Notes under the pieces: model-generated
The model's input: the letters and a program-made list of their open reading frames with translations, nothing else
Database searches by the model: none
Told to the model about the DNA's origin: nothing
IMG/VR virus record: IMGVR_UViG_3300043411_001213
Span: 1 to 55,986 of that record
Reading direction: 5' to 3' (one strand)
DNA: 55,986 bases
Source of the DNA: a virus
Program-made: the position numbers and the translations under genes
Part shown: piece after piece, positions 1-55,986 of the stretch
Layout of the letters: each line of letters begins with the position of its first letter
Position numbering within the stretch: position 1 is the stretch's first letter

Positions 1-1
1 G

Positions 2-331
2 CAGAAGAACCTTGACCGGTTCATCGACGATCCCAAATGCAGAATGATGGTTCTCAATCCGGTAGCGGCAGGCCTCGGACTGGACGGCATGCAACACGTC
101 TGTCAGGACGTGTTGTACGTCGAGCCCCCAATCGCTGTGACCCACCTGACACAAAGCCTATCCCGAGTCCATCGAGATGGGCAGCGCCAGGTGGTGACAG
201 TACGCCTCGGACTGGCAGCAGGGACGATTCAGCATCATCTGGTCAAGTCACTCACGGCCAAGGAAGAGCTCGTCAATCCGCTGCAGTTGTCTCGAGCGCG
301 ATTGCGAGAGGCGCTCTTGGGTGGACAATAG
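2..331 (+). CDS. SNF2-family DNA helicase/ATPase, C-terminal end (partial)
   Basis: The frame is open from the first complete codon of the window, so the 5' part of the gene lies outside. The 109 visible residues carry the last helicase motifs of superfamily 2: NPVAAGLGLDG (motif V-like), then a segment ending QSLSRVHRDGQ (motif VI, the SNF2 RxHRxGQ arginine-finger region). This family uses ATP hydrolysis to move along duplex DNA; phage members often lie in replication or recombination clusters, as here. The C-terminus is short after motif VI, so no extra domain follows. The stop at 329-331 leaves a gap of under 30 bases before the next gene. The helicase fold is clear from the motifs; the substrate and exact role are not. 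Confidence 0.85.
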   Translation, partial: QKNLDRFIDDPKCRMMVLNPVAAGLGLDGMQHVCQDVLYVEPPIAVTHLTQSLSRVHRDGQRQVVTVRLGLAAGTIQHHLVKSLTAKEELVNPLQLSRARLREALLGGQ

Positions 332-359
332 TGTGATGAGTATTTAGTGGAGGTCAATG

Positions 360-962
360 ATGACTCAGACGAAAGTGTGTTCGAAGTGTGGGGTGGAGAA
401 GGAGGTTGGGGAGTTTCGACCTCTGAAGAATGCAAAGGACGGTTTCCGGTGGAATTGTCGGGAGTGCGAGAGAGCCAAAAACAAGGCGTGGCGCGAAGCA
501 AACCAGGAAAAGGTCAGAGCCAAGAATAAGGCGTGGCGCGAAGCAAACCGGGAGAAGGCCCGAGCCAAAAGCAAGGCGTGGCGCGAAGCAAACCGGGAAA
601 AGGCCCGAGCTGCGAGCAAGGCGTGGGCCGAAGCAAACCGGGAAAAGGCCCGAGCTAAGACCAAGGCGTGGGCCGAAGCAAACCCGGAAAAGGCCCGAGC
701 CAAAAGCAAGGCGTGGCACGAAGCAAACCAGGAAAAGGTCAGAGCCAAAAGCAAGGCGTGGCACGAAGCAAACCAGGAAAAGGTCCGAGCCATGGGTAAG
801 GCGGGGCGCGACGAATTGCGCGACAGTTACGTGAAACACAAGCTCGGTGTGTCCACCGCCCCGTCAGAACTCATCGAACTGAAACGCGAACAACTCAAGA
901 TGCACCGTTTAACCAAACAATTTAATCAACTTCTCAAGGAGAAAAACAATGGCACTGAATGA
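360..962 (+). CDS. Zinc-finger protein with seven 15-residue KAW-EAN repeats
   Basis: The N-terminus has a four-cysteine zinc motif (CSKCGVEK, then CRECERAKN about 19 residues on). This is followed by seven tandem copies of a 15-residue unit, roughly KAWREANREKARAKS, and a charged helical tail ending LNQLLKEKN-like. Similar CxxC plus lysine/arginine-rich repeats precede the catalytic half of many phage HNH/endonuclease VII-type proteins, but no HNH or His-Asn motif is visible here. It could be a stand-alone nucleic-acid-binding protein or the leftover N-terminal half of a homing endonuclease. An ATG at 357 is in frame, but GGAGG at 349-353 is better spaced for the ATG at 360. The 3' end overlaps the next gene by 14 bases. 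Confidence 0.7.
   Translation: MTQTKVCSKCGVEKEVGEFRPLKNAKDGFRWNCRECERAKNKAWREANQEKVRAKNKAWREANREKARAKSKAWREANREKARAASKAWAEANREKARAKTKAWAEANPEKARAKSKAWHEANQEKVRAKSKAWHEANQEKVRAMGKAGRDELRDSYVKHKLGVSTAPSELIELKREQLKMHRLTKQFNQLLKEKNNGTE
483..797 (+). repeat. Seven tandem copies of a 45-bp coding repeat
   Basis: Units start at 483, 528, 573, 618, 663, 708 and 753, each beginning AAGGCGTGG (codons K-A-W). An eighth, degenerate start (KAG) is at 798. Copies differ mostly at the fourth, eighth and eleventh residues (R/A/H, Q/R/P, V/A). There are no spacers and the repeat stays in frame, so it is an expanding protein repeat and not a CRISPR array. Confidence 0.95.
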
Positions 963-1224
963 AGTATTGCGCACCTCCGGCGACATCCGCCGCTTCCTGG
1001 CCCAGACCATGTCTGAAATTCGCAGTGGTGACCTATCGATCGATAAGGGCATGACGATTGCCGCCCTCTCGAAAGAGATCACGGCCAATATGCAGACCGA
1101 GGTGAATGTCGCCAAGGTGCGGGTGCAAATGCTCGCTACCGGCAAGAACATGGGCGACGTCACGCAAATGGGCAAGCTGGTGATCGAGGACGAAGGCAGC
1201 ACCCCGATGCTGTCCGGGAAATAG
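949..1224 (+). CDS. Small phage protein of unknown function (91 aa)
   Basis: Starts with MALNEVLRTSGDIRRFLAQ after a GGAGAAAAACA ribosome-binding region inside the end of the preceding gene. It is predicted to be entirely helical and soluble, with no membrane segment and no cysteines. Short proteins of this look (a 'xxLRKFL..' start, a helix about tally or activation of many subunits, ending near a Gly-Lys stretch) are common next to SNF2 helicase genes in phages, but I know of no assigned role. The stop codon at 1222-1224 lies at the very foot of a large inverted repeat, so the mRNA 3' end of this gene is probably highly folded. Gene is confident; function unknown. Confidence 0.7.
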   Translation: MALNEVLRTSGDIRRFLAQTMSEIRSGDLSIDKGMTIAALSKEITANMQTEVNVAKVRVQMLATGKNMGDVTQMGKLVIEDEGSTPMLSGK

Positions 1225-1409
1225 ACACAAAGTGCGCAAGTGGCCAGTCAAATCTGATTACGCCACTTGCGCACCATGTGTCTGGGGACTACACTCCAGC
1301 CTCCGATCCTTGGCAGGATCATTTATCGAGGGAGCAGAAGGAACCCCAGTGCAGTGCCCTCCCACTGTCTGCCAACGCATCTACGATGTGACTGGGGTTC
1401 CTTCTGCTC
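1224..1409 (+). other. Multi-hairpin intergenic region, candidate structured RNA
   Basis: Almost every base can be paired on one strand. Domain 1: GACACA 1224-1229 and GTGCGCAAGTGGC 1232-1244 pair with GCCACTTGCGCAC 1262-1274 and TGTGTC 1277-1282. Domain 2: CTGGGG 1282-1287 with CTCCAG 1294-1299. Domain 3: GATCCT 1305-1310 with AGGATC 1315-1320, plus outer CCTC 1300-1303 with GAGG 1328-1331. Domain 4: a perfect 19-bp stem, 1332-1350 with 1391-1409, enclosing two hairpins (1352-1356/1363-1367 and 1376-1381/1385-1390), a three-way-junction shape. No T-tract follows, so it is not a normal intrinsic terminator. It ends 20 bases before the next start codon. No known RNA family is recognised. Confidence 0.75.
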
Positions 1410-1429
1410 TGTTTCAGGAGAAGAATAAG

Positions 1430-2140
1430 ATGAGTTGGACCTCTATTGAGGACCGTGTCGGTCAGAAATTTAACATGTTGACGGTGCTGGCTGTGCACTC
1501 GAAAGGTTTTCGAACAACGGAAGGCAGGTATGTTCAGGCGAGACTGTTGTGTCGCTGTGATTGCGGGACAGTGAAAGACATCCCTGCGGGCGCTGTCACT
1601 GGAGGTTATACAAAGTCTTGTGGGTGCTTAGATCGAGATATTTTAGTGGCGAGGAACACGACCCATGGTATGAGCAGTTTGCCGGAATATAAGTTATGGA
1701 AGGACATGAGGGCTAGGTGTAACAACCCCAGCAATAAGTTTTATTTTCGTTATGGCGGGAGAGGTATTTCGGTTTCCCCAGAATGGCAAAGTAGTTTTGA
1801 GAATTTCTACAAAGACATGGGGCCGAGACCTGCTCGTCGTATGTCTATAGAACGAATCGAAAATGACGGCCATTACTGTAAATCGAACTGCAAGTGGGCA
1901 ACGCCAATCGAGCAGGCAAACAACAGGAGCTCAACCAGGCTTGTCACATACAAAGGTAGTACGCAAAGCCTGTCAGCATGGTGCCGAGAACTAAATATTA
2001 ACCTTTCGACGGTAACGGGTAGGCTCGATGTTCACGGCTGGAGCGTTGAAGATGCATTCGGGACTCCAACCCGCAAGGGGTTCGTCGAACGAAATAAAAC
2101 AAAGAACGCAGTTGCGCCCGTCGATGAGGGTATTTTATGA
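1430..2140 (+). CDS. HNH/AP2-type homing-endonuclease-like protein
   Basis: A 236-residue member of a widespread phage family with the order: N-terminal RVGQKFNMLTVL, CRCDCG and KSCGCLD cysteine pairs, then YKLWKDMRARCNNP, YGGRGISV, and the family block SIERIENDGHY followed by NCKWAT, then a C-terminal helix-turn-helix-like part (SLSAWCRELNINLSTVTGRL). Such genes are usually annotated as HNH-like endonucleases that spread by cutting neighbouring DNA. The frame is open upstream to a GTG at 1232, but AGGAG at 1416-1420 fixes the start at 1430 and the upstream part is the structured region. It ends by a 4-base overlap (ATGA) with the primase-helicase start. A/T-richer codon use than neighbours suggests separate acquisition. 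Confidence 0.8.
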   Translation: MSWTSIEDRVGQKFNMLTVLAVHSKGFRTTEGRYVQARLLCRCDCGTVKDIPAGAVTGGYTKSCGCLDRDILVARNTTHGMSSLPEYKLWKDMRARCNNPSNKFYFRYGGRGISVSPEWQSSFENFYKDMGPRPARRMSIERIENDGHYCKSNCKWATPIEQANNRSSTRLVTYKGSTQSLSAWCRELNINLSTVTGRLDVHGWSVEDAFGTPTRKGFVERNKTKNAVAPVDEGIL

Positions 2141-5073
2141 CAATGTATTTTTACTACCAGGAGACCCCGCGCTCTGTGTGGCTCCCTGCGCTCGCCAGTG
2201 AGCGTGCAAACATCATTCGTACAAAAAAGCCGGCGCTGTGCACTGTGCTTGACGTGGATTCAACGTTTGAAGACGGTATGACACAAGAGCAGCGGGCGTC
2301 TGTAAAGCACGCAGGTCCGCTGTACTTCGATGTGGATTGTCCAGATATTGATACGGCAATCGAGCAGACTAAAAAGTTGCTCACACTGATCAAGAGCAAG
2401 GGGGTCGACCTTGAGATGCTCAGGTGTTACATGAGTGGAAAAAAGGGGTTCCACATCCTAGTGGATCACGCCATCTTCATGCCAAGAGTTCCTGCGGGTG
2501 GAATACATAACCTGCCGACCATTTACAAAGAAATGGTCTGGGCCTGTCTCTTTACTGACGGCGTTGACATGAGGGTGTTCAGCCAAGGTCGTGGTCGGAT
2601 GTTGCGCTCCCCAAATGTGCAGCGCGATGACAATGGAGCGTACAAGGTCAGCGTCACGGCTGATGAAATCTTCAACCTTACGCCGGAAACCTACGCCCAA
2701 CTCTGCGCTTCGCCGCGCAACGAGGTACCGGTCGAGCCCCCGAAGTTTTGCCCGGAGCTCGGCCTTGCCTTCAGCGTGGCCCAGGACAAGGTCGTCAAGG
2801 CGGCTGCTCGGCGCAAGACGAAGAAGAACCAGTGCGATGACCTGAAGAAATTCGGCGGTGCATGGCCAGAGACCCTGCAGTTGGTGATCAACGGCCTTGG
2901 CCTGCGTGAGGACGTGGGCTTCAATCAGGTCGCGCTTCAGGTTTGTATCACGGCATGCACCCTCGGCATTGATGAGGAAAAGCTGCTTGCCGACTGCTCC
3001 GGCCTGATCGAAACCCACAAGGGTGACTCGTCCCGCTACGGCACCCCGGGTCGTCGCCGAGCATTCCTCAAGGAGATGTTCCGCTACGTCGACAGCAACC
3101 CGCTCTACGACTTCTCTGCCGGCGGCGTCCTCTCCCTGCTCATCCCCGAAGTCCGTGCCAACTCTGATCTCAGCTTTGGTGAGTGGCAACCAGACGACAC
3201 GACACCGAAGCCGAAGCCGAAGAAGCCTACCAAGCCGAAACCAGCCCCCGCTGAAGGTGCAGCAGAAACGACTACGACCGAAGCCGAAACAACTACGGAC
3301 GAGGACGAAGACGAGGGTGAGCCTGAAGACGACGAACCGGATGACGGCGGGCGTATTCAGATGAGCCGCGGCGGCACATTTTTTAAAACTGAGGACGGCT
3401 ACAAAAATGTGTGTGACCTCGGGTTTTTCAGGCCGATCAGCATGCGCAAACTGAACGGGGAACATATCGGCTACGAGGTCGACACCTATCTGGATGGCAA
3501 GGATGCCGGCAAGAAATTCATTCCGATGAACGCGTTCACATCAAAGGGCCAGTTCAACAACTGGTCCCTCAATCAGGGAGCCTCGATGAGAGCCTCAGAC
3601 ATTCAAACCAGTAGCCTGTCGGATCACTTCCGCAGGCGCAGCAGTAAAAACCCTGTCTATGCCGTTGAGCGCGAGGGGATCGACGTCATTGTTCCTCCTG
3701 GTGCCAAGACCGGTGACCAGATCGATGTAATTTGGGCATCCCCGGAAGGGGTCGTGTGCGAGAACAAGGAGATCAACTACCGTTACCACGGCATCTACAA
3801 CGCCCAAGGGACGTATAAATCGGACCTGATGATGGCCGACGAGTTGTCACTGGCCGACGAGGAATTTGTCAGCAAGCTGCTCGACATCAACACGACAGGG
3901 AACGTGGCGAAGCTCCTCGGTTGGTTCAGTGCTGCGTTCGTCAGTCAGCTGATCCGCAAGAAGTTCAAGCGCTTCCCATCCATGCAGGTCTTCGGACAGG
4001 CTGGCGCCGGCAAGTCGATGACCGTCATCCTCATGAACCACATGCACTACAACCTCGTCGAGCCTCGTCAGTTCTCTGTTGCCGGTCAGACGATGTTCCC
4101 CATCATCGTTGCGGTCGCCACATCGGCGTCTCTGCCGCTGGTGTTCGAGGAGGTCAAGGCCCGTCAGCTGACGAAGACGGCCAAGGACTTTCTGCAGAAC
4201 ATCCTGCGGTCGAACTACACAGCCGACCAACTTCAGCGAGGCAGCCTTGGTCGTGACAAGACAGTGCGTGAGCCAACGGTCACCGACTTCGCCAATGCCG
4301 CACCGATCGTGTTTGTCGGTGAGGCGATCGAGGACCAGAGCGCGATTCTGGAGCGGTGCGTGGTCGTGGCCCTGAGCAAATCCGATCAACGGGGCAAGGA
4401 GGCAAACTTCGAGTTCTGCATGGATCGGGCGACGCAAATGGGTCGCATTGGAAAGCGCCTTGCCCGTGCGGCATTGAGCGTTAATCGTGACGAGCTGCAC
4501 GAAGAGCTGAGCCGGAACTTCAAACAGGTCTCCGGTCTGGCTCAGGCTGCGATGATTGACGGGGCCTCACGCCCGTCATTCAACCTGGCTGTGGTCATCA
4601 CAGGTCTCGAGTTCCTGCGCCTTGCCATCTCCGGTGTCTTTGGCGATAAGTTCGATGGGCGCATCGAAAAGCTCAAGCAGTCCGTGCTCGACAACGTTGC
4701 CGACAACATCCCGAAGAACATGGCAGAAGCGAGTCGTGTTCTGGATACACTGGCCTTCCTCAGTCGGCATCAGGACGTCGCCTATCAGGTGGTTCATGGT
4801 GTCGACTACACAATCAACGAGCCCGCCGGAACGCTCGATCTCAAGCTGCGCAATGCGTACGCCAAGTACGTCAAGTATCAGCGCAGCCTAGGCATGGAGG
4901 TGCTGTTCGACCACGAGAACGCTTTCGTCACTGCGCTGGCCAATTATGGCGGCACGGTGCGCAAGGCCTGCCCTGACAACATGCACTTGTACGACTCACC
5001 ACGAGCCGTCATCTACCGCCTCGACCTCGCCTATTTGGAGCGTGAGGGCGTGGATGGTTTCAAGGAGAAGTAG
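2137..5073 (+). CDS. AEP-type primase fused to AAA+ helicase (978 aa)
   Basis: Makes RNA/DNA primers and unwinds DNA at the phage fork. The N-terminal third is an archaeo-eukaryotic primase: the metal-binding FDVD at residues 64-67 and SGKKGFH at 100-106 (the family's sGxxGxH nucleotide-binding motif). A Pro/Lys then Glu/Asp-rich low-complexity linker (about residues 355-405) leads to the C-terminal ATPase with Walker A GQAGAGKS at 620-627 and a VFEEVK acidic segment as likely Walker B, reminiscent of DUF927-type phage helicases. Start ATG at 2137 overlaps the endonuclease stop. It sits between the helicase and the possible ssDNA-binding gene, consistent with being the replication initiator/replicative helicase. 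The primase motifs are convincing; the helicase subfamily is less certain. Confidence 0.85.
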   Translation: MTMYFYYQETPRSVWLPALASERANIIRTKKPALCTVLDVDSTFEDGMTQEQRASVKHAGPLYFDVDCPDIDTAIEQTKKLLTLIKSKGVDLEMLRCYMSGKKGFHILVDHAIFMPRVPAGGIHNLPTIYKEMVWACLFTDGVDMRVFSQGRGRMLRSPNVQRDDNGAYKVSVTADEIFNLTPETYAQLCASPRNEVPVEPPKFCPELGLAFSVAQDKVVKAAARRKTKKNQCDDLKKFGGAWPETLQLVINGLGLREDVGFNQVALQVCITACTLGIDEEKLLADCSGLIETHKGDSSRYGTPGRRRAFLKEMFRYVDSNPLYDFSAGGVLSLLIPEVRANSDLSFGEWQPDDTTPKPKPKKPTKPKPAPAEGAAETTTTEAETTTDEDEDEGEPEDDEPDDGGRIQMSRGGTFFKTEDGYKNVCDLGFFRPISMRKLNGEHIGYEVDTYLDGKDAGKKFIPMNAFTSKGQFNNWSLNQGASMRASDIQTSSLSDHFRRRSSKNPVYAVEREGIDVIVPPGAKTGDQIDVIWASPEGVVCENKEINYRYHGIYNAQGTYKSDLMMADELSLADEEFVSKLLDINTTGNVAKLLGWFSAAFVSQLIRKKFKRFPSMQVFGQAGAGKSMTVILMNHMHYNLVEPRQFSVAGQTMFPIIVAVATSASLPLVFEEVKARQLTKTAKDFLQNILRSNYTADQLQRGSLGRDKTVREPTVTDFANAAPIVFVGEAIEDQSAILERCVVVALSKSDQRGKEANFEFCMDRATQMGRIGKRLARAALSVNRDELHEELSRNFKQVSGLAQAAMIDGASRPSFNLAVVITGLEFLRLAISGVFGDKFDGRIEKLKQSVLDNVADNIPKNMAEASRVLDTLAFLSRHQDVAYQVVHGVDYTINEPAGTLDLKLRNAYAKYVKYQRSLGMEVLFDHENAFVTALANYGGTVRKACPDNMHLYDSPRAVIYRLDLAYLEREGVDGFKEK

Positions 5074-5108
5074 ACAAAATGAAGCCGGGTATCTAGTTAA
5101 AATAATTC

Positions 5109-5136
5109 TTGACATCTAGGTGCGGATGTCTAGAAT
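5109..5136 (+). promoter_or_regulatory. Sigma70-type promoter with internal inverted repeat
   Basis: TTGACA at 5109-5114 and TAGAAT at 5131-5136 with a 16-base spacer, preceded by an AT-rich stretch (about 5090-5107). The inverted repeat GACAT (5111-5115) / ATGTC (5126-5130) lies across the spacer and could be an operator. It is placed to drive the gene starting at 5183 and everything downstream. Confidence 0.8.
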
Positions 5137-5182
5137 CTCACTCGCAGCACCAACCTCAATCTCAATCGCACGGAGAATCAAG

Positions 5183-5962
5183 ATGGGCCTCAAAGACCAG
5201 AAAGAATACGCAACCACCCCCGCTTTCGAGCAAATGTCCGAAGCCGCCGCTGAAACCACCACCGCAACCAAGGAAGAAACCGTGAACACCGACACCGCAC
5301 AAGACGCAGGCGCCGCAGCCACCACCGCAATCGCAACCGCCGCAGCATCCTCTTCGGCAGCCGTCGCCGAGTACAAGGCCCCGACCAAGCTGAAGCTGGC
5401 CTTCTCCGACAAGAACGCCGTCTTCGACATCGCAACCGTCGAAGGTCTGGCCATGGCCGTGCCGCGCCTGAAGGGCGAGCAGGGTAGCATTTTCCAGAAC
5501 GAGATCGATCTCGGTTCCCACATCACGTTCGAAATCGTGTCCGTGTCTCCGCGCTGGGTGGTCGGCACTGGCGAGAACGACAAGGAGGCCAAGGACTTCT
5601 TCAAGGTCTCGTACAACAACGACACCCTGTCCGGTGAAGCCACCAAGATCGACGACTATCTCGACTCCCTCAAGGCCCAAGGCTTCGACAAGGCCAAGAA
5701 GTCCTGCTACCTCGACATCTTTGGCTTCATTATCTCTTCGGAGAAGAAGGGTGATGTGCCGGCCGAGCAGCGCGAGCTGTCCTGCCTGCAGTGCTCCCCG
5801 ACTTCGATGGGTGCCTTCACTGCCTTCGCAACGACTCGTGGCCTGCTCGAGTCCAAGGGCATTGCCAAGCCGATCGAGGTGATCGAAGTTCACGCCGAGA
5901 AGCGTGCCAAGGGTGACAACAAGTTCACGAACTTCTCCTTCGCTGCGCCGAAAGCCAAGTAA
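5183..5962 (+). CDS. Probable ssDNA-binding/replication accessory protein
   Basis: The 259-residue product begins MGLKDQKEY after GGAG at 5173-5176; an upstream in-frame ATG at 5120 lies inside the promoter and is rejected. Residues about 15-65 are a low-complexity Ala/Thr/Glu linker; the remainder looks like a compact beta-rich domain (FDIATVEGLAMAVPRLKGEQ onward) that could be an OB fold. Strong dedicated promoter, and position between primase-helicase and exonuclease, suit a highly expressed ssDNA-binding protein such as that of phage Enc34. I do not recognise a diagnostic motif, so the function is inferred from context. Unlike many SSBs, the C-terminus (AAPKAK) is basic and not acidic. 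Confidence 0.5.
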   Translation: MGLKDQKEYATTPAFEQMSEAAAETTTATKEETVNTDTAQDAGAAATTAIATAAASSSAAVAEYKAPTKLKLAFSDKNAVFDIATVEGLAMAVPRLKGEQGSIFQNEIDLGSHITFEIVSVSPRWVVGTGENDKEAKDFFKVSYNNDTLSGEATKIDDYLDSLKAQGFDKAKKSCYLDIFGFIISSEKKGDVPAEQRELSCLQCSPTSMGAFTAFATTRGLLESKGIAKPIEVIEVHAEKRAKGDNKFTNFSFAAPKAK

Positions 5963-5977
5963 GGATTTACCCCTCAT

Positions 5978-6171
5978 GCCCGATAGACTCGGTCGGCGCC
6001 CCGGGGGCAAACGGGGCGACCCTTTTACCGTCACCGTGGACGGACGGGTCACACGATGAGCCATTCATGCCGCCACAAGCGGGAGAGCGATCTGGCAGGA
6101 TCGACGGCCCAATGAAGCGTTGAACCCTTCGGGGTTCTTCAAGGTGCCCTACCCAGAGCACCTTGAAGAAC
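5978..6171 (+). other. Hairpin-rich leader upstream of DnaQ-like gene
   Basis: Successive inverted repeats: CGCCCC 5997-6002 with GGGGCG 6013-6018; GACCC 6018-6022 with GGGTC 6046-6050 enclosing CCGTC 6028-6032 with GACGG 6039-6043; CGATC 6088-6092 with GATCG 6099-6103; GAACCC-TTCG-GGGTTC at 6122-6137 (a UUCG tetraloop hairpin); and a perfect 14-bp stem 6134-6147 with 6158-6171. The last two overlap by four bases and so compete at their ends. No coding frame is seen. A terminator is unlikely because no T-tract follows. Confidence 0.65.
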
Positions 6172-6217
6172 TAGAAGCAACATCAGAAGAATGACAACAA
6201 GGAAAGGTGTAAACAGT

Positions 6218-6883
6218 ATGAGATTTTTCTTCGGTGACGTCGAAACGACAGGCCTGCGAAAACCGGCCAAAATCGTGGAACTGTGCGTTGTTGAGACAGA
6301 CGATCAGTTCAATGTGCTGAATACATGGGAAAGCAGGATCGATCCCGAAGCACCCATAGAGCCTGGAGCCAGTGGTGTGCACGGCCTCACCAACGCCATG
6401 TTGGTCGATGAGCCGACCATAGAGCAGTTCATGGAAATGCACGGTTATCCGTTGCGAACTGACGGCGTGCTCATCGCCCACAATGTCGCATACGACCGAG
6501 AGTTCCTCGGCCCGCACTTCGAATCCTACGAAACAATCTGCACTCTGAAGTGTGCCCGCATCCTTTATCCGGACGCGCCAGATCACAAGCTGCAGACGCT
6601 TCGATTCTATCTCGGCTTGGAAGCAGACCACAGCAAAGCGCACACTGCCGGTGAAGACGTATCGCTGCTCATGCAGCTGGCCAAGAAGATGTGCGAGGAT
6701 CATGATCTGACCCTGTCCGCTCTCCTCGAAGTTCAGACCCGCAAGCGCCGCATACTCAATATGCCTTTCGGGAAACATAAAGGAACCGCCCTGAGCGACC
6801 TGCCGGCAGACTACAGGTACTGGCTCCTGAACAAGGCCGACAATCTTGACGCTGACCTGCGGGCCTCTCTGGAGGCACTGTAA
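6218..6883 (+). CDS. DnaQ-like 3'-5' exonuclease with DUF3820-like tail
   Basis: DEDDh-family exonuclease: motif I GDVETTGL at the N-terminus, motif II HNVAYDREF, motif III HTAGEDVSLL. These place the acidic metal ligands and catalytic histidine expected for proofreading-type nucleases. After residue ~175 a short domain MPFGKHKGT...LPADYRYWLLN matches the pattern of DUF3820, often found fused to such exonucleases in phages. I use the ATG at 6218 because the catalytic domain starts immediately and AAGG lies 9-15 bases upstream; an in-frame ATG at 6191, 20 bases after the leader hairpin, would add nine residues. The polymerase at 10321 has its own 3'-5' exonuclease, so this one more likely acts in repair or end processing. 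Confidence 0.85.
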   Translation: MRFFFGDVETTGLRKPAKIVELCVVETDDQFNVLNTWESRIDPEAPIEPGASGVHGLTNAMLVDEPTIEQFMEMHGYPLRTDGVLIAHNVAYDREFLGPHFESYETICTLKCARILYPDAPDHKLQTLRFYLGLEADHSKAHTAGEDVSLLMQLAKKMCEDHDLTLSALLEVQTRKRRILNMPFGKHKGTALSDLPADYRYWLLNKADNLDADLRASLEAL

Positions 6884-6919
6884 CAAGCGAGCGACCAGGC
6901 AAGAAGTGGTCGCTCGTTG
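6884..6919 (+). other. Stable hairpin after exonuclease gene
   Basis: CGAGCGACCA 6888-6897 pairs with TGGTCGCTCG 6907-6916, extended by CAA/TTG across a one-base bulge, with a 9-base loop. It starts on the base after the stop codon. There is no T-tract, so it may be an mRNA-stabilising or processing hairpin. The rest of the gap to 7074 holds weaker repeats (AGGGT 6977-6981 region with ACCCT near 6994) and no gene that I can see. Confidence 0.6.
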
Positions 6920-7074
6920 CACATCTGAATGACCTGATCGCGACATGGGAGCAGTCATGGCCAGAGCGTCGACGAGGGTTGCGACGAAGGCACCCTGAAG
7001 ATCAACGTCTCAACGATCCGACAACCTTCACCGTGACCCGCAGAATCATCTGCCAACAATTTTCAACAACATAA

Positions 7075-7440
7075 ATGCTATCCCTTGACGACGTTGAGTT
7101 CTGGTCTGACGTGCCAGATGAGGTTCTTCCAGAAATCAAGCTGTGGGCCGACGTGATGTTTGTTGGACTCTATGATGCCGCGTGTTACAGAGGCTGCAGC
7201 TTGGGCAAGATAAAGCCCTCGTCCGGTGACAATCGCAAAGCCCGCAGCCAGGCTTGGTGGTGGCTTTTCGATGATGGAAAGAGCGACGTCGGCAGTTTCG
7301 TGTGGTGTTGCCGCTTGTTTGACTATGACCCTACGCAGACCAGAAACAGAGTCATAAACAGGTGGGAGGACATCGTCAAAGAGCAGTTGAAGTTCAGCAA
7401 CAAAATTGGCAAAGGCAGTTCAAATGGCTTATGCGAATAA
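7075..7440 (+). CDS. Phage protein of unknown function (121 aa)
   Basis: Begins MLSLDDVEFWSDVPDEVLP. The pattern 'KARSQAWWWLFDD....SDVGSFVWCCRLFDYDPTQTRNRV' is one I recognise from small phage proteins in which a Trp-rich segment is followed by a Ser-Phe-x-x-Cys helix and an Asp-Pro turn; no function is known to me. No clear Shine-Dalgarno sequence precedes the ATG, which follows an A/C-rich leader. The C-terminal 17 bases overlap the start of the HNH gene, and the tail (residues ~112-121) may have been altered by that insertion. Soluble, no membrane segment. Confidence 0.6.
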   Translation: MLSLDDVEFWSDVPDEVLPEIKLWADVMFVGLYDAACYRGCSLGKIKPSSGDNRKARSQAWWWLFDDGKSDVGSFVWCCRLFDYDPTQTRNRVINRWEDIVKEQLKFSNKIGKGSSNGLCE

Positions 7441-8356
7441 AGATCGACGCAACGCAACATCGGCAGCCCGCAAGGCCAAGCTTGGTCGCACGATAGACTT
7501 CGATTATGTCATTCCAACAGGAAAGAATGTCGGAATGACAGTGCGAGCACTTTTCCTAGACAAGATGGCCAAGTCTCCGGACAAGTGTTGGCACTGGCTT
7601 GGGAAGCTGTTTTCCAACGGGTACGGATCTTTTCAATCGAGAGGGGTTGACCATTTGGCGCACAGAGTGTCTTTTGAGTTATTTCACGGCAGGAAGCCTT
7701 CGGGCTTGTTGATGCATAGATGCGACAACAAGCAGTGTGTCAATCCGGCCCATCTTGCAGAAGGAACTCATGCGGACAATCACAAGGACATGGTACAAAA
7801 AGGGAGGGTGAAGACCTTGCGCGGCACAGCAACCGCCCGCGGGGTGTTGGACGAGCGCGACATTTTAAAGATCAGAGCCCGTCGGGCCGCTGGAGAAATG
7901 TGCAGGGACATTGCAATAGATTACCCAGTCAAAGCAAATCACATTAGCCGTATCACAACCGGGGCACGTCACGCCCACGTCAAGGAGAATAAAAATATGA
8001 CACCGTCTGAGTACATCAAGCTGGCCATGCGTACCAACAACGACATGGGCTATGAGAAAAATCTTGTGCATGCAGCAATGCTTCTTTCTTCCGAATCCGG
8101 GGAAGTGGCCTCCGAAGTAAAGCGCATGTTTGCGTACGGGAAACCGATTGATATCACAAACGTCAAGGCCGAACTGGGGGACGTCATGTGGGGGATTGCC
8201 CTAATGTGCAACACGCTTGGTCTCACCCTTGAGGAGGTCATGCGGGGCAACATTGCCAAGCTCGAGGCGCGTTACCCGGGCCTGCGCTTTGACCCCGACA
8301 AGGCCATCAATCGCGACACCGCTGCTGAATCCGAGGCGATTAACAAGGTGATGTGA
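7424..8356 (+). CDS. HNH endonuclease reading in frame into MazG-like domain
   Basis: The first ~190 residues are an HNH_3-type nuclease: CWHWLGKLFSNGYGSF, HRVSFELFHG, then HRCDNKQCVNPAHL (the His and Asn-Pro-His core) and a DNA-binding tail with a helix-turn-helix-like 'DIAIDYPVKANHISRI'. With no stop codon, the frame continues into a complete MazG-like protein. The start at 7424 (ATGGCTTATGCG) is preferred over a TTG at 7406. The nuclease part is A/T-richer than its surroundings. Either a 310-residue fusion is made, or the HNH segment is an insertion translated up to and through a downstream gene that also keeps its own start (see 7997). Such in-frame abutment is uncommon for free-standing homing endonucleases. 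Confidence 0.75.
   Translation: MAYANKDRRNATSAARKAKLGRTIDFDYVIPTGKNVGMTVRALFLDKMAKSPDKCWHWLGKLFSNGYGSFQSRGVDHLAHRVSFELFHGRKPSGLLMHRCDNKQCVNPAHLAEGTHADNHKDMVQKGRVKTLRGTATARGVLDERDILKIRARRAAGEMCRDIAIDYPVKANHISRITTGARHAHVKENKNMTPSEYIKLAMRTNNDMGYEKNLVHAAMLLSSESGEVASEVKRMFAYGKPIDITNVKAELGDVMWGIALMCNTLGLTLEEVMRGNIAKLEARYPGLRFDPDKAINRDTAAESEAINKVM
7997..8356 (+). CDS. mazG: MazG-like nucleotide pyrophosphohydrolase (internal start)
   Basis: Starting at the ATG with AAGGAG at 7982-7987, the 119-residue product matches the all-alpha NTP pyrophosphohydrolase family: HAAMLLSSESGEVASEVKR provides the ExxE half and KAELGDVMWGIALMCNTLG the ExxD half of the magnesium-binding EEED motif. The family hydrolyses (d)NTPs to monophosphates; in phages it is thought to adjust nucleotide pools or alarmones. 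The retained ribosome-binding site suggests this was the original gene before the HNH sequence arrived. It sits with dNMP kinase, dCMP deaminase and thymidylate synthase genes of the same strand. Its stop overlaps the next start as ATGTGATG. Confidence 0.8.
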   Translation: MTPSEYIKLAMRTNNDMGYEKNLVHAAMLLSSESGEVASEVKRMFAYGKPIDITNVKAELGDVMWGIALMCNTLGLTLEEVMRGNIAKLEARYPGLRFDPDKAINRDTAAESEAINKVM

Positions 8357-9231
8357 TGTCACGAGAACTCGACTACGTTGTCGAGCGCCTCACTTTTCTG
8401 CTCCGCATGCATCACAAGGGCAGCAAGGTGAGGCGATTGACATATCGAAGCCTGCCACTACTCACCGACACCATGTTTGACCATGTCAACCTATCCAGCG
8501 TCATGTCTCCGGCAACTCCGAAGACGGCGATCGAGGCTGAGCAGTTGTTCGACGCCTTTCTGTACCCATTGATTGATGGGTCCGGGGATTCGGCGAGCGA
8601 GCTCGAGATTGCCGGGGGCGCTGCTCTAACAGAGTGGGTGATGCGCGGAGTGACGTTTGGAGAGCAGGTTGTGCGCCTGCTCTTCGCTGTTTCGAACGTC
8701 GACGGGGTCAGGCGTGTAATCGATGACAGAACCTTCACGGTCATGTTCGAAGATCGCACGTTCGGCATCCGGGACGGAAAAACAGTTTCCCGCTTCTGCA
8801 CAGGGATTGACATTGATGCCGCCCCGCTGGACATCCTGACACGAACAGAGGAGGTGCGAAGCTTTGACCACAACTTCTGCTCACTCTATCGGGAGGCGTA
8901 CCGACGAGGGCAAAAATGCGTGAATGCGATCGTGACCCTGCACATGTTGAATCCGAAGTTTGGGTTCAAGAAGTTGGCTGATCGAAGTCGGGCATTAAAA
9001 GTGCCGACCGAAGGCAAGATCGGCAGTTGGGAACGAACCCTGCTCACTTCCAGGGACCCAGTTGTTGAAATGTACCGAAAGCTTGTGCCGGTGTGGATGA
9101 CCTCTGGAGAATTCAGGCGGGTGTTCGGAAGCATTGAAAAACGCAAGATAAAACCGTCCGAAATGGACATCGCAACCCTCATCACCAAAATGCATCACCA
9201 CTTCCATAAGAATAAGGAAAAACAACAATGA
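8356..9231 (+). CDS. Uncharacterised protein (291 aa)
   Basis: Starts at the ATG overlapping the MazG stop (TGATG). The protein appears soluble and mixed alpha/beta, with no recognisable nucleotide-binding, metal-binding or nuclease motif. The C-terminus is strongly basic and histidine-rich (MHHHFHKNKEKQQ), compatible with nucleic-acid binding. A helical middle segment (LYREAYRRGQKCVNAIVTLHML) and a possible winged-helix-like end (SGEFRRVFGSIEKRKIKPSEMDIATLI) are visible. It is translationally coupled to MazG upstream and, by ATGA, to the dNMP kinase downstream, so a role in nucleotide or DNA metabolism is likely but unproven. Confidence 0.6.
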   Translation: MSRELDYVVERLTFLLRMHHKGSKVRRLTYRSLPLLTDTMFDHVNLSSVMSPATPKTAIEAEQLFDAFLYPLIDGSGDSASELEIAGGAALTEWVMRGVTFGEQVVRLLFAVSNVDGVRRVIDDRTFTVMFEDRTFGIRDGKTVSRFCTGIDIDAAPLDILTRTEEVRSFDHNFCSLYREAYRRGQKCVNAIVTLHMLNPKFGFKKLADRSRALKVPTEGKIGSWERTLLTSRDPVVEMYRKLVPVWMTSGEFRRVFGSIEKRKIKPSEMDIATLITKMHHHFHKNKEKQQ

Positions 9232-9767
9232 ATCTTATCGGAATCACCGGCAAGGCCCGTAGCGGCAAGGATACTGCAGCCCGTCACCTTGTCGTGAATC
9301 ACGACTTTGTCCGTCTCGCTTTTGCCGACCCGCTCAAACAGGCGGCACAGGAGATCTTCGGTCTCACCGCAGAACAGACGTGGAGCGATGACCTCAAAGA
9401 AGTCATGATCCCGCGCTGGGGTATGACCCCCCGCAAGATATTCCAACTGCTCGGCACCGAATGCATGAAGCCTTTCTTCGGTGAGGACATGTGGATCAAG
9501 CGACTGGACATCAACTACGACATCCTCAAGGACAGCGACAACGTCGTGGTCACGGACGTACGCTTCGACCCGGAGGCTGACTACATCCGCAGCAAGGGTG
9601 GCATCATCGTCGAGGTTCGCCGCGGCGACGGCCTCGCTGGCGAAGCTGGCAGCCACGCTTCCGAACGAGGTCTGCGCCTGCCACCCGACATGATCATCGA
9701 CAACTTCGGCACGATCGAGGATCTCCACGACGCCGTCGACGGCCTGATCACTATGTTCGGTGCCTGA
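9228..9767 (+). CDS. Deoxynucleoside monophosphate kinase
   Basis: 179 residues with an N-terminal P-loop GKARSGKDT, as in T4 gene 1-type dNMP kinases and related phage enzymes that convert dNMPs to dNDPs with ATP. Further family features are FADPLKQAAQEIFGL near residue 35, the DVRFDPEADYI segment after the central strand, and a C-terminal DNFGTIEDLHDAV stretch. It overlaps the preceding gene by ATGA and is adjacent to MazG, which fits a nucleotide supply role for phage DNA synthesis in the cytoplasm. Coding region and family assignment are both clear; nucleotide specificity cannot be read from sequence. Confidence 0.85.
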   Translation: MNLIGITGKARSGKDTAARHLVVNHDFVRLAFADPLKQAAQEIFGLTAEQTWSDDLKEVMIPRWGMTPRKIFQLLGTECMKPFFGEDMWIKRLDINYDILKDSDNVVVTDVRFDPEADYIRSKGGIIVEVRRGDGLAGEAGSHASERGLRLPPDMIIDNFGTIEDLHDAVDGLITMFGA

Positions 9768-9768
9768 C

Positions 9769-10029
9769 ATGCACATCGAAGACAATGAGAAGTGTGCCGA
9801 CCCGCTGGATCACGCGAGCAAGATCGCCGATCAACATGCGAGTGACAAGGTCAAGGAGATCAGCCGTCTTGCTGCCCCAGAACAGGTTCAGAACCCTGAT
9901 GGGTCGTGGCCTGTGACGGAATGCGTGACATGCGGGGATGACCTGATCCCGGCACGCCTGGCCCACGGTTTTATCCGCTGTGTCCCGTGCAAGAGCAAGC
10001 TGGAAAGGCTCAAAAATGGACTGGGTTAA
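9769..10029 (+). CDS. DksA/TraR-type zinc-finger protein
   Basis: An 86-residue protein with N-terminal helices and a C-terminal four-cysteine zinc finger: CVTCGDDLIPARL, then RCVPCKSK, spacing C-x2-C-x17-C-x2-C. This is the C4 finger of the DksA/TraR family, whose small phage members may bind RNA polymerase or simply be uncharacterised zinc proteins. The start is the ATG just after the kinase stop; its 3' end overlaps the next gene by 14 bases. It lacks the long coiled coil and the DxxDxA tip of true DksA, so regulation of transcription is only a possibility. Confidence 0.7.
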   Translation: MHIEDNEKCADPLDHASKIADQHASDKVKEISRLAAPEQVQNPDGSWPVTECVTCGDDLIPARLAHGFIRCVPCKSKLERLKNGLG

Positions 10030-10321
10030 AGCAAAGCTTGTTCGTGCTGCTGCGATCAAATCGATGCAGGACCAGCTTGAGCAGGCAGAACCGATTGGTC
10101 TGCCTCTCTGGCTGGTGTCGCTGATGATGACCCCGGTGTTCCTTGGCACGATCGCAATTGCCCTGTTTCGAATGATCTTCGGCATGATCGTGTCGATGCT
10201 TGAACACGCGTTCTGGTTCATCGCCTCGCCGTTCGTTTCGATCTACTTGTGGTGCGACCTCGTGATCGTGTCGTGGTGGTACTTCGGCTGTTTGTGCCGG
10301 AAATTTGCAGGAGAAAAATAA
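10016..10321 (+). CDS. Small integral membrane protein in replication operon
   Basis: 101 residues beginning MDWVKAKLVRAAAIKSM, with GGAAAGG nine bases or so upstream of the ATG at 10016. Two strongly hydrophobic spans are visible: LPLWLVSLMMTPVFLGTIA running into LFRMIFGMIV, and FWFIASPFVSIYLWCDLVIV followed by SWWYFGCLCRKF. The N-terminus is an amphipathic, basic helix. No family is recognised. Its stop codon shares a base with the start of the polymerase gene, so the two are co-translated. This raises the possibility of membrane association of the replication complex, which the sequence alone cannot show. Confidence 0.65.
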   Translation: MDWVKAKLVRAAAIKSMQDQLEQAEPIGLPLWLVSLMMTPVFLGTIAIALFRMIFGMIVSMLEHAFWFIASPFVSIYLWCDLVIVSWWYFGCLCRKFAGEK

Positions 10322-13233
10322 TGACAACACTGCTGGTTGATGTTTCAAGTCTGCTCTGGCAATCGCTGCTTGTTGGCGAGAGCAAGGAGCATGGGTGTAA
10401 GGTCGAATTCAACGGCAAGACGGTGAACGTCAACGGATGGGAACACGGTTACGATTGCGCCATGAGCCACCTGACCGTGGTCATGGGCGAGGTCGAGGTC
10501 ACGTCCCGTAACACCATCTTCGTCGTTGAAGGCAAGATGTCGAAGGCTCGGCGCAAGGCTATCTACGGGGGCTACAAGGACACGCGTGAATCCCGCCCGC
10601 CGGAAGCCTATGTCGAGTTCGAGAAGTGCAAGGAAGCGCTGGTCAAGGAATTCGCCGCTCGCGGTGCCACGATCGTCACCCAAGACGGTGCCGAGGGTGA
10701 TGACACACTGGCCTACCTGACGTCAGTCATTGAGGGCGACATCGTCATCCTGACCCGTGACGGTGACATGACGACGCTGGTCGACGATCGTGTCAGCCTG
10801 TACCAGAATGGTCGCCTGACCAAGGAAAACAAGTACGGCCCGTTCCCCTGCAAGTTCACGCCGATCTACAAGGCGTTGATCGGTGACGGTGACGAGTACA
10901 AGGGTGCCAAGGGGTTCGGCCCCAAGGCATTCCTCGACTTCCTCGTATGGGCCGGAGACCCGGGCCTTGCCGCATTGGAAGGCATGATCAAGCGCCGCAC
11001 CCTGCAAGAACTGGCAGAGGACGTGGCTGAGTTCAAGCCCCTGCAGAAAATCATCGACAGCGAGCAACACGTCTATGAAAGCTACGAGTGCGCCCTGCTC
11101 CACCCTGAGTGGGTCAATCACCCTCGCCAGCCGTTGCAGGTGGTGCGCGGTGACAGTGCCGAATGGTGGGACAAGCTGAACCCACCGGCAGCACCGAAAT
11201 ACACTGCACCGAAGAACCACGCCATTTTTGACTGCGAACTGATCGGCACCGTTAATCCGGTGTTTCTCGTTTGCATGCACGTGCTGGAAACCGGCGAGCG
11301 GCAATCCTTCTGGTGGCACGTCGAAGGTGACATGGATCGTCTGCAGGCACAGCTCGAACGCCAGGACCTGATCTGGGTCAGCTTCAACGGCATTCACTTC
11401 GACCAGCCCATCATGTCGGCAGCGCTCGGTGGCAAGACCCCGACCATGCTCAAGTCCATCGCCAATGAACTGATCCACGGCGATGGCAAGGCGTGGCAGA
11501 TATACGACCAGTTTCGCTTCGACAAGGTTGAGTTTGATCATATCGACCTCATGGAAGTCAGCCCGGGCGTCAAGATTTCTCTGAAGACCTTTGCCGGTCG
11601 CATGGGATACCCGACGATGGTTGACATGCCGTTCGACCACAACAAGGATCTCAGCGCTGAAGAATGTGTTGTGCTGGAGAACTACTGCCAGAACGACCTT
11701 GGTGTCACTGAGTGGCTGTTCAAAGCGCTGCGTTCGGAAGTCGAACTACGCAAGGAGATGAGCGAGGAGCACGGCATTGACCTGCGTTCGAAGTCTGACG
11801 CGCAGGTTGCCGAAGCGATTCTCAAGAAGGTGGCCAACATCAAGGGTCGCGCTGGACACACCCCGAGCTACGTCACCTACACGGCCCCGAAGTTCATCGA
11901 GACCTATAGCCAGACCATCCAAGGCATCGTTGAGCGGGTCGAAGCCACCACGTTCCTGATCAACCCGGCGAACGGCATGGTCCAGTCTCCGGAGTTTCTC
12001 GAGGAGCCGGTGCAACTCGGTCACGGCACCTATCAGATGGGGGTCGGCGGACTGCACTCGACACACGACAAGTGCCTGTACGTGGAAGCGGACGAGGAAA
12101 TGTGCATCTCAGACTTCGACGTCGCTTCGTACTATCCGAACATCATGCTCAAGGCGGGTCTGACGCCGCGGCTTGATGGTGGGGCTGGCGATCGGTTCAT
12201 TGCCGCGTATCGGGATATTTACGATCGTCGTATCGATGCCAAGCGATCTGGAAATAAGAAAATTGCGAATTCTCTTAAAATTGCGCTAAATGGCACGTTT
12301 GGCAAACTCGGCTCGCCCTATTCATCTTTCTATTCACCGGACCTGATGTTGGCCGTGACCATGACCGGGCAGTTGAACCTTATGTGCTTGATTTTCGACC
12401 TGGAATTCAATCCTGAGATCAAGGTTTTGTCGGCCAACACTGACGGCATAGCTATTCACTACCCTGCTCGATTGCGCGATCGGGTGCTCAAGGTCGTGCT
12501 TGAAAATGCCAAGCGTACCGGGTTCGAGTACGAGGAGACTCGTTACGCCAAGATCGCTATGAAAGACGTCAACAACTATCTGGCGGTTACGGTCGATCTG
12601 CCGACGGCGACCCTGATCTCTGGGGTCGACGGCATCATCGAAAAGGCCCCCGGCTATGTGAGCGTCAAGCGCAAGGGTCTCTATGCCAGCACCGGTTTGA
12701 TGAAAAACCCGACGATGGAGGTCTGCAGCAACATGGCAGTCGATTATCTGAAGGACGGAATCCTGCCGGCTGATGCCGTTAAGAAGTACGGCAACATGCG
12801 CGACTTCGTCGCTATCCGCAACGTCAAGGGTGGCGGCATCCAGTACGACCAGATCGTTGAGGTCGACGACTGGGTGCTGGTCAACGACCTTGGCACCAAG
12901 GACAACGAGTGGAAACGCCAGGCATGGATCGATGCCGGTCTGGATCGCGCCCCGGTCAAGCGCAAGTCGTGTCCTGCCCCCGTTGAAATTGGGGTCGGTG
13001 GCGAGGCTTTTGGCCGGATCGCCCGCTGGTACATGCAGAAGGACGGCAAGATGCCAATCAACTACGTCGGCTCTGGCAATCGGGTTCCGAAAACCGAAGG
13101 CGCGAAGCTATGCATGACGTTGCCTGATTCGCTGCCTGACGACCTCGACCTTGATTGGTATGTTTCAGAGGCGTTGTCGATCCTGAAAGATATCGGTGTC
13201 AATCTTGAATCACAAGGAGAAGAACAAGAATGA
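10321..13233 (+). CDS. Fusion of 5' nuclease (FEN) and family B DNA polymerase
   Basis: One uninterrupted 970-residue frame. Residues ~1-270 are a FEN/Pol I-type 5' nuclease: LLVDVSSLLW (D7), RRKAIYGGYKDTR (helical gateway), GAEGDDTLAYL (E125, D127, D128), LTRDGDMTTL (D147, D149) and GDGDEYKGAKGFGPKA (188-203, helix-hairpin-helix). Residues ~295-470 are a 3'-5' proofreading exonuclease: FDCE (303-306), SFNGIHFD, YCQND (Y455, D459). The polymerase follows: motif A DFDVASYYP (D600), motif B KIALNGTFG (K653), motif C SANTDG (D708), then KRKGLY as a KKRY-like element. A 5' nuclease is usual with family A polymerases, not with family B. AGGAG at 10310-10314 fixes the start. Confidence 0.9.
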   Translation: MTTLLVDVSSLLWQSLLVGESKEHGCKVEFNGKTVNVNGWEHGYDCAMSHLTVVMGEVEVTSRNTIFVVEGKMSKARRKAIYGGYKDTRESRPPEAYVEFEKCKEALVKEFAARGATIVTQDGAEGDDTLAYLTSVIEGDIVILTRDGDMTTLVDDRVSLYQNGRLTKENKYGPFPCKFTPIYKALIGDGDEYKGAKGFGPKAFLDFLVWAGDPGLAALEGMIKRRTLQELAEDVAEFKPLQKIIDSEQHVYESYECALLHPEWVNHPRQPLQVVRGDSAEWWDKLNPPAAPKYTAPKNHAIFDCELIGTVNPVFLVCMHVLETGERQSFWWHVEGDMDRLQAQLERQDLIWVSFNGIHFDQPIMSAALGGKTPTMLKSIANELIHGDGKAWQIYDQFRFDKVEFDHIDLMEVSPGVKISLKTFAGRMGYPTMVDMPFDHNKDLSAEECVVLENYCQNDLGVTEWLFKALRSEVELRKEMSEEHGIDLRSKSDAQVAEAILKKVANIKGRAGHTPSYVTYTAPKFIETYSQTIQGIVERVEATTFLINPANGMVQSPEFLEEPVQLGHGTYQMGVGGLHSTHDKCLYVEADEEMCISDFDVASYYPNIMLKAGLTPRLDGGAGDRFIAAYRDIYDRRIDAKRSGNKKIANSLKIALNGTFGKLGSPYSSFYSPDLMLAVTMTGQLNLMCLIFDLEFNPEIKVLSANTDGIAIHYPARLRDRVLKVVLENAKRTGFEYEETRYAKIAMKDVNNYLAVTVDLPTATLISGVDGIIEKAPGYVSVKRKGLYASTGLMKNPTMEVCSNMAVDYLKDGILPADAVKKYGNMRDFVAIRNVKGGGIQYDQIVEVDDWVLVNDLGTKDNEWKRQAWIDAGLDRAPVKRKSCPAPVEIGVGGEAFGRIARWYMQKDGKMPINYVGSGNRVPKTEGAKLCMTLPDSLPDDLDLDWYVSEALSILKDIGVNLESQGEEQE

Positions 13234-13793
13234 TGAACAACATCATGTTGGATCTGGAAACCATGGGCAACGGCCCGATGGCGGCCATCGTCGCCATCGG
13301 CGCCGTTGAGTTCGACATTGGCACTTGCGAGCTTGGGCGTGAGTTCTATCGCGTCGTTGATCTGGAGTCGTCCATGCGCCTCGGCGGTGTTGTGGACGCA
13401 TCCACCGTCATGTGGTGGCTGGGTCAAAGCCTTGAGGCCAGATGCGGTATCAACCCGAAATTCGGCAAGTGCTCGCTCTCGAACGCATTGATTGATTTTC
13501 GAGGTTGGGTGATGCAAGGCGTTGAAGACTTTGACGATGTACTGATGTGGGGCAACGGAGCCACATTCGACAACGTGATCCTGTCCTCGGCCTATCGAAA
13601 CGCCGAACTGGAGCGCCCGTGGCGTCACTGGGGTGATCGCTGCTATCGCACGGTGAAGTCGTTCTTCCCGCAGACACCGATCGAGCGCATTGGCGTACAT
13701 CACAACGCACTCGACGACGCGAAAAGTCAGGCTCTGCACCTGATCGAAATGATCGGTCAGAAACCTGACATTTCCGACCAAAGTGTGCAGTGA
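13230..13793 (+). CDS. DEDDh 3'-5' exonuclease, Rv2179c/ExoVIII-like
   Basis: 187 residues. MLDLETMGNGPMAAIVAIGAV carries motif I (DxE); NGATFDNVILSSAY carries motif II; HHNALDDAKSQALHLI carries motif III with the catalytic His and Asp. This arrangement matches the RNase T superfamily group containing Rv2179c-like and RecE/ExoVIII-related phage exonucleases. It overlaps the polymerase stop by ATGA and so is made with it. It is the third DEDD exonuclease of the window, after 6218 and the polymerase's own domain. Likely DNA end trimming or RNA removal; the substrate is not deducible. Confidence 0.8.
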   Translation: MMNNIMLDLETMGNGPMAAIVAIGAVEFDIGTCELGREFYRVVDLESSMRLGGVVDASTVMWWLGQSLEARCGINPKFGKCSLSNALIDFRGWVMQGVEDFDDVLMWGNGATFDNVILSSAYRNAELERPWRHWGDRCYRTVKSFFPQTPIERIGVHHNALDDAKSQALHLIEMIGQKPDISDQSVQ

Positions 13794-14011
13794 TGCAGAC
13801 CCGCCTGATGTCCCTGATCGAGACCCTGACAAACATCGCAGTCGGTCTCGTCATCAGCCTGATCTCTCAGCTGGTGATCTTCGGCGCCTACGGCATTGAG
13901 TTGTCGTTCGGGCAGAACGTCCAGATCGTGCTGTGGTTTACCGCCATCAGCATCGTCAGGAGCTATGCATTGAGGCGCGTTTTCAATCGTTTCGTCAGGA
14001 AGCCATCATGA
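13793..14011 (+). CDS. DUF7220-like small membrane protein
   Basis: 72 residues, MQTRLMSLIETLTNIAVGLVISL onward. The pattern 'SLIETLTNIAVG...AYGIELSFGQNVQI...ISIVRSYALRRVFNRF' matches a phage protein group I know as DUF7220: two hydrophobic helices and a basic C-terminal RSYALRRxFNR. Function unknown. The ATG overlaps the exonuclease stop (TGATG), and the end overlaps the next start, so it is embedded in the replication operon. It is the second small membrane protein next to the polymerase gene. Confidence 0.7.
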   Translation: MQTRLMSLIETLTNIAVGLVISLISQLVIFGAYGIELSFGQNVQIVLWFTAISIVRSYALRRVFNRFVRKPS

Positions 14012-14484
14012 AAAAGTACTCTTTGGAATGGTGGCAGGCCCAGCCCCCGGAGAAGGTCGGCAAGGAGACCGAGAAGATCGTCGAGAAGCTGTTCATCGAG
14101 TGGAATCACAGTCAGGCATTCGCCTGGCACCGCATGCCAGACGCTCGTGCCGCCCGTGGTCGACTCGCTGCCCAGCCTGCTGACTATCTGTACCGGTGCG
14201 GCGAACACGCAGGCTTCATAGAGGTCAAGGCACTGAAACACGAGTACCGGCTGCCCAAGGATCGGGTCAGCCAATTGCCGACGCTTCTCAAGTGGAACCT
14301 CGCTGGCAGCGACGACCTGATCCTAGTGTTTCACTACATGATCGGGAAGTGGCGCTGGATGTTTCCGCACCAACTCGAAACAGACGTCCCATCTTGGGAC
14401 TTGTCCTGTTTCGTGACGTTTGACAGTGCCGAGGAGGCGCTGAAATCAACTGGTTATTTCAACGTAGGAGAACAAGAAGAATGA
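14008..14484 (+). CDS. PD-(D/E)XK nuclease, RecU-like resolvase candidate
   Basis: 158 residues starting MKKYSLEWWQAQ, with AGGAAG upstream. The core RMPDARAARGRLAAQPADYLY, then AGFIEVKAL (E-x-K) and LPKDRVSQLPTLLKW reproduces the D...ExK...Q layout of RecU-type Holliday junction resolvases and related phage nucleases. A following strand pattern LILVFHYMIGKWRWM is also typical. It lies between the exonuclease and the DNA ligase, consistent with resolving branched replication intermediates before packaging. The nuclease fold is well supported; resolvase activity is inferred from family resemblance. Confidence 0.75.
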   Translation: MKKYSLEWWQAQPPEKVGKETEKIVEKLFIEWNHSQAFAWHRMPDARAARGRLAAQPADYLYRCGEHAGFIEVKALKHEYRLPKDRVSQLPTLLKWNLAGSDDLILVFHYMIGKWRWMFPHQLETDVPSWDLSCFVTFDSAEEALKSTGYFNVGEQEE

Positions 14485-15350
14485 GCCAATTCAAACCCCT
14501 TTTGTCTGCCACCATCGAGGACACCGCATCGCTGCGCTACCCAGTGCTGGTCAGCACCAAGCTCGACGGCATCCGATGCCTCGTCATTGACGGCGTGGCG
14601 TGTAGCCGCAACCTGAAGCCAATCCGCAATGCGTATATTCAGAAGTGCATCGGCAAGCCCGAGTACAACGGCCTCGACGGCGAGCTCATCGTCGGCAACG
14701 TCTTTGCCAAGGACTGTTACCTGAAGACCAACTCCGGCGTGATGTCTGCCGACGGCGAGCCCGACTTCAAGTTCCACGTCTTCGATCGTTTCGATATGGG
14801 CCCGTTCCACTTCCGCACCCGCTTCGAGCGGATTCCAAACCTGCCGTTCGTCGAGATCGTGCCGCATTGGGAAGTCTCCTCGGAGATTCAACTGCTCGAT
14901 CTCGAGGCCGAGTTGCTGGCCAAGGGCGCGGAAGGCGTCATGGTTCGCAGCATTGACGGCGCCTACAAGATGGGCCGCAGCACAATCAAGGACGGCATTC
15001 TGGGCAAGCTGAAGCGCTTTGCCGATGCCGAGTACAAGGTTATTGGTTTCCAGGAAAGGATGCACAATGCCAATGAAGCCACAGTCAATGCTCTCGGCCA
15101 CACTGAGCGTAGCAGTCATAAAGAAAACAAGGTCGGTCGGAATGACCTGGGAGCCCTCATTTGTGAAACGCCTGATGGGCAGCAGTTCAACTGCGGGACA
15201 GGTTTTGACGACACCCTTCGCACTGAAATTTGGACGAACCGGGACGCGTACATGGGCAAGTTTGCCAAGATCAAGTCGTTCCTGATCGGGGTCAAGGACC
15301 TGCCCAGATTCCCCGTGTTCTTGGGGTGGCGTGACCCGATCGACGCATGA
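14481..15350 (+). CDS. ATP-dependent DNA ligase
   Basis: 289 residues. Motif I is STKLDGIR with the adenylated lysine at residue 27; motif III lies around DFKFHVFD, motif IV is EGVMVR, motif V is LGKLKRF, and the C-terminal oligonucleotide-binding part ends KFAKIKSFLIG...PRFPVFLGWRD, as in T7-like small phage ligases. It seals nicks using ATP and would join fragments left by the FEN-polymerase fusion. It overlaps the RecU-like gene by ATGA. Complete and of normal length for the minimal phage ligases. Confidence 0.92.
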   Translation: MSQFKPLLSATIEDTASLRYPVLVSTKLDGIRCLVIDGVACSRNLKPIRNAYIQKCIGKPEYNGLDGELIVGNVFAKDCYLKTNSGVMSADGEPDFKFHVFDRFDMGPFHFRTRFERIPNLPFVEIVPHWEVSSEIQLLDLEAELLAKGAEGVMVRSIDGAYKMGRSTIKDGILGKLKRFADAEYKVIGFQERMHNANEATVNALGHTERSSHKENKVGRNDLGALICETPDGQQFNCGTGFDDTLRTEIWTNRDAYMGKFAKIKSFLIGVKDLPRFPVFLGWRDPIDA

Positions 15351-15369
15351 CAAAACTCTGGACAATTAC

Positions 15370-15400
15370 CGCATTGGTGTGCAGTATAGACACCAATGCG
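15370..15400 (+). other. Perfect 11-bp hairpin between ligase and next gene
   Basis: CGCATTGGTGT 15370-15380 pairs with ACACCAATGCG 15390-15400 around a 9-base loop. It is followed by TTTCTCGTTT, a broken T-tract, so it could be a weak intrinsic terminator or attenuator after the ligase gene, or an mRNA processing site like those found elsewhere in this genome. Confidence 0.65.
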
Positions 15401-15425
15401 TTTCTCGTTTCCACGAAAGGATAAA

Positions 15426-15683
15426 ATGAGCAACAAATTCTATGCCCAGAAAGGGCGCAGAGCGAAGGTCGCCACGCCGCCACCGGACACCGTGGAGTGC
15501 GAGGTGGTTCGCTTCGTTCTCAAGAGCGCCCAGCACCTTGACCTGAAGCTCGAGACGGTCGAGGAAATCACCGACGAAATCGGCGGCGAACAATGCATGT
15601 GTATCTGCGGCTGCAAGGCGTCCGGTGAGCGGGTTATCGTGCCGTGGCACAACGTGGATTACATTGAGGAGATGGAAGCATGA
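15426..15683 (+). CDS. Small uncharacterised protein with cysteine cluster (85 aa)
   Basis: Starts at MSNKFYAQKG after GAAAGG; an in-frame upstream ATG at 15396 lies in the hairpin and is rejected. The middle is a predicted alpha/beta segment (VRFVLKSAQHLDLKLETVEEI) and the C-terminal part has CMCICGCKASGE, a dense cysteine group that may bind zinc, then a beta strand RVIVPWHNVDYIEEME. I do not recognise a family. Its end overlaps the following small gene by ATGA, so it belongs to the recombination operon leading to the SbcD-like gene. Confidence 0.6.
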   Translation: MSNKFYAQKGRRAKVATPPPDTVECEVVRFVLKSAQHLDLKLETVEEITDEIGGEQCMCICGCKASGERVIVPWHNVDYIEEMEA

Positions 15684-15850
15684 AACTGTCAGAACAAATC
15701 GAGATGCTCGCAAGCCACCCGATGTACGTGCATTATTTTCGTATCGATAGCGACGGTGTTCAACTCGACGGCACATTCAATCTGGCGCAACTGGAACTGC
15801 TGGTGAGCCACATCAAAGAACATGGCTACAAGGAGATGGAAGCATGCTGA
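15680..15850 (+). CDS. Small uncharacterised protein (56 aa)
   Basis: ATG at 15680 within ATGA of the previous gene, GGAG upstream, and an end that overlaps the SbcD-like start as ATGCTGA. The translated product starts MKLSEQIEMLASHPMYVHYF and ends HGYKEMEAC; it has a beta-strand pair and a C-terminal helix, and no recognisable motif. Tight overlaps at both ends and a GC-rich third-position pattern support it as a real gene. Confidence 0.6.
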   Translation: MKLSEQIEMLASHPMYVHYFRIDSDGVQLDGTFNLAQLELLVSHIKEHGYKEMEAC

Positions 15851-16878
15851 TCATCAACGACCTACACATCGGTGTCACCCGCCAAGGCGGCACCACGCCG
15901 CAATCCCAACAGGCCCTGCGCGACCACCTTCGCGGCAAGGTTACCGAGTTAATCACCACCGAGTGGAACGAGGTCACGGTCAACGGTGACCTCTTCGACG
16001 GCTTTACGGTTGACGTTCTCGAAGTGGTTCGCACCTACGAGATGTTCGCCGACTGGCTGCACACCACCGGCGGCACGCTGAACCTGATCGCCGGCAACCA
16101 CGACTGGAATCCCCGTGGCGACAAACTGTCGTCGTTCCACCTGCTCTGCCACTTCCTGAAGTCCCACTTCGGTGAGAAGGTCCGCGTCTTCGACGATGGC
16201 TTTGCCCACGTCAGTGGCAATATCTGCTGCATTCCGCACATGCCGAATCAGGAACTGTTCAATATCGAGATTGACAAGGCGATCGAGAACGGTGGTGACG
16301 GCGGTTGGCTGCTTCTGCACTGTAACTACAAGAACACCTTCGCCGAGAATTCTGACCACAGCCTCAACCTGAATGACGACCAGATCGGCAAGTTGATCGT
16401 GGCAGGGTGGAAGCTGGTACTGGGTCACGAGCATCAAGGTTACGAGTTGCGTGGTGGTCGCGTGATCGTGGCCGGGAACCAGTTTCCGACCTCGATCTCT
16501 GACTGCATCGGCGAGAAAGGCAAGCGCTGCCTGCGCACCAACGGCGACGACATGGAGTTCGTCAAAACGTGGTCGCCGGCCGGTGAATATGTCGAGGTCG
16601 ATTGGCGAGACATGAGCATCGGCGATGCCGACTTTATCCGCGTCGTCGGTGAAGCGTCTGCTGTTGAAGCTGCCGACGTGATCAGTGCTATCTCCAAGCT
16701 GCGCCAGCAAGCAAATGCGTTCGTTATCACCAACGCCGTCAAGATTGCCGGCAACGAGGCGATGGCTGACATGGCCGAGGTCTCGCTCGAAAACGTGAAA
16801 GCTTACGACGTCATCGCAGCCATCATGGAACAGCTTGACGAGCGTGAGGCTGAAGTTGTGAAAGGACTGATGGCGTGA
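15844..16878 (+). CDS. sbcD: SbcD/Mre11-like metallophosphoesterase
   Basis: 344 residues with the calcineurin-type phosphoesterase motifs in order: NDLHIG (residues 5-10), NGDLFDG, GNHDWNPRGDK, LLLHCNYK and GHEHQGY. In SbcCD/Mre11-Rad50 and T4 gp47 this subunit is the manganese-dependent nuclease that trims DNA ends and opens hairpins, working with the ATPase partner, here the gene at 17611. It is normally followed directly by sbcC, but an endonuclease-like gene now separates them. Its C-terminus is helical, as expected for the segment that docks onto the SbcC coiled coil. Confidence 0.85.
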   Translation: MLIINDLHIGVTRQGGTTPQSQQALRDHLRGKVTELITTEWNEVTVNGDLFDGFTVDVLEVVRTYEMFADWLHTTGGTLNLIAGNHDWNPRGDKLSSFHLLCHFLKSHFGEKVRVFDDGFAHVSGNICCIPHMPNQELFNIEIDKAIENGGDGGWLLLHCNYKNTFAENSDHSLNLNDDQIGKLIVAGWKLVLGHEHQGYELRGGRVIVAGNQFPTSISDCIGEKGKRCLRTNGDDMEFVKTWSPAGEYVEVDWRDMSIGDADFIRVVGEASAVEAADVISAISKLRQQANAFVITNAVKIAGNEAMADMAEVSLENVKAYDVIAAIMEQLDEREAEVVKGLMA

Positions 16879-17627
16879 TTGAAGTAACTGTTCGATTCGG
16901 CGGTAAACCGGTCACGTTAATGATCAAAGATCATGGGATACCGCTCGGCACAGACAAAACTGCCGCTGAAATTTTCGAGGCTATGAGAAACAGCTTCCAC
17001 ATGACAAAACAGCGTTGCTACAACGAGAAATGCCCCGACTACCGCTATTACGGCGGGCGCGGTATTGTGGTGTGTGATCGATGGCTTGAGAGCCCGCTCA
17101 ATGTGTTGGCTGACATGGGGTTACGACCAAAAGCCTATACGCTGGAAAGGAAGAACAATGACGGCCCCTATTCGGTTGACAACTGCAAGTGGGCAACACG
17201 GGCCGCGCAAGGTCTGAATACGCGCCAAACAAAGTTGATCACCTATTGCGGAGAGACGCTCCCCGTTGCCGAGTGGGAAAGGAGGTCCGGCTTTAAGCCT
17301 GGCACTCTCAAAGCACGATTAGGGCCTCTCGGTTATAGCGTCGAAGAGGCGTTCTCGAAACAGGTCAAGTGCGGAGAACTGCTTTCAGGTAGGGAGTACC
17401 CGCATCTTGTAGATCAGTCGTGGCGAACTGTGGAGGCGATGCACGCTAACCCTCAGAAGCCTGTGCTTAGCAATGAGCAGATCGAGCATGTACGTCGCCT
17501 CCACTCTGAACTTGCAATGACATTCACAACAATCGGAAAACTATTTGGTGTTTGCACTCAAACTGCCTCAGAGGCGGTTCGTGGTGTTGGCACTTACGAG
17601 AGGATTGAATATGCTGCTGCGGCTTAA
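16875..17627 (+). CDS. HNH/AP2-type homing-endonuclease-like protein between sbcD and sbcC
   Basis: 250 residues of the same family as the gene at 1430: MTKQRCYNEKCPDYRYYGGRGIVVCDRW, then YTLERKNNDGPYSVDNCKWATRAAQGLNTR. Instead of the N-terminal cysteine pairs it has a different ~40-residue beginning. The C-terminal part (SNEQIEHVRRLHSELAMTFTTIGKLFGVCTQTASEAV) looks like a helix-turn-helix DNA-binding domain of the 'resolvase-like' type. It overlaps sbcD by ATGA and its last 17 bases overlap the sbcC start. Insertion exactly at the boundary leaves both neighbours intact. Base composition is A/T-richer than sbcC. Confidence 0.75.
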   Translation: MIEVTVRFGGKPVTLMIKDHGIPLGTDKTAAEIFEAMRNSFHMTKQRCYNEKCPDYRYYGGRGIVVCDRWLESPLNVLADMGLRPKAYTLERKNNDGPYSVDNCKWATRAAQGLNTRQTKLITYCGETLPVAEWERRSGFKPGTLKARLGPLGYSVEEAFSKQVKCGELLSGREYPHLVDQSWRTVEAMHANPQKPVLSNEQIEHVRRLHSELAMTFTTIGKLFGVCTQTASEAVRGVGTYERIEYAAAA

Positions 17628-19740
17628 ACTAACAAATTTCCGCAAGGTTCGCTCTGACGTGATGGAGTTCACACCAGGAATCAATTGCATCCGTGGTGCA
17701 AATGAGATATCCAAGACGACCCGAATTGAAGCTATTGCCTATGCCCTGTTCGGTAGCAAGGCGCTGCGCACCACGCTGGAGCAGACCGTCACCTGGGGCG
17801 AGGACGTGAAGTCGCTCATGGTCGACCTCGAACTCACCAGCGGCGGCATCGACTACGTCTTCAGCCGCAGCAAGGCTGGCGCCGAAGTCATCAAGGGCAA
17901 CACCGTCTTCATCACTGGCCAGAACGAGGTCAGCACCTTCGCTGCCACTCTGATCGGTGCCGACCAAAGCATCGCCTCTAACCTGATGTTTTCAGGGCAG
18001 GGGAACATCCGCGGCGCTCTTGAAGAAGGCCCCAAGGCGTTGTCGTCTCTGATCGAGGACCTTGCCGGTTTCACTGTCTTCGACGATATCCTTGAGCGTG
18101 CTCAAGAGAAACTGGCACTGGGCAGCCCCGCCCTGCTGGAGGAGCGCCTGAAAGGTGCTGAGTCCACGTTGGCGGCCGCGACCGAGTCCCTGCCGGTGAA
18201 GCCTGATGACGAAGCCTACCAAGCCTCGGTGACCGCCATTGCCAACAAGATGGCCGAGATCGAGTCGGGCATCCCTGAACTGAAGCGTGTCGCCGACGCT
18301 GCAGCCGAGAAGTTTTCTGCTGCCTCACAGGAGTTCAACGCCAACAACGTACTGGTCGCCGACATCGAACGGGCCGCTGCGCAGGTCGTACAGTGCGAAG
18401 GTCAGGCCGCCGGCTTCCGCGCCAATGCCGATAAGGTGGCACCTGATGTTGAAGGCTTGAAGGCTCAACTGCTGGAATCCGAGCAGTGGGACGCCCGTCA
18501 CGCGGCATATCAACTGTTCCTGCAGTTGAACCACAGCGTTGAACGGTTCGAGGGCACGATCACTGAGTTCATCCTGCACAAGGACAAGGTCTCTGGCGAA
18601 TTCAAGCGCAATTGTGACAAGCTGGTCGAGATCGACAACGCGATCAACGCTGCGCTGCGCAGGAGAATCAATCACGACAAGTGCGACAAGTGCGGGCAGG
18701 ATGTCACCCACCTGACACACGTCGTCGAAACCAATGTCACGGTCGACGCTGAGGTTTTGAAGTTGAAGGCCGACCGTGCCGTGGTCTCTGGCGAGATCGA
18801 TATGTTGTCCCCGCTCATGGCCGAGCTCGATGCTTGGCAAGCTGCCGAGAATCAGGATGCACGCATCCTCGCCAAGCTTGGCGGCTACGTGAATATTGAC
18901 AACAACTCTGTGCCTGCCCGTGTTTCGTGGATCGGCAGCGATCCTGGCACTGCCGGCCCGGACACCCGCGCTTACCGCACCGCCCTTGAAACGGCCCAGG
19001 CTGAAGTTCGTGTGATCGAACAGGCGAAGGCCAAGCTGGAACTGGTTCTCGGTCAGTTGGCAGACGCCAAGCAGAAGCATGCTGACCTGAAGGCGAAGCT
19101 TGACGCTTACACTGGGCCGAGCGCCGAAGACATCCTACGTCTGCAGGGCGAGAAGAACGACGCCGCTCTGGCCGTAACGGTCGCAGATGGCAACATCATT
19201 ATCGCTCGACGCGAGTTGGCGGACCTGACGACAGCGCATGAAGCTGGTGTCCGCATGTGGAACCTCGCCCAAGCTCGCGTGAGTGATGCCGAAAAGACCA
19301 TTGCCAGCACCAAGGCCGACCTCGAGTCCCTGTCGTTCAACAACGCTCTTGTCAAGAAGCTGCGCGCCATCCGCCCGATTGTTGCCAATCAGGTTTGGAA
19401 TTCTGTGTTGACCAGCGTCAGTGTCATGTTCAGCCAGATGCGCGGAGAAGAAAGCTGGGTCACCAAGGACAAGGGTGGCTTCTGCGTCAATGGTCAGGCG
19501 GTCGAGTCGCTTTCCGGCAGCACGCTGGATATCCTCGGTGTCGCCCTGCGTGTCGCCCTGATGAAGACCTTCATGCCTGAATGCAGCCTGCTTGTGCTCG
19601 ACGAGCCGGCACAAGGTTGCGACCAAGTCCGTACCGAGGCCCTGCTCGGTTTCATTGCTGCGAGCGGCATTGGGCAAACCGTTCTGATCACACACGAGGA
19701 CGTGTCCGAGTCCGTGGCCGACAACCTGATTGAGATCTGA
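17611..19740 (+). CDS. sbcC: SbcC/Rad50-like ATPase with altered Walker A
   Basis: 709 residues beginning MLLRLKLTNFRKVRSDV, with GAGAGG upstream. It is the SMC-like partner of the SbcD homologue: N- and C-terminal ATPase halves separated by coiled coils and a zinc hook CDKC at 358-361. The signature region reads SLSGSTLDILGVALR, Walker B LLVLDEPAQGCD, and a switch His in LITHED. The Walker A motif is unusual: GANEISKTT (29-37) where GxxGxGKS/T is expected, so both conserved glycines are replaced while Lys35 and Thr36 remain. ATP-dependent processing of double-strand breaks or replication ends is the expected role. Whether the altered P-loop binds ATP normally is open. Confidence 0.85.
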   Translation: MLLRLKLTNFRKVRSDVMEFTPGINCIRGANEISKTTRIEAIAYALFGSKALRTTLEQTVTWGEDVKSLMVDLELTSGGIDYVFSRSKAGAEVIKGNTVFITGQNEVSTFAATLIGADQSIASNLMFSGQGNIRGALEEGPKALSSLIEDLAGFTVFDDILERAQEKLALGSPALLEERLKGAESTLAAATESLPVKPDDEAYQASVTAIANKMAEIESGIPELKRVADAAAEKFSAASQEFNANNVLVADIERAAAQVVQCEGQAAGFRANADKVAPDVEGLKAQLLESEQWDARHAAYQLFLQLNHSVERFEGTITEFILHKDKVSGEFKRNCDKLVEIDNAINAALRRRINHDKCDKCGQDVTHLTHVVETNVTVDAEVLKLKADRAVVSGEIDMLSPLMAELDAWQAAENQDARILAKLGGYVNIDNNSVPARVSWIGSDPGTAGPDTRAYRTALETAQAEVRVIEQAKAKLELVLGQLADAKQKHADLKAKLDAYTGPSAEDILRLQGEKNDAALAVTVADGNIIIARRELADLTTAHEAGVRMWNLAQARVSDAEKTIASTKADLESLSFNNALVKKLRAIRPIVANQVWNSVLTSVSVMFSQMRGEESWVTKDKGGFCVNGQAVESLSGSTLDILGVALRVALMKTFMPECSLLVLDEPAQGCDQVRTEALLGFIAASGIGQTVLITHEDVSESVADNLIEI

Positions 19741-19741
19741 A

Positions 19742-19915
19742 ATGGATATCGAAGAAGCGAAACAAAAGAAAGTTGAACTCGAGAGGGAAATCAGCAAGCT
19801 GATCCACGCCTTTTCTTCGGAAACCGGGCTGATAGTCAGTGAGATGAACCTGATTGACGTTTCGAACGTCAACGGCACCCAATACTATTACTTCAATGTG
19901 AAGGTCGAACTATGA
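19742..19915 (+). CDS. Small coiled/beta protein of unknown function (57 aa)
   Basis: ATG at 19742, one base after the sbcC stop. N-terminal helix MDIEEAKQKKVELEREISK, then beta strands ending in NVNGTQYYYFNVKVEL. A short heptad-like helix plus a beta hairpin is seen in many small phage proteins; no assigned family. No strong ribosome-binding site; translation is probably coupled to sbcC. The end overlaps the next gene as ATGA. Confidence 0.55.
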   Translation: MDIEEAKQKKVELEREISKLIHAFSSETGLIVSEMNLIDVSNVNGTQYYYFNVKVEL

Positions 19916-20121
19916 ACCAAGACGAGAAAGAAATCACCGTTGAGCTACTCACCTGCGAGCACGGGCACAATCATGTGCAACTGAGTGTGGGTGAGGAAGC
20001 AGCTATCCTTGACATCGACAGGGCGCTCGACCTGTTCGATGCATTGGGCGAGTGCCTGGATGCGGCCGGTGCGTTTGACGACGATGACGAGGGTGACTGT
20101 GGGGTACCGAGATGTCACTGA
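19912..20121 (+). CDS. Small acidic protein of unknown function (69 aa)
   Basis: MNQDEKEITVELLTCEHGHN, a short beta-rich start with CEHGHNH, then a helix (LDIDRALDLFDALGECLDAA) and a strongly acidic tail (DDDDEGD). It starts in ATGA overlap with the preceding gene and its last ten bases overlap the dCMP deaminase start. Acidic small proteins are sometimes DNA mimics or inhibitors of host defence, but nothing here proves that. Confidence 0.55.
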   Translation: MNQDEKEITVELLTCEHGHNHVQLSVGEEAAILDIDRALDLFDALGECLDAAGAFDDDDEGDCGVPRCH

Positions 20122-20603
20122 ACAAGTTCCTGAAATTTTGGCCGATCGTTGAGGCTGTTGCGTCGATGAGCAAGGATCCAAGCACTCGTGTTGGGGCCCT
20201 TGCTTTAGATGACAACATGAACATCATTGCGACCGGATTCAATGGGTTCCCTCGAGGTGTGAAAGACGACATCTCGCGCTACATGGATAGAGATACAAAA
20301 TTAAGACTCGTCTCCCACGCAGAACAGAACCTGATCGCACAAGCCGCTTACGGCGGGAGAACGCTGAAAGGCAGCACGATACTGGTGTCTAGTTTGTACC
20401 CATGCGCAAATTGCGCCAAATCAATAATTCAGGCTGGTGTTGTGCGCGTCATGTCCCCGGAACCAGATTCAAGCGATAGGTGGCTTGAAGAGTCCAAATG
20501 GGCAAAGTTAATGTTTGACGAATCCTCTGTGGAGCAAATTTATGTCAGGAAGATTGAAACAGTTGACGGGTCTGCGATTTGGTCGATTGTTGGTGATCGC
20601 TAG
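20112..20603 (+). CDS. dCMP deaminase with altered C-terminus
   Basis: 163 residues of the zinc-dependent deoxycytidylate deaminase family: SHAEQNLIAQAA supplies the HAE zinc/catalytic motif and YPCANCAKSII the PCxxC zinc ligands; DPSTRVGA near the start is also typical. It converts dCMP to dUMP, the substrate of the thymidylate synthase encoded at 20900. The final ~18 residues after 'SVEQIYV' do not look like the family. They are the out-of-frame reading of the beginning of a decayed homing-endonuclease-like sequence (20542-20703), so the original stop has probably been lost. The catalytic core is complete, so activity is likely kept. Confidence 0.85.
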   Translation: MSLNKFLKFWPIVEAVASMSKDPSTRVGALALDDNMNIIATGFNGFPRGVKDDISRYMDRDTKLRLVSHAEQNLIAQAAYGGRTLKGSTILVSSLYPCANCAKSIIQAGVVRVMSPEPDSSDRWLEESKWAKLMFDESSVEQIYVRKIETVDGSAIWSIVGDR

Positions 20604-20703
20604 ATCCGGCACTCACGTATCGCCGAACGGCTGCAGCAAACCGCTTTGGCGGTGTCTGTGTGATTGCGGCGGCAGACCCTCTAAAGCGAAGGACAGTAAA
20701 TGA
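20542..20703 (+). pseudogene. Remnant of HNH/AP2-type homing endonuclease (N-terminal 53 codons)
   Basis: In the +1 frame relative to the deaminase an ATG at 20542 opens a frame encoding LTGLRFGRLLVIARSG, then LWRCLCDCGGRP, and stops at 20701-20703. This matches the N-terminal block of the family found complete at 1430 (RVGQKFNMLTVL...LCRCDCG), but the sequence ends just after the first cysteine pair; the second cysteine pair, YGGRGI and NCxWAT blocks are missing. It is best read as an endonuclease gene that inserted at the deaminase 3' end and then lost everything but its 5' end by deletion. The stop overlaps the next start (AAATGA), so the small frame may still be translated. Confidence 0.75.
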
Positions 20704-20903
20704 ACAAAACATTTCTCACCGGGCATGCCGCCGCATGCCGAGAGCTCGCCGAGGCCCTCGGCATTGATCCGCACAGCTGTAGGGGTTTCACGCTGACTGT
20801 TGATGCAGGTCAACCAGTGGTTCTGGAAATCCGCACTTTGGTGCGTAGCGTTGATGAGTTGACGAATGTCCTCAAGAAATTTGAAGTGAAGGAGAAAGAA
20901 TGA
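20700..20903 (+). CDS. Small uncharacterised protein (67 aa)
   Basis: Begins [20 protein letters not shown] in ATGA overlap with the endonuclease remnant and ends in ATGA overlap with thymidylate synthase, after GGAG for the latter. The sequence is alpha/beta: a helix ([14 protein letters not shown]), a central strand pair ([19 protein letters not shown]) and a C-terminal helix. This 'valuable strand pair flanked by helices' layout is common in phage proteins of unknown role. No motif recognised. Confidence 0.6.
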
Positions 20904-21706
20904 AACAGTACCTCGACCTGCTCGAACACGTCATCACCAATGGTGTCGACAAGGGTGATCGCACCGGCACCGGCACGCGCTCGGTATTCGGTTACCAGAT
21001 GCGTTTCGACCTGAGCAAGGGCTTCCCGCTCCTGACCACCAAGAAGCTGCATCTGAAATCCATCATCCATGAGCTGCTCTGGTTCCTGAACGGTGACACG
21101 AACGTGAAGTACTTGCAGGACAACGGCGTTCGCATCTGGGATGAGTGGGCGGATGAGAACGGCGACCTTGGCCCGGTCTATGGGCGCCAATGGCGTAACT
21201 GGAACTCGTGGAACGCCAGCGCCTTCATGGTGGGCCGGGACCAGATCGCCGAACTGGTCAAGGGCATCAAGGAGAACCCGAACAGCCGGCGCCACATCGT
21301 CACGGCTTGGAACCCGGACGAGATTGACCACATGGCCCTACCACCATGCCACTGCCTGTTCCAGTGCTACGTTGCTGACGGCAAGCTGTCGGTACAACTG
21401 TACCAGCGCTCGGCCGACATCTTCCTCGGGGTCCCATTCAACATTGCGTCCTACGCTCTGCTAACCATGATGCTGGCACAGGTCTGCGATCTTGAGCCTG
21501 GTGAATTTATCTGGACTGGTGGCGATACGCACCTGTACTCGAACCATTTCGATCAAGCGAGATTGCAGCTGACCCGCACCCCGTTCGATTTGCCGACGAT
21601 GTATCTCAACCCGTACGTTACCGAGATTGACGGGTTCAAGTTCGACGACTTCACGTTAGCGAACTACGAATGCTATCCGAATATCAAAGCGACCGTCGCA
21701 GTATAG
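20900..21706 (+). CDS. thyA: Thymidylate synthase (ThyA type)
   Basis: 268 residues, the normal length of the compact bacterial ThyA. It starts [26 protein letters not shown] and contains [12 protein letters not shown] with the catalytic cysteine, [20 protein letters not shown] and the folate/dUMP site [11 protein letters not shown]. It methylates dUMP to dTMP using methylene-tetrahydrofolate. The dUMP comes from the dCMP deaminase two genes upstream, and the product can be raised to dTDP by the dNMP kinase. No sign of truncation or inteins. It is the last full + strand gene before the convergent boundary. Confidence 0.96.
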
Positions 21707-21747
21707 GTGCATAAATAAGAGCCGTTCTCAACAACAGGCTTTCACAA

Positions 21748-21844
21748 TCGCTCTTAGAGCGACGATCGTTACCCCACCACGTAGGGTGACCTCAGAAAAC
21801 CATCGGAGATCGTTGTAGCGCAAGCGAATGCGGTTTCCGATGGT
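21748..21844 (+). other. Three-hairpin leader after thymidylate synthase
   Basis: TCGCTC 21748-21753 with GAGCGA 21757-21762 (3-base loop); GTTACCC 21768-21774 with GGGTGAC 21784-21790 (one G-U pair); and a perfect 9-bp stem ACCATCGGA 21799-21807 with TCCGATGGT 21836-21844. The loop of the last one can form an alternative AAACC/GGTTT pairing (21797-21801 with 21832-21836). It ends 22 bases before the small reading frame at 21867, resembling the placement of the 1224-1409 element. Confidence 0.6.
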
Positions 21845-21866
21845 GAGGACTAGGAGAATAATAAAA

Positions 21867-21938
21867 ATGTTCCTCGAAGATACCGATGTCATAAAATTGA
21901 CTGGGTTTCGGCAGAAGAAGCAGCGAAGTAGACACTAA
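21867..21938 (+). pseudogene. Truncated DUF4224-like reading frame (23 codons)
   Basis: A GGAG at 21852-21855 precedes ATG at 21867. The product begins MFLEDTDVIKLTGFRQKKQ, the start of the DUF4224 family of small phage proteins ('FL...E...LTG...QxxWL...GI'), often near integration or regulatory genes. The frame stops after 23 codons and the conserved second half is absent in all nearby frames. The break lies 15 bases from the end of a gene on the opposite strand, so the gene was probably cut by the rearrangement that joined the two arms. Confidence 0.5.
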
Positions 21939-21953
21939 CATGCGCTCCGCAAG

Positions 21954-22424
21954 TCACACACTGCTCCGCAATCGTATTTGGCAGACAACCTTGCACCTGC
22001 CTTGTTTGATGGAGAAGAGGTTCCAGCCAACGAACAATTCAAGGTGCTTGTTGCCGATCGAAACGAAGCGGCGATATAACCAATAACCGTCCGGTCTCTT
22101 CCAATAGACAGCGTCCATGTTTTGCGACCAACACCACGCACTGTCACCGACACAGCCGAGCACGTAGTAACTGACATAGTTACCACCGTTGCGCCAGAGC
22201 CACCTCGTTCTGTTCACGAACGAGAGCGGGTCACCTCCCCACAAGCGCAATCTCTTCCAACCTGGGTCACCGGTCAGGTCGTTGTCGATTGTTTCCAGCC
22301 AGCGCAGGTGCGTCAGGTGGCGCTTGTCGTCTGTCGAGAATAGCCATACGGCGAACGGCGCCAGAAGATACGCTGCTGCAGTGATGACAAACATTGCCGG
22401 CAGACGGACGATGTACCTGATCAT
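21954..22424 (-). CDS. Membrane-anchored phage protein (156 aa)
   Basis: Starts MIRYIVRLPAMFVITAAAYLLAPFAVWLF, a transmembrane anchor of about 25 residues with basic N-terminus, then a soluble part with 'DKRHLTHLRWLETIDNDLTGDPGW' and many Trp and Tyr. The pattern of a membrane helix followed by an L-R-W-L-x-T-x-DN-D-L-x-GD-x-W motif occurs in uncharacterised proteins encoded near the lysis or tail-fibre ends of Gram-negative phages (possibly DUF7338). It is the last gene of the - strand late operon, overlapping the preceding gene by ATGA. Function unknown. Confidence 0.6.
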   Translation of the reverse strand: MIRYIVRLPAMFVITAAAYLLAPFAVWLFSTDDKRHLTHLRWLETIDNDLTGDPGWKRLRLWGGDPLSFVNRTRWLWRNGGNYVSYYVLGCVGDSAWCWSQNMDAVYWKRPDGYWLYRRFVSIGNKHLELFVGWNLFSIKQGRCKVVCQIRLRSSV

Positions 22425-22810
22425 AGCGTGCTCGCAAGCACGAACAACTCGTCAAGCTGCGTCTCGGTCAGCCCGAGCGCCGTTGAGGCCCCGAGCAAGA
22501 TCGGATCATCCCGGCGCCACGTCATTGCTTTGGCGATGAAGGCCCGCTCGACAAACGTTCTGGACGGAGAGTTCGCCCACGCCTCGTAAGCCGAGGACAT
22601 CCCGGCCGCATCAATGGCCAGCAGGCCTTGAAGCGCTGTGATGGCTGGCGGTACAGCAACGACCGCTGTCGGCTTCGAAAATGAGCCGTCAGCGTAACCG
22701 TCACCGATACCGAAGCCGTCCTGCAATTCAACTAAGCCTGGTAGCGCATCCAGCGTATCAACCACGACCACATTCACGACCACGCCGTTTTCAATCTGTG
22801 CTGCTCGCAT
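22421..22810 (-). CDS. Putative tail-fibre assembly/chaperone protein
   Basis: 129 residues beginning MRAAQIENGVVVNVVVVDTLDALP. The start 'xxAxIENGxVVNVIVVD' and the helical C-terminus with a central hinge are typical of small proteins that follow tail-fibre genes and help fold or cap the fibre. It lies directly downstream of the glycine-rich fibre gene. The C-terminal segment (LGASTALGLTETQLDELFVLA) is helical. Assignment rests on N-terminal resemblance and position. Confidence 0.6.
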   Translation of the reverse strand: MRAAQIENGVVVNVVVVDTLDALPGLVELQDGFGIGDGYADGSFSKPTAVVAVPPAITALQGLLAIDAAGMSSAYEAWANSPSRTFVERAFIAKAMTWRRDDPILLGASTALGLTETQLDELFVLASTL

Positions 22811-22820
22811 ATCGATCTCC

Positions 22821-24575
22821 TTACCAGATTACCGTCACGACGACCTTGCCGTTGGCGCCCGCGCCGCTGGTGCCAGTTTCAGAACCACCACCGCCGCCGC
22901 CAGGAGCCGTTCCTGCTGTCGCTGCGTTTGCGTCATAAGCACCAGCGCCACCGTTGCCGCCAAAGCTGCTAACCCCGCCGTTGCCAGGCGCATTAGCGGC
23001 ACTCACGCCGCCGCCGCCACCACCACCGCCACCGCTGATGCTATAGCCGCCATTTGCCCCAGGCCGTGAGGTCTGAGCACCACCACCACCGCCACCAGCG
23101 TTGTCGCCAAACAGGCCCGCGATGGCGTTTGTCGCGATGGCAGCACCAGCCCCGCCGTTGCCGCCAAGCGCGGCAACGTGAGCACCAGCCCCCTGACCGG
23201 CGGTAGTTTGCCCGCAACCACCACCACCACCGCCACCGCCGCCCGGCGAAACTGGCGCGTCGTTTGTTGATGAAGCGGCGGCAAGTCCGCCACCACCGCC
23301 GCCCTGCGCAACGACAAGCGAACCGAAAGAACTCGCGCCGCCAGCGTTACCGTGCGTACTGGCCGTTGTCTGTGCGGAGCCGCCAGCGCCAACAGTGGTA
23401 GCGACCGTCGCTGCCAGAGCCGACAATGGCACAATCTTGGACCGATACAAGCCGCCGCCACCGCCACCTCCAGCCGCATTGTTTGCCCCTTTTCCGCCAC
23501 TACCGCCGCCACCCCAAACCTCAATGATGGCTATCGCATCTGCTGGAGCGCCGCCAGGCTTTGTCCATGTTCCGCTTGACGTGAAGGTTTGAACATTGCG
23601 CGTTCCCCCGCTGACCGTGCAATTAAGCAGCCCACCAGAAAACGCCAGCCCGGTGCCAAGATTTCCGGAGTCGATCAACGAACGCCACGCGCTCCACGCC
23701 CCGGAACCACCGACATTTGACGGGTCACCCGACCGGGTATAGAGGTGACCTGTTGCGTAATCTCCGTACAACTGCGTGATGGTATTGCCAGCGCCATGAG
23801 TAACCAGCAACTGCCCATAAGATGGGCCGGGGCCGTTTACTAGGCTTGTCCCGCAACGATAGAACCCGGAGCTCGTTACTGTGTTTAGATCTGTACTGTT
23901 AGCAACCGATCCGTTTGTGATCCCGGTTACCGTCGACGCATTGCCCGAACACGATGCCGCTGTCGTGGCGTTGGCCACAGGCGTCGAGCCAATCGCCGCA
24001 ACAATCTCCGCAGCGGTCGCCGCCGTCATTGCTGATGCGCCGTTCCCCTTGACCAGCCCGGTCAGCGTAGCGACACCCGTGCCACCATTTGCCACCGGCA
24101 GGACGCCGGACACATGGCCGGTCAGCGTCACCTTGCCGTAAGCCGGAGCCGCGCCGACACCACCGGAAAGCAGCACGTTTCCGGTCGCCACATCGGCCAG
24201 TTTGCCGAGCACGTTGGTGGCCGAGGCGAAGACAATATCGCCGAGCGCATAGGTAGTCATCCCGGTGCCGCCATTCGCTACCGCCGCCGTGCCGGTGATG
24301 TTGCCGGCTGTCGTGGCGCTGCCGGCTGTCGTGGCCGTCGCCGCATTACCGCTGATGTTGATCGCGTACAGCGACGACATGTCGGACCACGTTGACCCGT
24401 TGAACTTCTGCCACTTGTTCGACGCACTATTCCAGCGCAATGCGTTGGTCTGCACATTGGTTGGCGTGCTGGTCGCCGGGTCGTAGCCAAGCGCAAGATC
24501 GTCGAGTCGCCCATCGATCTCGGCAATCATGTTGCCGTAAACACTGGCAACAGTCGGTTTATTGTGATCAGCCAT
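22821..24575 (-). CDS. Tail fibre with glycine-rich adhesin-like C-terminus
   Basis: 584 residues starting MADHNKPTVASVYGNM; an upstream in-frame ATG at 24683 lies within the tail-tip gene and is rejected because GAGG sits just before 24575. N-terminal ~60 residues end in LRWNSASNKWQKFNGSTW, followed by repeated 'GTAAVANGGTG' style fibre repeats (TGVATLTGLVKGNG and similar). The final ~210 residues are extraordinarily glycine-rich, with at least seven runs of six to nine glycines between short hydrophobic strands. This resembles receptor-binding adhesins built on polyglycine helices, such as phage S16 gp38. It ends in GKVVVTVIW. Probably contacts the host surface. Confidence 0.8.
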   Translation of the reverse strand: MADHNKPTVASVYGNMIAEIDGRLDDLALGYDPATSTPTNVQTNALRWNSASNKWQKFNGSTWSDMSSLYAINISGNAATATTAGSATTAGNITGTAAVANGGTGMTTYALGDIVFASATNVLGKLADVATGNVLLSGGVGAAPAYGKVTLTGHVSGVLPVANGGTGVATLTGLVKGNGASAMTAATAAEIVAAIGSTPVANATTAASCSGNASTVTGITNGSVANSTDLNTVTSSGFYRCGTSLVNGPGPSYGQLLVTHGAGNTITQLYGDYATGHLYTRSGDPSNVGGSGAWSAWRSLIDSGNLGTGLAFSGGLLNCTVSGGTRNVQTFTSSGTWTKPGGAPADAIAIIEVWGGGGSGGKGANNAAGGGGGGGLYRSKIVPLSALAATVATTVGAGGSAQTTASTHGNAGGASSFGSLVVAQGGGGGGLAAASSTNDAPVSPGGGGGGGGGCGQTTAGQGAGAHVAALGGNGGAGAAIATNAIAGLFGDNAGGGGGGAQTSRPGANGGYSISGGGGGGGGGVSAANAPGNGGVSSFGGNGGAGAYDANAATAGTAPGGGGGGSETGTSGAGANGKVVVTVIW

Positions 24576-24576
24576 T

Positions 24577-27500
24577 TTAGTAACCTCGGACGGTCCAGGA
24601 TGCGGTGCCGCTGACGCGGGTACCGGCGCTGTTGAAAAGAAGAATCTTGAAACTGGTCGGGTTAGGCGAATCCGTAAAGTCATAGATCGCCGTGATTGGG
24701 GACGTACCGGCCGCCGTCACCTGAATGGCCTCGACATCGATGAATTCAGGCGTGCCGCCGACATCGCGGGTGTCGGTGATATAGATGGTCGTGCCGCCGC
24801 TATCGGAGGACAGGCAGGCTTTCGACCCGCTGATCGTCTTCAGCTTGGCATCGAGCCGGGTATTGATGCCGGTCAGGTTGATCAGCGCATGGTCATCACC
24901 AGAAACAGCGATGCGCACCTTGACGTAGCGATAATTGGTACTGAAAACCTGTGTCGTGTCTGGGTGATCGACCCACGACGAACCGAATTCGCTAAGGCTG
25001 ATCGTCACCGATACGGTTGGCGTCCCGGCGATCACCGTATAGTTTGGCGAGACAGTCACCTTGCAGGCGCCCAGCGTCGTGCCAACGTCGATCGTCTCTT
25101 CGTAATAGCCCGGAGAATTTGCGGGCTGAATGAAGATCGGATAACCCGCGGTGATCTGGTCCTGCGGCGTGCTCCACGAATGATTCGTGAAATGCTGCGC
25201 CACCGTCTCTGTCGTGTTGATCGGCATAACTACACCGCCGACACCGGTGTCCAGCTTGGCGTTTGAGAACGATACCGCCGTCACATTGCCAGCCACGGCA
25301 AACGTCGAATCGTAGTCGCCACGCAACACATAATCCGGCGGCTGCGAGACGGTGACTGCCAGCGTTTTCGGTGTGCCGTAGTTGCCCGCCGAATCAATCC
25401 CGGTCACCGAGTAGGTGTAGGTGCCGGCCACTGTCTCGAACAGGCTCGTGAACAGGCCTTGTTTCGTGCCCACGACCTCGGCGCCGCGCTTGATTTCATA
25501 CTCGGAAATCGGCAGCGATGCCTTGGCGTCCGTCCAGTACAGCAGGACGTTGTTATCCACGACTTCTGCCGTCAGAACCGGTTGTACCGGAGCTGTTATC
25601 GTCAAAGACGTCATGGAAGCGACCCCGACATTGCCGGCAATGTCAACCGCCGCCACCCAGAACTTGCGCTCACCGGCCCAGGCAACCGGCGCCTGATAGA
25701 CCGTCGAATAAGGACGACCCACGACAGTGCCCGCTGCCCACGAATCGCCGTAGCGAATTTCGTAGTAGTCGATCAGGAACATTGCGGTCGGCGCTGACCA
25801 GCGCAGCACACAGTCCGCGCCGGAAATGGCTACAGTAGGCGACACCGAACCCGGTGCTGCAATCGGCACCGTCAGGCTAGTTGGAGTCATGCTCAGGTTG
25901 CCGCTGGTGTCTCTAGCCACCACCCAGTACGGGGCGCCGCCAGCACTGGTCACGGCCATTCGCAATTCATTGGCTGCCGGGGTGGCGATCTCGGTCGCCG
26001 TCGCCCATGTGGCGCCACGCTTGACGACGTAATTGGCCAGATCAACCGCTGAAACAGCGCCCCACTTCAGGATGAGGGCGCCGGTTTCCAGTGCGTAAGT
26101 CAGGCCGGACACATTCGGCGGCGGGTTGGTCTTGCCGGTGACGTAGATCGCGGTTTGCGTCAGCCAATCACCTGTTCGCCCATCCTCTCCGATGAAGCGA
26201 ATCCGAATGTCGAAGGTCTGCCGTTCAACCAGCGGCCCGATGCTGACTGATCCGGCCTTGGCCTCGACCAGCGGCACCGTCTTCCACACTGCGTTGATCG
26301 AGTCGGTCAGACGATACTGCGCTTCAACACGGCTGATCGTCTGCGCCAATGGTTCGACCGTCGAGGCGTTGAGGCCGCTGCTCGTGTTCCACTTGACCAG
26401 AATATTGGCCTGGAACCCGCTACCGACGACAGTCAGCGCCCCTTCATCGGCGATCAGGCTGGTGATGATCGGCACTTGATTGATTGCCAGTCGCACCAAC
26501 GGAGGCGGCAAAGTGATCTGGCTTTCCCAGCCGCCGAACGGCAGCGTCTCGGCATCGAAGACGGCAGGCGCGTAGTCGCAGAGCAGCAGGCGAGCCTGCA
26601 GACCGGGAAGCGGTTCGACGGACTTGACCAGGCAATCGACGGACTCCATGTTCAACTCGCCGAACATGAACTGGTCGCCAGCGGCTGGCTTGTTGGTGCT
26701 GATTGCGGTCGTGAAGCTGAGCGTATCGAACAGGCCGGTGGCGCCGGTGATGATTGCCGTGTTGGTGACATTGCCGGCGGTGCGCCAGCGCAGGGTGTAG
26801 TCCTTGCCGCTTTCCATCTGCATCGGTTCATCGACCACGACGCCAGTGACGTCGCCGACCACTGACTTGATGCGGCCGGAACCGAGACCCCACATGGGAA
26901 TGCCGTTATTCGCCTTGATTCTGTCACCACGCGTGCAGATGACCGATTCAATGTCGGAATACAGCTCGTATTCCTCCGGTCGCAGGATGATCTGCTTCAT
27001 GTGATGACGGCCGTTCTTCCACACCGGCCCAGGGCTGCCGTCATCTTCGACCGGCTGCGTCACACCAGAAAGGTCGATCGACTCGAACAGCGTGGCATTC
27101 GACTCGTTGTAGCCGTCGGCGTAAATGATCATTTCGTCCGGCTGGTAGTCCTTCCGGCGATTGATAAACCGGCAGCGCAGCGCGTGCGGCAGCTTGGGTA
27201 GCAGGCGGACGCCCTTGAAGCCCCAGGAATTGCTCGGCGTGAAGTGCTGTGCGATCTGGGTCTTCGGTTCATCGATGACGATTGACCATTTGCCGTCCGG
27301 CATCGAGACAGAGGCGCGGCCGGCGGCGGCGATTTCGTTGATTACATCGCGTACCGGACGCTGGCCGGTGATCACGTTCTCGTACAGAAAGCCGTGCGCG
27401 TCGCAGAACTCTGAAAAGTGCTGCAGCGATGGCAGGTCAATCTGGGAATACGGCACCGGCTTGGCGTTGGCGGGATGCGTCAGGACGTAAAGAATCAGCG

Positions 27501-29688
27501 ATGCCGGGTTGTTTCGGCGATCGGCAGCGCCAGGCGAGCGCCATTCGACACCGTCCCAAATCAACTGCTTCGACGAGACCGTGCCGGTCAGGCCTTCCAG
27601 CGTGCCGTTGAGCTGATCGGTCGCCCGGATTTTCAGGGCCGTCATCGCCATCGGTTTCGGCGGATTAACCGGGCGAACGTTGTCCGAATATTCCGTGATC
27701 GCCAGCAGCATGACCTTGTCGGCGGCGCCTTCGGTCGTCGTTTCGGCATTGGTCCGCTTCAGGCGCACTTCGTACTGGCCGGGCTCGGCATTGAGATTGA
27801 TGTCGATGATCTTGTCGAACGGGTCGCGGGTGGCGTCCCGGTAAATATTGAAATCCTCGACTTCGGCGCTGGTGATCGAGAACCAGCGCGAGACCAGCGT
27901 GCGGGTGTAGGGGCCGCCGAGCGGGGCGTCTTCGACGATGTTTTCGGTGACGGTCGTCACCGTGATGTCGAAGCCGGTATAGAGCGCCGTATTGTGCTGG
28001 CTGGACATGGCGCCGTTGGCAATGGTATAGACCAGCACTTCGTTGTCGGCCGGCGTGTTCGGCAGCGGAATGGTTGATGAGCCAATGGCTTGATACTGGG
28101 TTGGCTTGTACACGAGCTTGTTGCGATCGCGCAACACGACGATGCCGGCGCCGGCCGGGTAATAGCCTGTTTCCGGATCTCGGTAGCCGATCAGGGTCTC
28201 AGGCATGCCAGGCACGTTAGCGAAATTGTCTTTCCACGGCTCATCAACCGGCACCCAGATGCCGGACGAATTGAAGTAGCCGAGCCGGCGGTATTCGAAA
28301 ACGACCGTCACAGACTGAGGGCGCAGGTCGCCCATGTTGTCGTTGTAATGGTCGATGTTGGTCAGACCCTGCGGGAAGGTCAGCAGGAAACTGAGGCGGT
28401 TGAGGTTTGTTGAAGCGGTGGTGCGCGTCAGGAATGTCTCGGTGATCTCGGCTTCCGGGCGCTCCTGCGTGATGTCCGAGCCGTAAACGTTGAGCAGGTC
28501 GCGGACTTCCTGACGATCCCAGTCGAGATGGCCATCAACGAACTCGTTGGCATCCCCCTGGATGCTATAGACCGTCACGTCGGCATAGTCGGTCAGCGGC
28601 GTCTGGCCGATGCGCAGGTTGCTGATGTCGAGCGGGCCATAGCCCCAGACCAGCAGCATGTGCAGGAAACGGTCAGAACCGTCCGAAGACATGAACGTAT
28701 TGGCGCCGAGCGGCGGGGTAAAGTCGTGCGTGCCGAGCACGATGGGGATCGCGCCGTAAGGCGTCGCTGTATTGGCGCCGCCGGCAAGCATGTATTGCGG
28801 TTTCGGCGCGGGCGAACCGCTCGGGCTGTTGGCCGGTGCCAGCGCATTGACCAGTGCATTACCGAGCAGGGAGACGGCACCTTGAGCAACCGCCCCGGCG
28901 ACGCCGGACGAAATGCCGGTGCCAAGCCCCCAGCCGGTCGGCGCGGCGCCCGCTGCGGCGCCACCCTGCCAGGCGCCGGCAACGGCACCACCGGCCCACC
29001 AGGCGACGACCATGATCAGCGCGGAGGTGATCAGGCTCTCGTCCTGCGACTTGCCCGGGAACATGCGGAATTCGACGCGGTCGCCATCGTTCAGGCGGCA
29101 GGATGGCCAGTCGACTTGATCGACGCGAATGCCGTTGACGAAGGCAACGCCATGGCGCGAGAAGCCGTCCGGCACGCCGGCGCAGTGGGCGTCGATAGCT
29201 TCGGCCAGCGTCGAACCGGCGACGGCCGTGCCGTCAATGCGCTGCATTTTCAGCGGATGCGGACAGCCGGAGACGGTGACGCCGTCGGCCTTCGGCGTGT
29301 AGCGGTAAAAGCCTTCAATGCGATGCGACCAGCGGGTGGATGCGTATTTTTCGGCAACGACATCGGCGTCAGCACGGGCGTGGATGAAGTAGCCCGGCGC
29401 GATGACGACCCCGACGTGAATCGGCTCGCCGGCCAGGCGCATCAGGACAATGTCGCCGACTTCCGGCACGCGGACACGCTCCCAGTTTTCCCGGTGCGCG
29501 GCCATGTATTCGGCAAGCTCGGCATCCGCACGACTGCCGCGATCGATACCGTCATGACCTGGCAACTCGATGTCAAACTCGTTTTGATAGATCAGGCGCA
29601 CGAGCCCCCAGCAATCGGCGCCCGCTTCCGTGCGCCCGCCGTCGACGTAGGGGATGCTGATGTAGCGGTTGGAATCGAAGGCGCGCAT
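24577..29688 (-). CDS. K-I-J type tail-tip fusion (NlpC/P60 + I-like + J-like, 1703 aa)
   Basis: Three lambda tail functions in one frame. Residues ~1-145: NlpC/P60 peptidase (lambda K) with DCWGL catalytic Cys26 and the IHVGVV histidine, expected to cut peptidoglycan on DNA entry. Residues ~150-300: an I-like part, ubiquitin-like fold (HGVAFVNGIRVDQVDW...DGDRVEF) and a Gly/Ala-rich hydrophobic segment (AWWAGGAVAGAW...). The remainder is J-like: TPYGAIPIVLG, LRIGQTPL, GPYTRTLV-type repeats, then about four fibronectin-III-like units (VSGLTY..., SVSPTV..., QPVLTAE...) and a C-terminal virion domain. The ATG shares a base with the upstream stop. In lambda these are separate genes. Confidence 0.88.
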   Translation of the reverse strand: MRAFDSNRYISIPYVDGGRTEAGADCWGLVRLIYQNEFDIELPGHDGIDRGSRADAELAEYMAAHRENWERVRVPEVGDIVLMRLAGEPIHVGVVIAPGYFIHARADADVVAEKYASTRWSHRIEGFYRYTPKADGVTVSGCPHPLKMQRIDGTAVAGSTLAEAIDAHCAGVPDGFSRHGVAFVNGIRVDQVDWPSCRLNDGDRVEFRMFPGKSQDESLITSALIMVVAWWAGGAVAGAWQGGAAAGAAPTGWGLGTGISSGVAGAVAQGAVSLLGNALVNALAPANSPSGSPAPKPQYMLAGGANTATPYGAIPIVLGTHDFTPPLGANTFMSSDGSDRFLHMLLVWGYGPLDISNLRIGQTPLTDYADVTVYSIQGDANEFVDGHLDWDRQEVRDLLNVYGSDITQERPEAEITETFLTRTTASTNLNRLSFLLTFPQGLTNIDHYNDNMGDLRPQSVTVVFEYRRLGYFNSSGIWVPVDEPWKDNFANVPGMPETLIGYRDPETGYYPAGAGIVVLRDRNKLVYKPTQYQAIGSSTIPLPNTPADNEVLVYTIANGAMSSQHNTALYTGFDITVTTVTENIVEDAPLGGPYTRTLVSRWFSITSAEVEDFNIYRDATRDPFDKIIDINLNAEPGQYEVRLKRTNAETTTEGAADKVMLLAITEYSDNVRPVNPPKPMAMTALKIRATDQLNGTLEGLTGTVSSKQLIWDGVEWRSPGAADRRNNPASLILYVLTHPANAKPVPYSQIDLPSLQHFSEFCDAHGFLYENVITGQRPVRDVINEIAAAGRASVSMPDGKWSIVIDEPKTQIAQHFTPSNSWGFKGVRLLPKLPHALRCRFINRRKDYQPDEMIIYADGYNESNATLFESIDLSGVTQPVEDDGSPGPVWKNGRHHMKQIILRPEEYELYSDIESVICTRGDRIKANNGIPMWGLGSGRIKSVVGDVTGVVVDEPMQMESGKDYTLRWRTAGNVTNTAIITGATGLFDTLSFTTAISTNKPAAGDQFMFGELNMESVDCLVKSVEPLPGLQARLLLCDYAPAVFDAETLPFGGWESQITLPPPLVRLAINQVPIITSLIADEGALTVVGSGFQANILVKWNTSSGLNASTVEPLAQTISRVEAQYRLTDSINAVWKTVPLVEAKAGSVSIGPLVERQTFDIRIRFIGEDGRTGDWLTQTAIYVTGKTNPPPNVSGLTYALETGALILKWGAVSAVDLANYVVKRGATWATATEIATPAANELRMAVTSAGGAPYWVVARDTSGNLSMTPTSLTVPIAAPGSVSPTVAISGADCVLRWSAPTAMFLIDYYEIRYGDSWAAGTVVGRPYSTVYQAPVAWAGERKFWVAAVDIAGNVGVASMTSLTITAPVQPVLTAEVVDNNVLLYWTDAKASLPISEYEIKRGAEVVGTKQGLFTSLFETVAGTYTYSVTGIDSAGNYGTPKTLAVTVSQPPDYVLRGDYDSTFAVAGNVTAVSFSNAKLDTGVGGVVMPINTTETVAQHFTNHSWSTPQDQITAGYPIFIQPANSPGYYEETIDVGTTLGACKVTVSPNYTVIAGTPTVSVTISLSEFGSSWVDHPDTTQVFSTNYRYVKVRIAVSGDDHALINLTGINTRLDAKLKTISGSKACLSSDSGGTTIYITDTRDVGGTPEFIDVEAIQVTAAGTSPITAIYDFTDSPNPTSFKILLFNSAGTRVSGTASWTVRGY

Positions 29689-30224
29689 CAGAAGAGCCCC
29701 GGGAAGGTGCTGGGCGTCATCGTGTGACAGGGGAACGGCTCAGAGGCGTAGGACTCGACAGAGAGAATGCCGGTGACCGAATCGGCGTCATAGCCGATGC
29801 CGTTGAGTTCGAGGCCATCGATGCTCAATTCCGGTGCGCTGACGTCTTCGCCATTCGAAGCCGACGAGGCACCCTGCAACACGAGCTGGATGCGGATGGT
29901 CGGTGGGCCGTTCAGACTGCGGACCAGCGGCGTGATGAAGCGCGTCGCGTTGTAAATCGTCAGTTGGCAGCGCAGGCCACCGCTGGTTTCATCAGTGGGC
30001 AGCGTGACGGCGAACGGCACGAAGAGATGGTCAATGCCTTCCGAGGTGACACCATGGGCGACATCGTCATCGGTGCTCAACGAGGTCAGTTGCTTGGTGT
30101 AGCCATCGGCCAGATAAATCGGGGTATCGATATTGGCACCGTAGAGTTTAAGCAGCGTGATAACGTTCTCGTTGCAATCCCGCGATAAGAAGGCCTCAAG
30201 CGCTCGAGCCGAAATATTTCTCAC
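29688..30224 (-). CDS. Minor tail protein, DUF1833/lambda L-like
   Basis: 178 residues starting with GTG (GTGAGAAATATTTCG), which overlaps the stop of the upstream gene as GTGA; earlier ATG codons lie within that gene. 'NENVITLLKLYGANIDTPIYLADGYTKQL' followed by an all-beta body and a C-terminal 'VSVESYASEPFPCHTMTPSTFPGLF'-like end match the DUF1833 proteins found between M-like and K-like genes in siphovirus tails. It should sit at the tail tip and join the tape-measure/tip complex. Unlike lambda L, no cysteine cluster for an iron-sulphur site is obvious. Confidence 0.7.
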   Translation of the reverse strand: MRNISARALEAFLSRDCNENVITLLKLYGANIDTPIYLADGYTKQLTSLSTDDDVAHGVTSEGIDHLFVPFAVTLPTDETSGGLRCQLTIYNATRFITPLVRSLNGPPTIRIQLVLQGASSASNGEDVSAPELSIDGLELNGIGYDADSVTGILSVESYASEPFPCHTMTPSTFPGLF

Positions 30225-30586
30225 GGCAGAATCTCCATGGCCAGCGAGACGTGCCACATGTCGCCGCCCAGCGGTGTCAGGTCGTAATACTTACCATCGC
30301 TGCCCGGCACGATCCGCGCTTCGACAGAGGTGTTTAGGCGCGGGTGCGTGAAGTTGAAGCGGCGCACTCCGAACAGCGTGTTTTTGACAAAGTCTTCCAA
30401 AGTCACCACCTGGGCAGAGGTCATAGCGAATGAGCATTGGATCGGCGTCGGTAGCGCGCTGCGCCGGCGCGTCTTGGCCGGGCCGTTATCCATCGGCGTA
30501 CGAAGGGTGCTGATGTTCAGCGATTCGGCAAAGCCGCCGAGCAATGGCGTTTGGGGCAGGCTGGTCGGCCAGGTGTAGGCGGCCAT
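30221..30586 (-). CDS. Minor tail protein, lambda M-like
   Basis: 121 residues: MAAYTWPTSLPQ, then STLRTPMDNGPAKTRRRS, FVKNTLFGVRRFNFTHPRLN and WHVSLAMEILP. This matches the small tail-tip proteins next to the tape measure gene (lambda M type), which help start tail polymerisation. Located between the tape measure and L-like genes in the usual lambda order. Beta-rich, no membrane segment. Confidence 0.7.
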   Translation of the reverse strand: MAAYTWPTSLPQTPLLGGFAESLNISTLRTPMDNGPAKTRRRSALPTPIQCSFAMTSAQVVTLEDFVKNTLFGVRRFNFTHPRLNTSVEARIVPGSDGKYYDLTPLGGDMWHVSLAMEILP

Positions 30587-30590
30587 GGCG

Positions 30591-33500
30591 TTACCTCGAG
30601 ATCATGCGCGGGGCGCTCAGGGAGCGGTTGAATCGGCTGCCGGAACGCTGTGCCTCACCGCCCATCGCGTCAGCCAAGTCAAGGATCATCGAGCGACGAC
30701 CACGGCTGTCGATTTCCTCACGCTGTCCGGTGACGGTGTGCGGGGTCCCGTTGTTGTTGATGACCAACGAGAAGCCGCTGGAAGAGGCTGCCTGAACGCC
30801 CAACTTGCCGTCTGGTCCGCGCTTCAGCGGCATGATCGCTTCGGGACCCGCTTCGCCGAATACGCCAGCACCGTGTGCAAACGCGAAGAACTTCGGCGTG
30901 TCGTGGATCTGGTTGGCGTAAGCGTGCAGGCCTGGAGACTGCATCACACCGCCCATGGCAAAAGTTTTGTTGACGGACGGGCCGAGCGAGTCAGGACCTT
31001 TCGGGGACGACGATCCGAAGCCGAAGGCATTACCAAGAAGACCGAGCATGTTGGCGCTCAATGCCTTCATCTGCATCCTGACCATGTCCTTGATCATGCT
31101 GCTGACGAGATCGCCGAACGACATTTTGCCGGTCATCACGAACTCAGTCAGGGAGTCGGCCATGCTGTCGGACATCTTGTTGAAGATGTCACCAGCAGCC
31201 TTGGACATGTCGGTGATGTTCTTCAGGTTCTCGTCGTACGCCTTCTGCCAGCCACCCACGAAGGAAAGTTGGCGGGCGGCTTCTGCGTCGTCGAGTTTGG
31301 CCTTTGCATTGGCCTCGTCTTTTTGAGCGTTTGCAACATCAGGTGAGATTGACCCACGATCGAGGTTTTGTTGAATATCCTGAACAGCGCGCAGGCGCTG
31401 CTTTTCGATCCGCAACTGCTGAACTTCAAGGGTGGTTTTCCCAAGATACTCAATCTCGTTTTGCAGATCTTCGCTATAGCGTGCACTGGAGCGGGAAATG
31501 TCTTCAATCGCATTCTTTTCCGCAACTCGCATTTTGGTCAATTCGAGTTTTGCAGCCGCAGCCTGCTTAGCGATCTCCGCTTCCTTCTCTTGCAAATCGT
31601 TCCACGTTTTCAGAACGAGAGTAGAGTCCTCTCTCTGCACGGCCTCGGCAAGCGCAGCTTCGAGAACTTCTTTTTGAGTTTGAAGCAGGTTGCGGTTGGC
31701 TTCCTGCTTCGCATGGGCTGCTTCTACAGAAGAGATCGATTGTTCCGCAAGCTTTTGTTCAATCTCAAGAAGAGCGGCGTCTGTGCGCAACTTTTCGCGA
31801 TTCAGGTTCGACGACAGATTGTCATTGAACTTCGCACGCTCATCTTTTTGCGTGGAACGATCACCCCTCCCCTGCGGCTCCCACTTGCCGTCACCGGACC
31901 CGAGCAGGCTCTGGCCTGTTGCGTTCAACCGGCGATCGAGCTCCTTCTGGACAGCGCGAATGTCAGAACCACTCAGCTTTTTACCTTCGTAAGCATTGAG
32001 AAGCGTTTCGACAGCGGACGTGTCGACCTTTTTCTTGGCCGCATCGGCGTCGGCCTGGATATCCTTGAGGCGCTCGCGCCCTGTCTGAATAACAGAAGTC
32101 AGGTTGGCTGCGTCGTAGCGAATCTGATTGTTTTCAAGGTCTCGCAGTTTTCCGCGAGCCTTTGCTTCAGCCTCAACAAAGGCTGAATACTCACGCTCAG
32201 CCATGAAACGTTCGCGATAGCTGAGCGTTTCATCGTTCTTGCGGTCGATCGCGTTGTCGCGATTCTTGACGATGTCCGTGAGTTCCCTCTCGGCAGCGCT
32301 GGTATCCACTGCCTTACCGGACAATTGCAAGCGGTTTTTCTTCTCGAGAAGTTCGATTTCTTCGCGAAGCTTCCTGCTTTCACGATCCAGAGAATCGACA
32401 AACGTGTTGGCAGCATCAACAGCTGCCGGCATTTTCAGGACGTATTCGTTGATGGCGTATGCGAGACCGCCAAGGCCAACAACAACGGCGGTGATCGGGC
32501 TGGTCATCACGCTCAGCACTCGGCTGAGCATTCCGACACCGGTGGCCCCAGCCGCCACGCCAGCAGCGCTACCAGCCGCAAGCAGGCCGGCTCTCAGGCC
32601 TGCGAGTCCGCCTCCGGCAAGTGCTGCTTCGGCAGAGACAATAGCCATCGTTACGCCGAGGCCGCGGATCGCACCCGTAGCCATGTTTATGCCGCCAACA
32701 AGCAATCCGATACCTTTCCAGACCAGCCAAGCTTCGCCAAAACGAATGAGGGTCGGTGTAGCTTCAACGAGCACGGTAGCCAACTTGGACACGCTCTCAA
32801 CGATGCCGTTGATGGCCTCCTTGAACTGCGCCGAATCGGCGAGATTGCGCAGGGCCACCGCCAGATCCTTGGCCGCACCCTCGGATTTCTCGAAAGCCCC
32901 GATAAGGTTTGCCTGCATGGTGTTGAACGCCTGCTTGAACATTGCCGAAGCAGTCGATTCGAGTTGGGCACCAACTCGACGCATGAACCCGTCAGATTCG
33001 CTGATGGATTGATTGAGTTTGTCCCACTCTTCGCGGGTTTTACCCAACATCGCGATTGCTTCTTTGGCCCCGCGTTCACCGAACAAGGCCTGCAGGATAT
33101 TGACCTGCGACGCCTTGTCATACCCGGCAAGGATGCCCTTCAACTGATAGATGATTTCAGGGAAAGACTTCATGTTCCCCTGCGCATCCTTAGTCTCAAT
33201 GCCAAGTTGCTTGATCACCTTCGCCGCACCAGCGGTCGGTGCATACAACTCCTTCAACATGTTGCGCAACGCCGTGCCGGCAGCCGTGCCGCTGATGTTT
33301 ACCTTGGCCAGCAGCGTAAGTGCAGTCGCAGTGTCTTCCATGGACGCACCGTACTGCTCACCAACAACCGACGCCGTCTTCATGGCCTCGGTCATGCCCT
33401 GAACAGAAGTCTGCGAAAGTGCCGCAGCCTTGGCGAACACGTCGCCAATGTGAGCCATGTCACCAACGCCGAGATTGAAGGCGTTCATCACACCGGTGAG

Positions 33501-35018
33501 CGTGATGGCCGCTTGCTCCATGTTCATTTCGCCGACCGTCGCAAGGCTCATGGCCTGCGGAAGAGCGAGTAGCGAGTCAGTCGCACTCAGGCCAGCCTGA
33601 GACAGGATGCGCAGGCCGTTCGCCAATTCGACCGGGCCGTACATACTGGTCTTCGACAGAGACAACGCAGCCTTCCCAATGCCGGCGATAGACTCAGCGG
33701 TTTCACCACCGAGCGCCTTCACGAAGGTTAGTTGATAGGCGAATTCTGAACCGGCCTTGGCCGCCGCCACGAAGCCGCCAGATAGCGCGGCGCCGGCCAT
33801 CAACGGGACGGTGGCACCGTACGTCAGCCACAGGGCATTGAGGCCGCCAGCAAGACCACGGGCGGCGCTGTGCGCTTCCCACATGTGCTTGGGGAGGCCG
33901 CGGATCTTTTCTTCATGAGCCACAGCGGCACTAGCTGCCGTTTTATGAGAAGAAGCAACATTGGTGTTCGCCAACCTCAACTGTTCCAGTTGAGGGATGA
34001 GACCGACTATGCCTCGACCATAACGTGCGGTCGCGGTGTCGGCATCCAACAGGCTCGCTGCCGAAACCTTGTCGACGATGCTCTGCTGACCACTCGGCCC
34101 GGCATGTAGAAAATTACCGTAAATTTTTTGAGACGCATCGCCCTTACGACGGTTGCTTTCGGCCAGTTTCGCAGCGTCAGAATTGATGGCCGCGTAATGC
34201 GCCTCAAGCAGAAGCTTGGTCTCTGCCCGTTGCTTTGCAAGGTTCTTGGCAATGGAATCGGAGGCGAGCTCTTCAGGGGTCCAGGCTCTGGAATTGACTG
34301 CGCTCGCAGCCGAAGCCTTTCGAGATGCCGCGGCCACCGCAGCGATCGTGCTCGCGTCCTTTGAAACTCCAGCGTAATGCGCCTCAAGCAGAAGCTTGGT
34401 CTCTGCCCGTTGCTTAGCAAGGTTCTTAGCAATGGAATCGGAAGCGAGCTCTTCAGGGGTCCAGGCTCTGGAATTGACAGTCTGTCGAGCGACCTTGGCC
34501 GCTGCAGCATTCATCTCTGAAATCTTGGCAAGGTTCAACGCGTGAGCCTCAACCCACGCCTTGTCGTATTGAACAGACGCCTCGAACGCTTTCCGAGCTT
34601 CGGCAGTGACCTGCCCAGCAAAATTGCGATCAATCTTGAATGACCACGAAACTTGTTGATTTGCCAGACCGCGGGTTGCCGAGGCGATGCCCTCGAGCTG
34701 CTTCTTTACGCTTTCGGCCGCATCACCGAGACCCTGCTTTAGCTTGTAGCTGAATCCGGTGAAACTCTGGCCGTAAGAAGCCGACAGCGTGCTTGCACTG
34801 CCAGCCAATTTGGCGTTGAGCACTGCCACTTCAGTTTCAAGCGTCTTGATCTTGCCGATAGACGAATCGACATCGCGGCCGACGTTGCTCAGGCTGATCT
34901 TTACTTCGTGCGTACCATCGAGCTTGTTGAGGCGCTGCTCAAGTGCGTTCAGCTTCTCATCTGCTGAACCTGTGTTGACCTCAAGGGTCAGCGTGGCCGC
35001 TGCATTCACTCCACTCAT
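30591..35018 (-). CDS. Tape measure protein (1475 aa)
   Basis: Determines tail length and is ejected during infection. Long helical protein with N-terminal heptads (LNALEQRLNKLD...), a hydrophobic region around 'LMAGAALSGGFVAAAKAGSEF', a TP901-type core ('KTSMYGPVELANGLRILSQAGLSATDSLLALPQAMSL', 'TVGEMNMEQAA', 'GTALRNMLKELY'), two hydrophobic segments (GLLVGGINMATGAIRGLG; GLLAAGSAAGVAAGATGVGML), long coiled coils and a lambda H-like C-terminus (KMSDSMADSLTEFVMTGKMSFGDLVSSMIKDM...). At about 1475 residues a tail of roughly 200 nm would be expected from the usual ruler relation. It contains a 36-residue segment present twice, 60 residues apart. Confidence 0.92.
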   Translation of the reverse strand: MSGVNAAATLTLEVNTGSADEKLNALEQRLNKLDGTHEVKISLSNVGRDVDSSIGKIKTLETEVAVLNAKLAGSASTLSASYGQSFTGFSYKLKQGLGDAAESVKKQLEGIASATRGLANQQVSWSFKIDRNFAGQVTAEARKAFEASVQYDKAWVEAHALNLAKISEMNAAAAKVARQTVNSRAWTPEELASDSIAKNLAKQRAETKLLLEAHYAGVSKDASTIAAVAAASRKASAASAVNSRAWTPEELASDSIAKNLAKQRAETKLLLEAHYAAINSDAAKLAESNRRKGDASQKIYGNFLHAGPSGQQSIVDKVSAASLLDADTATARYGRGIVGLIPQLEQLRLANTNVASSHKTAASAAVAHEEKIRGLPKHMWEAHSAARGLAGGLNALWLTYGATVPLMAGAALSGGFVAAAKAGSEFAYQLTFVKALGGETAESIAGIGKAALSLSKTSMYGPVELANGLRILSQAGLSATDSLLALPQAMSLATVGEMNMEQAAITLTGVMNAFNLGVGDMAHIGDVFAKAAALSQTSVQGMTEAMKTASVVGEQYGASMEDTATALTLLAKVNISGTAAGTALRNMLKELYAPTAGAAKVIKQLGIETKDAQGNMKSFPEIIYQLKGILAGYDKASQVNILQALFGERGAKEAIAMLGKTREEWDKLNQSISESDGFMRRVGAQLESTASAMFKQAFNTMQANLIGAFEKSEGAAKDLAVALRNLADSAQFKEAINGIVESVSKLATVLVEATPTLIRFGEAWLVWKGIGLLVGGINMATGAIRGLGVTMAIVSAEAALAGGGLAGLRAGLLAAGSAAGVAAGATGVGMLSRVLSVMTSPITAVVVGLGGLAYAINEYVLKMPAAVDAANTFVDSLDRESRKLREEIELLEKKNRLQLSGKAVDTSAAERELTDIVKNRDNAIDRKNDETLSYRERFMAEREYSAFVEAEAKARGKLRDLENNQIRYDAANLTSVIQTGRERLKDIQADADAAKKKVDTSAVETLLNAYEGKKLSGSDIRAVQKELDRRLNATGQSLLGSGDGKWEPQGRGDRSTQKDERAKFNDNLSSNLNREKLRTDAALLEIEQKLAEQSISSVEAAHAKQEANRNLLQTQKEVLEAALAEAVQREDSTLVLKTWNDLQEKEAEIAKQAAAAKLELTKMRVAEKNAIEDISRSSARYSEDLQNEIEYLGKTTLEVQQLRIEKQRLRAVQDIQQNLDRGSISPDVANAQKDEANAKAKLDDAEAARQLSFVGGWQKAYDENLKNITDMSKAAGDIFNKMSDSMADSLTEFVMTGKMSFGDLVSSMIKDMVRMQMKALSANMLGLLGNAFGFGSSSPKGPDSLGPSVNKTFAMGGVMQSPGLHAYANQIHDTPKFFAFAHGAGVFGEAGPEAIMPLKRGPDGKLGVQAASSSGFSLVINNNGTPHTVTGQREEIDSRGRRSMILDLADAMGGEAQRSGSRFNRSLSAPRMISR
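34192..34478 (-). repeat. Direct repeat inside tape measure gene (2 x 107 bp, period 180)
   Basis: The stretch 34192-34298 recurs at 34372-34478 with three differences. It encodes VNSRAWTPEELASDSIAKN and the following residues, in frame in both copies, giving a 60-residue duplication period. Near identity indicates a recent duplication or gene conversion. Confidence 0.93.
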
Positions 35019-35040
35019 TGGCCACGCTCCTTGTTGGTCA

Positions 35041-35337
35041 TTACGACGACTCTCGCATCTGTTTCAAGGCCTCTTGCTCCATCACCTGAATGCAGTTGAG
35101 AAGCTCTAGCCTGTCACGTTTTTTGATACCGTGAAGTTTACTAACATCGATCACTGAAGGGTAGGACAACCCTATCGCCCCTGCCGGCCCGCACACCCAT
35201 TGCGTGCTCAATTTCGAGAACAACATGAAGGCGTCGTAGTTTTCAGGCCAAATATCGGTGATCGACGTGTCCTCGACATCCTCACGGGTGATGCCGATTG
35301 CTGCCAGTTCAGCCTCGGAGGGCCCGGGTGCGTACAT
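35041..35337 (-). CDS. DUF1799-like tail chaperone (lambda T part)
   Basis: 98 residues reading MYAPGPSEAELAAIGITREDVEDTSI, then FMLFSKLSTQWVCGPAGAIGLSY, as in DUF1799 proteins, the T-like half of siphovirus tail assembly chaperones. The ATG at 35337 has no Shine-Dalgarno sequence, and the same frame is open upstream to the slippery heptamer at 35358-35364, so the protein is most likely made as the extension of the G-like protein by a -1 ribosomal frameshift (35672-35041). Sits immediately upstream of the tape measure gene, as in lambda. Confidence 0.75.
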   Translation of the reverse strand: MYAPGPSEAELAAIGITREDVEDTSITDIWPENYDAFMLFSKLSTQWVCGPAGAIGLSYPSVIDVSKLHGIKKRDRLELLNCIQVMEQEALKQMRESS

Positions 35338-35354
35338 CCGGGCCGCGAGGTCGA

Positions 35355-35672
35355 TCAGTTTTTTGAGCGTCCTTCCAGGAGAGCCCGGTTGTACGCTTCA
35401 AAAATAGCGCGGGATGCGCCAGGGTAGGCGTCGAGCAGGGTGGCGAGTGCTTCGGGAGAGTATTTCTCATCGACACCAGACCAGCCAGCAATCAACTCAC
35501 CAAGTGCGTCCGCGTCCTCGCGTGCGTTCTCGCCCTCGCCCAAGGAGTCGATGTACGACTTCAGTGCCTTACGGCCCTTGTGCTTGAACTCGAACGTGAT
35601 TTTGCCTTCCCCATCAACAGTGGGGATGGCAACTTCAGCTTTGAACGTCGGATTGGGTTGCAGTTTGAACAT
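35355..35672 (-). CDS. Tail assembly chaperone (lambda G-like)
   Basis: 105 residues starting MFKLQPNPTFKAEVAIPT, with FEFKHKGRKALKSYIDSL and GVDEKYSPEALATLLDAYPG, typical of G-like chaperones that coat the tape measure during tail assembly. The frame ends ...EGRSKN-stop, and the A-AAA-AAC heptamer lies at the codons just before the stop. Located between the tail tube gene and the tape measure gene. A terminator-like hairpin precedes it, so it may be transcribed at a lower level than the tail tube. Confidence 0.8.
   Translation of the reverse strand: MFKLQPNPTFKAEVAIPTVDGEGKITFEFKHKGRKALKSYIDSLGEGENAREDADALGELIAGWSGVDEKYSPEALATLLDAYPGASRAIFEAYNRALLEGRSKN
35358..35364 (-). promoter_or_regulatory. 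Programmed -1 frameshift site (A AAA AAC)
   Basis: On the - strand the codons are TCA AAA AAC TGA. The heptamer A-AAA-AAC is in the correct phase for a simultaneous P- and A-site slip (X XXY YYZ). After slipping, the reading frame passes L-I-D-L-A-A-R straight into MYAPGP of the T-like gene with no stop. This is the G/GT arrangement conserved in lambda-like tails. Confidence 0.85.
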
Positions 35673-35706
35673 TTGTTTTCGCCTTGATAAAGCGCCCTGA
35701 GTTGAA

Positions 35707-35803
35707 GTTCCACCGGCCTGACCTCAAGGCGCGAAAGTCCGGGTTGCAACCCGTGGCCGGTGGGAACACTGAAAACCGCGGACTAAACACAGCCCGCGGT
35801 TTT
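35707..35803 (-). terminator. Terminator after tail tube gene plus adjacent branched repeat
   Basis: AAAACCGCGG 35772-35781 pairs with CCGCGGTTTT 35794-35803 over a 12-base loop; read on the - strand the stem is followed by TTTT, a good intrinsic terminator after the tail tube stop at 35812. Next to it CCACCGGCC 35710-35718 pairs with GGCCGGTGG 35755-35763 (extended by GTTC/GAAC), enclosing the palindrome CGGGTTGCAACCCG 35740-35753. The second structure is not needed for termination and lies just before the chaperone gene. Confidence 0.75.
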
Positions 35804-35811
35804 GTCAGCTA

Positions 35812-36465
35812 TCACGATGCGTAACGAACCGGTTCAGCCGCATAGGACAGGCTGATCTGGGAAGTCATTGCTTCGTTGATGGTGACGGACGGCACGCGCT
35901 GCAGCGACCAATAAGCGTTCGCGACCAGCTTGGAGCCATTCGGGAAGGCCATGAGCAGGCCGTACGGACTGCGAGCGTCAGAAGCAGCGGACACGTCGGC
36001 GTACCACGTCAGCGTCGGGTCATCGTAAACGTCGATGTTCATCGAAACGGCATTGCGAATGGTTGGAACCTGCTTGGCAACCACGTCGTCGATGGCAGTG
36101 ACGTTGGCGAATTGCATGTCACCACCGGAAGCGGACAGGCCCTTGACTTGAGACAGGGCGGTCCATGCGCCGATCTTGCGAATCGAACCAATGCCGGTGC
36201 CGGCCGGATACTTACTGGTGTCGGTAGTGTTGATGCCTTCAAGGTAAAGCGTGGAGCCAGTGGTGCCGGCACCAGCACGAACGACGCGCTTGTCGAGCAA
36301 ACCCCAACCGGAGGTGATTTCGAAAAACTCACCAACAGCAATGCTGTGGGCAGACGCGGTCGTGGCGACTGCGGTGGATGCGTTGGTCAGGGTGCTAACG
36401 GCGATCGAGGCGGCGTAGGTTTTCGCAACCTGCATCGACACACCAGTAGAAAGGGTAATAGCCAT
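35812..36465 (-). CDS. Major tail (tube) protein
   Basis: 217 residues starting MAITLSTGVSMQVAKTYAASIAV, with AAGGAG at 36473-36478. Body is beta-rich (EFFEITSGWGLLDKRVVRAG, IRKIGAWTALSQVKGLSASGGDMQF, SVTINEAMTSQISLSYA), like lambda V/tail tube proteins that stack as hexamers around the tape measure. It is flanked by its own hairpin leader and a terminator, which fits high-level expression of a multi-copy virion protein. Assignment rests on position between the tail terminator and the chaperones and on composition. Confidence 0.8.
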   Translation of the reverse strand: MAITLSTGVSMQVAKTYAASIAVSTLTNASTAVATTASAHSIAVGEFFEITSGWGLLDKRVVRAGAGTTGSTLYLEGINTTDTSKYPAGTGIGSIRKIGAWTALSQVKGLSASGGDMQFANVTAIDDVVAKQVPTIRNAVSMNIDVYDDPTLTWYADVSAASDARSPYGLLMAFPNGSKLVANAYWSLQRVPSVTINEAMTSQISLSYAAEPVRYAS

Positions 36466-36478
36466 GGTGAAACTCCTT

Positions 36479-36550
36479 ACAGTGCACTGTGAATTTGTCT
36501 GCGCGAATGCGCAGAAGTCACTTAGCCTGGGGAGGCCTCCTGACTAAGTG
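36479..36550 (-). other. Hairpin-rich leader of tail tube gene
   Basis: Palindrome ACAGTGCACTGT 36479-36490 directly upstream of the ribosome-binding site; TCTGCGC 36498-36504 with GCGCAGA 36509-36515; CACTTAG 36519-36525 with CTAAGTG 36544-36550 enclosing the palindrome GGAGGCCTCC 36531-36540. The stem next to the Shine-Dalgarno could modulate initiation or mark a processing site. I see no convincing promoter in the remaining 45 bases. Confidence 0.65.
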
Positions 36551-36596
36551 CTTGGATGGTACGAAATAAAATGTACTTATGGAAGTATCAGCGATA

Positions 36597-37010
36597 TCAA
36601 TAGGTGGAGTTGAAACTAAACTCGACCTTCAACTCTTCTGAGACCCATCCGTCTCGCGGAACCCGCTTGCCTGGCCGCGGCACAGCGCACTGCACACCGC
36701 TGACCTTTACGAGTTTGAACAGACTCGTCAGGTAATCGAACATTGACAGCTTCGTGCGCGTACCCGTGCCCTCTTTCGTGAACAAGGTCAACACCACTTC
36801 CCCAGTCACCTCATGACTCGGCGACGCATCGATGTCGTACTGGAAGGCGTCCATGAAATCGATCTCAACACGCAGGAAACAGTCTCCGACACTGTTCATA
36901 TCTATCTTCAGAGTGTTGTCATAGAAGATACGGTTGGACGGGTAGGTGGTCGTCCAGCCGGTGTTGATATGGGCGACGAGCGCGTCACGGGCAGAAACGT
37001 AGGTGCTCAT
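36597..37010 (-). CDS. Tail terminator-like protein (lambda U position)
   Basis: 137 residues starting MSTYVSARDALVAHINTGW. The sequence is alpha/beta with 'NRIFYDNTLKIDMNSVGDCFLRVEIDF' and 'HEVTGEVVLTLFTKEGTGTRTKLSMFDYLTSLF', a layout like lambda U and related tail-end proteins that stop tube growth and join the head. Its position directly upstream of the tail tube gene supports this. It overlaps the preceding gene by ATGA. Confidence 0.6.
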   Translation of the reverse strand: MSTYVSARDALVAHINTGWTTTYPSNRIFYDNTLKIDMNSVGDCFLRVEIDFMDAFQYDIDASPSHEVTGEVVLTLFTKEGTGTRTKLSMFDYLTSLFKLVKVSGVQCAVPRPGKRVPRDGWVSEELKVEFSFNSTY

Positions 37011-37537
37011 AGTTGCGACGTCCTCAAGGTGGTCAATTTCATGGCGTCAATGATCTTGTAACGATTGCGCACGAAGTAAGCGCCCCGCTGCACCACGCGA
37101 TCGGCGTTCGGGTTGACCGGGCGGAAGTCGATCTGCCCGTTCTCGATCTTCCAGGCGTAGGCTTCTTCGTGGCTGGACGAGTTCGACAGAAAGATCGGCG
37201 TGCCTAGCGGTGCCTTGCGGGCTCGGGCCGCGCCGGCAACCGCATGCATCTTGGCAAAGTCGATCGCCTCCTCGTCGCCCTTTTCATACGGCTCAACCTC
37301 GTCGCCACGCAACGAGGCATTTGCCTCTTTCTGATAGAAATTCAGCGGGTCATCACGGGCAACAAACGATGGTGTGTACGGTGTCAGCTGCCAATTGGCG
37401 ACAAACTGCCCGGAATACTGCGGGCTCTGATACAGGATCTCGTTCAGTGCCGTTTCGGCAAGGCCAACGGCTGCCTCCTGCGCCGCCCGCTTGGTCTGCG
37501 CAATGAAGCCGGCTATCTGGTCAGTGAACTTACTCAC
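37007..37537 (-). CDS. Neck/tail-completion protein (HK97 gp10-like position)
   Basis: 176 residues if started at the GTG at 37537 (GTGAGTAAG), which overlaps the upstream stop as GTGA and has GAGGCGAG before it; a longer frame from 37597 lies within the neighbour. Features: VSKFTDQIAGFIAQTKRAAQE, LNEILYQSPQYSGQFVANWQLT, GTPIFLSNSSSHEEAYAWKIENG. 'YSGxxxxNWQ' followed by 'IxNxxxYA' is the typical pattern of HK97 gp10-like neck proteins. Probably part of the head-to-tail connector. Confidence 0.65.
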   Translation of the reverse strand: MSKFTDQIAGFIAQTKRAAQEAAVGLAETALNEILYQSPQYSGQFVANWQLTPYTPSFVARDDPLNFYQKEANASLRGDEVEPYEKGDEEAIDFAKMHAVAGAARARKAPLGTPIFLSNSSSHEEAYAWKIENGQIDFRPVNPNADRVVQRGAYFVRNRYKIIDAMKLTTLRTSQL

Positions 37538-38367
37538 GCTCGCCTCATGTGCAGGCTGACAGTGGTACCCTCGTCCTGCACAGACAACACACGCCACACA
37601 CCATCAGACAATGTCAACAAATCAGACGGGGCTACGCTCGGCATCGCCGTTTTCAGCGCCATCACCTGAATGTCACCGCGCTGGTAGGTTTCGTCGGCTT
37701 TGGTCAGGTAGTGGAAGTGCTCTGACCACTTGACGCGAAGCACGCGTACGCTGGAATTTGAAGCGCTATACGTGTCGGTCACCGGATCATAGGTGCGGTC
37801 ACCGTAGGTCACCGTCTCGAACGCAGGCTCGTCAAGTTCGTTGGCCAGCGCAATGCGCAAACCGCTTGTGCTGATGTACGACTGCTTCACCAGGAACCAC
37901 TTGCCGTCCAACTGGATCAAGCTGTCGGCAGGTGCCGACTCGCTGCCGGCGAGGAACACTTGATACTGCGGCGGGTAGCGAGAATTGTCGTTGGCCTCGG
38001 GCATGTACTTGCTGAAGACCAAGGCGGCGTAAGCTGTGACCGGTGCGGTCTGGGCAATGGCGCTGGCGATCGAGTGAAGATTGGCAAGGCCCGTGGCCCC
38101 CTGAATGACGTAGGACACGCGGATGACCTCGCCCATCCAATAGTCAGGTGCTCCGTGACCCACGACGTATTGTTCACCGTCGATAGTGATCGCGCCGCGG
38201 GCAGGCATGACGATCTCTGGCGCCGCAGAAACCATCCGCTTCGTAACCGAAGTGCCGTCAATCTTACTGAAGCTCATCGGTTCGTACTGCACCATGAACG
38301 TGGTGGTGCCGTAAGCGTCCTGCGCCTGAACGTTGTCGAACTTGCGAGCCACGCGCTTCAGCTTCAT
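37534..38367 (-). CDS. Virion neck-region protein, unknown family (277 aa)
   Basis: Begins MKLKRVARKFDNVQAQDAYGTTTF and is entirely beta-rich, with no membrane or catalytic motif. The C-terminal part (SVRVLRVKWSEHFHYLTKADETYQRGDIQVMALKTAMPSV...GVWRVLSVQDEGTTVSLHMRR) resembles the short head-closure folds whose final strand is a 'V.SV...G....H.R' barrel edge. Position between the connector and gp10-like genes implies a head-closure or neck role. Overlaps both neighbours by ATGA/GTGA. Confidence 0.55.
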   Translation of the reverse strand: MKLKRVARKFDNVQAQDAYGTTTFMVQYEPMSFSKIDGTSVTKRMVSAAPEIVMPARGAITIDGEQYVVGHGAPDYWMGEVIRVSYVIQGATGLANLHSIASAIAQTAPVTAYAALVFSKYMPEANDNSRYPPQYQVFLAGSESAPADSLIQLDGKWFLVKQSYISTSGLRIALANELDEPAFETVTYGDRTYDPVTDTYSASNSSVRVLRVKWSEHFHYLTKADETYQRGDIQVMALKTAMPSVAPSDLLTLSDGVWRVLSVQDEGTTVSLHMRRA

Positions 38368-38846
38368 ACGTTGGTGATCGGATCGGTTCCGAGGCCGACC
38401 TTGGTAAAATAAACTCGCGCAGTCACCGAGGCTGACGAAGATCCAAGTGCTGTGAATGCCTGCATCAACTTGGTCTTGGCCCGGTCATATTCTTTCTTGA
38501 CAGAAGAGATCACGTCTTTGTACGGGTTGTCGAAGCGTGTCGCCTGAGCCTTGCCGTCGGTTTCCTGCTTCAGTGCAAACAACGGCAGACTACCCGACAG
38601 CTGCTTGGCCAATGCAAATGTTGCGAACAACTTGGCGCTGTTCAGGAACCGGAGTTCGGCATCAGTCGGACTGGCGATTGCCGCCGTACTGGTGAATGTT
38701 GCTGGTAGAGTGAGACTGACTTCTTCGAGCTCCATGGTCAGATAGTTCTCGTACACGGTGAGCCCCAACGTACTGTCCTCGATGTCAGTGACGTCGACCC
38801 CAAGCACGGCCCGAACTTCGTCCGGTGTGGTGTATTCGGCGATCAT
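38364..38846 (-). CDS. Head-tail connector-like protein (160 aa)
   Basis: Starts MIAEYTTPDEVRAVLGVDVTDIEDSTLGLTVYENYL; 'YTTPDEVRAVLGV...ED..L' followed by long helices (AELRFLNSAKLFATFALAKQL, NPYKDVISSVKKEYDRAKTKLMQAF) is the layout of gp6-like head-tail adaptor proteins. Overlaps the genes on both sides by ATGA. Role inferred from helical pattern and position after the capsid genes. Confidence 0.6.
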   Translation of the reverse strand: MIAEYTTPDEVRAVLGVDVTDIEDSTLGLTVYENYLTMELEEVSLTLPATFTSTAAIASPTDAELRFLNSAKLFATFALAKQLSGSLPLFALKQETDGKAQATRFDNPYKDVISSVKKEYDRAKTKLMQAFTALGSSSASVTARVYFTKVGLGTDPITNV

Positions 38847-39025
38847 TCTTCAACGACCAGAACCAGACCGCGATCGATGTTGTCCTGCAGCCACGGGTGC
38901 ATTTCAACAATGCTCGGCGTCTTGGTGATGTTCTTGTTCATGACCAGATCCACGAACAGGTCGAATTTGGAAATGACTTTGACAAGCTCGGGCTTCTGGG
39001 CTTTGGGTGCTTTTTGTTCGGCCAT
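38843..39025 (-). CDS. Small virion-module protein of unknown function (60 aa)
   Basis: MAEQKAPKAQKPELVKVISKFDLFVDLVMNKN, then 'TPSIVEMHPWLQDNIDRGLVLVVEE'. The Lys/Pro-rich start and 'HPWLQDNIDRGLV' resemble small proteins found right after the major capsid gene in siphoviruses (a FI-like position). AGGAG precedes the ATG. It was presumably directly downstream of the capsid gene before the opposite-strand endonuclease arrived. Confidence 0.6.
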   Translation of the reverse strand: MAEQKAPKAQKPELVKVISKFDLFVDLVMNKNITKTPSIVEMHPWLQDNIDRGLVLVVEE

Positions 39026-39084
39026 GATTTTCTCCTACGGATGCCCGATTCTATGGCGTCAGGTGTGTTGATGGAAGGTGACAC

Positions 39085-39112
39085 TTGACATTTGGAATTG
39101 CTCATGTAGTAT
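39085..39112 (+). promoter_or_regulatory. Promoter for the opposite-strand endonuclease gene
   Basis: TTGACA at 39085-39090 and TAGTAT at 39107-39112, 16-base spacer, pointing right toward the gene at 39146. It lies within the inverted repeat GTGACAC 39079-39085 / GTGTCAC 39118-39124, which may be an operator. The -35 is a perfect consensus match; the -10 matches at four of six positions. Confidence 0.6.
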
Positions 39113-39145
39113 TCATCGTGTCACTTGAATGAAAGCATACTAAGA

Positions 39146-41014
39146 ATGAAAAAACTTTCACAGATGGAATTTATCGACAAAGCCTTGAGTCGTGCCAAGC
39201 GCCCTATCGATCTAAGCATGTTCGTCTACGTCAATTCATCAACAAAAGGAGTTGCGATCTGCCCGACTCACGGTGAGTTCCTCATCTCTCCAAACGCCCT
39301 AATGAATCGGATAGGCTGCCCTCACTGCGCTCTGATAGAGCGGTCATACAAGCGGAGAATGACTCATGAGGAATTTATCGTCAGGGCCACTGAACGGCAC
39401 GGCGAGGTGTACGATTATTCACTCGTGAAATACGAGGGGTCTCAGGGGCGTGTGAGGATAATTTGTCCAACTCACGGGGAGTTCTCTCAATCGGCCAACG
39501 CCCACATCGCTGGACAAGGTTGCCCAAAATGCGGCAACGAGCGCGTCGGATTGAGGGTCAGGCTGTCTCAGGACGACTTTGTTTCTCAAGCGCGAAAGAT
39601 ACATGGCGACAGATATGACCTGTCAGAGGCTATCTACCTTGGCCGCACAAAAAAGATAACTGTAATCTGTAAAAATCACGGTGCTTTTTACCCGACGGCA
39701 GGTAACTTCGGCTACCTCGGTAGCGGCTGTCCTGCGTGCGGTAGGGCACGCGTTGGTGCCAAGTCAAGGAAACCTCTATCGCACTATGTTGTTGCCGGAG
39801 CAAAGAGGCACCTCGGCAGATACGGTTACAGCGGGTTATTTTACGAAGACGCAACAGCGTACCTGAAGATCATCTGCCCTGAGCATGGTGAATTCACCCA
39901 GATAGCCAATGACCACCTAAAGGGGGTAGGCTGTGAGAAGTGTGCTCGACCGATCTTTAACACCTCAACATTCATCAACGCGGCAAAGAAGATACATAAC
40001 GGGAAATATGGGTACGACAAGGTACGATATTCCGGAGCCACGGATAAGGTCATCATTACATGCCCAAATCACGGAGATTTCACACAAACCCCAAATATGC
40101 ATGCCAACATGGCTCAGGGCTGCCCTCGCTGTGCCAAGGTCGGGCCAAGCACAGGGCAATTGGAGATATTCGATTTCCTCAACAAATACTCAAAGCCAGA
40201 ACTTGGTTTTAAAATCGGAAGAAAGGAATTGGACGTTTTCATCGCTGAGAAAAACATCGCTGTCGAGTATCACGGTCTAATTTGGCACTCATCAATGTTT
40301 CAGAAAGACTTGACAAGGGACTTCAAAAAACACCAAATTGCCGCCGCCATGGGAATTCGAGTGATCCATGTTTACCAGGATGAGTGGGAACAGAAACGTC
40401 CGATCGTTGAAAAGATATTGCTCAACGCAATCGGGTTTCGCGACGTATCTATTTTTGCCAGATGTACGTCTGTTCGACCGATCGACGAATCAGAAGCATC
40501 TAAGTTTTATGCAGAAAACCATATTCAAGGCGCTGTCGGTGCCCCGTGCGCCACACTGGGGCTATTCTCTGAACAAACGCTCGTCGCTGCAATGTCGTTT
40601 TCAAGGATTACGAGCATGCGTGGAAGGGCGAGATCCAACAGCGAATACGAATTGCGCCGTTATGCAACTTCAACCAATGTTGTCGGCGGTGCTTCAAAAC
40701 TCCTGAAGGCTTTCGTTCGAGCAACCCCAGAGTGCTCTAAGATCATATCGTATAGCGATAATAGAATGTTTGCAGGAGGCATGTACGCACAATTGGGGTT
40801 TGTGCTCGATCACGTTTCAAAGCCCAGTTACAGCTACGTAACTTCAAACTCGAGGCTCGGCAGAATGCCTAAGTCCAGATTCAGGAGGAATGCCCTAGCA
40901 TCAATGCCAGGGTTTACCTTCGACCCCTCAATGTCAGAGCGCGACAATTGTGCTGCCAATGGCTATTATCAAATTCACGACTGCGGAAAGACGCGTTGGG
41001 TGCTGACTCTCTGA
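39146..41014 (+). CDS. Homing endonuclease with zinc-ribbon repeats and Vsr/EDxHD-type nuclease
   Basis: 622 residues, transcribed against the surrounding virion genes. The first ~340 residues are about five ~63-residue repeats, each with 'F...A...HG..YDYS.V.Y......V.IICP.HGEF.Q....H..G.GCP.C' (DUF723-like; the CP-H-CxxC set suggests zinc binding). Next is a very-short-patch-repair/EDxHD-type nuclease: GRKELDVFIAEKNIAVEYHG (acidic ligands), KHQIAAAMGIRVIHVYQDEW. The last ~200 residues are a separate domain with EYELRRYATSTNVVGGASKLLKAF and YSYVTSNSRLGR, seen with similar phage nucleases. ATG at 39146 follows a weak AAG site. Lower GC than neighbouring virion genes indicates transfer. Confidence 0.8.
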   Translation: MKKLSQMEFIDKALSRAKRPIDLSMFVYVNSSTKGVAICPTHGEFLISPNALMNRIGCPHCALIERSYKRRMTHEEFIVRATERHGEVYDYSLVKYEGSQGRVRIICPTHGEFSQSANAHIAGQGCPKCGNERVGLRVRLSQDDFVSQARKIHGDRYDLSEAIYLGRTKKITVICKNHGAFYPTAGNFGYLGSGCPACGRARVGAKSRKPLSHYVVAGAKRHLGRYGYSGLFYEDATAYLKIICPEHGEFTQIANDHLKGVGCEKCARPIFNTSTFINAAKKIHNGKYGYDKVRYSGATDKVIITCPNHGDFTQTPNMHANMAQGCPRCAKVGPSTGQLEIFDFLNKYSKPELGFKIGRKELDVFIAEKNIAVEYHGLIWHSSMFQKDLTRDFKKHQIAAAMGIRVIHVYQDEWEQKRPIVEKILLNAIGFRDVSIFARCTSVRPIDESEASKFYAENHIQGAVGAPCATLGLFSEQTLVAAMSFSRITSMRGRARSNSEYELRRYATSTNVVGGASKLLKAFVRATPECSKIISYSDNRMFAGGMYAQLGFVLDHVSKPSYSYVTSNSRLGRMPKSRFRRNALASMPGFTFDPSMSERDNCAANGYYQIHDCGKTRWVLTL

Positions 41015-41022
41015 AATAAAAA

Positions 41023-41040
41023 CCCCGGGCATGCCCGGGG
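41023..41040. terminator. Bidirectional intrinsic terminator
   Basis: The 18-bp perfect palindrome CCCCGGGCATGCCCGGGG is flanked by AATAAAAA on the left and GTTTGTTTT on the right, so both strands show a GC-rich hairpin followed by a T-tract. It ends the + strand endonuclease transcript and also lies just after the major capsid gene on the - strand, where it would reduce readthrough into the neck genes. Confidence 0.88.
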
Positions 41041-41061
41041 GTTTGTTTTGGCTTTACCTCT

Positions 41062-42237
41062 TTACGCGTACGTCAGGCACTCGAACGCATCATTGAAAAG
41101 TCTGCGACAGATGGTGCCGAAGTCGAAACGCATGGCTGAGCCACGACGGAGCACGAAGTCTTCCTGAGCCTGGTAAGAGGCGTTGGTCGAATTCACACGC
41201 TGAATGGCGTAACGGGTGTCGAGACCGAGGACGGTCTTGGCAGGCCAGCCCACAGACGGGTCGACGATGAACACAGGCAAGTCGGCCATCCAGGTCGGGT
41301 TCGACACACGAACATTGGCGTCGATGCGCGGGCTGTTCGGGTTGTCACCAGTGATGACCGGCTTGCCCGTACGACCTTCAATTGCCATGGCACCAGCGAT
41401 GTCGGTGACAAGGTAATTGATCTTGCGCTTCTTGCTGTTTTGGTACAGCCACAGCATCCAGGCCTTCTGGGTGATGCCGGAGGTGGCAGCGGAGTCCAGA
41501 GACAGAGCCGTGGTGACCTTGCCCAAGGTGGACAGAGAGGCTTGACCCATGTCGGCGTCACCGTTCAGCAGGGTGAGCAGGTTCTGGTTGGCACGATCAT
41601 TGCGCTCGACGGCGACCTGACGGGCGATAGCCAGAGACAGCAAGTCGAGATTGACGTACTTGGTGGCTTGTTCGGACCATTCGATACCCAGAGAGTAGGT
41701 CGGGATACGAACCGACTTTTCGCTCGTGGTAACGGACATCATGGTTGCCGGCTTTGCCAGTTGCGAGGTGACTTGTGAACGGGCAGCTTCCGGGCCAGCG
41801 AAGTTGATTTCCGGCCACAGGAGCCATTCGTCAGCGATGGTGTCGTCCTGAGCAATGATGCGGTCAAATTCGTCCGCGTTCATGTTCAGGTCGGCAACCA
41901 GCTTGTCTTCGACCAGGGCGCCGATAGCAGGCATCAGCAGAACGCGGCCTTGGTTGCTCGGGTTGCGGACGATGGCGCCAGCTTCCAGCAACGGACGACC
42001 ATTCAACACAGCGTCAAGGCTGGAAGCCTTCATGCCGTACTGCTTGTTCGGTTGCAGAACGATGCCTTCGGAGGCGCACATCTGGGAGAAGGCGTCGCCG
42101 AACCTGTCGGCATCGGTCGTGTAGGTGGAATTGACATAGTCGCGGAACGACATGCCGTTTTCCTTAGCGGCCCGGACCATGTCCAGGTTGGCTTCGATTT
42201 GTTGAGTTGCGCCAGAGGCGTCGATAAATGCTGCCAT
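41062..42237 (-). CDS. Major capsid protein (lambda E type)
   Basis: 391 residues. MAAFIDASGATQQIEANLDMV... is a helical scaffold-like start, then the HK97-fold body: 'LNMNADEFDRIIAQDDTIADEWLLWPEINFAGPEAARSQ', 'VRIPTYSLGIEWSEQATKYVNLDLLSLAIARQVAVERNDRAN', 'KKRKINYLVTDIAGAMAIEGRTGKP' and a C-terminal 'TRYAIQRVNSTNASYQAQEDFVLRRGSAMRFDFG'. The length and the order protease-decoration-capsid match lambda C-D-E. Forms the icosahedral shell. It is followed by the bidirectional terminator. Confidence 0.9.
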   Translation of the reverse strand: MAAFIDASGATQQIEANLDMVRAAKENGMSFRDYVNSTYTTDADRFGDAFSQMCASEGIVLQPNKQYGMKASSLDAVLNGRPLLEAGAIVRNPSNQGRVLLMPAIGALVEDKLVADLNMNADEFDRIIAQDDTIADEWLLWPEINFAGPEAARSQVTSQLAKPATMMSVTTSEKSVRIPTYSLGIEWSEQATKYVNLDLLSLAIARQVAVERNDRANQNLLTLLNGDADMGQASLSTLGKVTTALSLDSAATSGITQKAWMLWLYQNSKKRKINYLVTDIAGAMAIEGRTGKPVITGDNPNSPRIDANVRVSNPTWMADLPVFIVDPSVGWPAKTVLGLDTRYAIQRVNSTNASYQAQEDFVLRRGSAMRFDFGTICRRLFNDAFECLTYA

Positions 42238-42248
42238 GTTGTTTCTCC

Positions 42249-42716
42249 TTAGCTAACGCGTTCGATCACGGCGTACTGACCAACAGCACCGCTGCCCTCA
42301 AGGGACACGATACGCCAGGCGAAATACATGCCGGTTTGGGTGGTGGCTTTACAAACCTTGGGCGGAACAGTCAGAGCAGTGCCCTTGGCAACAACAGTAC
42401 CGGTGACAACGTAATCGCCGACAGCACAGGTGCCGGTACCTGGGGTGGCTTGAAGGCCGTCCAGGGTGACACGTTTGCGGCCCTGAGAGTTGACCGAGCC
42501 GATCGAGAAGTCATCAGCCGTGTAACCTTCAACAGCGGTAATGAAACCTTCGATCTGATCACCAACGGCGGTCAGGTTGTACAGCGAGTCTCCGATCAAC
42601 TTGACCGGCTTGCCGATTTCAACATCGGTCAGGTAGTTGGCAGAGCCAGAGGCCGAGCCAAGGCGAGCGGTGACCGGTTCGGTACCGATCAGTTCCTTCA
42701 TTTGAAACTTAGCCAT
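42249..42716 (-). CDS. Head decoration protein (lambda D position)
   Basis: 155 residues, MAKFQMKELIGTEPVTARLG... A beta-rich protein with 'VEIGKPVKLIGDSLYNLTAVGDQIEGFITAVE' and many Gly/Thr/Val, like capsid cement proteins that bind between capsomers. It lies directly between the S49 protease/scaffold and the capsid gene, the lambda D position, and has its own ribosome-binding site (GGAGG). Larger than lambda D (110 residues), closer to other siphovirus decoration proteins. Confidence 0.75.
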   Translation of the reverse strand: MAKFQMKELIGTEPVTARLGSASGSANYLTDVEIGKPVKLIGDSLYNLTAVGDQIEGFITAVEGYTADDFSIGSVNSQGRKRVTLDGLQATPGTGTCAVGDYVVTGTVVAKGTALTVPPKVCKATTQTGMYFAWRIVSLEGSGAVGQYAVIERVS

Positions 42717-42728
42717 GGTTTGGCCTCC

Positions 42729-43310
42729 TTACTTTGAAAAACGAACCGCATTCACGCGGGCTTTGTGACGCGGGTCGATCTGCGTCTGTTGGTTAGAGGC
42801 CTCGCCCTGAACTGCAGCAACACCACCGACCGGATACTTCTTCTTGAACTGTTCGCTGAGGCGTTCATGTTCAGCGACCAGTGCTTGCGCACTCATGCCT
42901 TCGGCAGCAACCGCCGAGCCGCCGAGAGCGATCATCATGTTGCCCACCGACTTGGCTGCAATAACCAGTAGCGGATCGTGGGTGGCCTTGGCTTCAGCCA
43001 GGGCTTCCTCCAACTTGGAAACCTTGATGCCGGCCTCCAGAATGGCCGCATCCTTGGCAACGATCTGCGAATTCAGCAACTGCACAGTGGCCTGCAAATT
43101 GTCAACTTTTGCGACCTCGGCCGTCAGTTCACCATTCGCGGCGTCGGCTTGCGCCTCGACTTCCGCACCGGCTTCAGCCCCAGCATCGACAACAGCCGCC
43201 GCATCATTTTGTTCCTGAGCTTCTTCGCTTTTGTTATCGACCTCAGCAGACAAGGCTGCCCCGGCCGCCAACGCTGCGATGTCCTGCTCGGTCAGAGCTT
43301 TCTTACCCAT
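42729..43310 (-). CDS. Scaffold protein from internal start (Nu3-like)
   Basis: An internal in-frame ATG at 43310 (MGKKALTEQDIAALAAGAAL) is preceded on the - strand by GAGGA eight bases upstream. The 193-residue product is nearly all Ala/Glu/Gln/Lys helix with a C-terminal basic tail (HKARVNAVRFSK), as expected of a scaffold that binds the capsid protein. Lambda makes Nu3 in the same way from within gene C. Internal initiation is inferred from the site and the domain break, not shown. Confidence 0.65.
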   Translation of the reverse strand: MGKKALTEQDIAALAAGAALSAEVDNKSEEAQEQNDAAAVVDAGAEAGAEVEAQADAANGELTAEVAKVDNLQATVQLLNSQIVAKDAAILEAGIKVSKLEEALAEAKATHDPLLVIAAKSVGNMMIALGGSAVAAEGMSAQALVAEHERLSEQFKKKYPVGGVAAVQGEASNQQTQIDPRHKARVNAVRFSK

Positions 43311-44207
43311 GAGAGTGTCCTCGTTCAGAGTGGTTGTGCTGTTTCCGGCGATGCCGGTACCAGATTTGCCGCGATTTTGCAACATTCCATTGGCTGATGG
43401 AAGGCCGTTCCGAATGCCGGAGATCAACCTGTCGAATGAGGTGATGCCGTCGGTCAAGCCAACATCCACCGCAGCCTGCCCGATGAACTCGCGACCTTGG
43501 GCCATGTTCTCTTTGACGTATGCAACAGACTTGCCGCGCATTTCGGCAACAGCCTCATCAAACACATTCGCCGCGGCGTCGACAACCTGTTGAATTTGCT
43601 GCTTGCCGTCAGCACTCAACTTCTCAACACCGTTGGCAAGGGCCTTCCACTTTCCGCTGCGCACCACAGTGGCGCCAATCCCATTCATCTTAAGTTGCTC
43701 GGAACGCTCCATGTGCGTGCTGAGCACTCCGATCGAGCCAACCACAGCAGTCTTGCCCGTGTAAACTTCGCCAGCAGCTGAGCCGAGCCAATAGGCCGCG
43801 CTGCACATCGTGCCATCACAGTAGGCGGTAACTGGCTTGACCCCGTTGATCGTGCGGATGAGCTTGGCCGTGTCCTCGACCCCACTCACAGCACCGCCAC
43901 CGGAATCGATATCAAGCACAATGTGCTCAACAGACGCGTCCTGGAAGGCGCCGATAAGCGCGTCGCGAATCTCCGGATAGCCCGTCATGCCCCAAAATTC
44001 GTTCCAGAAACCGGAATCGTTATTGAGCGACCCCTTGATTGCGATCGTAGCAATGCCGTCCGCAACTTCAAGCAAGCGCGGCTCTTCTTCGTCGTTGTCT
44101 TCTGGATAGGTGCCGGCCGCCAGCCGCGCCGTCTTGCCGTCATCGGCATCGATCGCTGCTTGCAGGCTCTGCTCCGTCCCTGCCCAAATGAGTTCTTGAA
44201 TCGCCAT
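42729..44207 (-). CDS. S49-family head maturation protease with C-terminal scaffold
   Basis: 492 residues, analogous to lambda C/Nu3. The N-terminal ~280 residues are an S49 (SppA-like) serine protease: VLDIDSGGGAVSGVEDTAKLI, YCDGTMCSAAYWLGSAA with the nucleophilic Ser, GSIGVLSTHMERSEQLKMNG and VVRSGKWKA with a probable catalytic Lys. An Ala/Glu-rich coiled-coil region (residues ~300-460) is the scaffold. The family cleaves scaffold and itself during head maturation. The scaffold is probably also made separately from the internal start at 43310. Normal order protease-decoration-capsid. Confidence 0.88.
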   Translation of the reverse strand: MAIQELIWAGTEQSLQAAIDADDGKTARLAAGTYPEDNDEEEPRLLEVADGIATIAIKGSLNNDSGFWNEFWGMTGYPEIRDALIGAFQDASVEHIVLDIDSGGGAVSGVEDTAKLIRTINGVKPVTAYCDGTMCSAAYWLGSAAGEVYTGKTAVVGSIGVLSTHMERSEQLKMNGIGATVVRSGKWKALANGVEKLSADGKQQIQQVVDAAANVFDEAVAEMRGKSVAYVKENMAQGREFIGQAAVDVGLTDGITSFDRLISGIRNGLPSANGMLQNRGKSGTGIAGNSTTTLNEDTLMGKKALTEQDIAALAAGAALSAEVDNKSEEAQEQNDAAAVVDAGAEAGAEVEAQADAANGELTAEVAKVDNLQATVQLLNSQIVAKDAAILEAGIKVSKLEEALAEAKATHDPLLVIAAKSVGNMMIALGGSAVAAEGMSAQALVAEHERLSEQFKKKYPVGGVAAVQGEASNQQTQIDPRHKARVNAVRFSK

Positions 44208-44266
44208 GAGGCTACTCCATTAGTTTGACTGAATCTACCATAAGATTTATTTATACGGTAGGAGAA

Positions 44267-44545
44267 TCAAATCGGCTGTGCTACCGTGACGATCACCTTA
44301 TTACCGTAGCCCTTCCACCCCGGCATCTCGACGTATGCCTGAAGGGTCATCGTTCCGGCATGGCTGATGTCACCAACCAGGGTTGTGTAAGTGATCGCGT
44401 CTACACCAAACGGGTCCGCAACCCACTCAACACGCTGCCCGTTAGGCTTGCGCACAATTATTTTTCGAACTGTGGAGGTGGAGATATCGACCCCGCAATT
44501 CAGGACGATTTCGGTCCCAACGTCCCCTACAAATATGGTGGTCAT
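44267..44545 (-). CDS. Small virion-associated beta protein (92 aa)
   Basis: MTTIFVGDVGTEIVLNCGVDISTSTVRKIIVRKPNGQRVEWVADPF, then TYTTLVGDISHAGTMTLQAYVEMPGWKGYG. The 'FVGDxGTxIxLxCGxDIS' start and Ig-like strand pattern appear in small phage structural proteins. Overlaps the preceding gene (ATGA). It lies upstream of the S49 gene and downstream of the fibre-like cassette; may be a head-surface or fibre-attachment protein. Confidence 0.6.
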   Translation of the reverse strand: MTTIFVGDVGTEIVLNCGVDISTSTVRKIIVRKPNGQRVEWVADPFGVDAITYTTLVGDISHAGTMTLQAYVEMPGWKGYGNKVIVTVAQPI

Positions 44546-44715
44546 GCTGTTTCTCCAGATTCAATTGTTGATTGAAGGTCAATCACTCGACAAATAGCGC
44601 TAGTGTCAATCAAGCTTGAAGTTAAACTCGACACTTCACGCGCTTCGGTCACGATATGACAAAACTCAACAACGCTCGTCGCTAACACCGAGTTGATTTC
44701 GAATCGATCCATCAT
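44542..44715 (-). CDS. Small protein of unknown function (57 aa)
   Basis: GAGGTGG precedes two consecutive ATG codons at 44715/44712; the first overlaps the upstream stop as ATGA and the end overlaps the next start as ATGA. The product MMDRFEINSVLATSVVEFCH continues as a Ser/Thr-rich amphipathic helix with two cysteines. Overlapping ends and the ribosome-binding site support it as a real gene; no family recognised. Confidence 0.55.
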   Translation of the reverse strand: MMDRFEINSVLATSVVEFCHIVTEAREVSSLTSSLIDTSAICRVIDLQSTIESGETA

Positions 44716-44855
44716 TCCACCTCAGAATTTGCAGAAAATCCAGTGACAAGGCTGGACACGAGACGCACGACAAACTTCGTGGTCGTGTTCAGCATTTGCA
44801 ACAGCCAGGACTGGTCACTGAATGCCTCAGTGTCAAATGCGTTCTCGTCAAACAC
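44712..44855 (-). CDS. Small protein with GTG start (47 aa)
   Basis: Starts at GTG 44855, within the last codons of the upstream gene, and ends in ATGA overlap with the next. Product: (M)FDENAFDTEAFSDQSWLLQ, then a helix with LNTTTKFVVRLVSSLVTGF, possibly membrane-associating. 'FDxxAFDTxAF' at the start is a motif common in small phage proteins that follow tail-fibre genes. Too short for firm assignment. Confidence 0.5.
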   Translation of the reverse strand: MFDENAFDTEAFSDQSWLLQMLNTTTKFVVRLVSSLVTGFSANSEVE

Positions 44856-45495
44856 TGCCGCGCCATTTGTTTGTGGGAGATCCGGTTCCAATGATAGCGG
44901 AACCGTTCATTTCCCGAGCATCGACTGGGATCAGGGGTGCTGCGGCTCGGAACGCAGCAACAGTAGCCGCAGCAATCGCGTCAATGTCGGCTTGGGTCAG
45001 GGTAAGACCGGATGCGTTGGCGTTTCCGTTGACACCACCGCCTGACCCGGTTCCTGCCCCGGTGCCTGTGCCACCTGCTGCGGTACCCGATGTGCCCGTG
45101 CCACCTGTCGCCGCTCCACCGCTGCCGGTGCCCGTCGAGGTGCCAGTGCCGCCAGATGCCAAGCCATTGACCACGCCAACCTGCACCGTTGCCGTGTCGC
45201 TGCCGCCGAGCACGTTGTCGACGTAGTACTGATAGCCGATGGTGTAGCTGCCATCCGGTGCGCCAGCCAGTTCAAGCGAGCCATTTTCGTAGGCGAAGAA
45301 CGTCCCGGCAGAAGGCGCTGCGGTAATGTGCAGCCGTAACTGCTTGCCGCTATTCGCCAGCGCCTCGTTATAGAGCAGCCCTTCCCCGTTATCCCCGGTT
45401 GCTGTCTCGCTGATGATCTGCGATGCAATGATGCCGACATTCGGCACCCCGAGGATGCGGCGACCACCTGACGACTTGTTCAGGTTGCGTAGCAT
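44848..45495 (-). CDS. Fibre/surface protein with Gly/Thr/Ser linker (215 aa)
   Basis: N-terminus MLRNLNKSSGGRRILGVPNV, a beta-sandwich-like middle (GTFFAYENGSLELAGAPDGSYTIGYQYYVDN), then a low-complexity linker of Gly, Thr, Ser, Ala (GGTGTSTGTGSGG-like, ~45 residues), then a short helical end (LTLTQADIDAIAAATVAAFRAAAPLIPVDARE). The adjacent gene at 45496 has a closely similar linker. Probably a virion surface attachment protein; the C-terminal helix may trimerise or dock to the capsid. Confidence 0.6.
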   Translation of the reverse strand: MLRNLNKSSGGRRILGVPNVGIIASQIISETATGDNGEGLLYNEALANSGKQLRLHITAAPSAGTFFAYENGSLELAGAPDGSYTIGYQYYVDNVLGGSDTATVQVGVVNGLASGGTGTSTGTGSGGAATGGTGTSGTAAGGTGTGAGTGSGGGVNGNANASGLTLTQADIDAIAAATVAAFRAAAPLIPVDAREMNGSAIIGTGSPTNKWRGSV

Positions 45496-45963
45496 TTAGG
45501 TCACCGTGCCAGGTTGGTAGTAGACTCCGGTTGAATCAGCAGTGCGAGCCAAGAGGAAACCTGCGCCTGTCGGCAAGCCGGAAAGTGTTAGCACTCCCCC
45601 CGAGCTGGTCGCGGTTGATCCATGCGTGGTGCTGGTTGGAGCAGCCCCGATAGCCCCTTGATACCATGTCCAGTTGACGGTGACAGAAGCCAGCAAACCC
45701 GCCCCGGTATTGTTTTCCATGGCGTCGGTTGTGAATGTTCCTGCGCCAGTTCCTGTTGCCGTTCCTCCCGATCCGCTGCCGGTTGACGTTCCAGTTCCAC
45801 CTGCTGCGCTGCCCGATGTTCCTGATCCGCCCGTTGCGGTTCCGCCCGACCCTGATCCGGTGCTTGTGCCTGCTCCACCGGATGCAAAGGCGTCAGAGCC
45901 GCCGCCAACACCAGCAGGCTCATCGCCATAACCAACCAGCGCATAAGAGCCTAGCCCGTACAT
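45496..45963 (-). CDS. Fibre/surface protein with Gly/Thr/Ser linker (155 aa)
   Basis: Starts MYGLGSYALVGYGDEPAGVGGG. Residues ~20-75 are a low-complexity linker of repeated GTSTGSGSGGTATG-like units, almost the same as that in the neighbouring gene at 44848. The C-terminal ~80 residues are a small beta domain (GAGLLASVTVNWTWYQGAIG, GVLTLSGLPTGAGFLLART). Likely a virion appendage subunit. It ends one codon from the neighbouring gene's start. Confidence 0.55.
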   Translation of the reverse strand: MYGLGSYALVGYGDEPAGVGGGSDAFASGGAGTSTGSGSGGTATGGSGTSGSAAGGTGTSTGSGSGGTATGTGAGTFTTDAMENNTGAGLLASVTVNWTWYQGAIGAAPTSTTHGSTATSSGGVLTLSGLPTGAGFLLARTADSTGVYYQPGTVT

Positions 45964-45965
45964 GA

Positions 45966-46835
45966 TTAGCTCTTGTTAAGAACGAGGTTAGGCTGTCCGC
46001 TGACATCGTTAAACGTGCCGCCTGACTCGTCAACGAACGCACCATACGCAACTAACCGAGACAGCGCAGCGACCGGAGTGCCAGAGCTAGTAATGCCTAG
46101 CCAGCTAGAACAGGCGTTGTACTGCGTCCCGCTGACGCCGATTGATCCGGCATCTACCTGAAAACCAATCATGTACTCGCCAGATGGCACGAACACAGGA
46201 GCGCCGAGCGCCGTTGAGTGTTTAACGCCAGTCCCTGAGATCGCGGTCTGCCCGAAATCAATCGCCATGCGACCCGGCCCGCCGTTCGTGTCGATTTCGT
46301 ACAGCGCCGCACGAAAATTGGCCGCAGAATTTGCCGAGCAGTGAAAAGACAGCCTGTCGATTGAACCCGGCGTATCCCATACCAGCGGGAAAAAGTACCG
46401 ATAAGCTGTGACAATAGTTGATGCCACGATGCCGCCGCCTTGCCCCGGAAGGCAGGCCCGACCACGGATTCCACCTGACGGCAGGCGCGTCAGTTCGTAG
46501 GGCATTGCCGCTTTGACGCCACCGGCCGAAGGGGCACAATAAACATCTACGGTTTCGCCCGTAAAATCCAGCGCGGTCGGCGTGGTTGAGTCATAGACCG
46601 AACCGCTCCATGTCATTTGCGGGATCGTGCGGATCAGCGTGTAGGTGCCTGTCGTGTTGTGCAGTTTTCCGAAACCGCTTTCGCGCTTGATCGCTCCTTT
46701 GATCGAGTAGCGCACCCACTTGTCGATAGACGATGCCGAAAAGGCATCTTGAAGCCCCGGTTCGTTTGTAACTGCCGTCAGCGTAAGATCACCGGAACCG
46801 CCAGAGGCTTGATTGTGTAGAAAGTCGAATTGCAT
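45966..46835 (-). CDS. Virion surface beta protein, unknown family (289 aa)
   Basis: MQFDFLHNQASGGSGDLTLTAVTNEPGLQDAFSASSIDKWVRYSIKG begins a region found as an adhesion or structural module in some tailspike-cluster proteins. The rest is beta-rich (YRYFFPLVWDTPGSIDRLSFHCSANSAANFRAALYEID, GEYMIGFQVDAGSIGVSGT), consistent with a jelly-roll carbohydrate-binding fold. It follows the SGNH hydrolase gene and may act with it on host glycans. Confidence 0.55.
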   Translation of the reverse strand: MQFDFLHNQASGGSGDLTLTAVTNEPGLQDAFSASSIDKWVRYSIKGAIKRESGFGKLHNTTGTYTLIRTIPQMTWSGSVYDSTTPTALDFTGETVDVYCAPSAGGVKAAMPYELTRLPSGGIRGRACLPGQGGGIVASTIVTAYRYFFPLVWDTPGSIDRLSFHCSANSAANFRAALYEIDTNGGPGRMAIDFGQTAISGTGVKHSTALGAPVFVPSGEYMIGFQVDAGSIGVSGTQYNACSSWLGITSSGTPVAALSRLVAYGAFVDESGGTFNDVSGQPNLVLNKS

Positions 46836-46837
46836 TT

Positions 46838-48142
46838 TTAAGTCTCCGAAAGTTGTTTGACGCCGATCCAGTGGAAGCGAACCCGTAGTTTTGCTGTAGT
46901 CGAACCGGGGAATATGCGGGCGCGGAAAGATGCGGTGGCACTGGTCATGCCAACCGGAGCCGTGAAGGGGTCAGAATGGAGAACGATTCGCCGTCCAGCC
47001 AGCCAATCACCCCAATGCAGGCCAGTTGGCCCGCCAATCGCCGGGCATGTGCCGGTTCCGCCACCCAACTCATTGAGCAGTTGAAAGCCGTAGTTTTCGC
47101 ACTCGACTACCTCAACGTCGCACAGCGCCTCATGCGCGGTGACGCCTGCGGTGTAGTTGGTTCCGTAATTGGTTGCGGCTAGGTCATGCGCGTCAAATCC
47201 GGAATACGCTGGGCCTGAGTACGTCCATAGTGCCTCGAACCCGTCTGCCGTCTGCGTTCCAATGACCGAACAACCTGCTCCCGGTGCATATAGTTGGAAG
47301 TTGTCGGGGGCCACTCCTGCAGCATTCGTGCCGATTGTCCCGCCTGTTCCGGCCACGGTTGCATTTCGGCTGCATATAACGTGCGCTGGCTTTGGTGCCC
47401 ACGGCGCGTACAAGCCAGCCATTTCGTCAGCGCCGGCAATGCCGAGCTTTAGCGCACCCTGGAGGTTTAGGTGCGTGCCATCCGAGGTATATCCGGACAG
47501 AGGAACCGGGTAGTTGTTGGAGTCTCCCGTGTCGCGGTACGGGTCCGTCCACGGCAGGTTTGCAACGTAGCCACTCGCCGCACGCATCGTTGTCTGAAGA
47601 TCGGCAACGATGGTCTTTTTTACCAACGTGTTGAACGTCACGCACGGAACCGGCTCGCTGGTAATCGCCCCCCACCCCTCGGCAGCAATCAGTGCCTGCA
47701 TGGCCTGATAGTCCGACCAGATGGATACTGCTGCCGTACCGCTGTTGATTGAATTGATCTCAGCGTGTAGCGCAATGACAGCGCGACGACCGCCGACAGC
47801 GGCCCGCATTTGACTGATATACGCCGGGACAGATGCCAGCACTTGCGCAGACGACGCGCCGACCCGCCCATAAAAACCGTTCAGTAGCTTGTTTGCCCAT
47901 GTCGAACCGGGGTCCATCGTCAGCGCAGGGGCTGACACATGGGCATAGTCGAACGGTTTCCGCAGGCAGGCGTTCATCCATTTATGGTGAGCCGCCGCCG
48001 CTTGCCCCTGCCAAGACCATTCCGACTGGTCAACACATTCCCCTGCGACCAGCGAATGCCCGACTGCGCCGAGAATTGGCCGGATGACAGACCGCCCCGC
48101 AGCAATCACGCCACCGGACGAACAGGAGTAGGACTCGCCCAC
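46838..48142 (-). CDS. SGNH/GDSL hydrolase, virion-associated esterase candidate
   Basis: 434 residues. An N-terminal SGNH hydrolase: ILGAVGHSLVAGE (block I, Ser), VIALHAEINSINSG (block III area with Asn), YTSDGTHLNLQGALKLG (block V with Asp and His). The C-terminal ~190 residues are a beta sandwich (TVAGTGGTIGTNAAGVAPDNFQLYAPG...ATASFRARIFPGSTTAKLRVRFHWIG). Such enzymes on phage particles remove acetyl groups from O-antigen or capsule. No signal peptide. Position in the head module, not the tail-fibre module, is unusual. Confidence 0.75.
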   Translation of the reverse strand: MGESYSCSSGGVIAAGRSVIRPILGAVGHSLVAGECVDQSEWSWQGQAAAAHHKWMNACLRKPFDYAHVSAPALTMDPGSTWANKLLNGFYGRVGASSAQVLASVPAYISQMRAAVGGRRAVIALHAEINSINSGTAAVSIWSDYQAMQALIAAEGWGAITSEPVPCVTFNTLVKKTIVADLQTTMRAASGYVANLPWTDPYRDTGDSNNYPVPLSGYTSDGTHLNLQGALKLGIAGADEMAGLYAPWAPKPAHVICSRNATVAGTGGTIGTNAAGVAPDNFQLYAPGAGCSVIGTQTADGFEALWTYSGPAYSGFDAHDLAATNYGTNYTAGVTAHEALCDVEVVECENYGFQLLNELGGGTGTCPAIGGPTGLHWGDWLAGRRIVLHSDPFTAPVGMTSATASFRARIFPGSTTAKLRVRFHWIGVKQLSET

Positions 48143-48150
48143 GGGATGCC

Positions 48151-48549
48151 TTAGAAGTGGGTGAATTCGTGGGTGATAGCAGCCACAGAGTAAGTGCCAC
48201 CAGAGCTTGCTACCGTCGCGCCGAAGTCATCAATTGCCACGATTTTGTTGCCGTCCGTCGTGTCGATGATGGCCGCGCCAGTTGCGCTAATCGTGGTTGC
48301 GCCAGGCCATCCAGCAGGAGTGAATACGATCACCGTTTTGTGGTTCGTCGTATCCGGAGTGACCGTGCAAGTCACATCACAGCCGCCTGCGGTGTAGAGC
48401 GTGCCGGTGACTTCCGTCAGGTGAGCCGATGTCGAATCGGTAGCGCGGTTGTAAGTGCTGATGTCGATCAGCATACATTTCAGCGTGTTGGTTTCGAGTG
48501 CGGCCAACTTGCTGTCAAGGTATGCGTCAGGAATGTGAATAGTTGCCAT
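48151..48549 (-). CDS. Small beta-rich virion protein candidate (132 aa)
   Basis: MATIHIPDAYLDSKLAALETNTLKCMLIDISTYNRATDS, followed by beta strands (CDVTCTVTPDTTNHKTVIVFTPAGWPGATTISATGAAI) and a C-terminal VAAITHEFTHF. This 'DAYLDxxLAALxxN..K..LID...Y' start occurs in phage proteins that form surface or fibre-base structures. Gene order next to the SGNH gene suggests shared use. No enzymatic motif (the final HEFTH is not in a zinc-protease context). Confidence 0.55.
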   Translation of the reverse strand: MATIHIPDAYLDSKLAALETNTLKCMLIDISTYNRATDSTSAHLTEVTGTLYTAGGCDVTCTVTPDTTNHKTVIVFTPAGWPGATTISATGAAIIDTTDGNKIVAIDDFGATVASSGGTYSVAAITHEFTHF

Positions 48550-48554
48550 TGGTC

Positions 48555-48854
48555 TTACTCCTTGCGGTAAATATGGTTGTTTTGCGTGTGTTCCATTTCG
48601 GAAACGTAAGCAGATGCGCAGTGATACGGGTCGTTGAACAGCCAGTTGATAAATGCTTCAGTGCGCTTGCGGTGGGTTCTGTGTGCCCAAGCCGATATCG
48701 TTTCGTCAGCGTAGGCGCCAGGGAGCAGGCAAGTGGCCAGCCACTGATCCTTGGCGACCAACATCTGCATACCATTGAGAATCCATCCGACTACGAAGAG
48801 AAGGACCCACACGAACCCAATTGCGGCAAAGACGAATGTGATCGAGCTGAGCAT
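48555..48854 (-). CDS. Membrane protein in lysis cluster (99 aa)
   Basis: N-terminal hydrophobic span SITFVFAAIGFVWVLLFVVGWIL, then LLPGAYADETISAWAHRTHRKRTEAFINWLFNDPYHCASAY. The 'DETxSAxAHRxxRx....WLFxDPxHC' pattern recurs in small membrane proteins of phages, near lysis or tail genes, with unknown role. Starts one base within the upstream stop. GGAG-like site precedes the ATG. Confidence 0.6.
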   Translation of the reverse strand: MLSSITFVFAAIGFVWVLLFVVGWILNGMQMLVAKDQWLATCLLPGAYADETISAWAHRTHRKRTEAFINWLFNDPYHCASAYVSEMEHTQNNHIYRKE

Positions 48855-49063
48855 CAGAAGACCGCCCTCACAAACACGCGCCCGTCGTCGTATGTCTTTC
48901 CGTCCGGCGGAACACAGAAATGAACGTCAGTCTTCTCAGTGAGAAAATGCAGCCCGCGGCGATCGAGTGCCAGGCGACTGCCGCGACGACCGTTGGTCAT
49001 GTGTTCTGCGCAGTACGACCACATCTCTTCAACGGTCATACCAAGATCAAGCATTTGACTCAT
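48854..49063 (-). CDS. Small uncharacterised protein (69 aa)
   Basis: MSQMLDLGMTVEEMWSYCAEH, then beta strands LALDRRGLHFLTEKTDVHFCVPPDGKTYDDGRVFVRAV. Alpha helix followed by a beta hairpin pair; no known motif. It overlaps the upstream gene by ATGA and the downstream membrane protein by one base, so the three belong to one translational unit. Confidence 0.5.
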   Translation of the reverse strand: MSQMLDLGMTVEEMWSYCAEHMTNGRRGSRLALDRRGLHFLTEKTDVHFCVPPDGKTYDDGRVFVRAVF

Positions 49064-49455
49064 GTTGAAACCCCAAGCAGCTTGGCCATGGCCGGGCCAA
49101 AACCGAGCTTCCAGGCCATCCCAAGGAGGGCTAGGGTAGCCATGAGCTTCACGACGACAAACAGACCACTCACACCGTGCTTGATGGCTTCAGACTTCGC
49201 TGTGTGCCAGAACTCTTCCTCAGCCTGAGCGGCACGGATCTTTGATTCGTGATACTCACAGTGCCCGGTCAGGTCGCCGCTCGGAAAAGCCTCGGTCTTG
49301 AGATCACCGATCAGCTTGTTGATCCAGTCCCTCTCACGATCCTCGTGATCCTTAAGCATTTGCTTAATGTCAATTTCAAGTTGCTCAAGGGTCTTCGAAT
49401 AGACGCGACGATTCGGCCCAGTGTATTGCTCAGTGACGATGATTTCTTGAGTCAT
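49060..49455 (-). CDS. Helical protein with C-terminal membrane span (131 aa)
   Basis: MTQEIIVTEQYTGPNRRVYSKTLEQLEIDIKQMLKDHEDRERDWINKL gives a charged coiled-coil segment; a C-terminal hydrophobic segment SGLFVVVKLMATLALLGMAWKLGFGPA is a likely transmembrane helix. Lies right after the spanin genes and may be a lysis accessory or antiholin-like protein; the sequence does not decide. ATGA overlap with Rz upstream. Confidence 0.55.
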   Translation of the reverse strand: MTQEIIVTEQYTGPNRRVYSKTLEQLEIDIKQMLKDHEDRERDWINKLIGDLKTEAFPSGDLTGHCEYHESKIRAAQAEEEFWHTAKSEAIKHGVSGLFVVVKLMATLALLGMAWKLGFGPAMAKLLGVST

Positions 49456-49883
49456 TTGCTTGCCCCACTCTGTTGCTCAACCCATCCTTGCAGGAAGTTC
49501 AATTGGTTGGTGGTTTCGGCACACCCCGCTGCAAGTTCGAGGGCAGCAGGTATTGGGTAGTCGCTGGCTTCATCAGCTCGGGTGGAGGGGTTGGAAAGTC
49601 CGGGCATTGCACCGGCACCAGGTTGTGCCCGCAGGCGCACAGGGTGACTGCGCAGATAAGCGATAGAGGCTTCATATCCATCTTGAATGTCCTTGGTGAT
49701 CTGTTTCTGTTCTTCGACGAGCTTCTCAGTGGCAGCATTCTGGGCATTACCAAGTGCCGTGACCTGCGCACGGTATTCCGCAAAATCATCCGCAGACTTG
49801 CGCCACAAAGCCCCTGCCAGCAGTGTCGTTGCAAGTAGGATTCCGATCAGCGCAAACCGCCAGTTGGCCATCAACCAGATCAT
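49452..49883 (-). CDS. Rz: Inner-membrane spanin (Rz-like)
   Basis: 143 residues: N-terminal membrane anchor (MANWRFALIGILLATTLLAGAL) followed by a periplasmic coiled coil (FAEYRAQVTALGNAQNAATEKLVEEQKQITKDIQDGYEASIAYL), the standard i-spanin layout. A second gene in another frame within it encodes a lipoprotein (Rz1), which makes the assignment strong. Together they fuse the inner and outer membranes at the last step of lysis in Gram-negative hosts. It overlaps the holin stop by ATGA. Confidence 0.85.
   Translation of the reverse strand: MIWLMANWRFALIGILLATTLLAGALWRKSADDFAEYRAQVTALGNAQNAATEKLVEEQKQITKDIQDGYEASIAYLRSHPVRLRAQPGAGAMPGLSNPSTRADEASDYPIPAALELAAGCAETTNQLNFLQGWVEQQSGASK
49499..49681 (-). 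CDS. Rz1: Outer-membrane spanin lipoprotein (Rz1-like), nested in Rz
   Basis: 60 residues in the +1 frame inside the Rz gene. MDMKPLSLICAVTLCACG shows a short basic/hydrophobic signal with lipobox LCAC (acylated Cys after cleavage), followed by a proline-rich stretch (CPDFPTPPPELMKP, and VPKPPTN at the end). AAGGA is eight bases before the ATG at 49681. Nested, lipobox-bearing and proline-rich are the hallmarks of Rz1. Acts in the outer membrane and binds Rz across the periplasm. Confidence 0.85.
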   Translation of the reverse strand: MDMKPLSLICAVTLCACGHNLVPVQCPDFPTPPPELMKPATTQYLLPSNLQRGVPKPPTN

Positions 49884-50101
49884 TGCTTAGACTCCACGAA
49901 GGCTTTGAAAATGTACCCGCCAAAAGCGCAGATCGGCGCGGTTACGGCAGCAATGATCGCTGCTATCTCCATGCCGTTACGAGCGTTGCCGGTGGCGAAC
50001 CACATAGCCCAGTCGGAGACTGCCCAGGTCATCCAAATAGCCGTGGTCAACACGACAGTGCGGGTCGGTATGTACTTCGAGACGTAGTCGGTGGCGTTCA
50101 T
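49880..50101 (-). CDS. Probable holin (73 aa)
   Basis: MNATDYVSKYIPTRTVVLTTAIWMTWAVSDWAMWFATG, then MEIAAIIAAVTAPICAFGGYIFKAF. Two hydrophobic helices with a short polar loop and a small basic C-terminus (ESKQ) fit a class II holin. It lies between the DUF5675-like gene and the spanins, the normal place for a holin. An in-frame GTG/ATG at 50116 lies in the neighbour; the ATG at 50101 overlaps it by ATGA. Confidence 0.7.
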   Translation of the reverse strand: MNATDYVSKYIPTRTVVLTTAIWMTWAVSDWAMWFATGNARNGMEIAAIIAAVTAPICAFGGYIFKAFVESKQ

Positions 50102-50544
50102 TCGACCTCCAACCAAGATTCAATACCGAGCTCCGCCGCGTCATCTATCTGGTCGATAATGCGCTGGACAGTATCTGCACATTTAGCGATACCAGAGCTT
50201 GTCCGCACCTGACCGACGCCAACGCAGCCGAGCAGGTCGCCAGGGCCGTTTGCTCCATGGATTCGTATGCCGGAATAACCGGGGACATCCAGAACAGCGG
50301 GAAGAACGCGCTGAAAGCGGTTGGAGAACGAAGTGATGAGCCGGTATCGGCCACGAGGGATAGCTGTGCGCCCATAAACCTTCCTTTCGGAAATGTCTTC
50401 CAGACTGCGTTCAAGGAACCGGTCCTCGTCCTCCAAGGACTGACAGAAAAACACATTGTCGAGATACACCCGGCCAAGCGTGTAGTTCTCGGCACCGGCA
50501 ACACGGGTCACCGGCTCGCGAACAACTTTGAACACCTGTCTCAT
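50098..50544 (-). CDS. DUF5675-like protein, lysis-cluster candidate (148 aa)
   Basis: Features: YTLGRVYLDNVFFCQSLEDEDR, YGRTAIPRGRYRLITSFSNRF, VPGYSGIRIHGANGPGDLLGCVGVGQ. This is the DUF5675 pattern (SLED, G.TAIP.G.Y.., H.GN...GC...G) of phage proteins usually found with holin and spanin genes and suggested to be lytic factors, although direct evidence is limited. No other endolysin gene is visible in this window, so this is the best candidate. It overlaps the portal gene (ATGA) and the holin. Confidence 0.7.
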   Translation of the reverse strand: MRQVFKVVREPVTRVAGAENYTLGRVYLDNVFFCQSLEDEDRFLERSLEDISERKVYGRTAIPRGRYRLITSFSNRFQRVLPAVLDVPGYSGIRIHGANGPGDLLGCVGVGQVRTSSGIAKCADTVQRIIDQIDDAAELGIESWLEVE

Positions 50545-52082
50545 GCTTCACCCATGTTCAGAGGAATGACGTTTTCCGCCTTCTTGTTCTGCCCACGCCC
50601 TTGTGCCGGCTGATCGGATTTGATCTTCTGGTTGAGCGTGCTGCCATCGTTGGACGGAGTGGCCGCAGGGTCAGAGCCTGCAGGTGTGGCACCGGCGGCT
50701 GGCGCCTTGAATCGTGTGCCAGAAAGCGGCTTGAAGCCGGCCGGTGGCAACTTGCCAGTCAGCTGCAAACTGGCCTCCTCATCTGTCAGGAAACCGAGAT
50801 CCAGCTGTTCAAGGATCATCATCTGGCGCGTCTGCTTGAAGGCCATCAGTTCGCTTGCCGGCCGAATCTCGATCTGCTCATATTCAAAGCTCACATAGCC
50901 ATCGACACCCATCAGGCGGACGGCCACTGTCAACAGCCGTGAGTAAATCTCGTTCAGCTTTTGGCGAACAGAACTGTCGACCGATCGGATATATAGGGCC
51001 ACCTGCGTCGAAGCGATGTTCGAGCTCGACGAACCGGATTCAAGGCCGAGAACCGACGGTAGGGTTTTGCTACCCGACGCCAGCTTGGCGTTGGCGATAT
51101 CGCGCAGCGTCTCGTAATCGCTGGCGCTACCGGTCGGCACTTCCACTTCGAAACCGAGCGAGTCGAAATAAACAAGTGCGTCTTCCGGTTGCAGCGTGTT
51201 GACCTGTTGCTCAATCTGAGAGATCAGGCTGGCCATTTCGGCGCGAGCCTTCTCCTCGTCCATCTGTGCTTCCGGGGAGAGGTTCTTGCGGAACATCTCC
51301 TCGTCGATCGTCACCTTCAGGCGAGGATGAATGGCGCGACGCATGACGCGGGTCAGGTCAGCCATGAATGTTTCGCTGAAGATGACAGCCTTCAGAGCGG
51401 GTTCAAGCGGTGACGTTGGGTACGGGCTGAGCATGTCGGCGTCAAGCTGGACGATCGCAACAGTCGGCACGTCTAGGTCAAGCTCGTCGCTGCCAACCTT
51501 CTGGATAGGCTTGACACCGTTGCCATCCGGGCGGAACTGTACAACCGTGCTCGAAATCGGCTGAATCCGATACGGCATGCGAGCCTTGTCCAGGACCAAC
51601 TCGGCTGCCATCTGACCGTACATCACCGCATCGCGTGCTAGAGACTCGCTACACGATTTGATCGAGCCGTGACCGGTGTAGCCTTCCAAGGGGTCACCAA
51701 TGACGTCGAACCGTGTGAGCAGGGTCTGCAGGAGCTTGGTAGCCTCAACGTTGAGGACGCCGTCCATGTCACGAGCCACGGCAACGTACTTCTCAGGCAC
51801 ACCGATACGGATCGCCGTGTAAACAGCGTTGCTCAACTCCGGCGAGCTGGCCACAAGATCCTGAAGAACCTTGTGCGTCCCGCTGCCGTTGCGATACGTC
51901 GTGACGTCAGTGTTGACCAGGCGGCGCTCCGGCCGAGTGATCACCGCATCAGCAGGCTTCGTCGTCTGGAAGAACGCCGGCCACGAGCGCATACCGGGCT
52001 TCGCCTTGATGGGAGCCACGGGAGCGAGCTGACTGGCAGCTTCTACCTTGCGGTCAAACAGTGATCTGAAGCGTTCGAACAT
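50541..52082 (-). CDS. Portal protein (DUF935/Mu gp29-like)
   Basis: 513 residues: RNGSGTHKVLQDLVASSPELSNAVYTAIRIGVPEKYV, DVIGDPLEGYTGHGSIKSCSESLARDAVMYGQMAAELVLDKARMPYRIQPIS, and DLTRVMRRAIHPRLKVTIDEEMFRKNLSPEAQMDEEKARAEMASLISQIEQ. The last is like the portal stem/wing helices. C-terminal ~100 residues are Pro/Ala/Lys-rich and disordered. Forms the dodecamer through which DNA is packaged and ejected. Position directly after the terminase supports it. There is no gpW-like gene between them. Confidence 0.85.
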   Translation of the reverse strand: MFERFRSLFDRKVEAASQLAPVAPIKAKPGMRSWPAFFQTTKPADAVITRPERRLVNTDVTTYRNGSGTHKVLQDLVASSPELSNAVYTAIRIGVPEKYVAVARDMDGVLNVEATKLLQTLLTRFDVIGDPLEGYTGHGSIKSCSESLARDAVMYGQMAAELVLDKARMPYRIQPISSTVVQFRPDGNGVKPIQKVGSDELDLDVPTVAIVQLDADMLSPYPTSPLEPALKAVIFSETFMADLTRVMRRAIHPRLKVTIDEEMFRKNLSPEAQMDEEKARAEMASLISQIEQQVNTLQPEDALVYFDSLGFEVEVPTGSASDYETLRDIANAKLASGSKTLPSVLGLESGSSSSNIASTQVALYIRSVDSSVRQKLNEIYSRLLTVAVRLMGVDGYVSFEYEQIEIRPASELMAFKQTRQMMILEQLDLGFLTDEEASLQLTGKLPPAGFKPLSGTRFKAPAAGATPAGSDPAATPSNDGSTLNQKIKSDQPAQGRGQNKKAENVIPLNMGEA

Positions 52083-52149
52083 TCGACGTGAACCCCAATT
52101 GGTTGCACGGAATGTATCAAAACACTGTTCACCATGGAAGGCACTTTCT

Positions 52150-52184
52150 ACATTAACTAGACACTGTCAACATTAACTAGACAC
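52150..52184. repeat. Two 15-bp direct repeats at terminase/portal junction
   Basis: ACATTAACTAGACAC occurs at 52150-52164 and 52170-52184, period 20. The right-hand copy overlaps the terminase stop codon at 52173-52175. It lies in the 90-base gap before the portal gene, and in a phage this boundary may hold regulatory or processing signals; I cannot say which. Confidence 0.85.
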
Positions 52185-53879
52185 GTTGGATTTCACCTTG
52201 AACGTGCTCAACAACGGTATCGAGCCACCGCCACCGGTATCGGACACGCCGAGAATGTGCTTCGCGAGGAACGCGTAGCTCAACGAGAACCAGAAGTGAT
52301 CATTCCCAAGCTCAGACTTGATCCATTTGAACTTGATCTCCTGCGTACGCACGTCCCAGTCCTTGACCCGGCGCATGTCCGTGCAGTGCTCAACGAACTC
52401 CTTGTCCAGCGGGCAATGCAGCACCGAGAACTGACCAGAACGGATATAGGCCATCAGTGCATCGAACGTCTTGTCACGGGCCACGTTGATTTGCCGCAAC
52501 TGCTGCAGGCCCCGTTCGTCGTCCTCGTCACGCTTCTTGATACTAAACAGTTCCACGCCTTTTGTCTGGCTGTAGACAGATGCGTACAGGTTCTGGTCAA
52601 TCGCCTGCAGGGTCAGCACCATATCTGTGTATGGCAGCGAGTCAATCACAGACAGGCGCACGCGATGTTGCAGGCGCAGTTCCTTGTACCGCTCCTTCAA
52701 CATCTGCAGCGGCACCTTCTCCTTGTGAACCACCTGCATGGAACCGTCGTAGCTCGTGTTGGCCACGATGATGTGACAGGTCATGCCCAAGTCCACGCCC
52801 ATGACCGCGGCAGTCGTCCCGGGAAACTGTGAATGCACAATCGTGCCCTGAATCTCTTCAGGCGACAGCACCGACTCCTGCGAGAAATAAGGCAGCCCAA
52901 GGTTGAAGTTGATAAAGTCAGCAATGTTGCTGTACTGGGTCGATGCCTCGATCAGATAAGATGGCGTGATGATCCGCGGCGCATCAAACGGCGCCACCTG
53001 GAACCCCTCAGCCACATGGTTCTCACTCGGATTCTCACAGACCCACTCCCGGTGCTCTGGCGATAGATCCGGTCGACCCCCACAACTCGGACACTCCACA
53101 AACGCGTTGGCGTAATCGATCGAATGCAGGTTGCGCTTTGTGATGTCCTGCAGGTCACCGGTAAAACCGGGTATCTTGATGTGGCTGTAGTAGTCCGGGA
53201 TGAAGAAGTGGCCGCAATGATCACACTTCACGAAATTGAAGTGCCGCCTCGAACGCTGGAATTCGAAGTCAATCCCCTTCCCCGGGATCGTCGGCGTGCT
53301 CAACTTCGTCTTCATCTTGTGCGGCGAGTGCGTCAGGCGCGACTGGTACTGGCTGATCACCAACGGGTCGCTGAAATCCAACTCGTCATGAACTAGTGCG
53401 TCGGCCGGAATCGAGATCGGCGCATTCGAACTGGCAGCCCCTTTCAGGTACAAATAAGACGTGCCCAACTGCTTGACCTCGACGTTGTCCGTGTCAGTCA
53501 ACAGGTCCTTCAGATATGGTGACTCCTGAATCACCGGATTCACTCGCGTCTTCGCCAGCGTGGCTGCGAACGTCGCCGTCGGCAGCGTGTAAATCACGGT
53601 GAAATTCTTGATCATCCCGCACAGTGCCAACGACTTACGCACCGACAACTCAGAGATACCGACCTGCGAACACTTGCGAATGATCGTCTCACGGGCCTTG
53701 CTATCAAGGATCCGCTGCTGATACTCGTGATCCTTGTAGCTGTACGGCTTTCCGCCAATAAACGTGTTCTCGGCAATCCAGCGAGAAATCTCCTCGATCG
53801 CAACTGCCTGAGAAGCACCGGCCTTCAGGCGCTGCAAATGATTCTTGAATGCCTCCAGATCGAAATGAACCCGGCTCAC
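52173..53879 (-). CDS. terL: Large terminase subunit (lambda GpA-like)
   Basis: 568 residues: N-terminal ATPase with RKCSQVGISE (adenine/Walker A-like region), VIYTLPTATFAATLA, ALVHDELDFSD (Walker B), a zinc-binding pair CDHCGHFF ... CPSCGG, and the nuclease part AAVMGVDLGMTCHIIVANTS with DLG acidic ligands. The long GpA-like form points to a cos-type or related packaging system. Cuts concatemers and drives DNA into the head with ATP. The ATG overlaps the upstream gene by ATGA. The C-terminus runs to within the direct repeat. Confidence 0.9.
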   Translation of the reverse strand: MSRVHFDLEAFKNHLQRLKAGASQAVAIEEISRWIAENTFIGGKPYSYKDHEYQQRILDSKARETIIRKCSQVGISELSVRKSLALCGMIKNFTVIYTLPTATFAATLAKTRVNPVIQESPYLKDLLTDTDNVEVKQLGTSYLYLKGAASSNAPISIPADALVHDELDFSDPLVISQYQSRLTHSPHKMKTKLSTPTIPGKGIDFEFQRSRRHFNFVKCDHCGHFFIPDYYSHIKIPGFTGDLQDITKRNLHSIDYANAFVECPSCGGRPDLSPEHREWVCENPSENHVAEGFQVAPFDAPRIITPSYLIEASTQYSNIADFINFNLGLPYFSQESVLSPEEIQGTIVHSQFPGTTAAVMGVDLGMTCHIIVANTSYDGSMQVVHKEKVPLQMLKERYKELRLQHRVRLSVIDSLPYTDMVLTLQAIDQNLYASVYSQTKGVELFSIKKRDEDDERGLQQLRQINVARDKTFDALMAYIRSGQFSVLHCPLDKEFVEHCTDMRRVKDWDVRTQEIKFKWIKSELGNDHFWFSLSYAFLAKHILGVSDTGGGGSIPLLSTFKVKSNVSS

Positions 53880-54304
53880 ATCAGGCCCGCTTTCGTCGCC
53901 ATGCGCTCGTACTCGGCAAAGAACTCATTCTTGACCGGTTCAGGCAGCGTCTTGATCGCCTCCACCAGGCACGACTCCATCACCTTCAGCGTCTGCTCCT
54001 TGCGCAGGTCCTCCTGCAGCTTCACCAGCTGCCCAAGCGTCGACACTACGGCATTGCACACCTGCGCCTTCTGGTTGGCAGGTGTGTCCATGTCACTGAG
54101 CACCTCATCCATCAAGCCCTTGGTCTTTCGATACTGCGAGACCAACTCCTCCTCCAGATTTAGGTCTGCAATGGCGTCACTCGGCAACCGATCGAGAATC
54201 TCATCAAGGAGCTCGCGCAATTGCGACTCGTTCATCAAATCCAGTGAGGGCGCCTGGTGCTCGAAGAGCGGGGTTTTTCCGGCGAGCTTGTCTTGGTTAA
54301 TCAT
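53876..54304 (-). CDS. Helical protein upstream of terL, small terminase candidate
   Basis: 142 residues starting MINQDKLAGKTPLFEHQAPS; all-helical with 'LNESQLRELLDEILDRLPSDAIADLNLEEELVSQYRKTKGLMDEVLSDMDTPANQKAQVCNAVVSTLGQLVKLQEDL'. Small terminase subunits are helical DNA-binding oligomers encoded directly before terL, which this gene is (ATGA overlap). No HTH is obvious, so DNA recognition might be shared with the upstream HTH protein. Start at 54304 is chosen over 54325, which lies inside the upstream gene. Confidence 0.55.
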   Translation of the reverse strand: MINQDKLAGKTPLFEHQAPSLDLMNESQLRELLDEILDRLPSDAIADLNLEEELVSQYRKTKGLMDEVLSDMDTPANQKAQVCNAVVSTLGQLVKLQEDLRKEQTLKVMESCLVEAIKTLPEPVKNEFFAEYERMATKAGLM

Positions 54305-55352
54305 TGTGCAATTTCCGCTTCCCATCCATCGTCCAAAGCAACAGTTCCGCCAACGCTACCTGATGATTGAAGCCCATGGCACTGACCTCAGACCACGTCA
54401 GGTCGTAAGCTCGCAGGTGCGAGTTGAACAGCCCGGCCAAAATCGCCGGATCGACACCGCGAGAGGCCGCGATTTCGTTCAATGGCGCCTCACCGAGCAG
54501 GACCCCAACGAGCATGCGCACAAGCTGCGCATCTCGCCACGACTGCGGTGTTTCAGGGTATTTCGTCGATTTTCTGATGAAAAGTCGTGAAGATTCAGCG
54601 ATTTTCATCCATTTTTCCGCATAAAACGGCAGTTTTTTGTCAATTTCTTCAGCGTACGCACGCTTAAAGGTGTCCGGAAATGCGGCCAAATCCTGTATTT
54701 TCAGCGGTGAAATCTCTTCAATCTTGCGGAAAATCGTCCTGCTGGAGATGCCCAACTCATCAGCCTTGTCCTTGGCAGAGGCTTTTCCAGCCAAAACATC
54801 CAGCGCTGCCTCGTATGCTGCGGCCTTTCGCTTGGGCAAAGTCGGCTCAGGGCGGGTTCTTTTGATGGCACCAGGGGCGAATCCGTATTTCCGACGGATG
54901 CCGTGGAGCGTGTATTTGGCAATGCCAAGGGCAGCGGCCCCCTGATCGAGGCTGACCACACCGAGTTCAAGCCTTGTCAGCGTGTCGTAGAGGGTCTCCA
55001 GTCGGTCACCCCAATTTGTCAGGATTAGCTTCAGGCTCTTGATCGGCAATTTGAGCATCTTCGACGCATCGTCCGGCGTGATGATCCCCTTCTGCACATT
55101 GAGCAGGGTCGGGATCGTGTCCCGCGGCTTGAGAATGACCTTTGGATCCGCTGACTTATCCGACCCGGTCAGTGGCAGAAGATCGAGGACTTCGACATTG
55201 TAGAAGTTCGCCACTTTGATGATGTGACTGTCCGGGATGCGATTCACCTTGCGCCACCGATAGATAGCTGCCGGTGTCAGCTTCAGCTCTCTGGCCAGCT
55301 TGGTCGGGTTATTGGTCAGGGTCGTGACCGAGGTCAGGTCTGGTGAGGCCAT
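54297..55352 (-). CDS. Multi-helix-turn-helix DNA-binding protein
   Basis: 351 residues. N-terminal Cro/CI-like HTH (LTNNPTKLARELKLTPAAIYRWRKVNRIPDSHIIKVANFYNV), then further HTH-like segments: LDQGAAALGIAKYTLHGIRRKYG, SAKDKADELGISSRTIFRKIEEI and LNEIAASRGVDPAILAGLFNSHL. The first looks like a repressor, the rest like repeated recognition modules. It could be the DNA-recognising partner of the terminase, or a late-operon regulator; the inverted repeat just upstream (55356-55380) suggests it binds its own control region. Overlaps the next gene by 8 bases. Confidence 0.65.
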   Translation of the reverse strand: MASPDLTSVTTLTNNPTKLARELKLTPAAIYRWRKVNRIPDSHIIKVANFYNVEVLDLLPLTGSDKSADPKVILKPRDTIPTLLNVQKGIITPDDASKMLKLPIKSLKLILTNWGDRLETLYDTLTRLELGVVSLDQGAAALGIAKYTLHGIRRKYGFAPGAIKRTRPEPTLPKRKAAAYEAALDVLAGKASAKDKADELGISSRTIFRKIEEISPLKIQDLAAFPDTFKRAYAEEIDKKLPFYAEKWMKIAESSRLFIRKSTKYPETPQSWRDAQLVRMLVGVLLGEAPLNEIAASRGVDPAILAGLFNSHLRAYDLTWSEVSAMGFNHQVALAELLLWTMDGKRKLHND

Positions 55353-55355
55353 CTT

Positions 55356-55408
55356 CTGTGTCCTTGTAAAGTAGACACAGAGTACTTGCTGGACGCTTAT
55401 ATTGTCAA
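55356..55408 (-). promoter_or_regulatory. Promoter/operator candidate for the multi-HTH gene
   Basis: On the - strand TTGACA (55403-55408) and TACTCT (55379-55384) with an 18-base spacer point at the multi-HTH gene. The inverted repeat CTGTGTC 55356-55362 / GACACAG 55374-55380 overlaps the -10 side and the start of transcription and is a likely operator. Confidence 0.5.
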
Positions 55409-55427
55409 GAACGTTGGTGTGTTCAGT

Positions 55428-55500
55428 TTTTCATATATGAAAACGGACCACAAATGTGGTTCGTGTCGGGTTAACCCACACCAAGGTTCTATGTCCTTGG
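55428..55500. promoter_or_regulatory. Palindrome cluster between RHH and multi-HTH genes
   Basis: Perfect 16-bp palindrome TTTTCATATATGAAAA at 55428-55443, then ACCACAAATGTGGT at about 55448-55461, GGTTAACC near 55469-55476, and CCAAGG/CCTTGG at 55481-55486 and 55495-55500. Short, symmetrical and intergenic, they look like protein-binding sites, possibly for the adjacent ribbon-helix-helix protein. Confidence 0.55.
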
Positions 55501-55513
55501 TTGTAATTGGCAC

Positions 55514-55786
55514 TCAGTGATGGGCTGCGTTGAGTTTCGATTCAAGAATCGCTCGAACCAACCCGGACGTTGAAGTTCCAAGCATCTCAGCATCACGCTT
55601 CAGTTTCGCTTCGGTGCTCGCGTCAAATCTGCATGTTTTGCGATCAGTTTTGACGAACTCGCTAACCTGGCTCAGATCGTACTCTGATACCAAATCTCTG
55701 ATTACGTGTGACAAATTTCCTTTAGCCATGGCGTTTAATGACTCAATGTCATGTTGGGTCAGTGTAATCATCATCGGTGCAGACAT
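55514..55786 (-). CDS. Ribbon-helix-helix (Arc/CopG-type) DNA-binding protein
   Basis: 90 residues starting MSAPMMITLTQHDIESLNAMAKGNLSHV after GGAG. The C-terminal part KTCRFDASTEAKLKRDAEMLGTSTSGLVRAILESKL has the strand (TCRFDAS), first helix and second helix with the turn typical of RHH regulators. The N-terminal half resembles other phage-borne proteins and may be a second domain. It is the first gene of the - strand and probably an early regulator controlling the adjacent palindromes. Confidence 0.7.
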   Translation of the reverse strand: MSAPMMITLTQHDIESLNAMAKGNLSHVIRDLVSEYDLSQVSEFVKTDRKTCRFDASTEAKLKRDAEMLGTSTSGLVRAILESKLNAAHH

Positions 55787-55817
55787 TTCGGTTCTCCAGT
55801 TGAGTTAACGCTTGTAG

Positions 55818-55844
55818 TGTATAGCTGATAGCTTTGTCTGTCAA
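55818..55844 (-). promoter_or_regulatory. Promoter for the RHH gene (leftward)
   Basis: Read on the - strand: TTGACA (55839-55844), 15-base spacer, TATACA (55818-55823), then about 31 bases to the ATG at 55786 with GGAG in between. Perfect -35 and 4/6 -10; the short spacer lowers the score. Confidence 0.6.
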
Positions 55845-55866
55845 GGGTAACTACAAAAGTTTAGAA

Positions 55867-55986
55867 ATGCTAGCGGGATTTTTTGGTGGGTTGGGCACAA
55901 CTCTTAAGGCCCAGGCCGTGGAAAAGCTGGCCCGTCTGGGCGTGGGCGTGGGCGTGGGCGTGGGCGTGGGCGTGGGCGTGGGCGTG
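55867..55986 (+). CDS. Possible gene start running into Gly-Val repeat (partial)
   Basis: ATG at 55867 opens a frame: MLAGFFGGLGTTLKAQAVEKLARL, then Gly-Val pairs encoded by the GGGCGT repeat to the end of the window. There is no clear ribosome-binding site, but the frame is in phase with the repeat, and a small glycine-rich, membrane-like protein would be plausible. It points away from the RHH gene on the other strand. It may equally be non-coding; only the sequence beyond the window can tell. Confidence 0.3.
   Translation, partial: MLAGFFGGLGTTLKAQAVEKLARLGVGVGVGVGVGVGVGV
55938..55986 (+). repeat. (GGGCGT)8 tandem repeat at the end of the window
   Basis: Eight perfect copies of GGGCGT plus one base, reaching the last base of the window. 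Eight G-triplets separated by three bases form a canonical G-quadruplex pattern (G3N3G3N3G3N3G3). The sequence breaks here, which suggests either an assembly end caused by the repeat or a real terminal/tandem element of unknown length. Confidence 0.9.

Follow-up and report, generated by a model that had tools for sequence, protein, structure and literature searches.

The polymerase gene and its neighbours

The window, by which we mean the whole 55,986-nt stretch of viral DNA analysed here, carries on its + strand an open reading frame (10321–13233) that runs as a single unbroken frame from the ATG at 10321 to the stop at 13233 and encodes 970 amino acids. It was originally predicted to unite a 5' nuclease, a proofreading exonuclease and the motifs of a family B DNA polymerase (PolB) in one chain, and this architecture is demonstrated, at the level of sequence, by profiles and alignments, with support from a structural model. 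The gene and its domains, the surrounding replication cluster and the boundaries discussed below are as follows:

2137–5073, + strand: primase, of the same replication cluster
6191–6883, + strand: DnaQ-like exonuclease, of the same replication cluster
9228–9767, + strand: deoxynucleoside monophosphate kinase (dNMPK), of the same replication cluster
10309–10313, + strand: ribosome-binding site AGGAG upstream of the ATG at 10321, read from the sequence
10321–13233, + strand: fusion of 5' nuclease, DEDDy 3'-5' exonuclease and family B DNA polymerase, 970 aa (profiles, model, same fusion in contigs L001 and L262)
10321–11136, + strand: 5' nuclease domain of FEN/T5/Pol I type, residues 1–272 (PF02739, invariant columns, model, VIA, Foldseek)
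Residues D7, E70, E125, D127, D128, D147, D149, D189 and E192, + strand: predicted catalytic carboxylates of the 5' nuclease (invariant columns)
11137–11211, + strand: interdomain linker and inferred swap joint, residues 273–297 (alignments, shuffle tests, low pLDDT at 281–297)
11212–11817, + strand: DEDDy proofreading exonuclease, residues 298 to about 499 (DNA_pol_B_exo2 match, invariant motifs)
11818–13230, + strand: family B polymerase domain, residues about 500–970 (PHROG 1252, 16-sequence alignment, Foldseek/VIA)
11140–14169, + strand: block foreign to contig L289, comprising the exo-PolB core, the Rv2179c-like gene and an intergenic stretch (blastn; left edge sharp, right edge approximate)
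13230–13793, + strand: Rv2179c-like 3'-5' exonuclease (PF16473, E 9.9e-51; neighbourhoods)
13933–14484, + strand: Holliday junction resolvase-like gene, common to the Pol I-type lineage
14481–15350, + strand: ATP-dependent DNA ligase, common to the Pol I-type lineage
15844–16878, + strand: SbcD-like nuclease subunit, of the same replication cluster
17545–19740, + strand: SbcC-like subunit, of the same replication cluster

The start codon of the Rv2179c-like gene overlaps the polymerase stop, and the ligase that had been noticed a little downstream is the ATP-dependent enzyme of the list.

A search for the family A polymerase domain PF00476 gave no match in the 970-aa fusion, whereas two relatives of Pol I type, P0002 and P0003, match it strongly; among the NCBIfam models, those for Pol I match residues 58–208 only and those for Pol II/pol2 match the polymerase part only. 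Of the traits that mark a DNA polymerase I, the window protein thus has the N-terminal 5' nuclease and lacks the family A domain. In an AlphaFold2 model of the full chain (69-row alignment; mean pLDDT 90.3, pTM 0.69), both halves take up the expected folds. Confidence is lower in the linker at residues 281–297, and, given this poorly predicted segment and the pTM, it is uncertain how the two halves are placed relative to each other.

The nuclease and polymerase halves

Searched separately, each half matches its own family. Residues 61–165 match the Pfam family 5_3_exonuc_N (PF02739) with an E-value of 2.4e-13 and 50.6 bits against a cut-off of 34.3, which removes the case in which the N-terminus would have failed to hit any 5' nuclease profile; the nuclease of L001, a related fusion described below, scores 51.5 bits. 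Residues 4–208 also match the PHROG exonuclease family 107 (E 5.6e-18). The residues proposed to be catalytic (D7, E125, D127–D128 and D147/D149) are demonstrably intact and, together with E70, R78, Y85, K86, D189, G195 and G200, invariant in nine of nine members of the nuclease subfamily, which satisfies what is expected of the active-site carboxylates and of the H3TH motif. Residues 1–284 of the model align to T5 5'-exonuclease (VIA Z 21.6), and the window nuclease aligns to E. coli ExoIX almost as well (VIA Z 21.3; Foldseek E 3.0e-10). Folded by itself, the domain reaches a pLDDT of 94.7 and a pTM of 0.91, and this lone model matches ExoIX, T5 FEN, T4 RNase H and the Taq Pol I nuclease in Foldseek. 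On the strength of its sequence and of these models, the N-terminal half is a FEN/T5/Pol I-type 5' nuclease, with flap or exonuclease activity inferred from the same residues and models.

It could be argued that the fusion is real but that its nuclease is catalytically unimportant, acting merely in DNA binding or as a structural stand-in for the usual N-terminal domain of PolBs. Such a role would fit the observation that PolBs of the PHROG 1252 type, to which the polymerase half belongs, start directly at ExoI without that domain. It would also fit our own mapping onto T5 exonuclease, by which the conserved residues presumably include the metal-binding carboxylates and the position that we take to correspond to T5 D204 is a Glu (E192) in all three PolB fusions, a D-to-E change. 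However, the other carboxylates as well as Y85, K86 and R78 vary little or not at all, whether the member is of PolA or of PolB type, and changes at codon positions 1 and 2 of the nuclease are fewer than those at position 3. We therefore regard a non-catalytic nuclease as unlikely and favour a catalytically competent one.

The C-terminal half (residues 294–968) matches positions 48–661 of the 663 positions of PHROG 1252, annotated as DNA polymerase (E 4.6e-148), and DNA_pol_B_exo2 matches residues 344–467. The DEDDy residues D304/E306 and Y455/D459 and the PolB residues D600, K653 and D708, all of which had been predicted, are present. Across 16 aligned PolBs, D304/E306 (ExoI), N356/D361 (ExoII), Y455/D459 (ExoIII), D600 of motif A and the motif C sequence SANTDG (residues 704–709, including D708) are invariant, while K653 of motif B is nearly so. 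Motif C had been singled out as unusual. This does not hold, as SANTDG is invariant in all the phage PolBs aligned and is the norm of the family rather than a special trait of the window protein. Although a PDB sequence search alone returned weak PolB matches only, residues 290–969 align to pol alpha, KOD and RB69 (VIA Z 14.8–16.1), and the best Foldseek matches of the polymerase half are KOD/9N/RTX (E about 1e-14). In sequence, this half groups with the stand-alone PolBs L002–L014, to which it is 53–58% identical.

Independent copies, phage lineage and exchange at the linker

The window is a metagenomic contig without a phage isolate, and a fusion of this kind might in principle reflect two separate genes merged by an assembly or sequencing error. 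Yet among 2.9 million viral contigs we found the same fusion in L001 (IMGVR_UViG_3300010372_000038), 65% identical end to end over residues 1–962, and a third, of 1011 aa, occurs in L262 (IMGVR_UViG_3300022744_000034; 51–53% identity overall, 49% in the nuclease and 55% in the PolB part). Both come from other IMG/VR samples and carry the fusion in one unbroken frame, so that a frame break near the junction in other isolates, which would have refuted the original prediction, was not encountered. The three linkers differ in length, while domain order and joint position are identical, and the junction is thus demonstrably shared. Moreover, third-position substitutions predominate in both halves, and a proper ribosome-binding site precedes the ATG. 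An assembly chimera is ruled out by the two independent contigs, and we consider an error of either kind next to inconceivable. An internal translation start at the junction was rejected as well, as no in-frame start codon is conserved there. Among sequenced phages, no fusion of this kind turned up at the sensitivity of the search: of 975 records that match the PolB part, none reaches a query coverage of 80%, and of the 25 with a match to the nuclease, those inspected are Pol I-type or a shorter gene.

Because a scan with the nuclease domain as a single sequence gave no matches, profile scans were needed to find further members of the subfamily. These recovered about 45, including two on bacterial contigs, one of them from Variovorax paradoxus (L201), and all those with complete, unsplit frames are fusions to an exonuclease and a family A core (PolA). 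In relatives with split PolA and PolB genes, a search for Rfam introns found none.

By virion genes, replication genes and gene order, the window phage belongs to a siphovirus-like lineage of ~80–90 kb (SHOU24, PMBT3 type), a placement established from sequence comparison, and the polymerase of this lineage is a phage Pol I composed of 5' nuclease, exonuclease and family A polymerase. The closest named TerL relatives of the window include SHOU24, PMBT3 and K478b, and the polymerases of these phages read as Pol I-type or bear the related nuclease. TerL, portal, protease, capsid and tape measure of the window recur in three phages of Pol I type (G030, G033 and G035), in which the replication cluster (primase, DnaQ exonuclease, dNMPK, polymerase, resolvase, ligase, SbcD, SbcC) is also present and has largely the same order. 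Besides that PolB and the Rv2179c-like gene, the phages with a stand-alone PolB share with the window only scattered genes (nucleotide metabolism, ligase, HNH or small ones).

The transition between the two polymerase types can be located within the gene. L288 and L289 have nucleases 63% identical to that of the window and yet carry PolA cores, and blastn similarity between the window and L289 spans 10321–11139, breaks off within the gene and is picked up again at 14170, in the resolvase gene, which delimits the foreign block listed above. The Rv2179c-like gene within this block lies directly downstream of the stand-alone PolB in L004, L014 and G006; it was not seen beside the polymerase in L001 or L262, and could for that reason have arrived separately. 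The linkers of L001 and L262 are longer than that of the window and resemble those of Pol I-type relatives: comparison of the L001 linker with the Pol I-type linker of L215 gives a score of 48, reached by none of 5000 shuffles, while the similarities of L001 to L288 and of L262 to L291 were equalled in 1 and 10 of 10 000 shuffles, respectively. No similarity was found between the window linker and a Pol I-type linker. Judged by these comparisons, the window linker is shortened and its Pol I-type trace gone, and the linker evidence rests on L001 and L262.

The Pol I-type nuclease, the phage lineage and the DNA boundary inside the gene together lead us to infer that, within a Pol I-type gene, an exo + PolB core took the place of the exo + PolA core, with the 5' nuclease kept. 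The predicted fusion to family B is hence real, but on this inference it did not come about by the joining of a nuclease gene to one for PolB. For such a joining, in which a stand-alone 5' nuclease gene would have been placed in front of the PolB gene of a PolB phage without any replacement of a PolA core, the parts are available: some phage 5' nucleases, of about 350 aa, do stand alone, and PolB-only phages carry the same PolB. It is nevertheless disfavoured by lineage, linker and trees, since the nuclease falls within the subfamily of Pol I type, the remaining genome is that of Pol I-type phages, the linker remnants of L001 and L262 resemble a Pol I-type linker, and PF02739 is absent from 27 of 27 PolB-only records. 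We deem the joining of separate genes very unlikely, and retain replacement of the core within a Pol I-type gene.

The first trees suggested a single origin of all PolB fusions, which was rejected for the nuclease once L288, L289 and L291 had been added. The resulting nuclease tree joins L262 to the PolA-type L291 (100/100, 71% identity) and groups the window and L001 with the PolA-type L288 and L289; a clade uniting all PolB fusions is rejected (p-AU 9e-42). As this tree needs two changes, the joint must have been used at least twice, a repetition established by the sequences themselves. In the PolB-core tree, one clade of the three fusions is not rejected (p-AU 0.53), and two captures of a PolB core, or one capture followed by recombination at the joint, appear equally possible from the trees. 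Identities between PolA-type members indicate that PolA cores, too, were exchanged at the same joint: L288 and L289 are 65% identical in their nucleases and 41% in their cores, against 49% and 61% for L288 and L291.

Proposed mechanism and relation to known systems

Taken together, our analyses make it highly probable that the product of the window gene is a genuine hybrid, the replicative DNA polymerase of a tailed phage, which arose by replacement of the engine in a phage DNA polymerase I; its activities are inferred, and there are no biochemical data. The ancestor would have consisted of a 5' nuclease, a linker, a 3'-5' exonuclease and a family A polymerase. Recombination at the linker would have removed the exo-PolA core and brought in an exo-PolB core of the PHROG 1252 type, with the 5' nuclease still in frame. 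In the manner of Pol I, the polymerase would extend and displace a strand, the tethered FEN-type nuclease would clear the lagging strand of RNA primers or 5' flaps, and the phage ligase (14481–15350) would then seal the nick, the coupling of strand displacement to flap removal being an inference. We propose that the core is exchangeable because the linker tethers the two activities without a fixed interface, and that the nuclease was retained because the processing of Okazaki fragments still needs it.

The fusion gene occupies the place of the replicative polymerase of its lineage, close to the ligase and primase genes. The SbcCD and resolvase genes close by might instead point to a repair or auxiliary polymerase, with host enzymes replicating the phage. 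However, no other polymerase was found among the scanned window genes, and the fusion lies amid the primase, dNMPK and ligase genes, at the site of the only polymerase identified in relatives; we find an auxiliary role distinctly unlikely and prefer the replicative one. With somewhat less assurance, and only slightly inclined towards it, we further suggest that the nuclease is a fixed chassis on which the core is an exchangeable cartridge, PolA or, at least once and perhaps twice, PolB, fitted at the same linker, and that the PolB versions would be the first natural family B enzymes in which a single chain carries out nick translation and primer removal as Pol I does. With the fusion it can be tested whether a family A partner is required by the 5' nuclease of Pol I or whether any tethered polymerase will do. 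A natural family B enzyme with both proofreading and 5' nuclease activity is also predicted, a combination of use in nick translation and probe-hydrolysis assays.

The original prediction knew of no described fusion of a 5' nuclease to family B, and the open-access literature that we searched yielded neither such a fusion nor the 5' nuclease, DEDDy and PolB architecture. The available parts of the PolB survey by Kazlauskas et al. (PMC7544198) mention a helicase–primase fusion and no 5' nuclease–PolB fusion, and none is mentioned in the portion of a domain-shuffling survey accessible to us (PMC10684548). As far as the accessible sections of their descriptions go (PMC12205980, PMC7544198), HelPrimPolB replicases such as GP55 of lactococcal phage 1706 are also multi-domain family B phage replicases, but are fused to a helicase and a primase instead of a 5' nuclease.

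Each half of the window protein has closer counterparts. The phage Pol I of SHOU24, PMBT3, Lana and K478b (about 1,100–1,300 aa) has the same or a near 5' nuclease subfamily, the same place among the replication genes and similar virion genes around it, but its own exonuclease and family A core where the window has exo-PolB. The PHROG 1252 PolBs of Achromobacter phage AXY1, Acinetobacter phage Loki and Pseudomonas phage NP1 have the same core (34–36% identity over about residues 298–959), and those aligned have SANTDG as motif C, as in the window; unlike the window protein, PHROG 1252 phage PolBs are stand-alone enzymes of about 600–680 aa without a 5' nuclease.

The exchange of polymerases as such has precedents. 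Yutin et al. (2024; PMC11348598), in the main text of which neither 'fused' nor 'fusion' occurs, described in situ swaps of whole polymerase genes of families A, B and C in Caudoviricetes, sometimes with their neighbours, and in crAss-like phages PolA and PolB replace each other in place with the neighbours conserved (PMC7886860). The window likewise combines a differing polymerase family with the same backbone and conserved neighbours. Whereas the whole gene is replaced in those cases, the crossover in the window falls at 11139, a boundary demonstrated by the DNA alignment to lie inside the gene, and gives rise to a hybrid. Whole-gene swapping of polymerases in phages is thus known, but the swap of a core within a gene to yield a nuclease–PolB hybrid appears to be new, and it extends polymerase swapping to the level of domains, a finer grain than that of the whole-gene swaps described so far.

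Probable exchange at the nuclease linker

The polymerase genes of L288 and L289, two relatives of the Pol I type in which a 5′ nuclease and exonuclease precede a family A core (PolA), share 65% identity in their nucleases and only 41% in their exo-PolA cores. This contrast is a sign that the nuclease linker serves as an exchange point for PolA cores too.

Genes flanking the polymerase

In the window, the polymerase has these neighbours:

9980-10321, plus strand: small ORF of unknown function, immediately upstream of the polymerase
13230-13793, plus strand: Rv2179c-like 3′-5′ exonuclease, overlapping the polymerase stop

The small ORF shows 27-35% conservation in L001, another contig with the nuclease-PolB fusion, and in the Pol I-type relatives L215, L288 and L289. 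The Rv2179c-like gene comes next after the stand-alone PolB of L004, L014 and G006, but no copy of it was detected next to the polymerase of the fusion-bearing contigs L001 and L262; it may thus be a PolB partner that was acquired separately.

Split and interrupted polymerase genes

In three Pol I-type relatives (L216, L290 and L292), the polymerase frame stops after about 450-475 aa, inside the exo domain. The PolA part of L290 and L292 turns up 2-3 kb downstream, which means that these two polymerase genes are split or interrupted. Rfam searches detected no intron in these three genes, nor in the stand-alone PolB genes of L275 and L276, where about 500 bases near motif B (L275:5047-5563 and L276:5086-5554) break the frame.

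HNH and homing endonuclease genes

Two genes in the replication region of the window (1232-2140 and 16875-17627, both plus strand) encode HNH endonucleases that belong to the same PHROG families; one of the two genes lies between sbcD and sbcC. An HNH/homing endonuclease-like gene of 629 aa (39125-41014, plus strand) sits within the virion gene block of the minus strand, and a relative in the L262 contig adjoins the portal gene. In the single ORF at 7406-8356 (plus strand), HNH endonuclease profiles match the first half (residues about 45-160) and a MazG-like pyrophosphatase the second (190-313), making it either an HNH-MazG fusion or a mazG gene with an inserted homing endonuclease.
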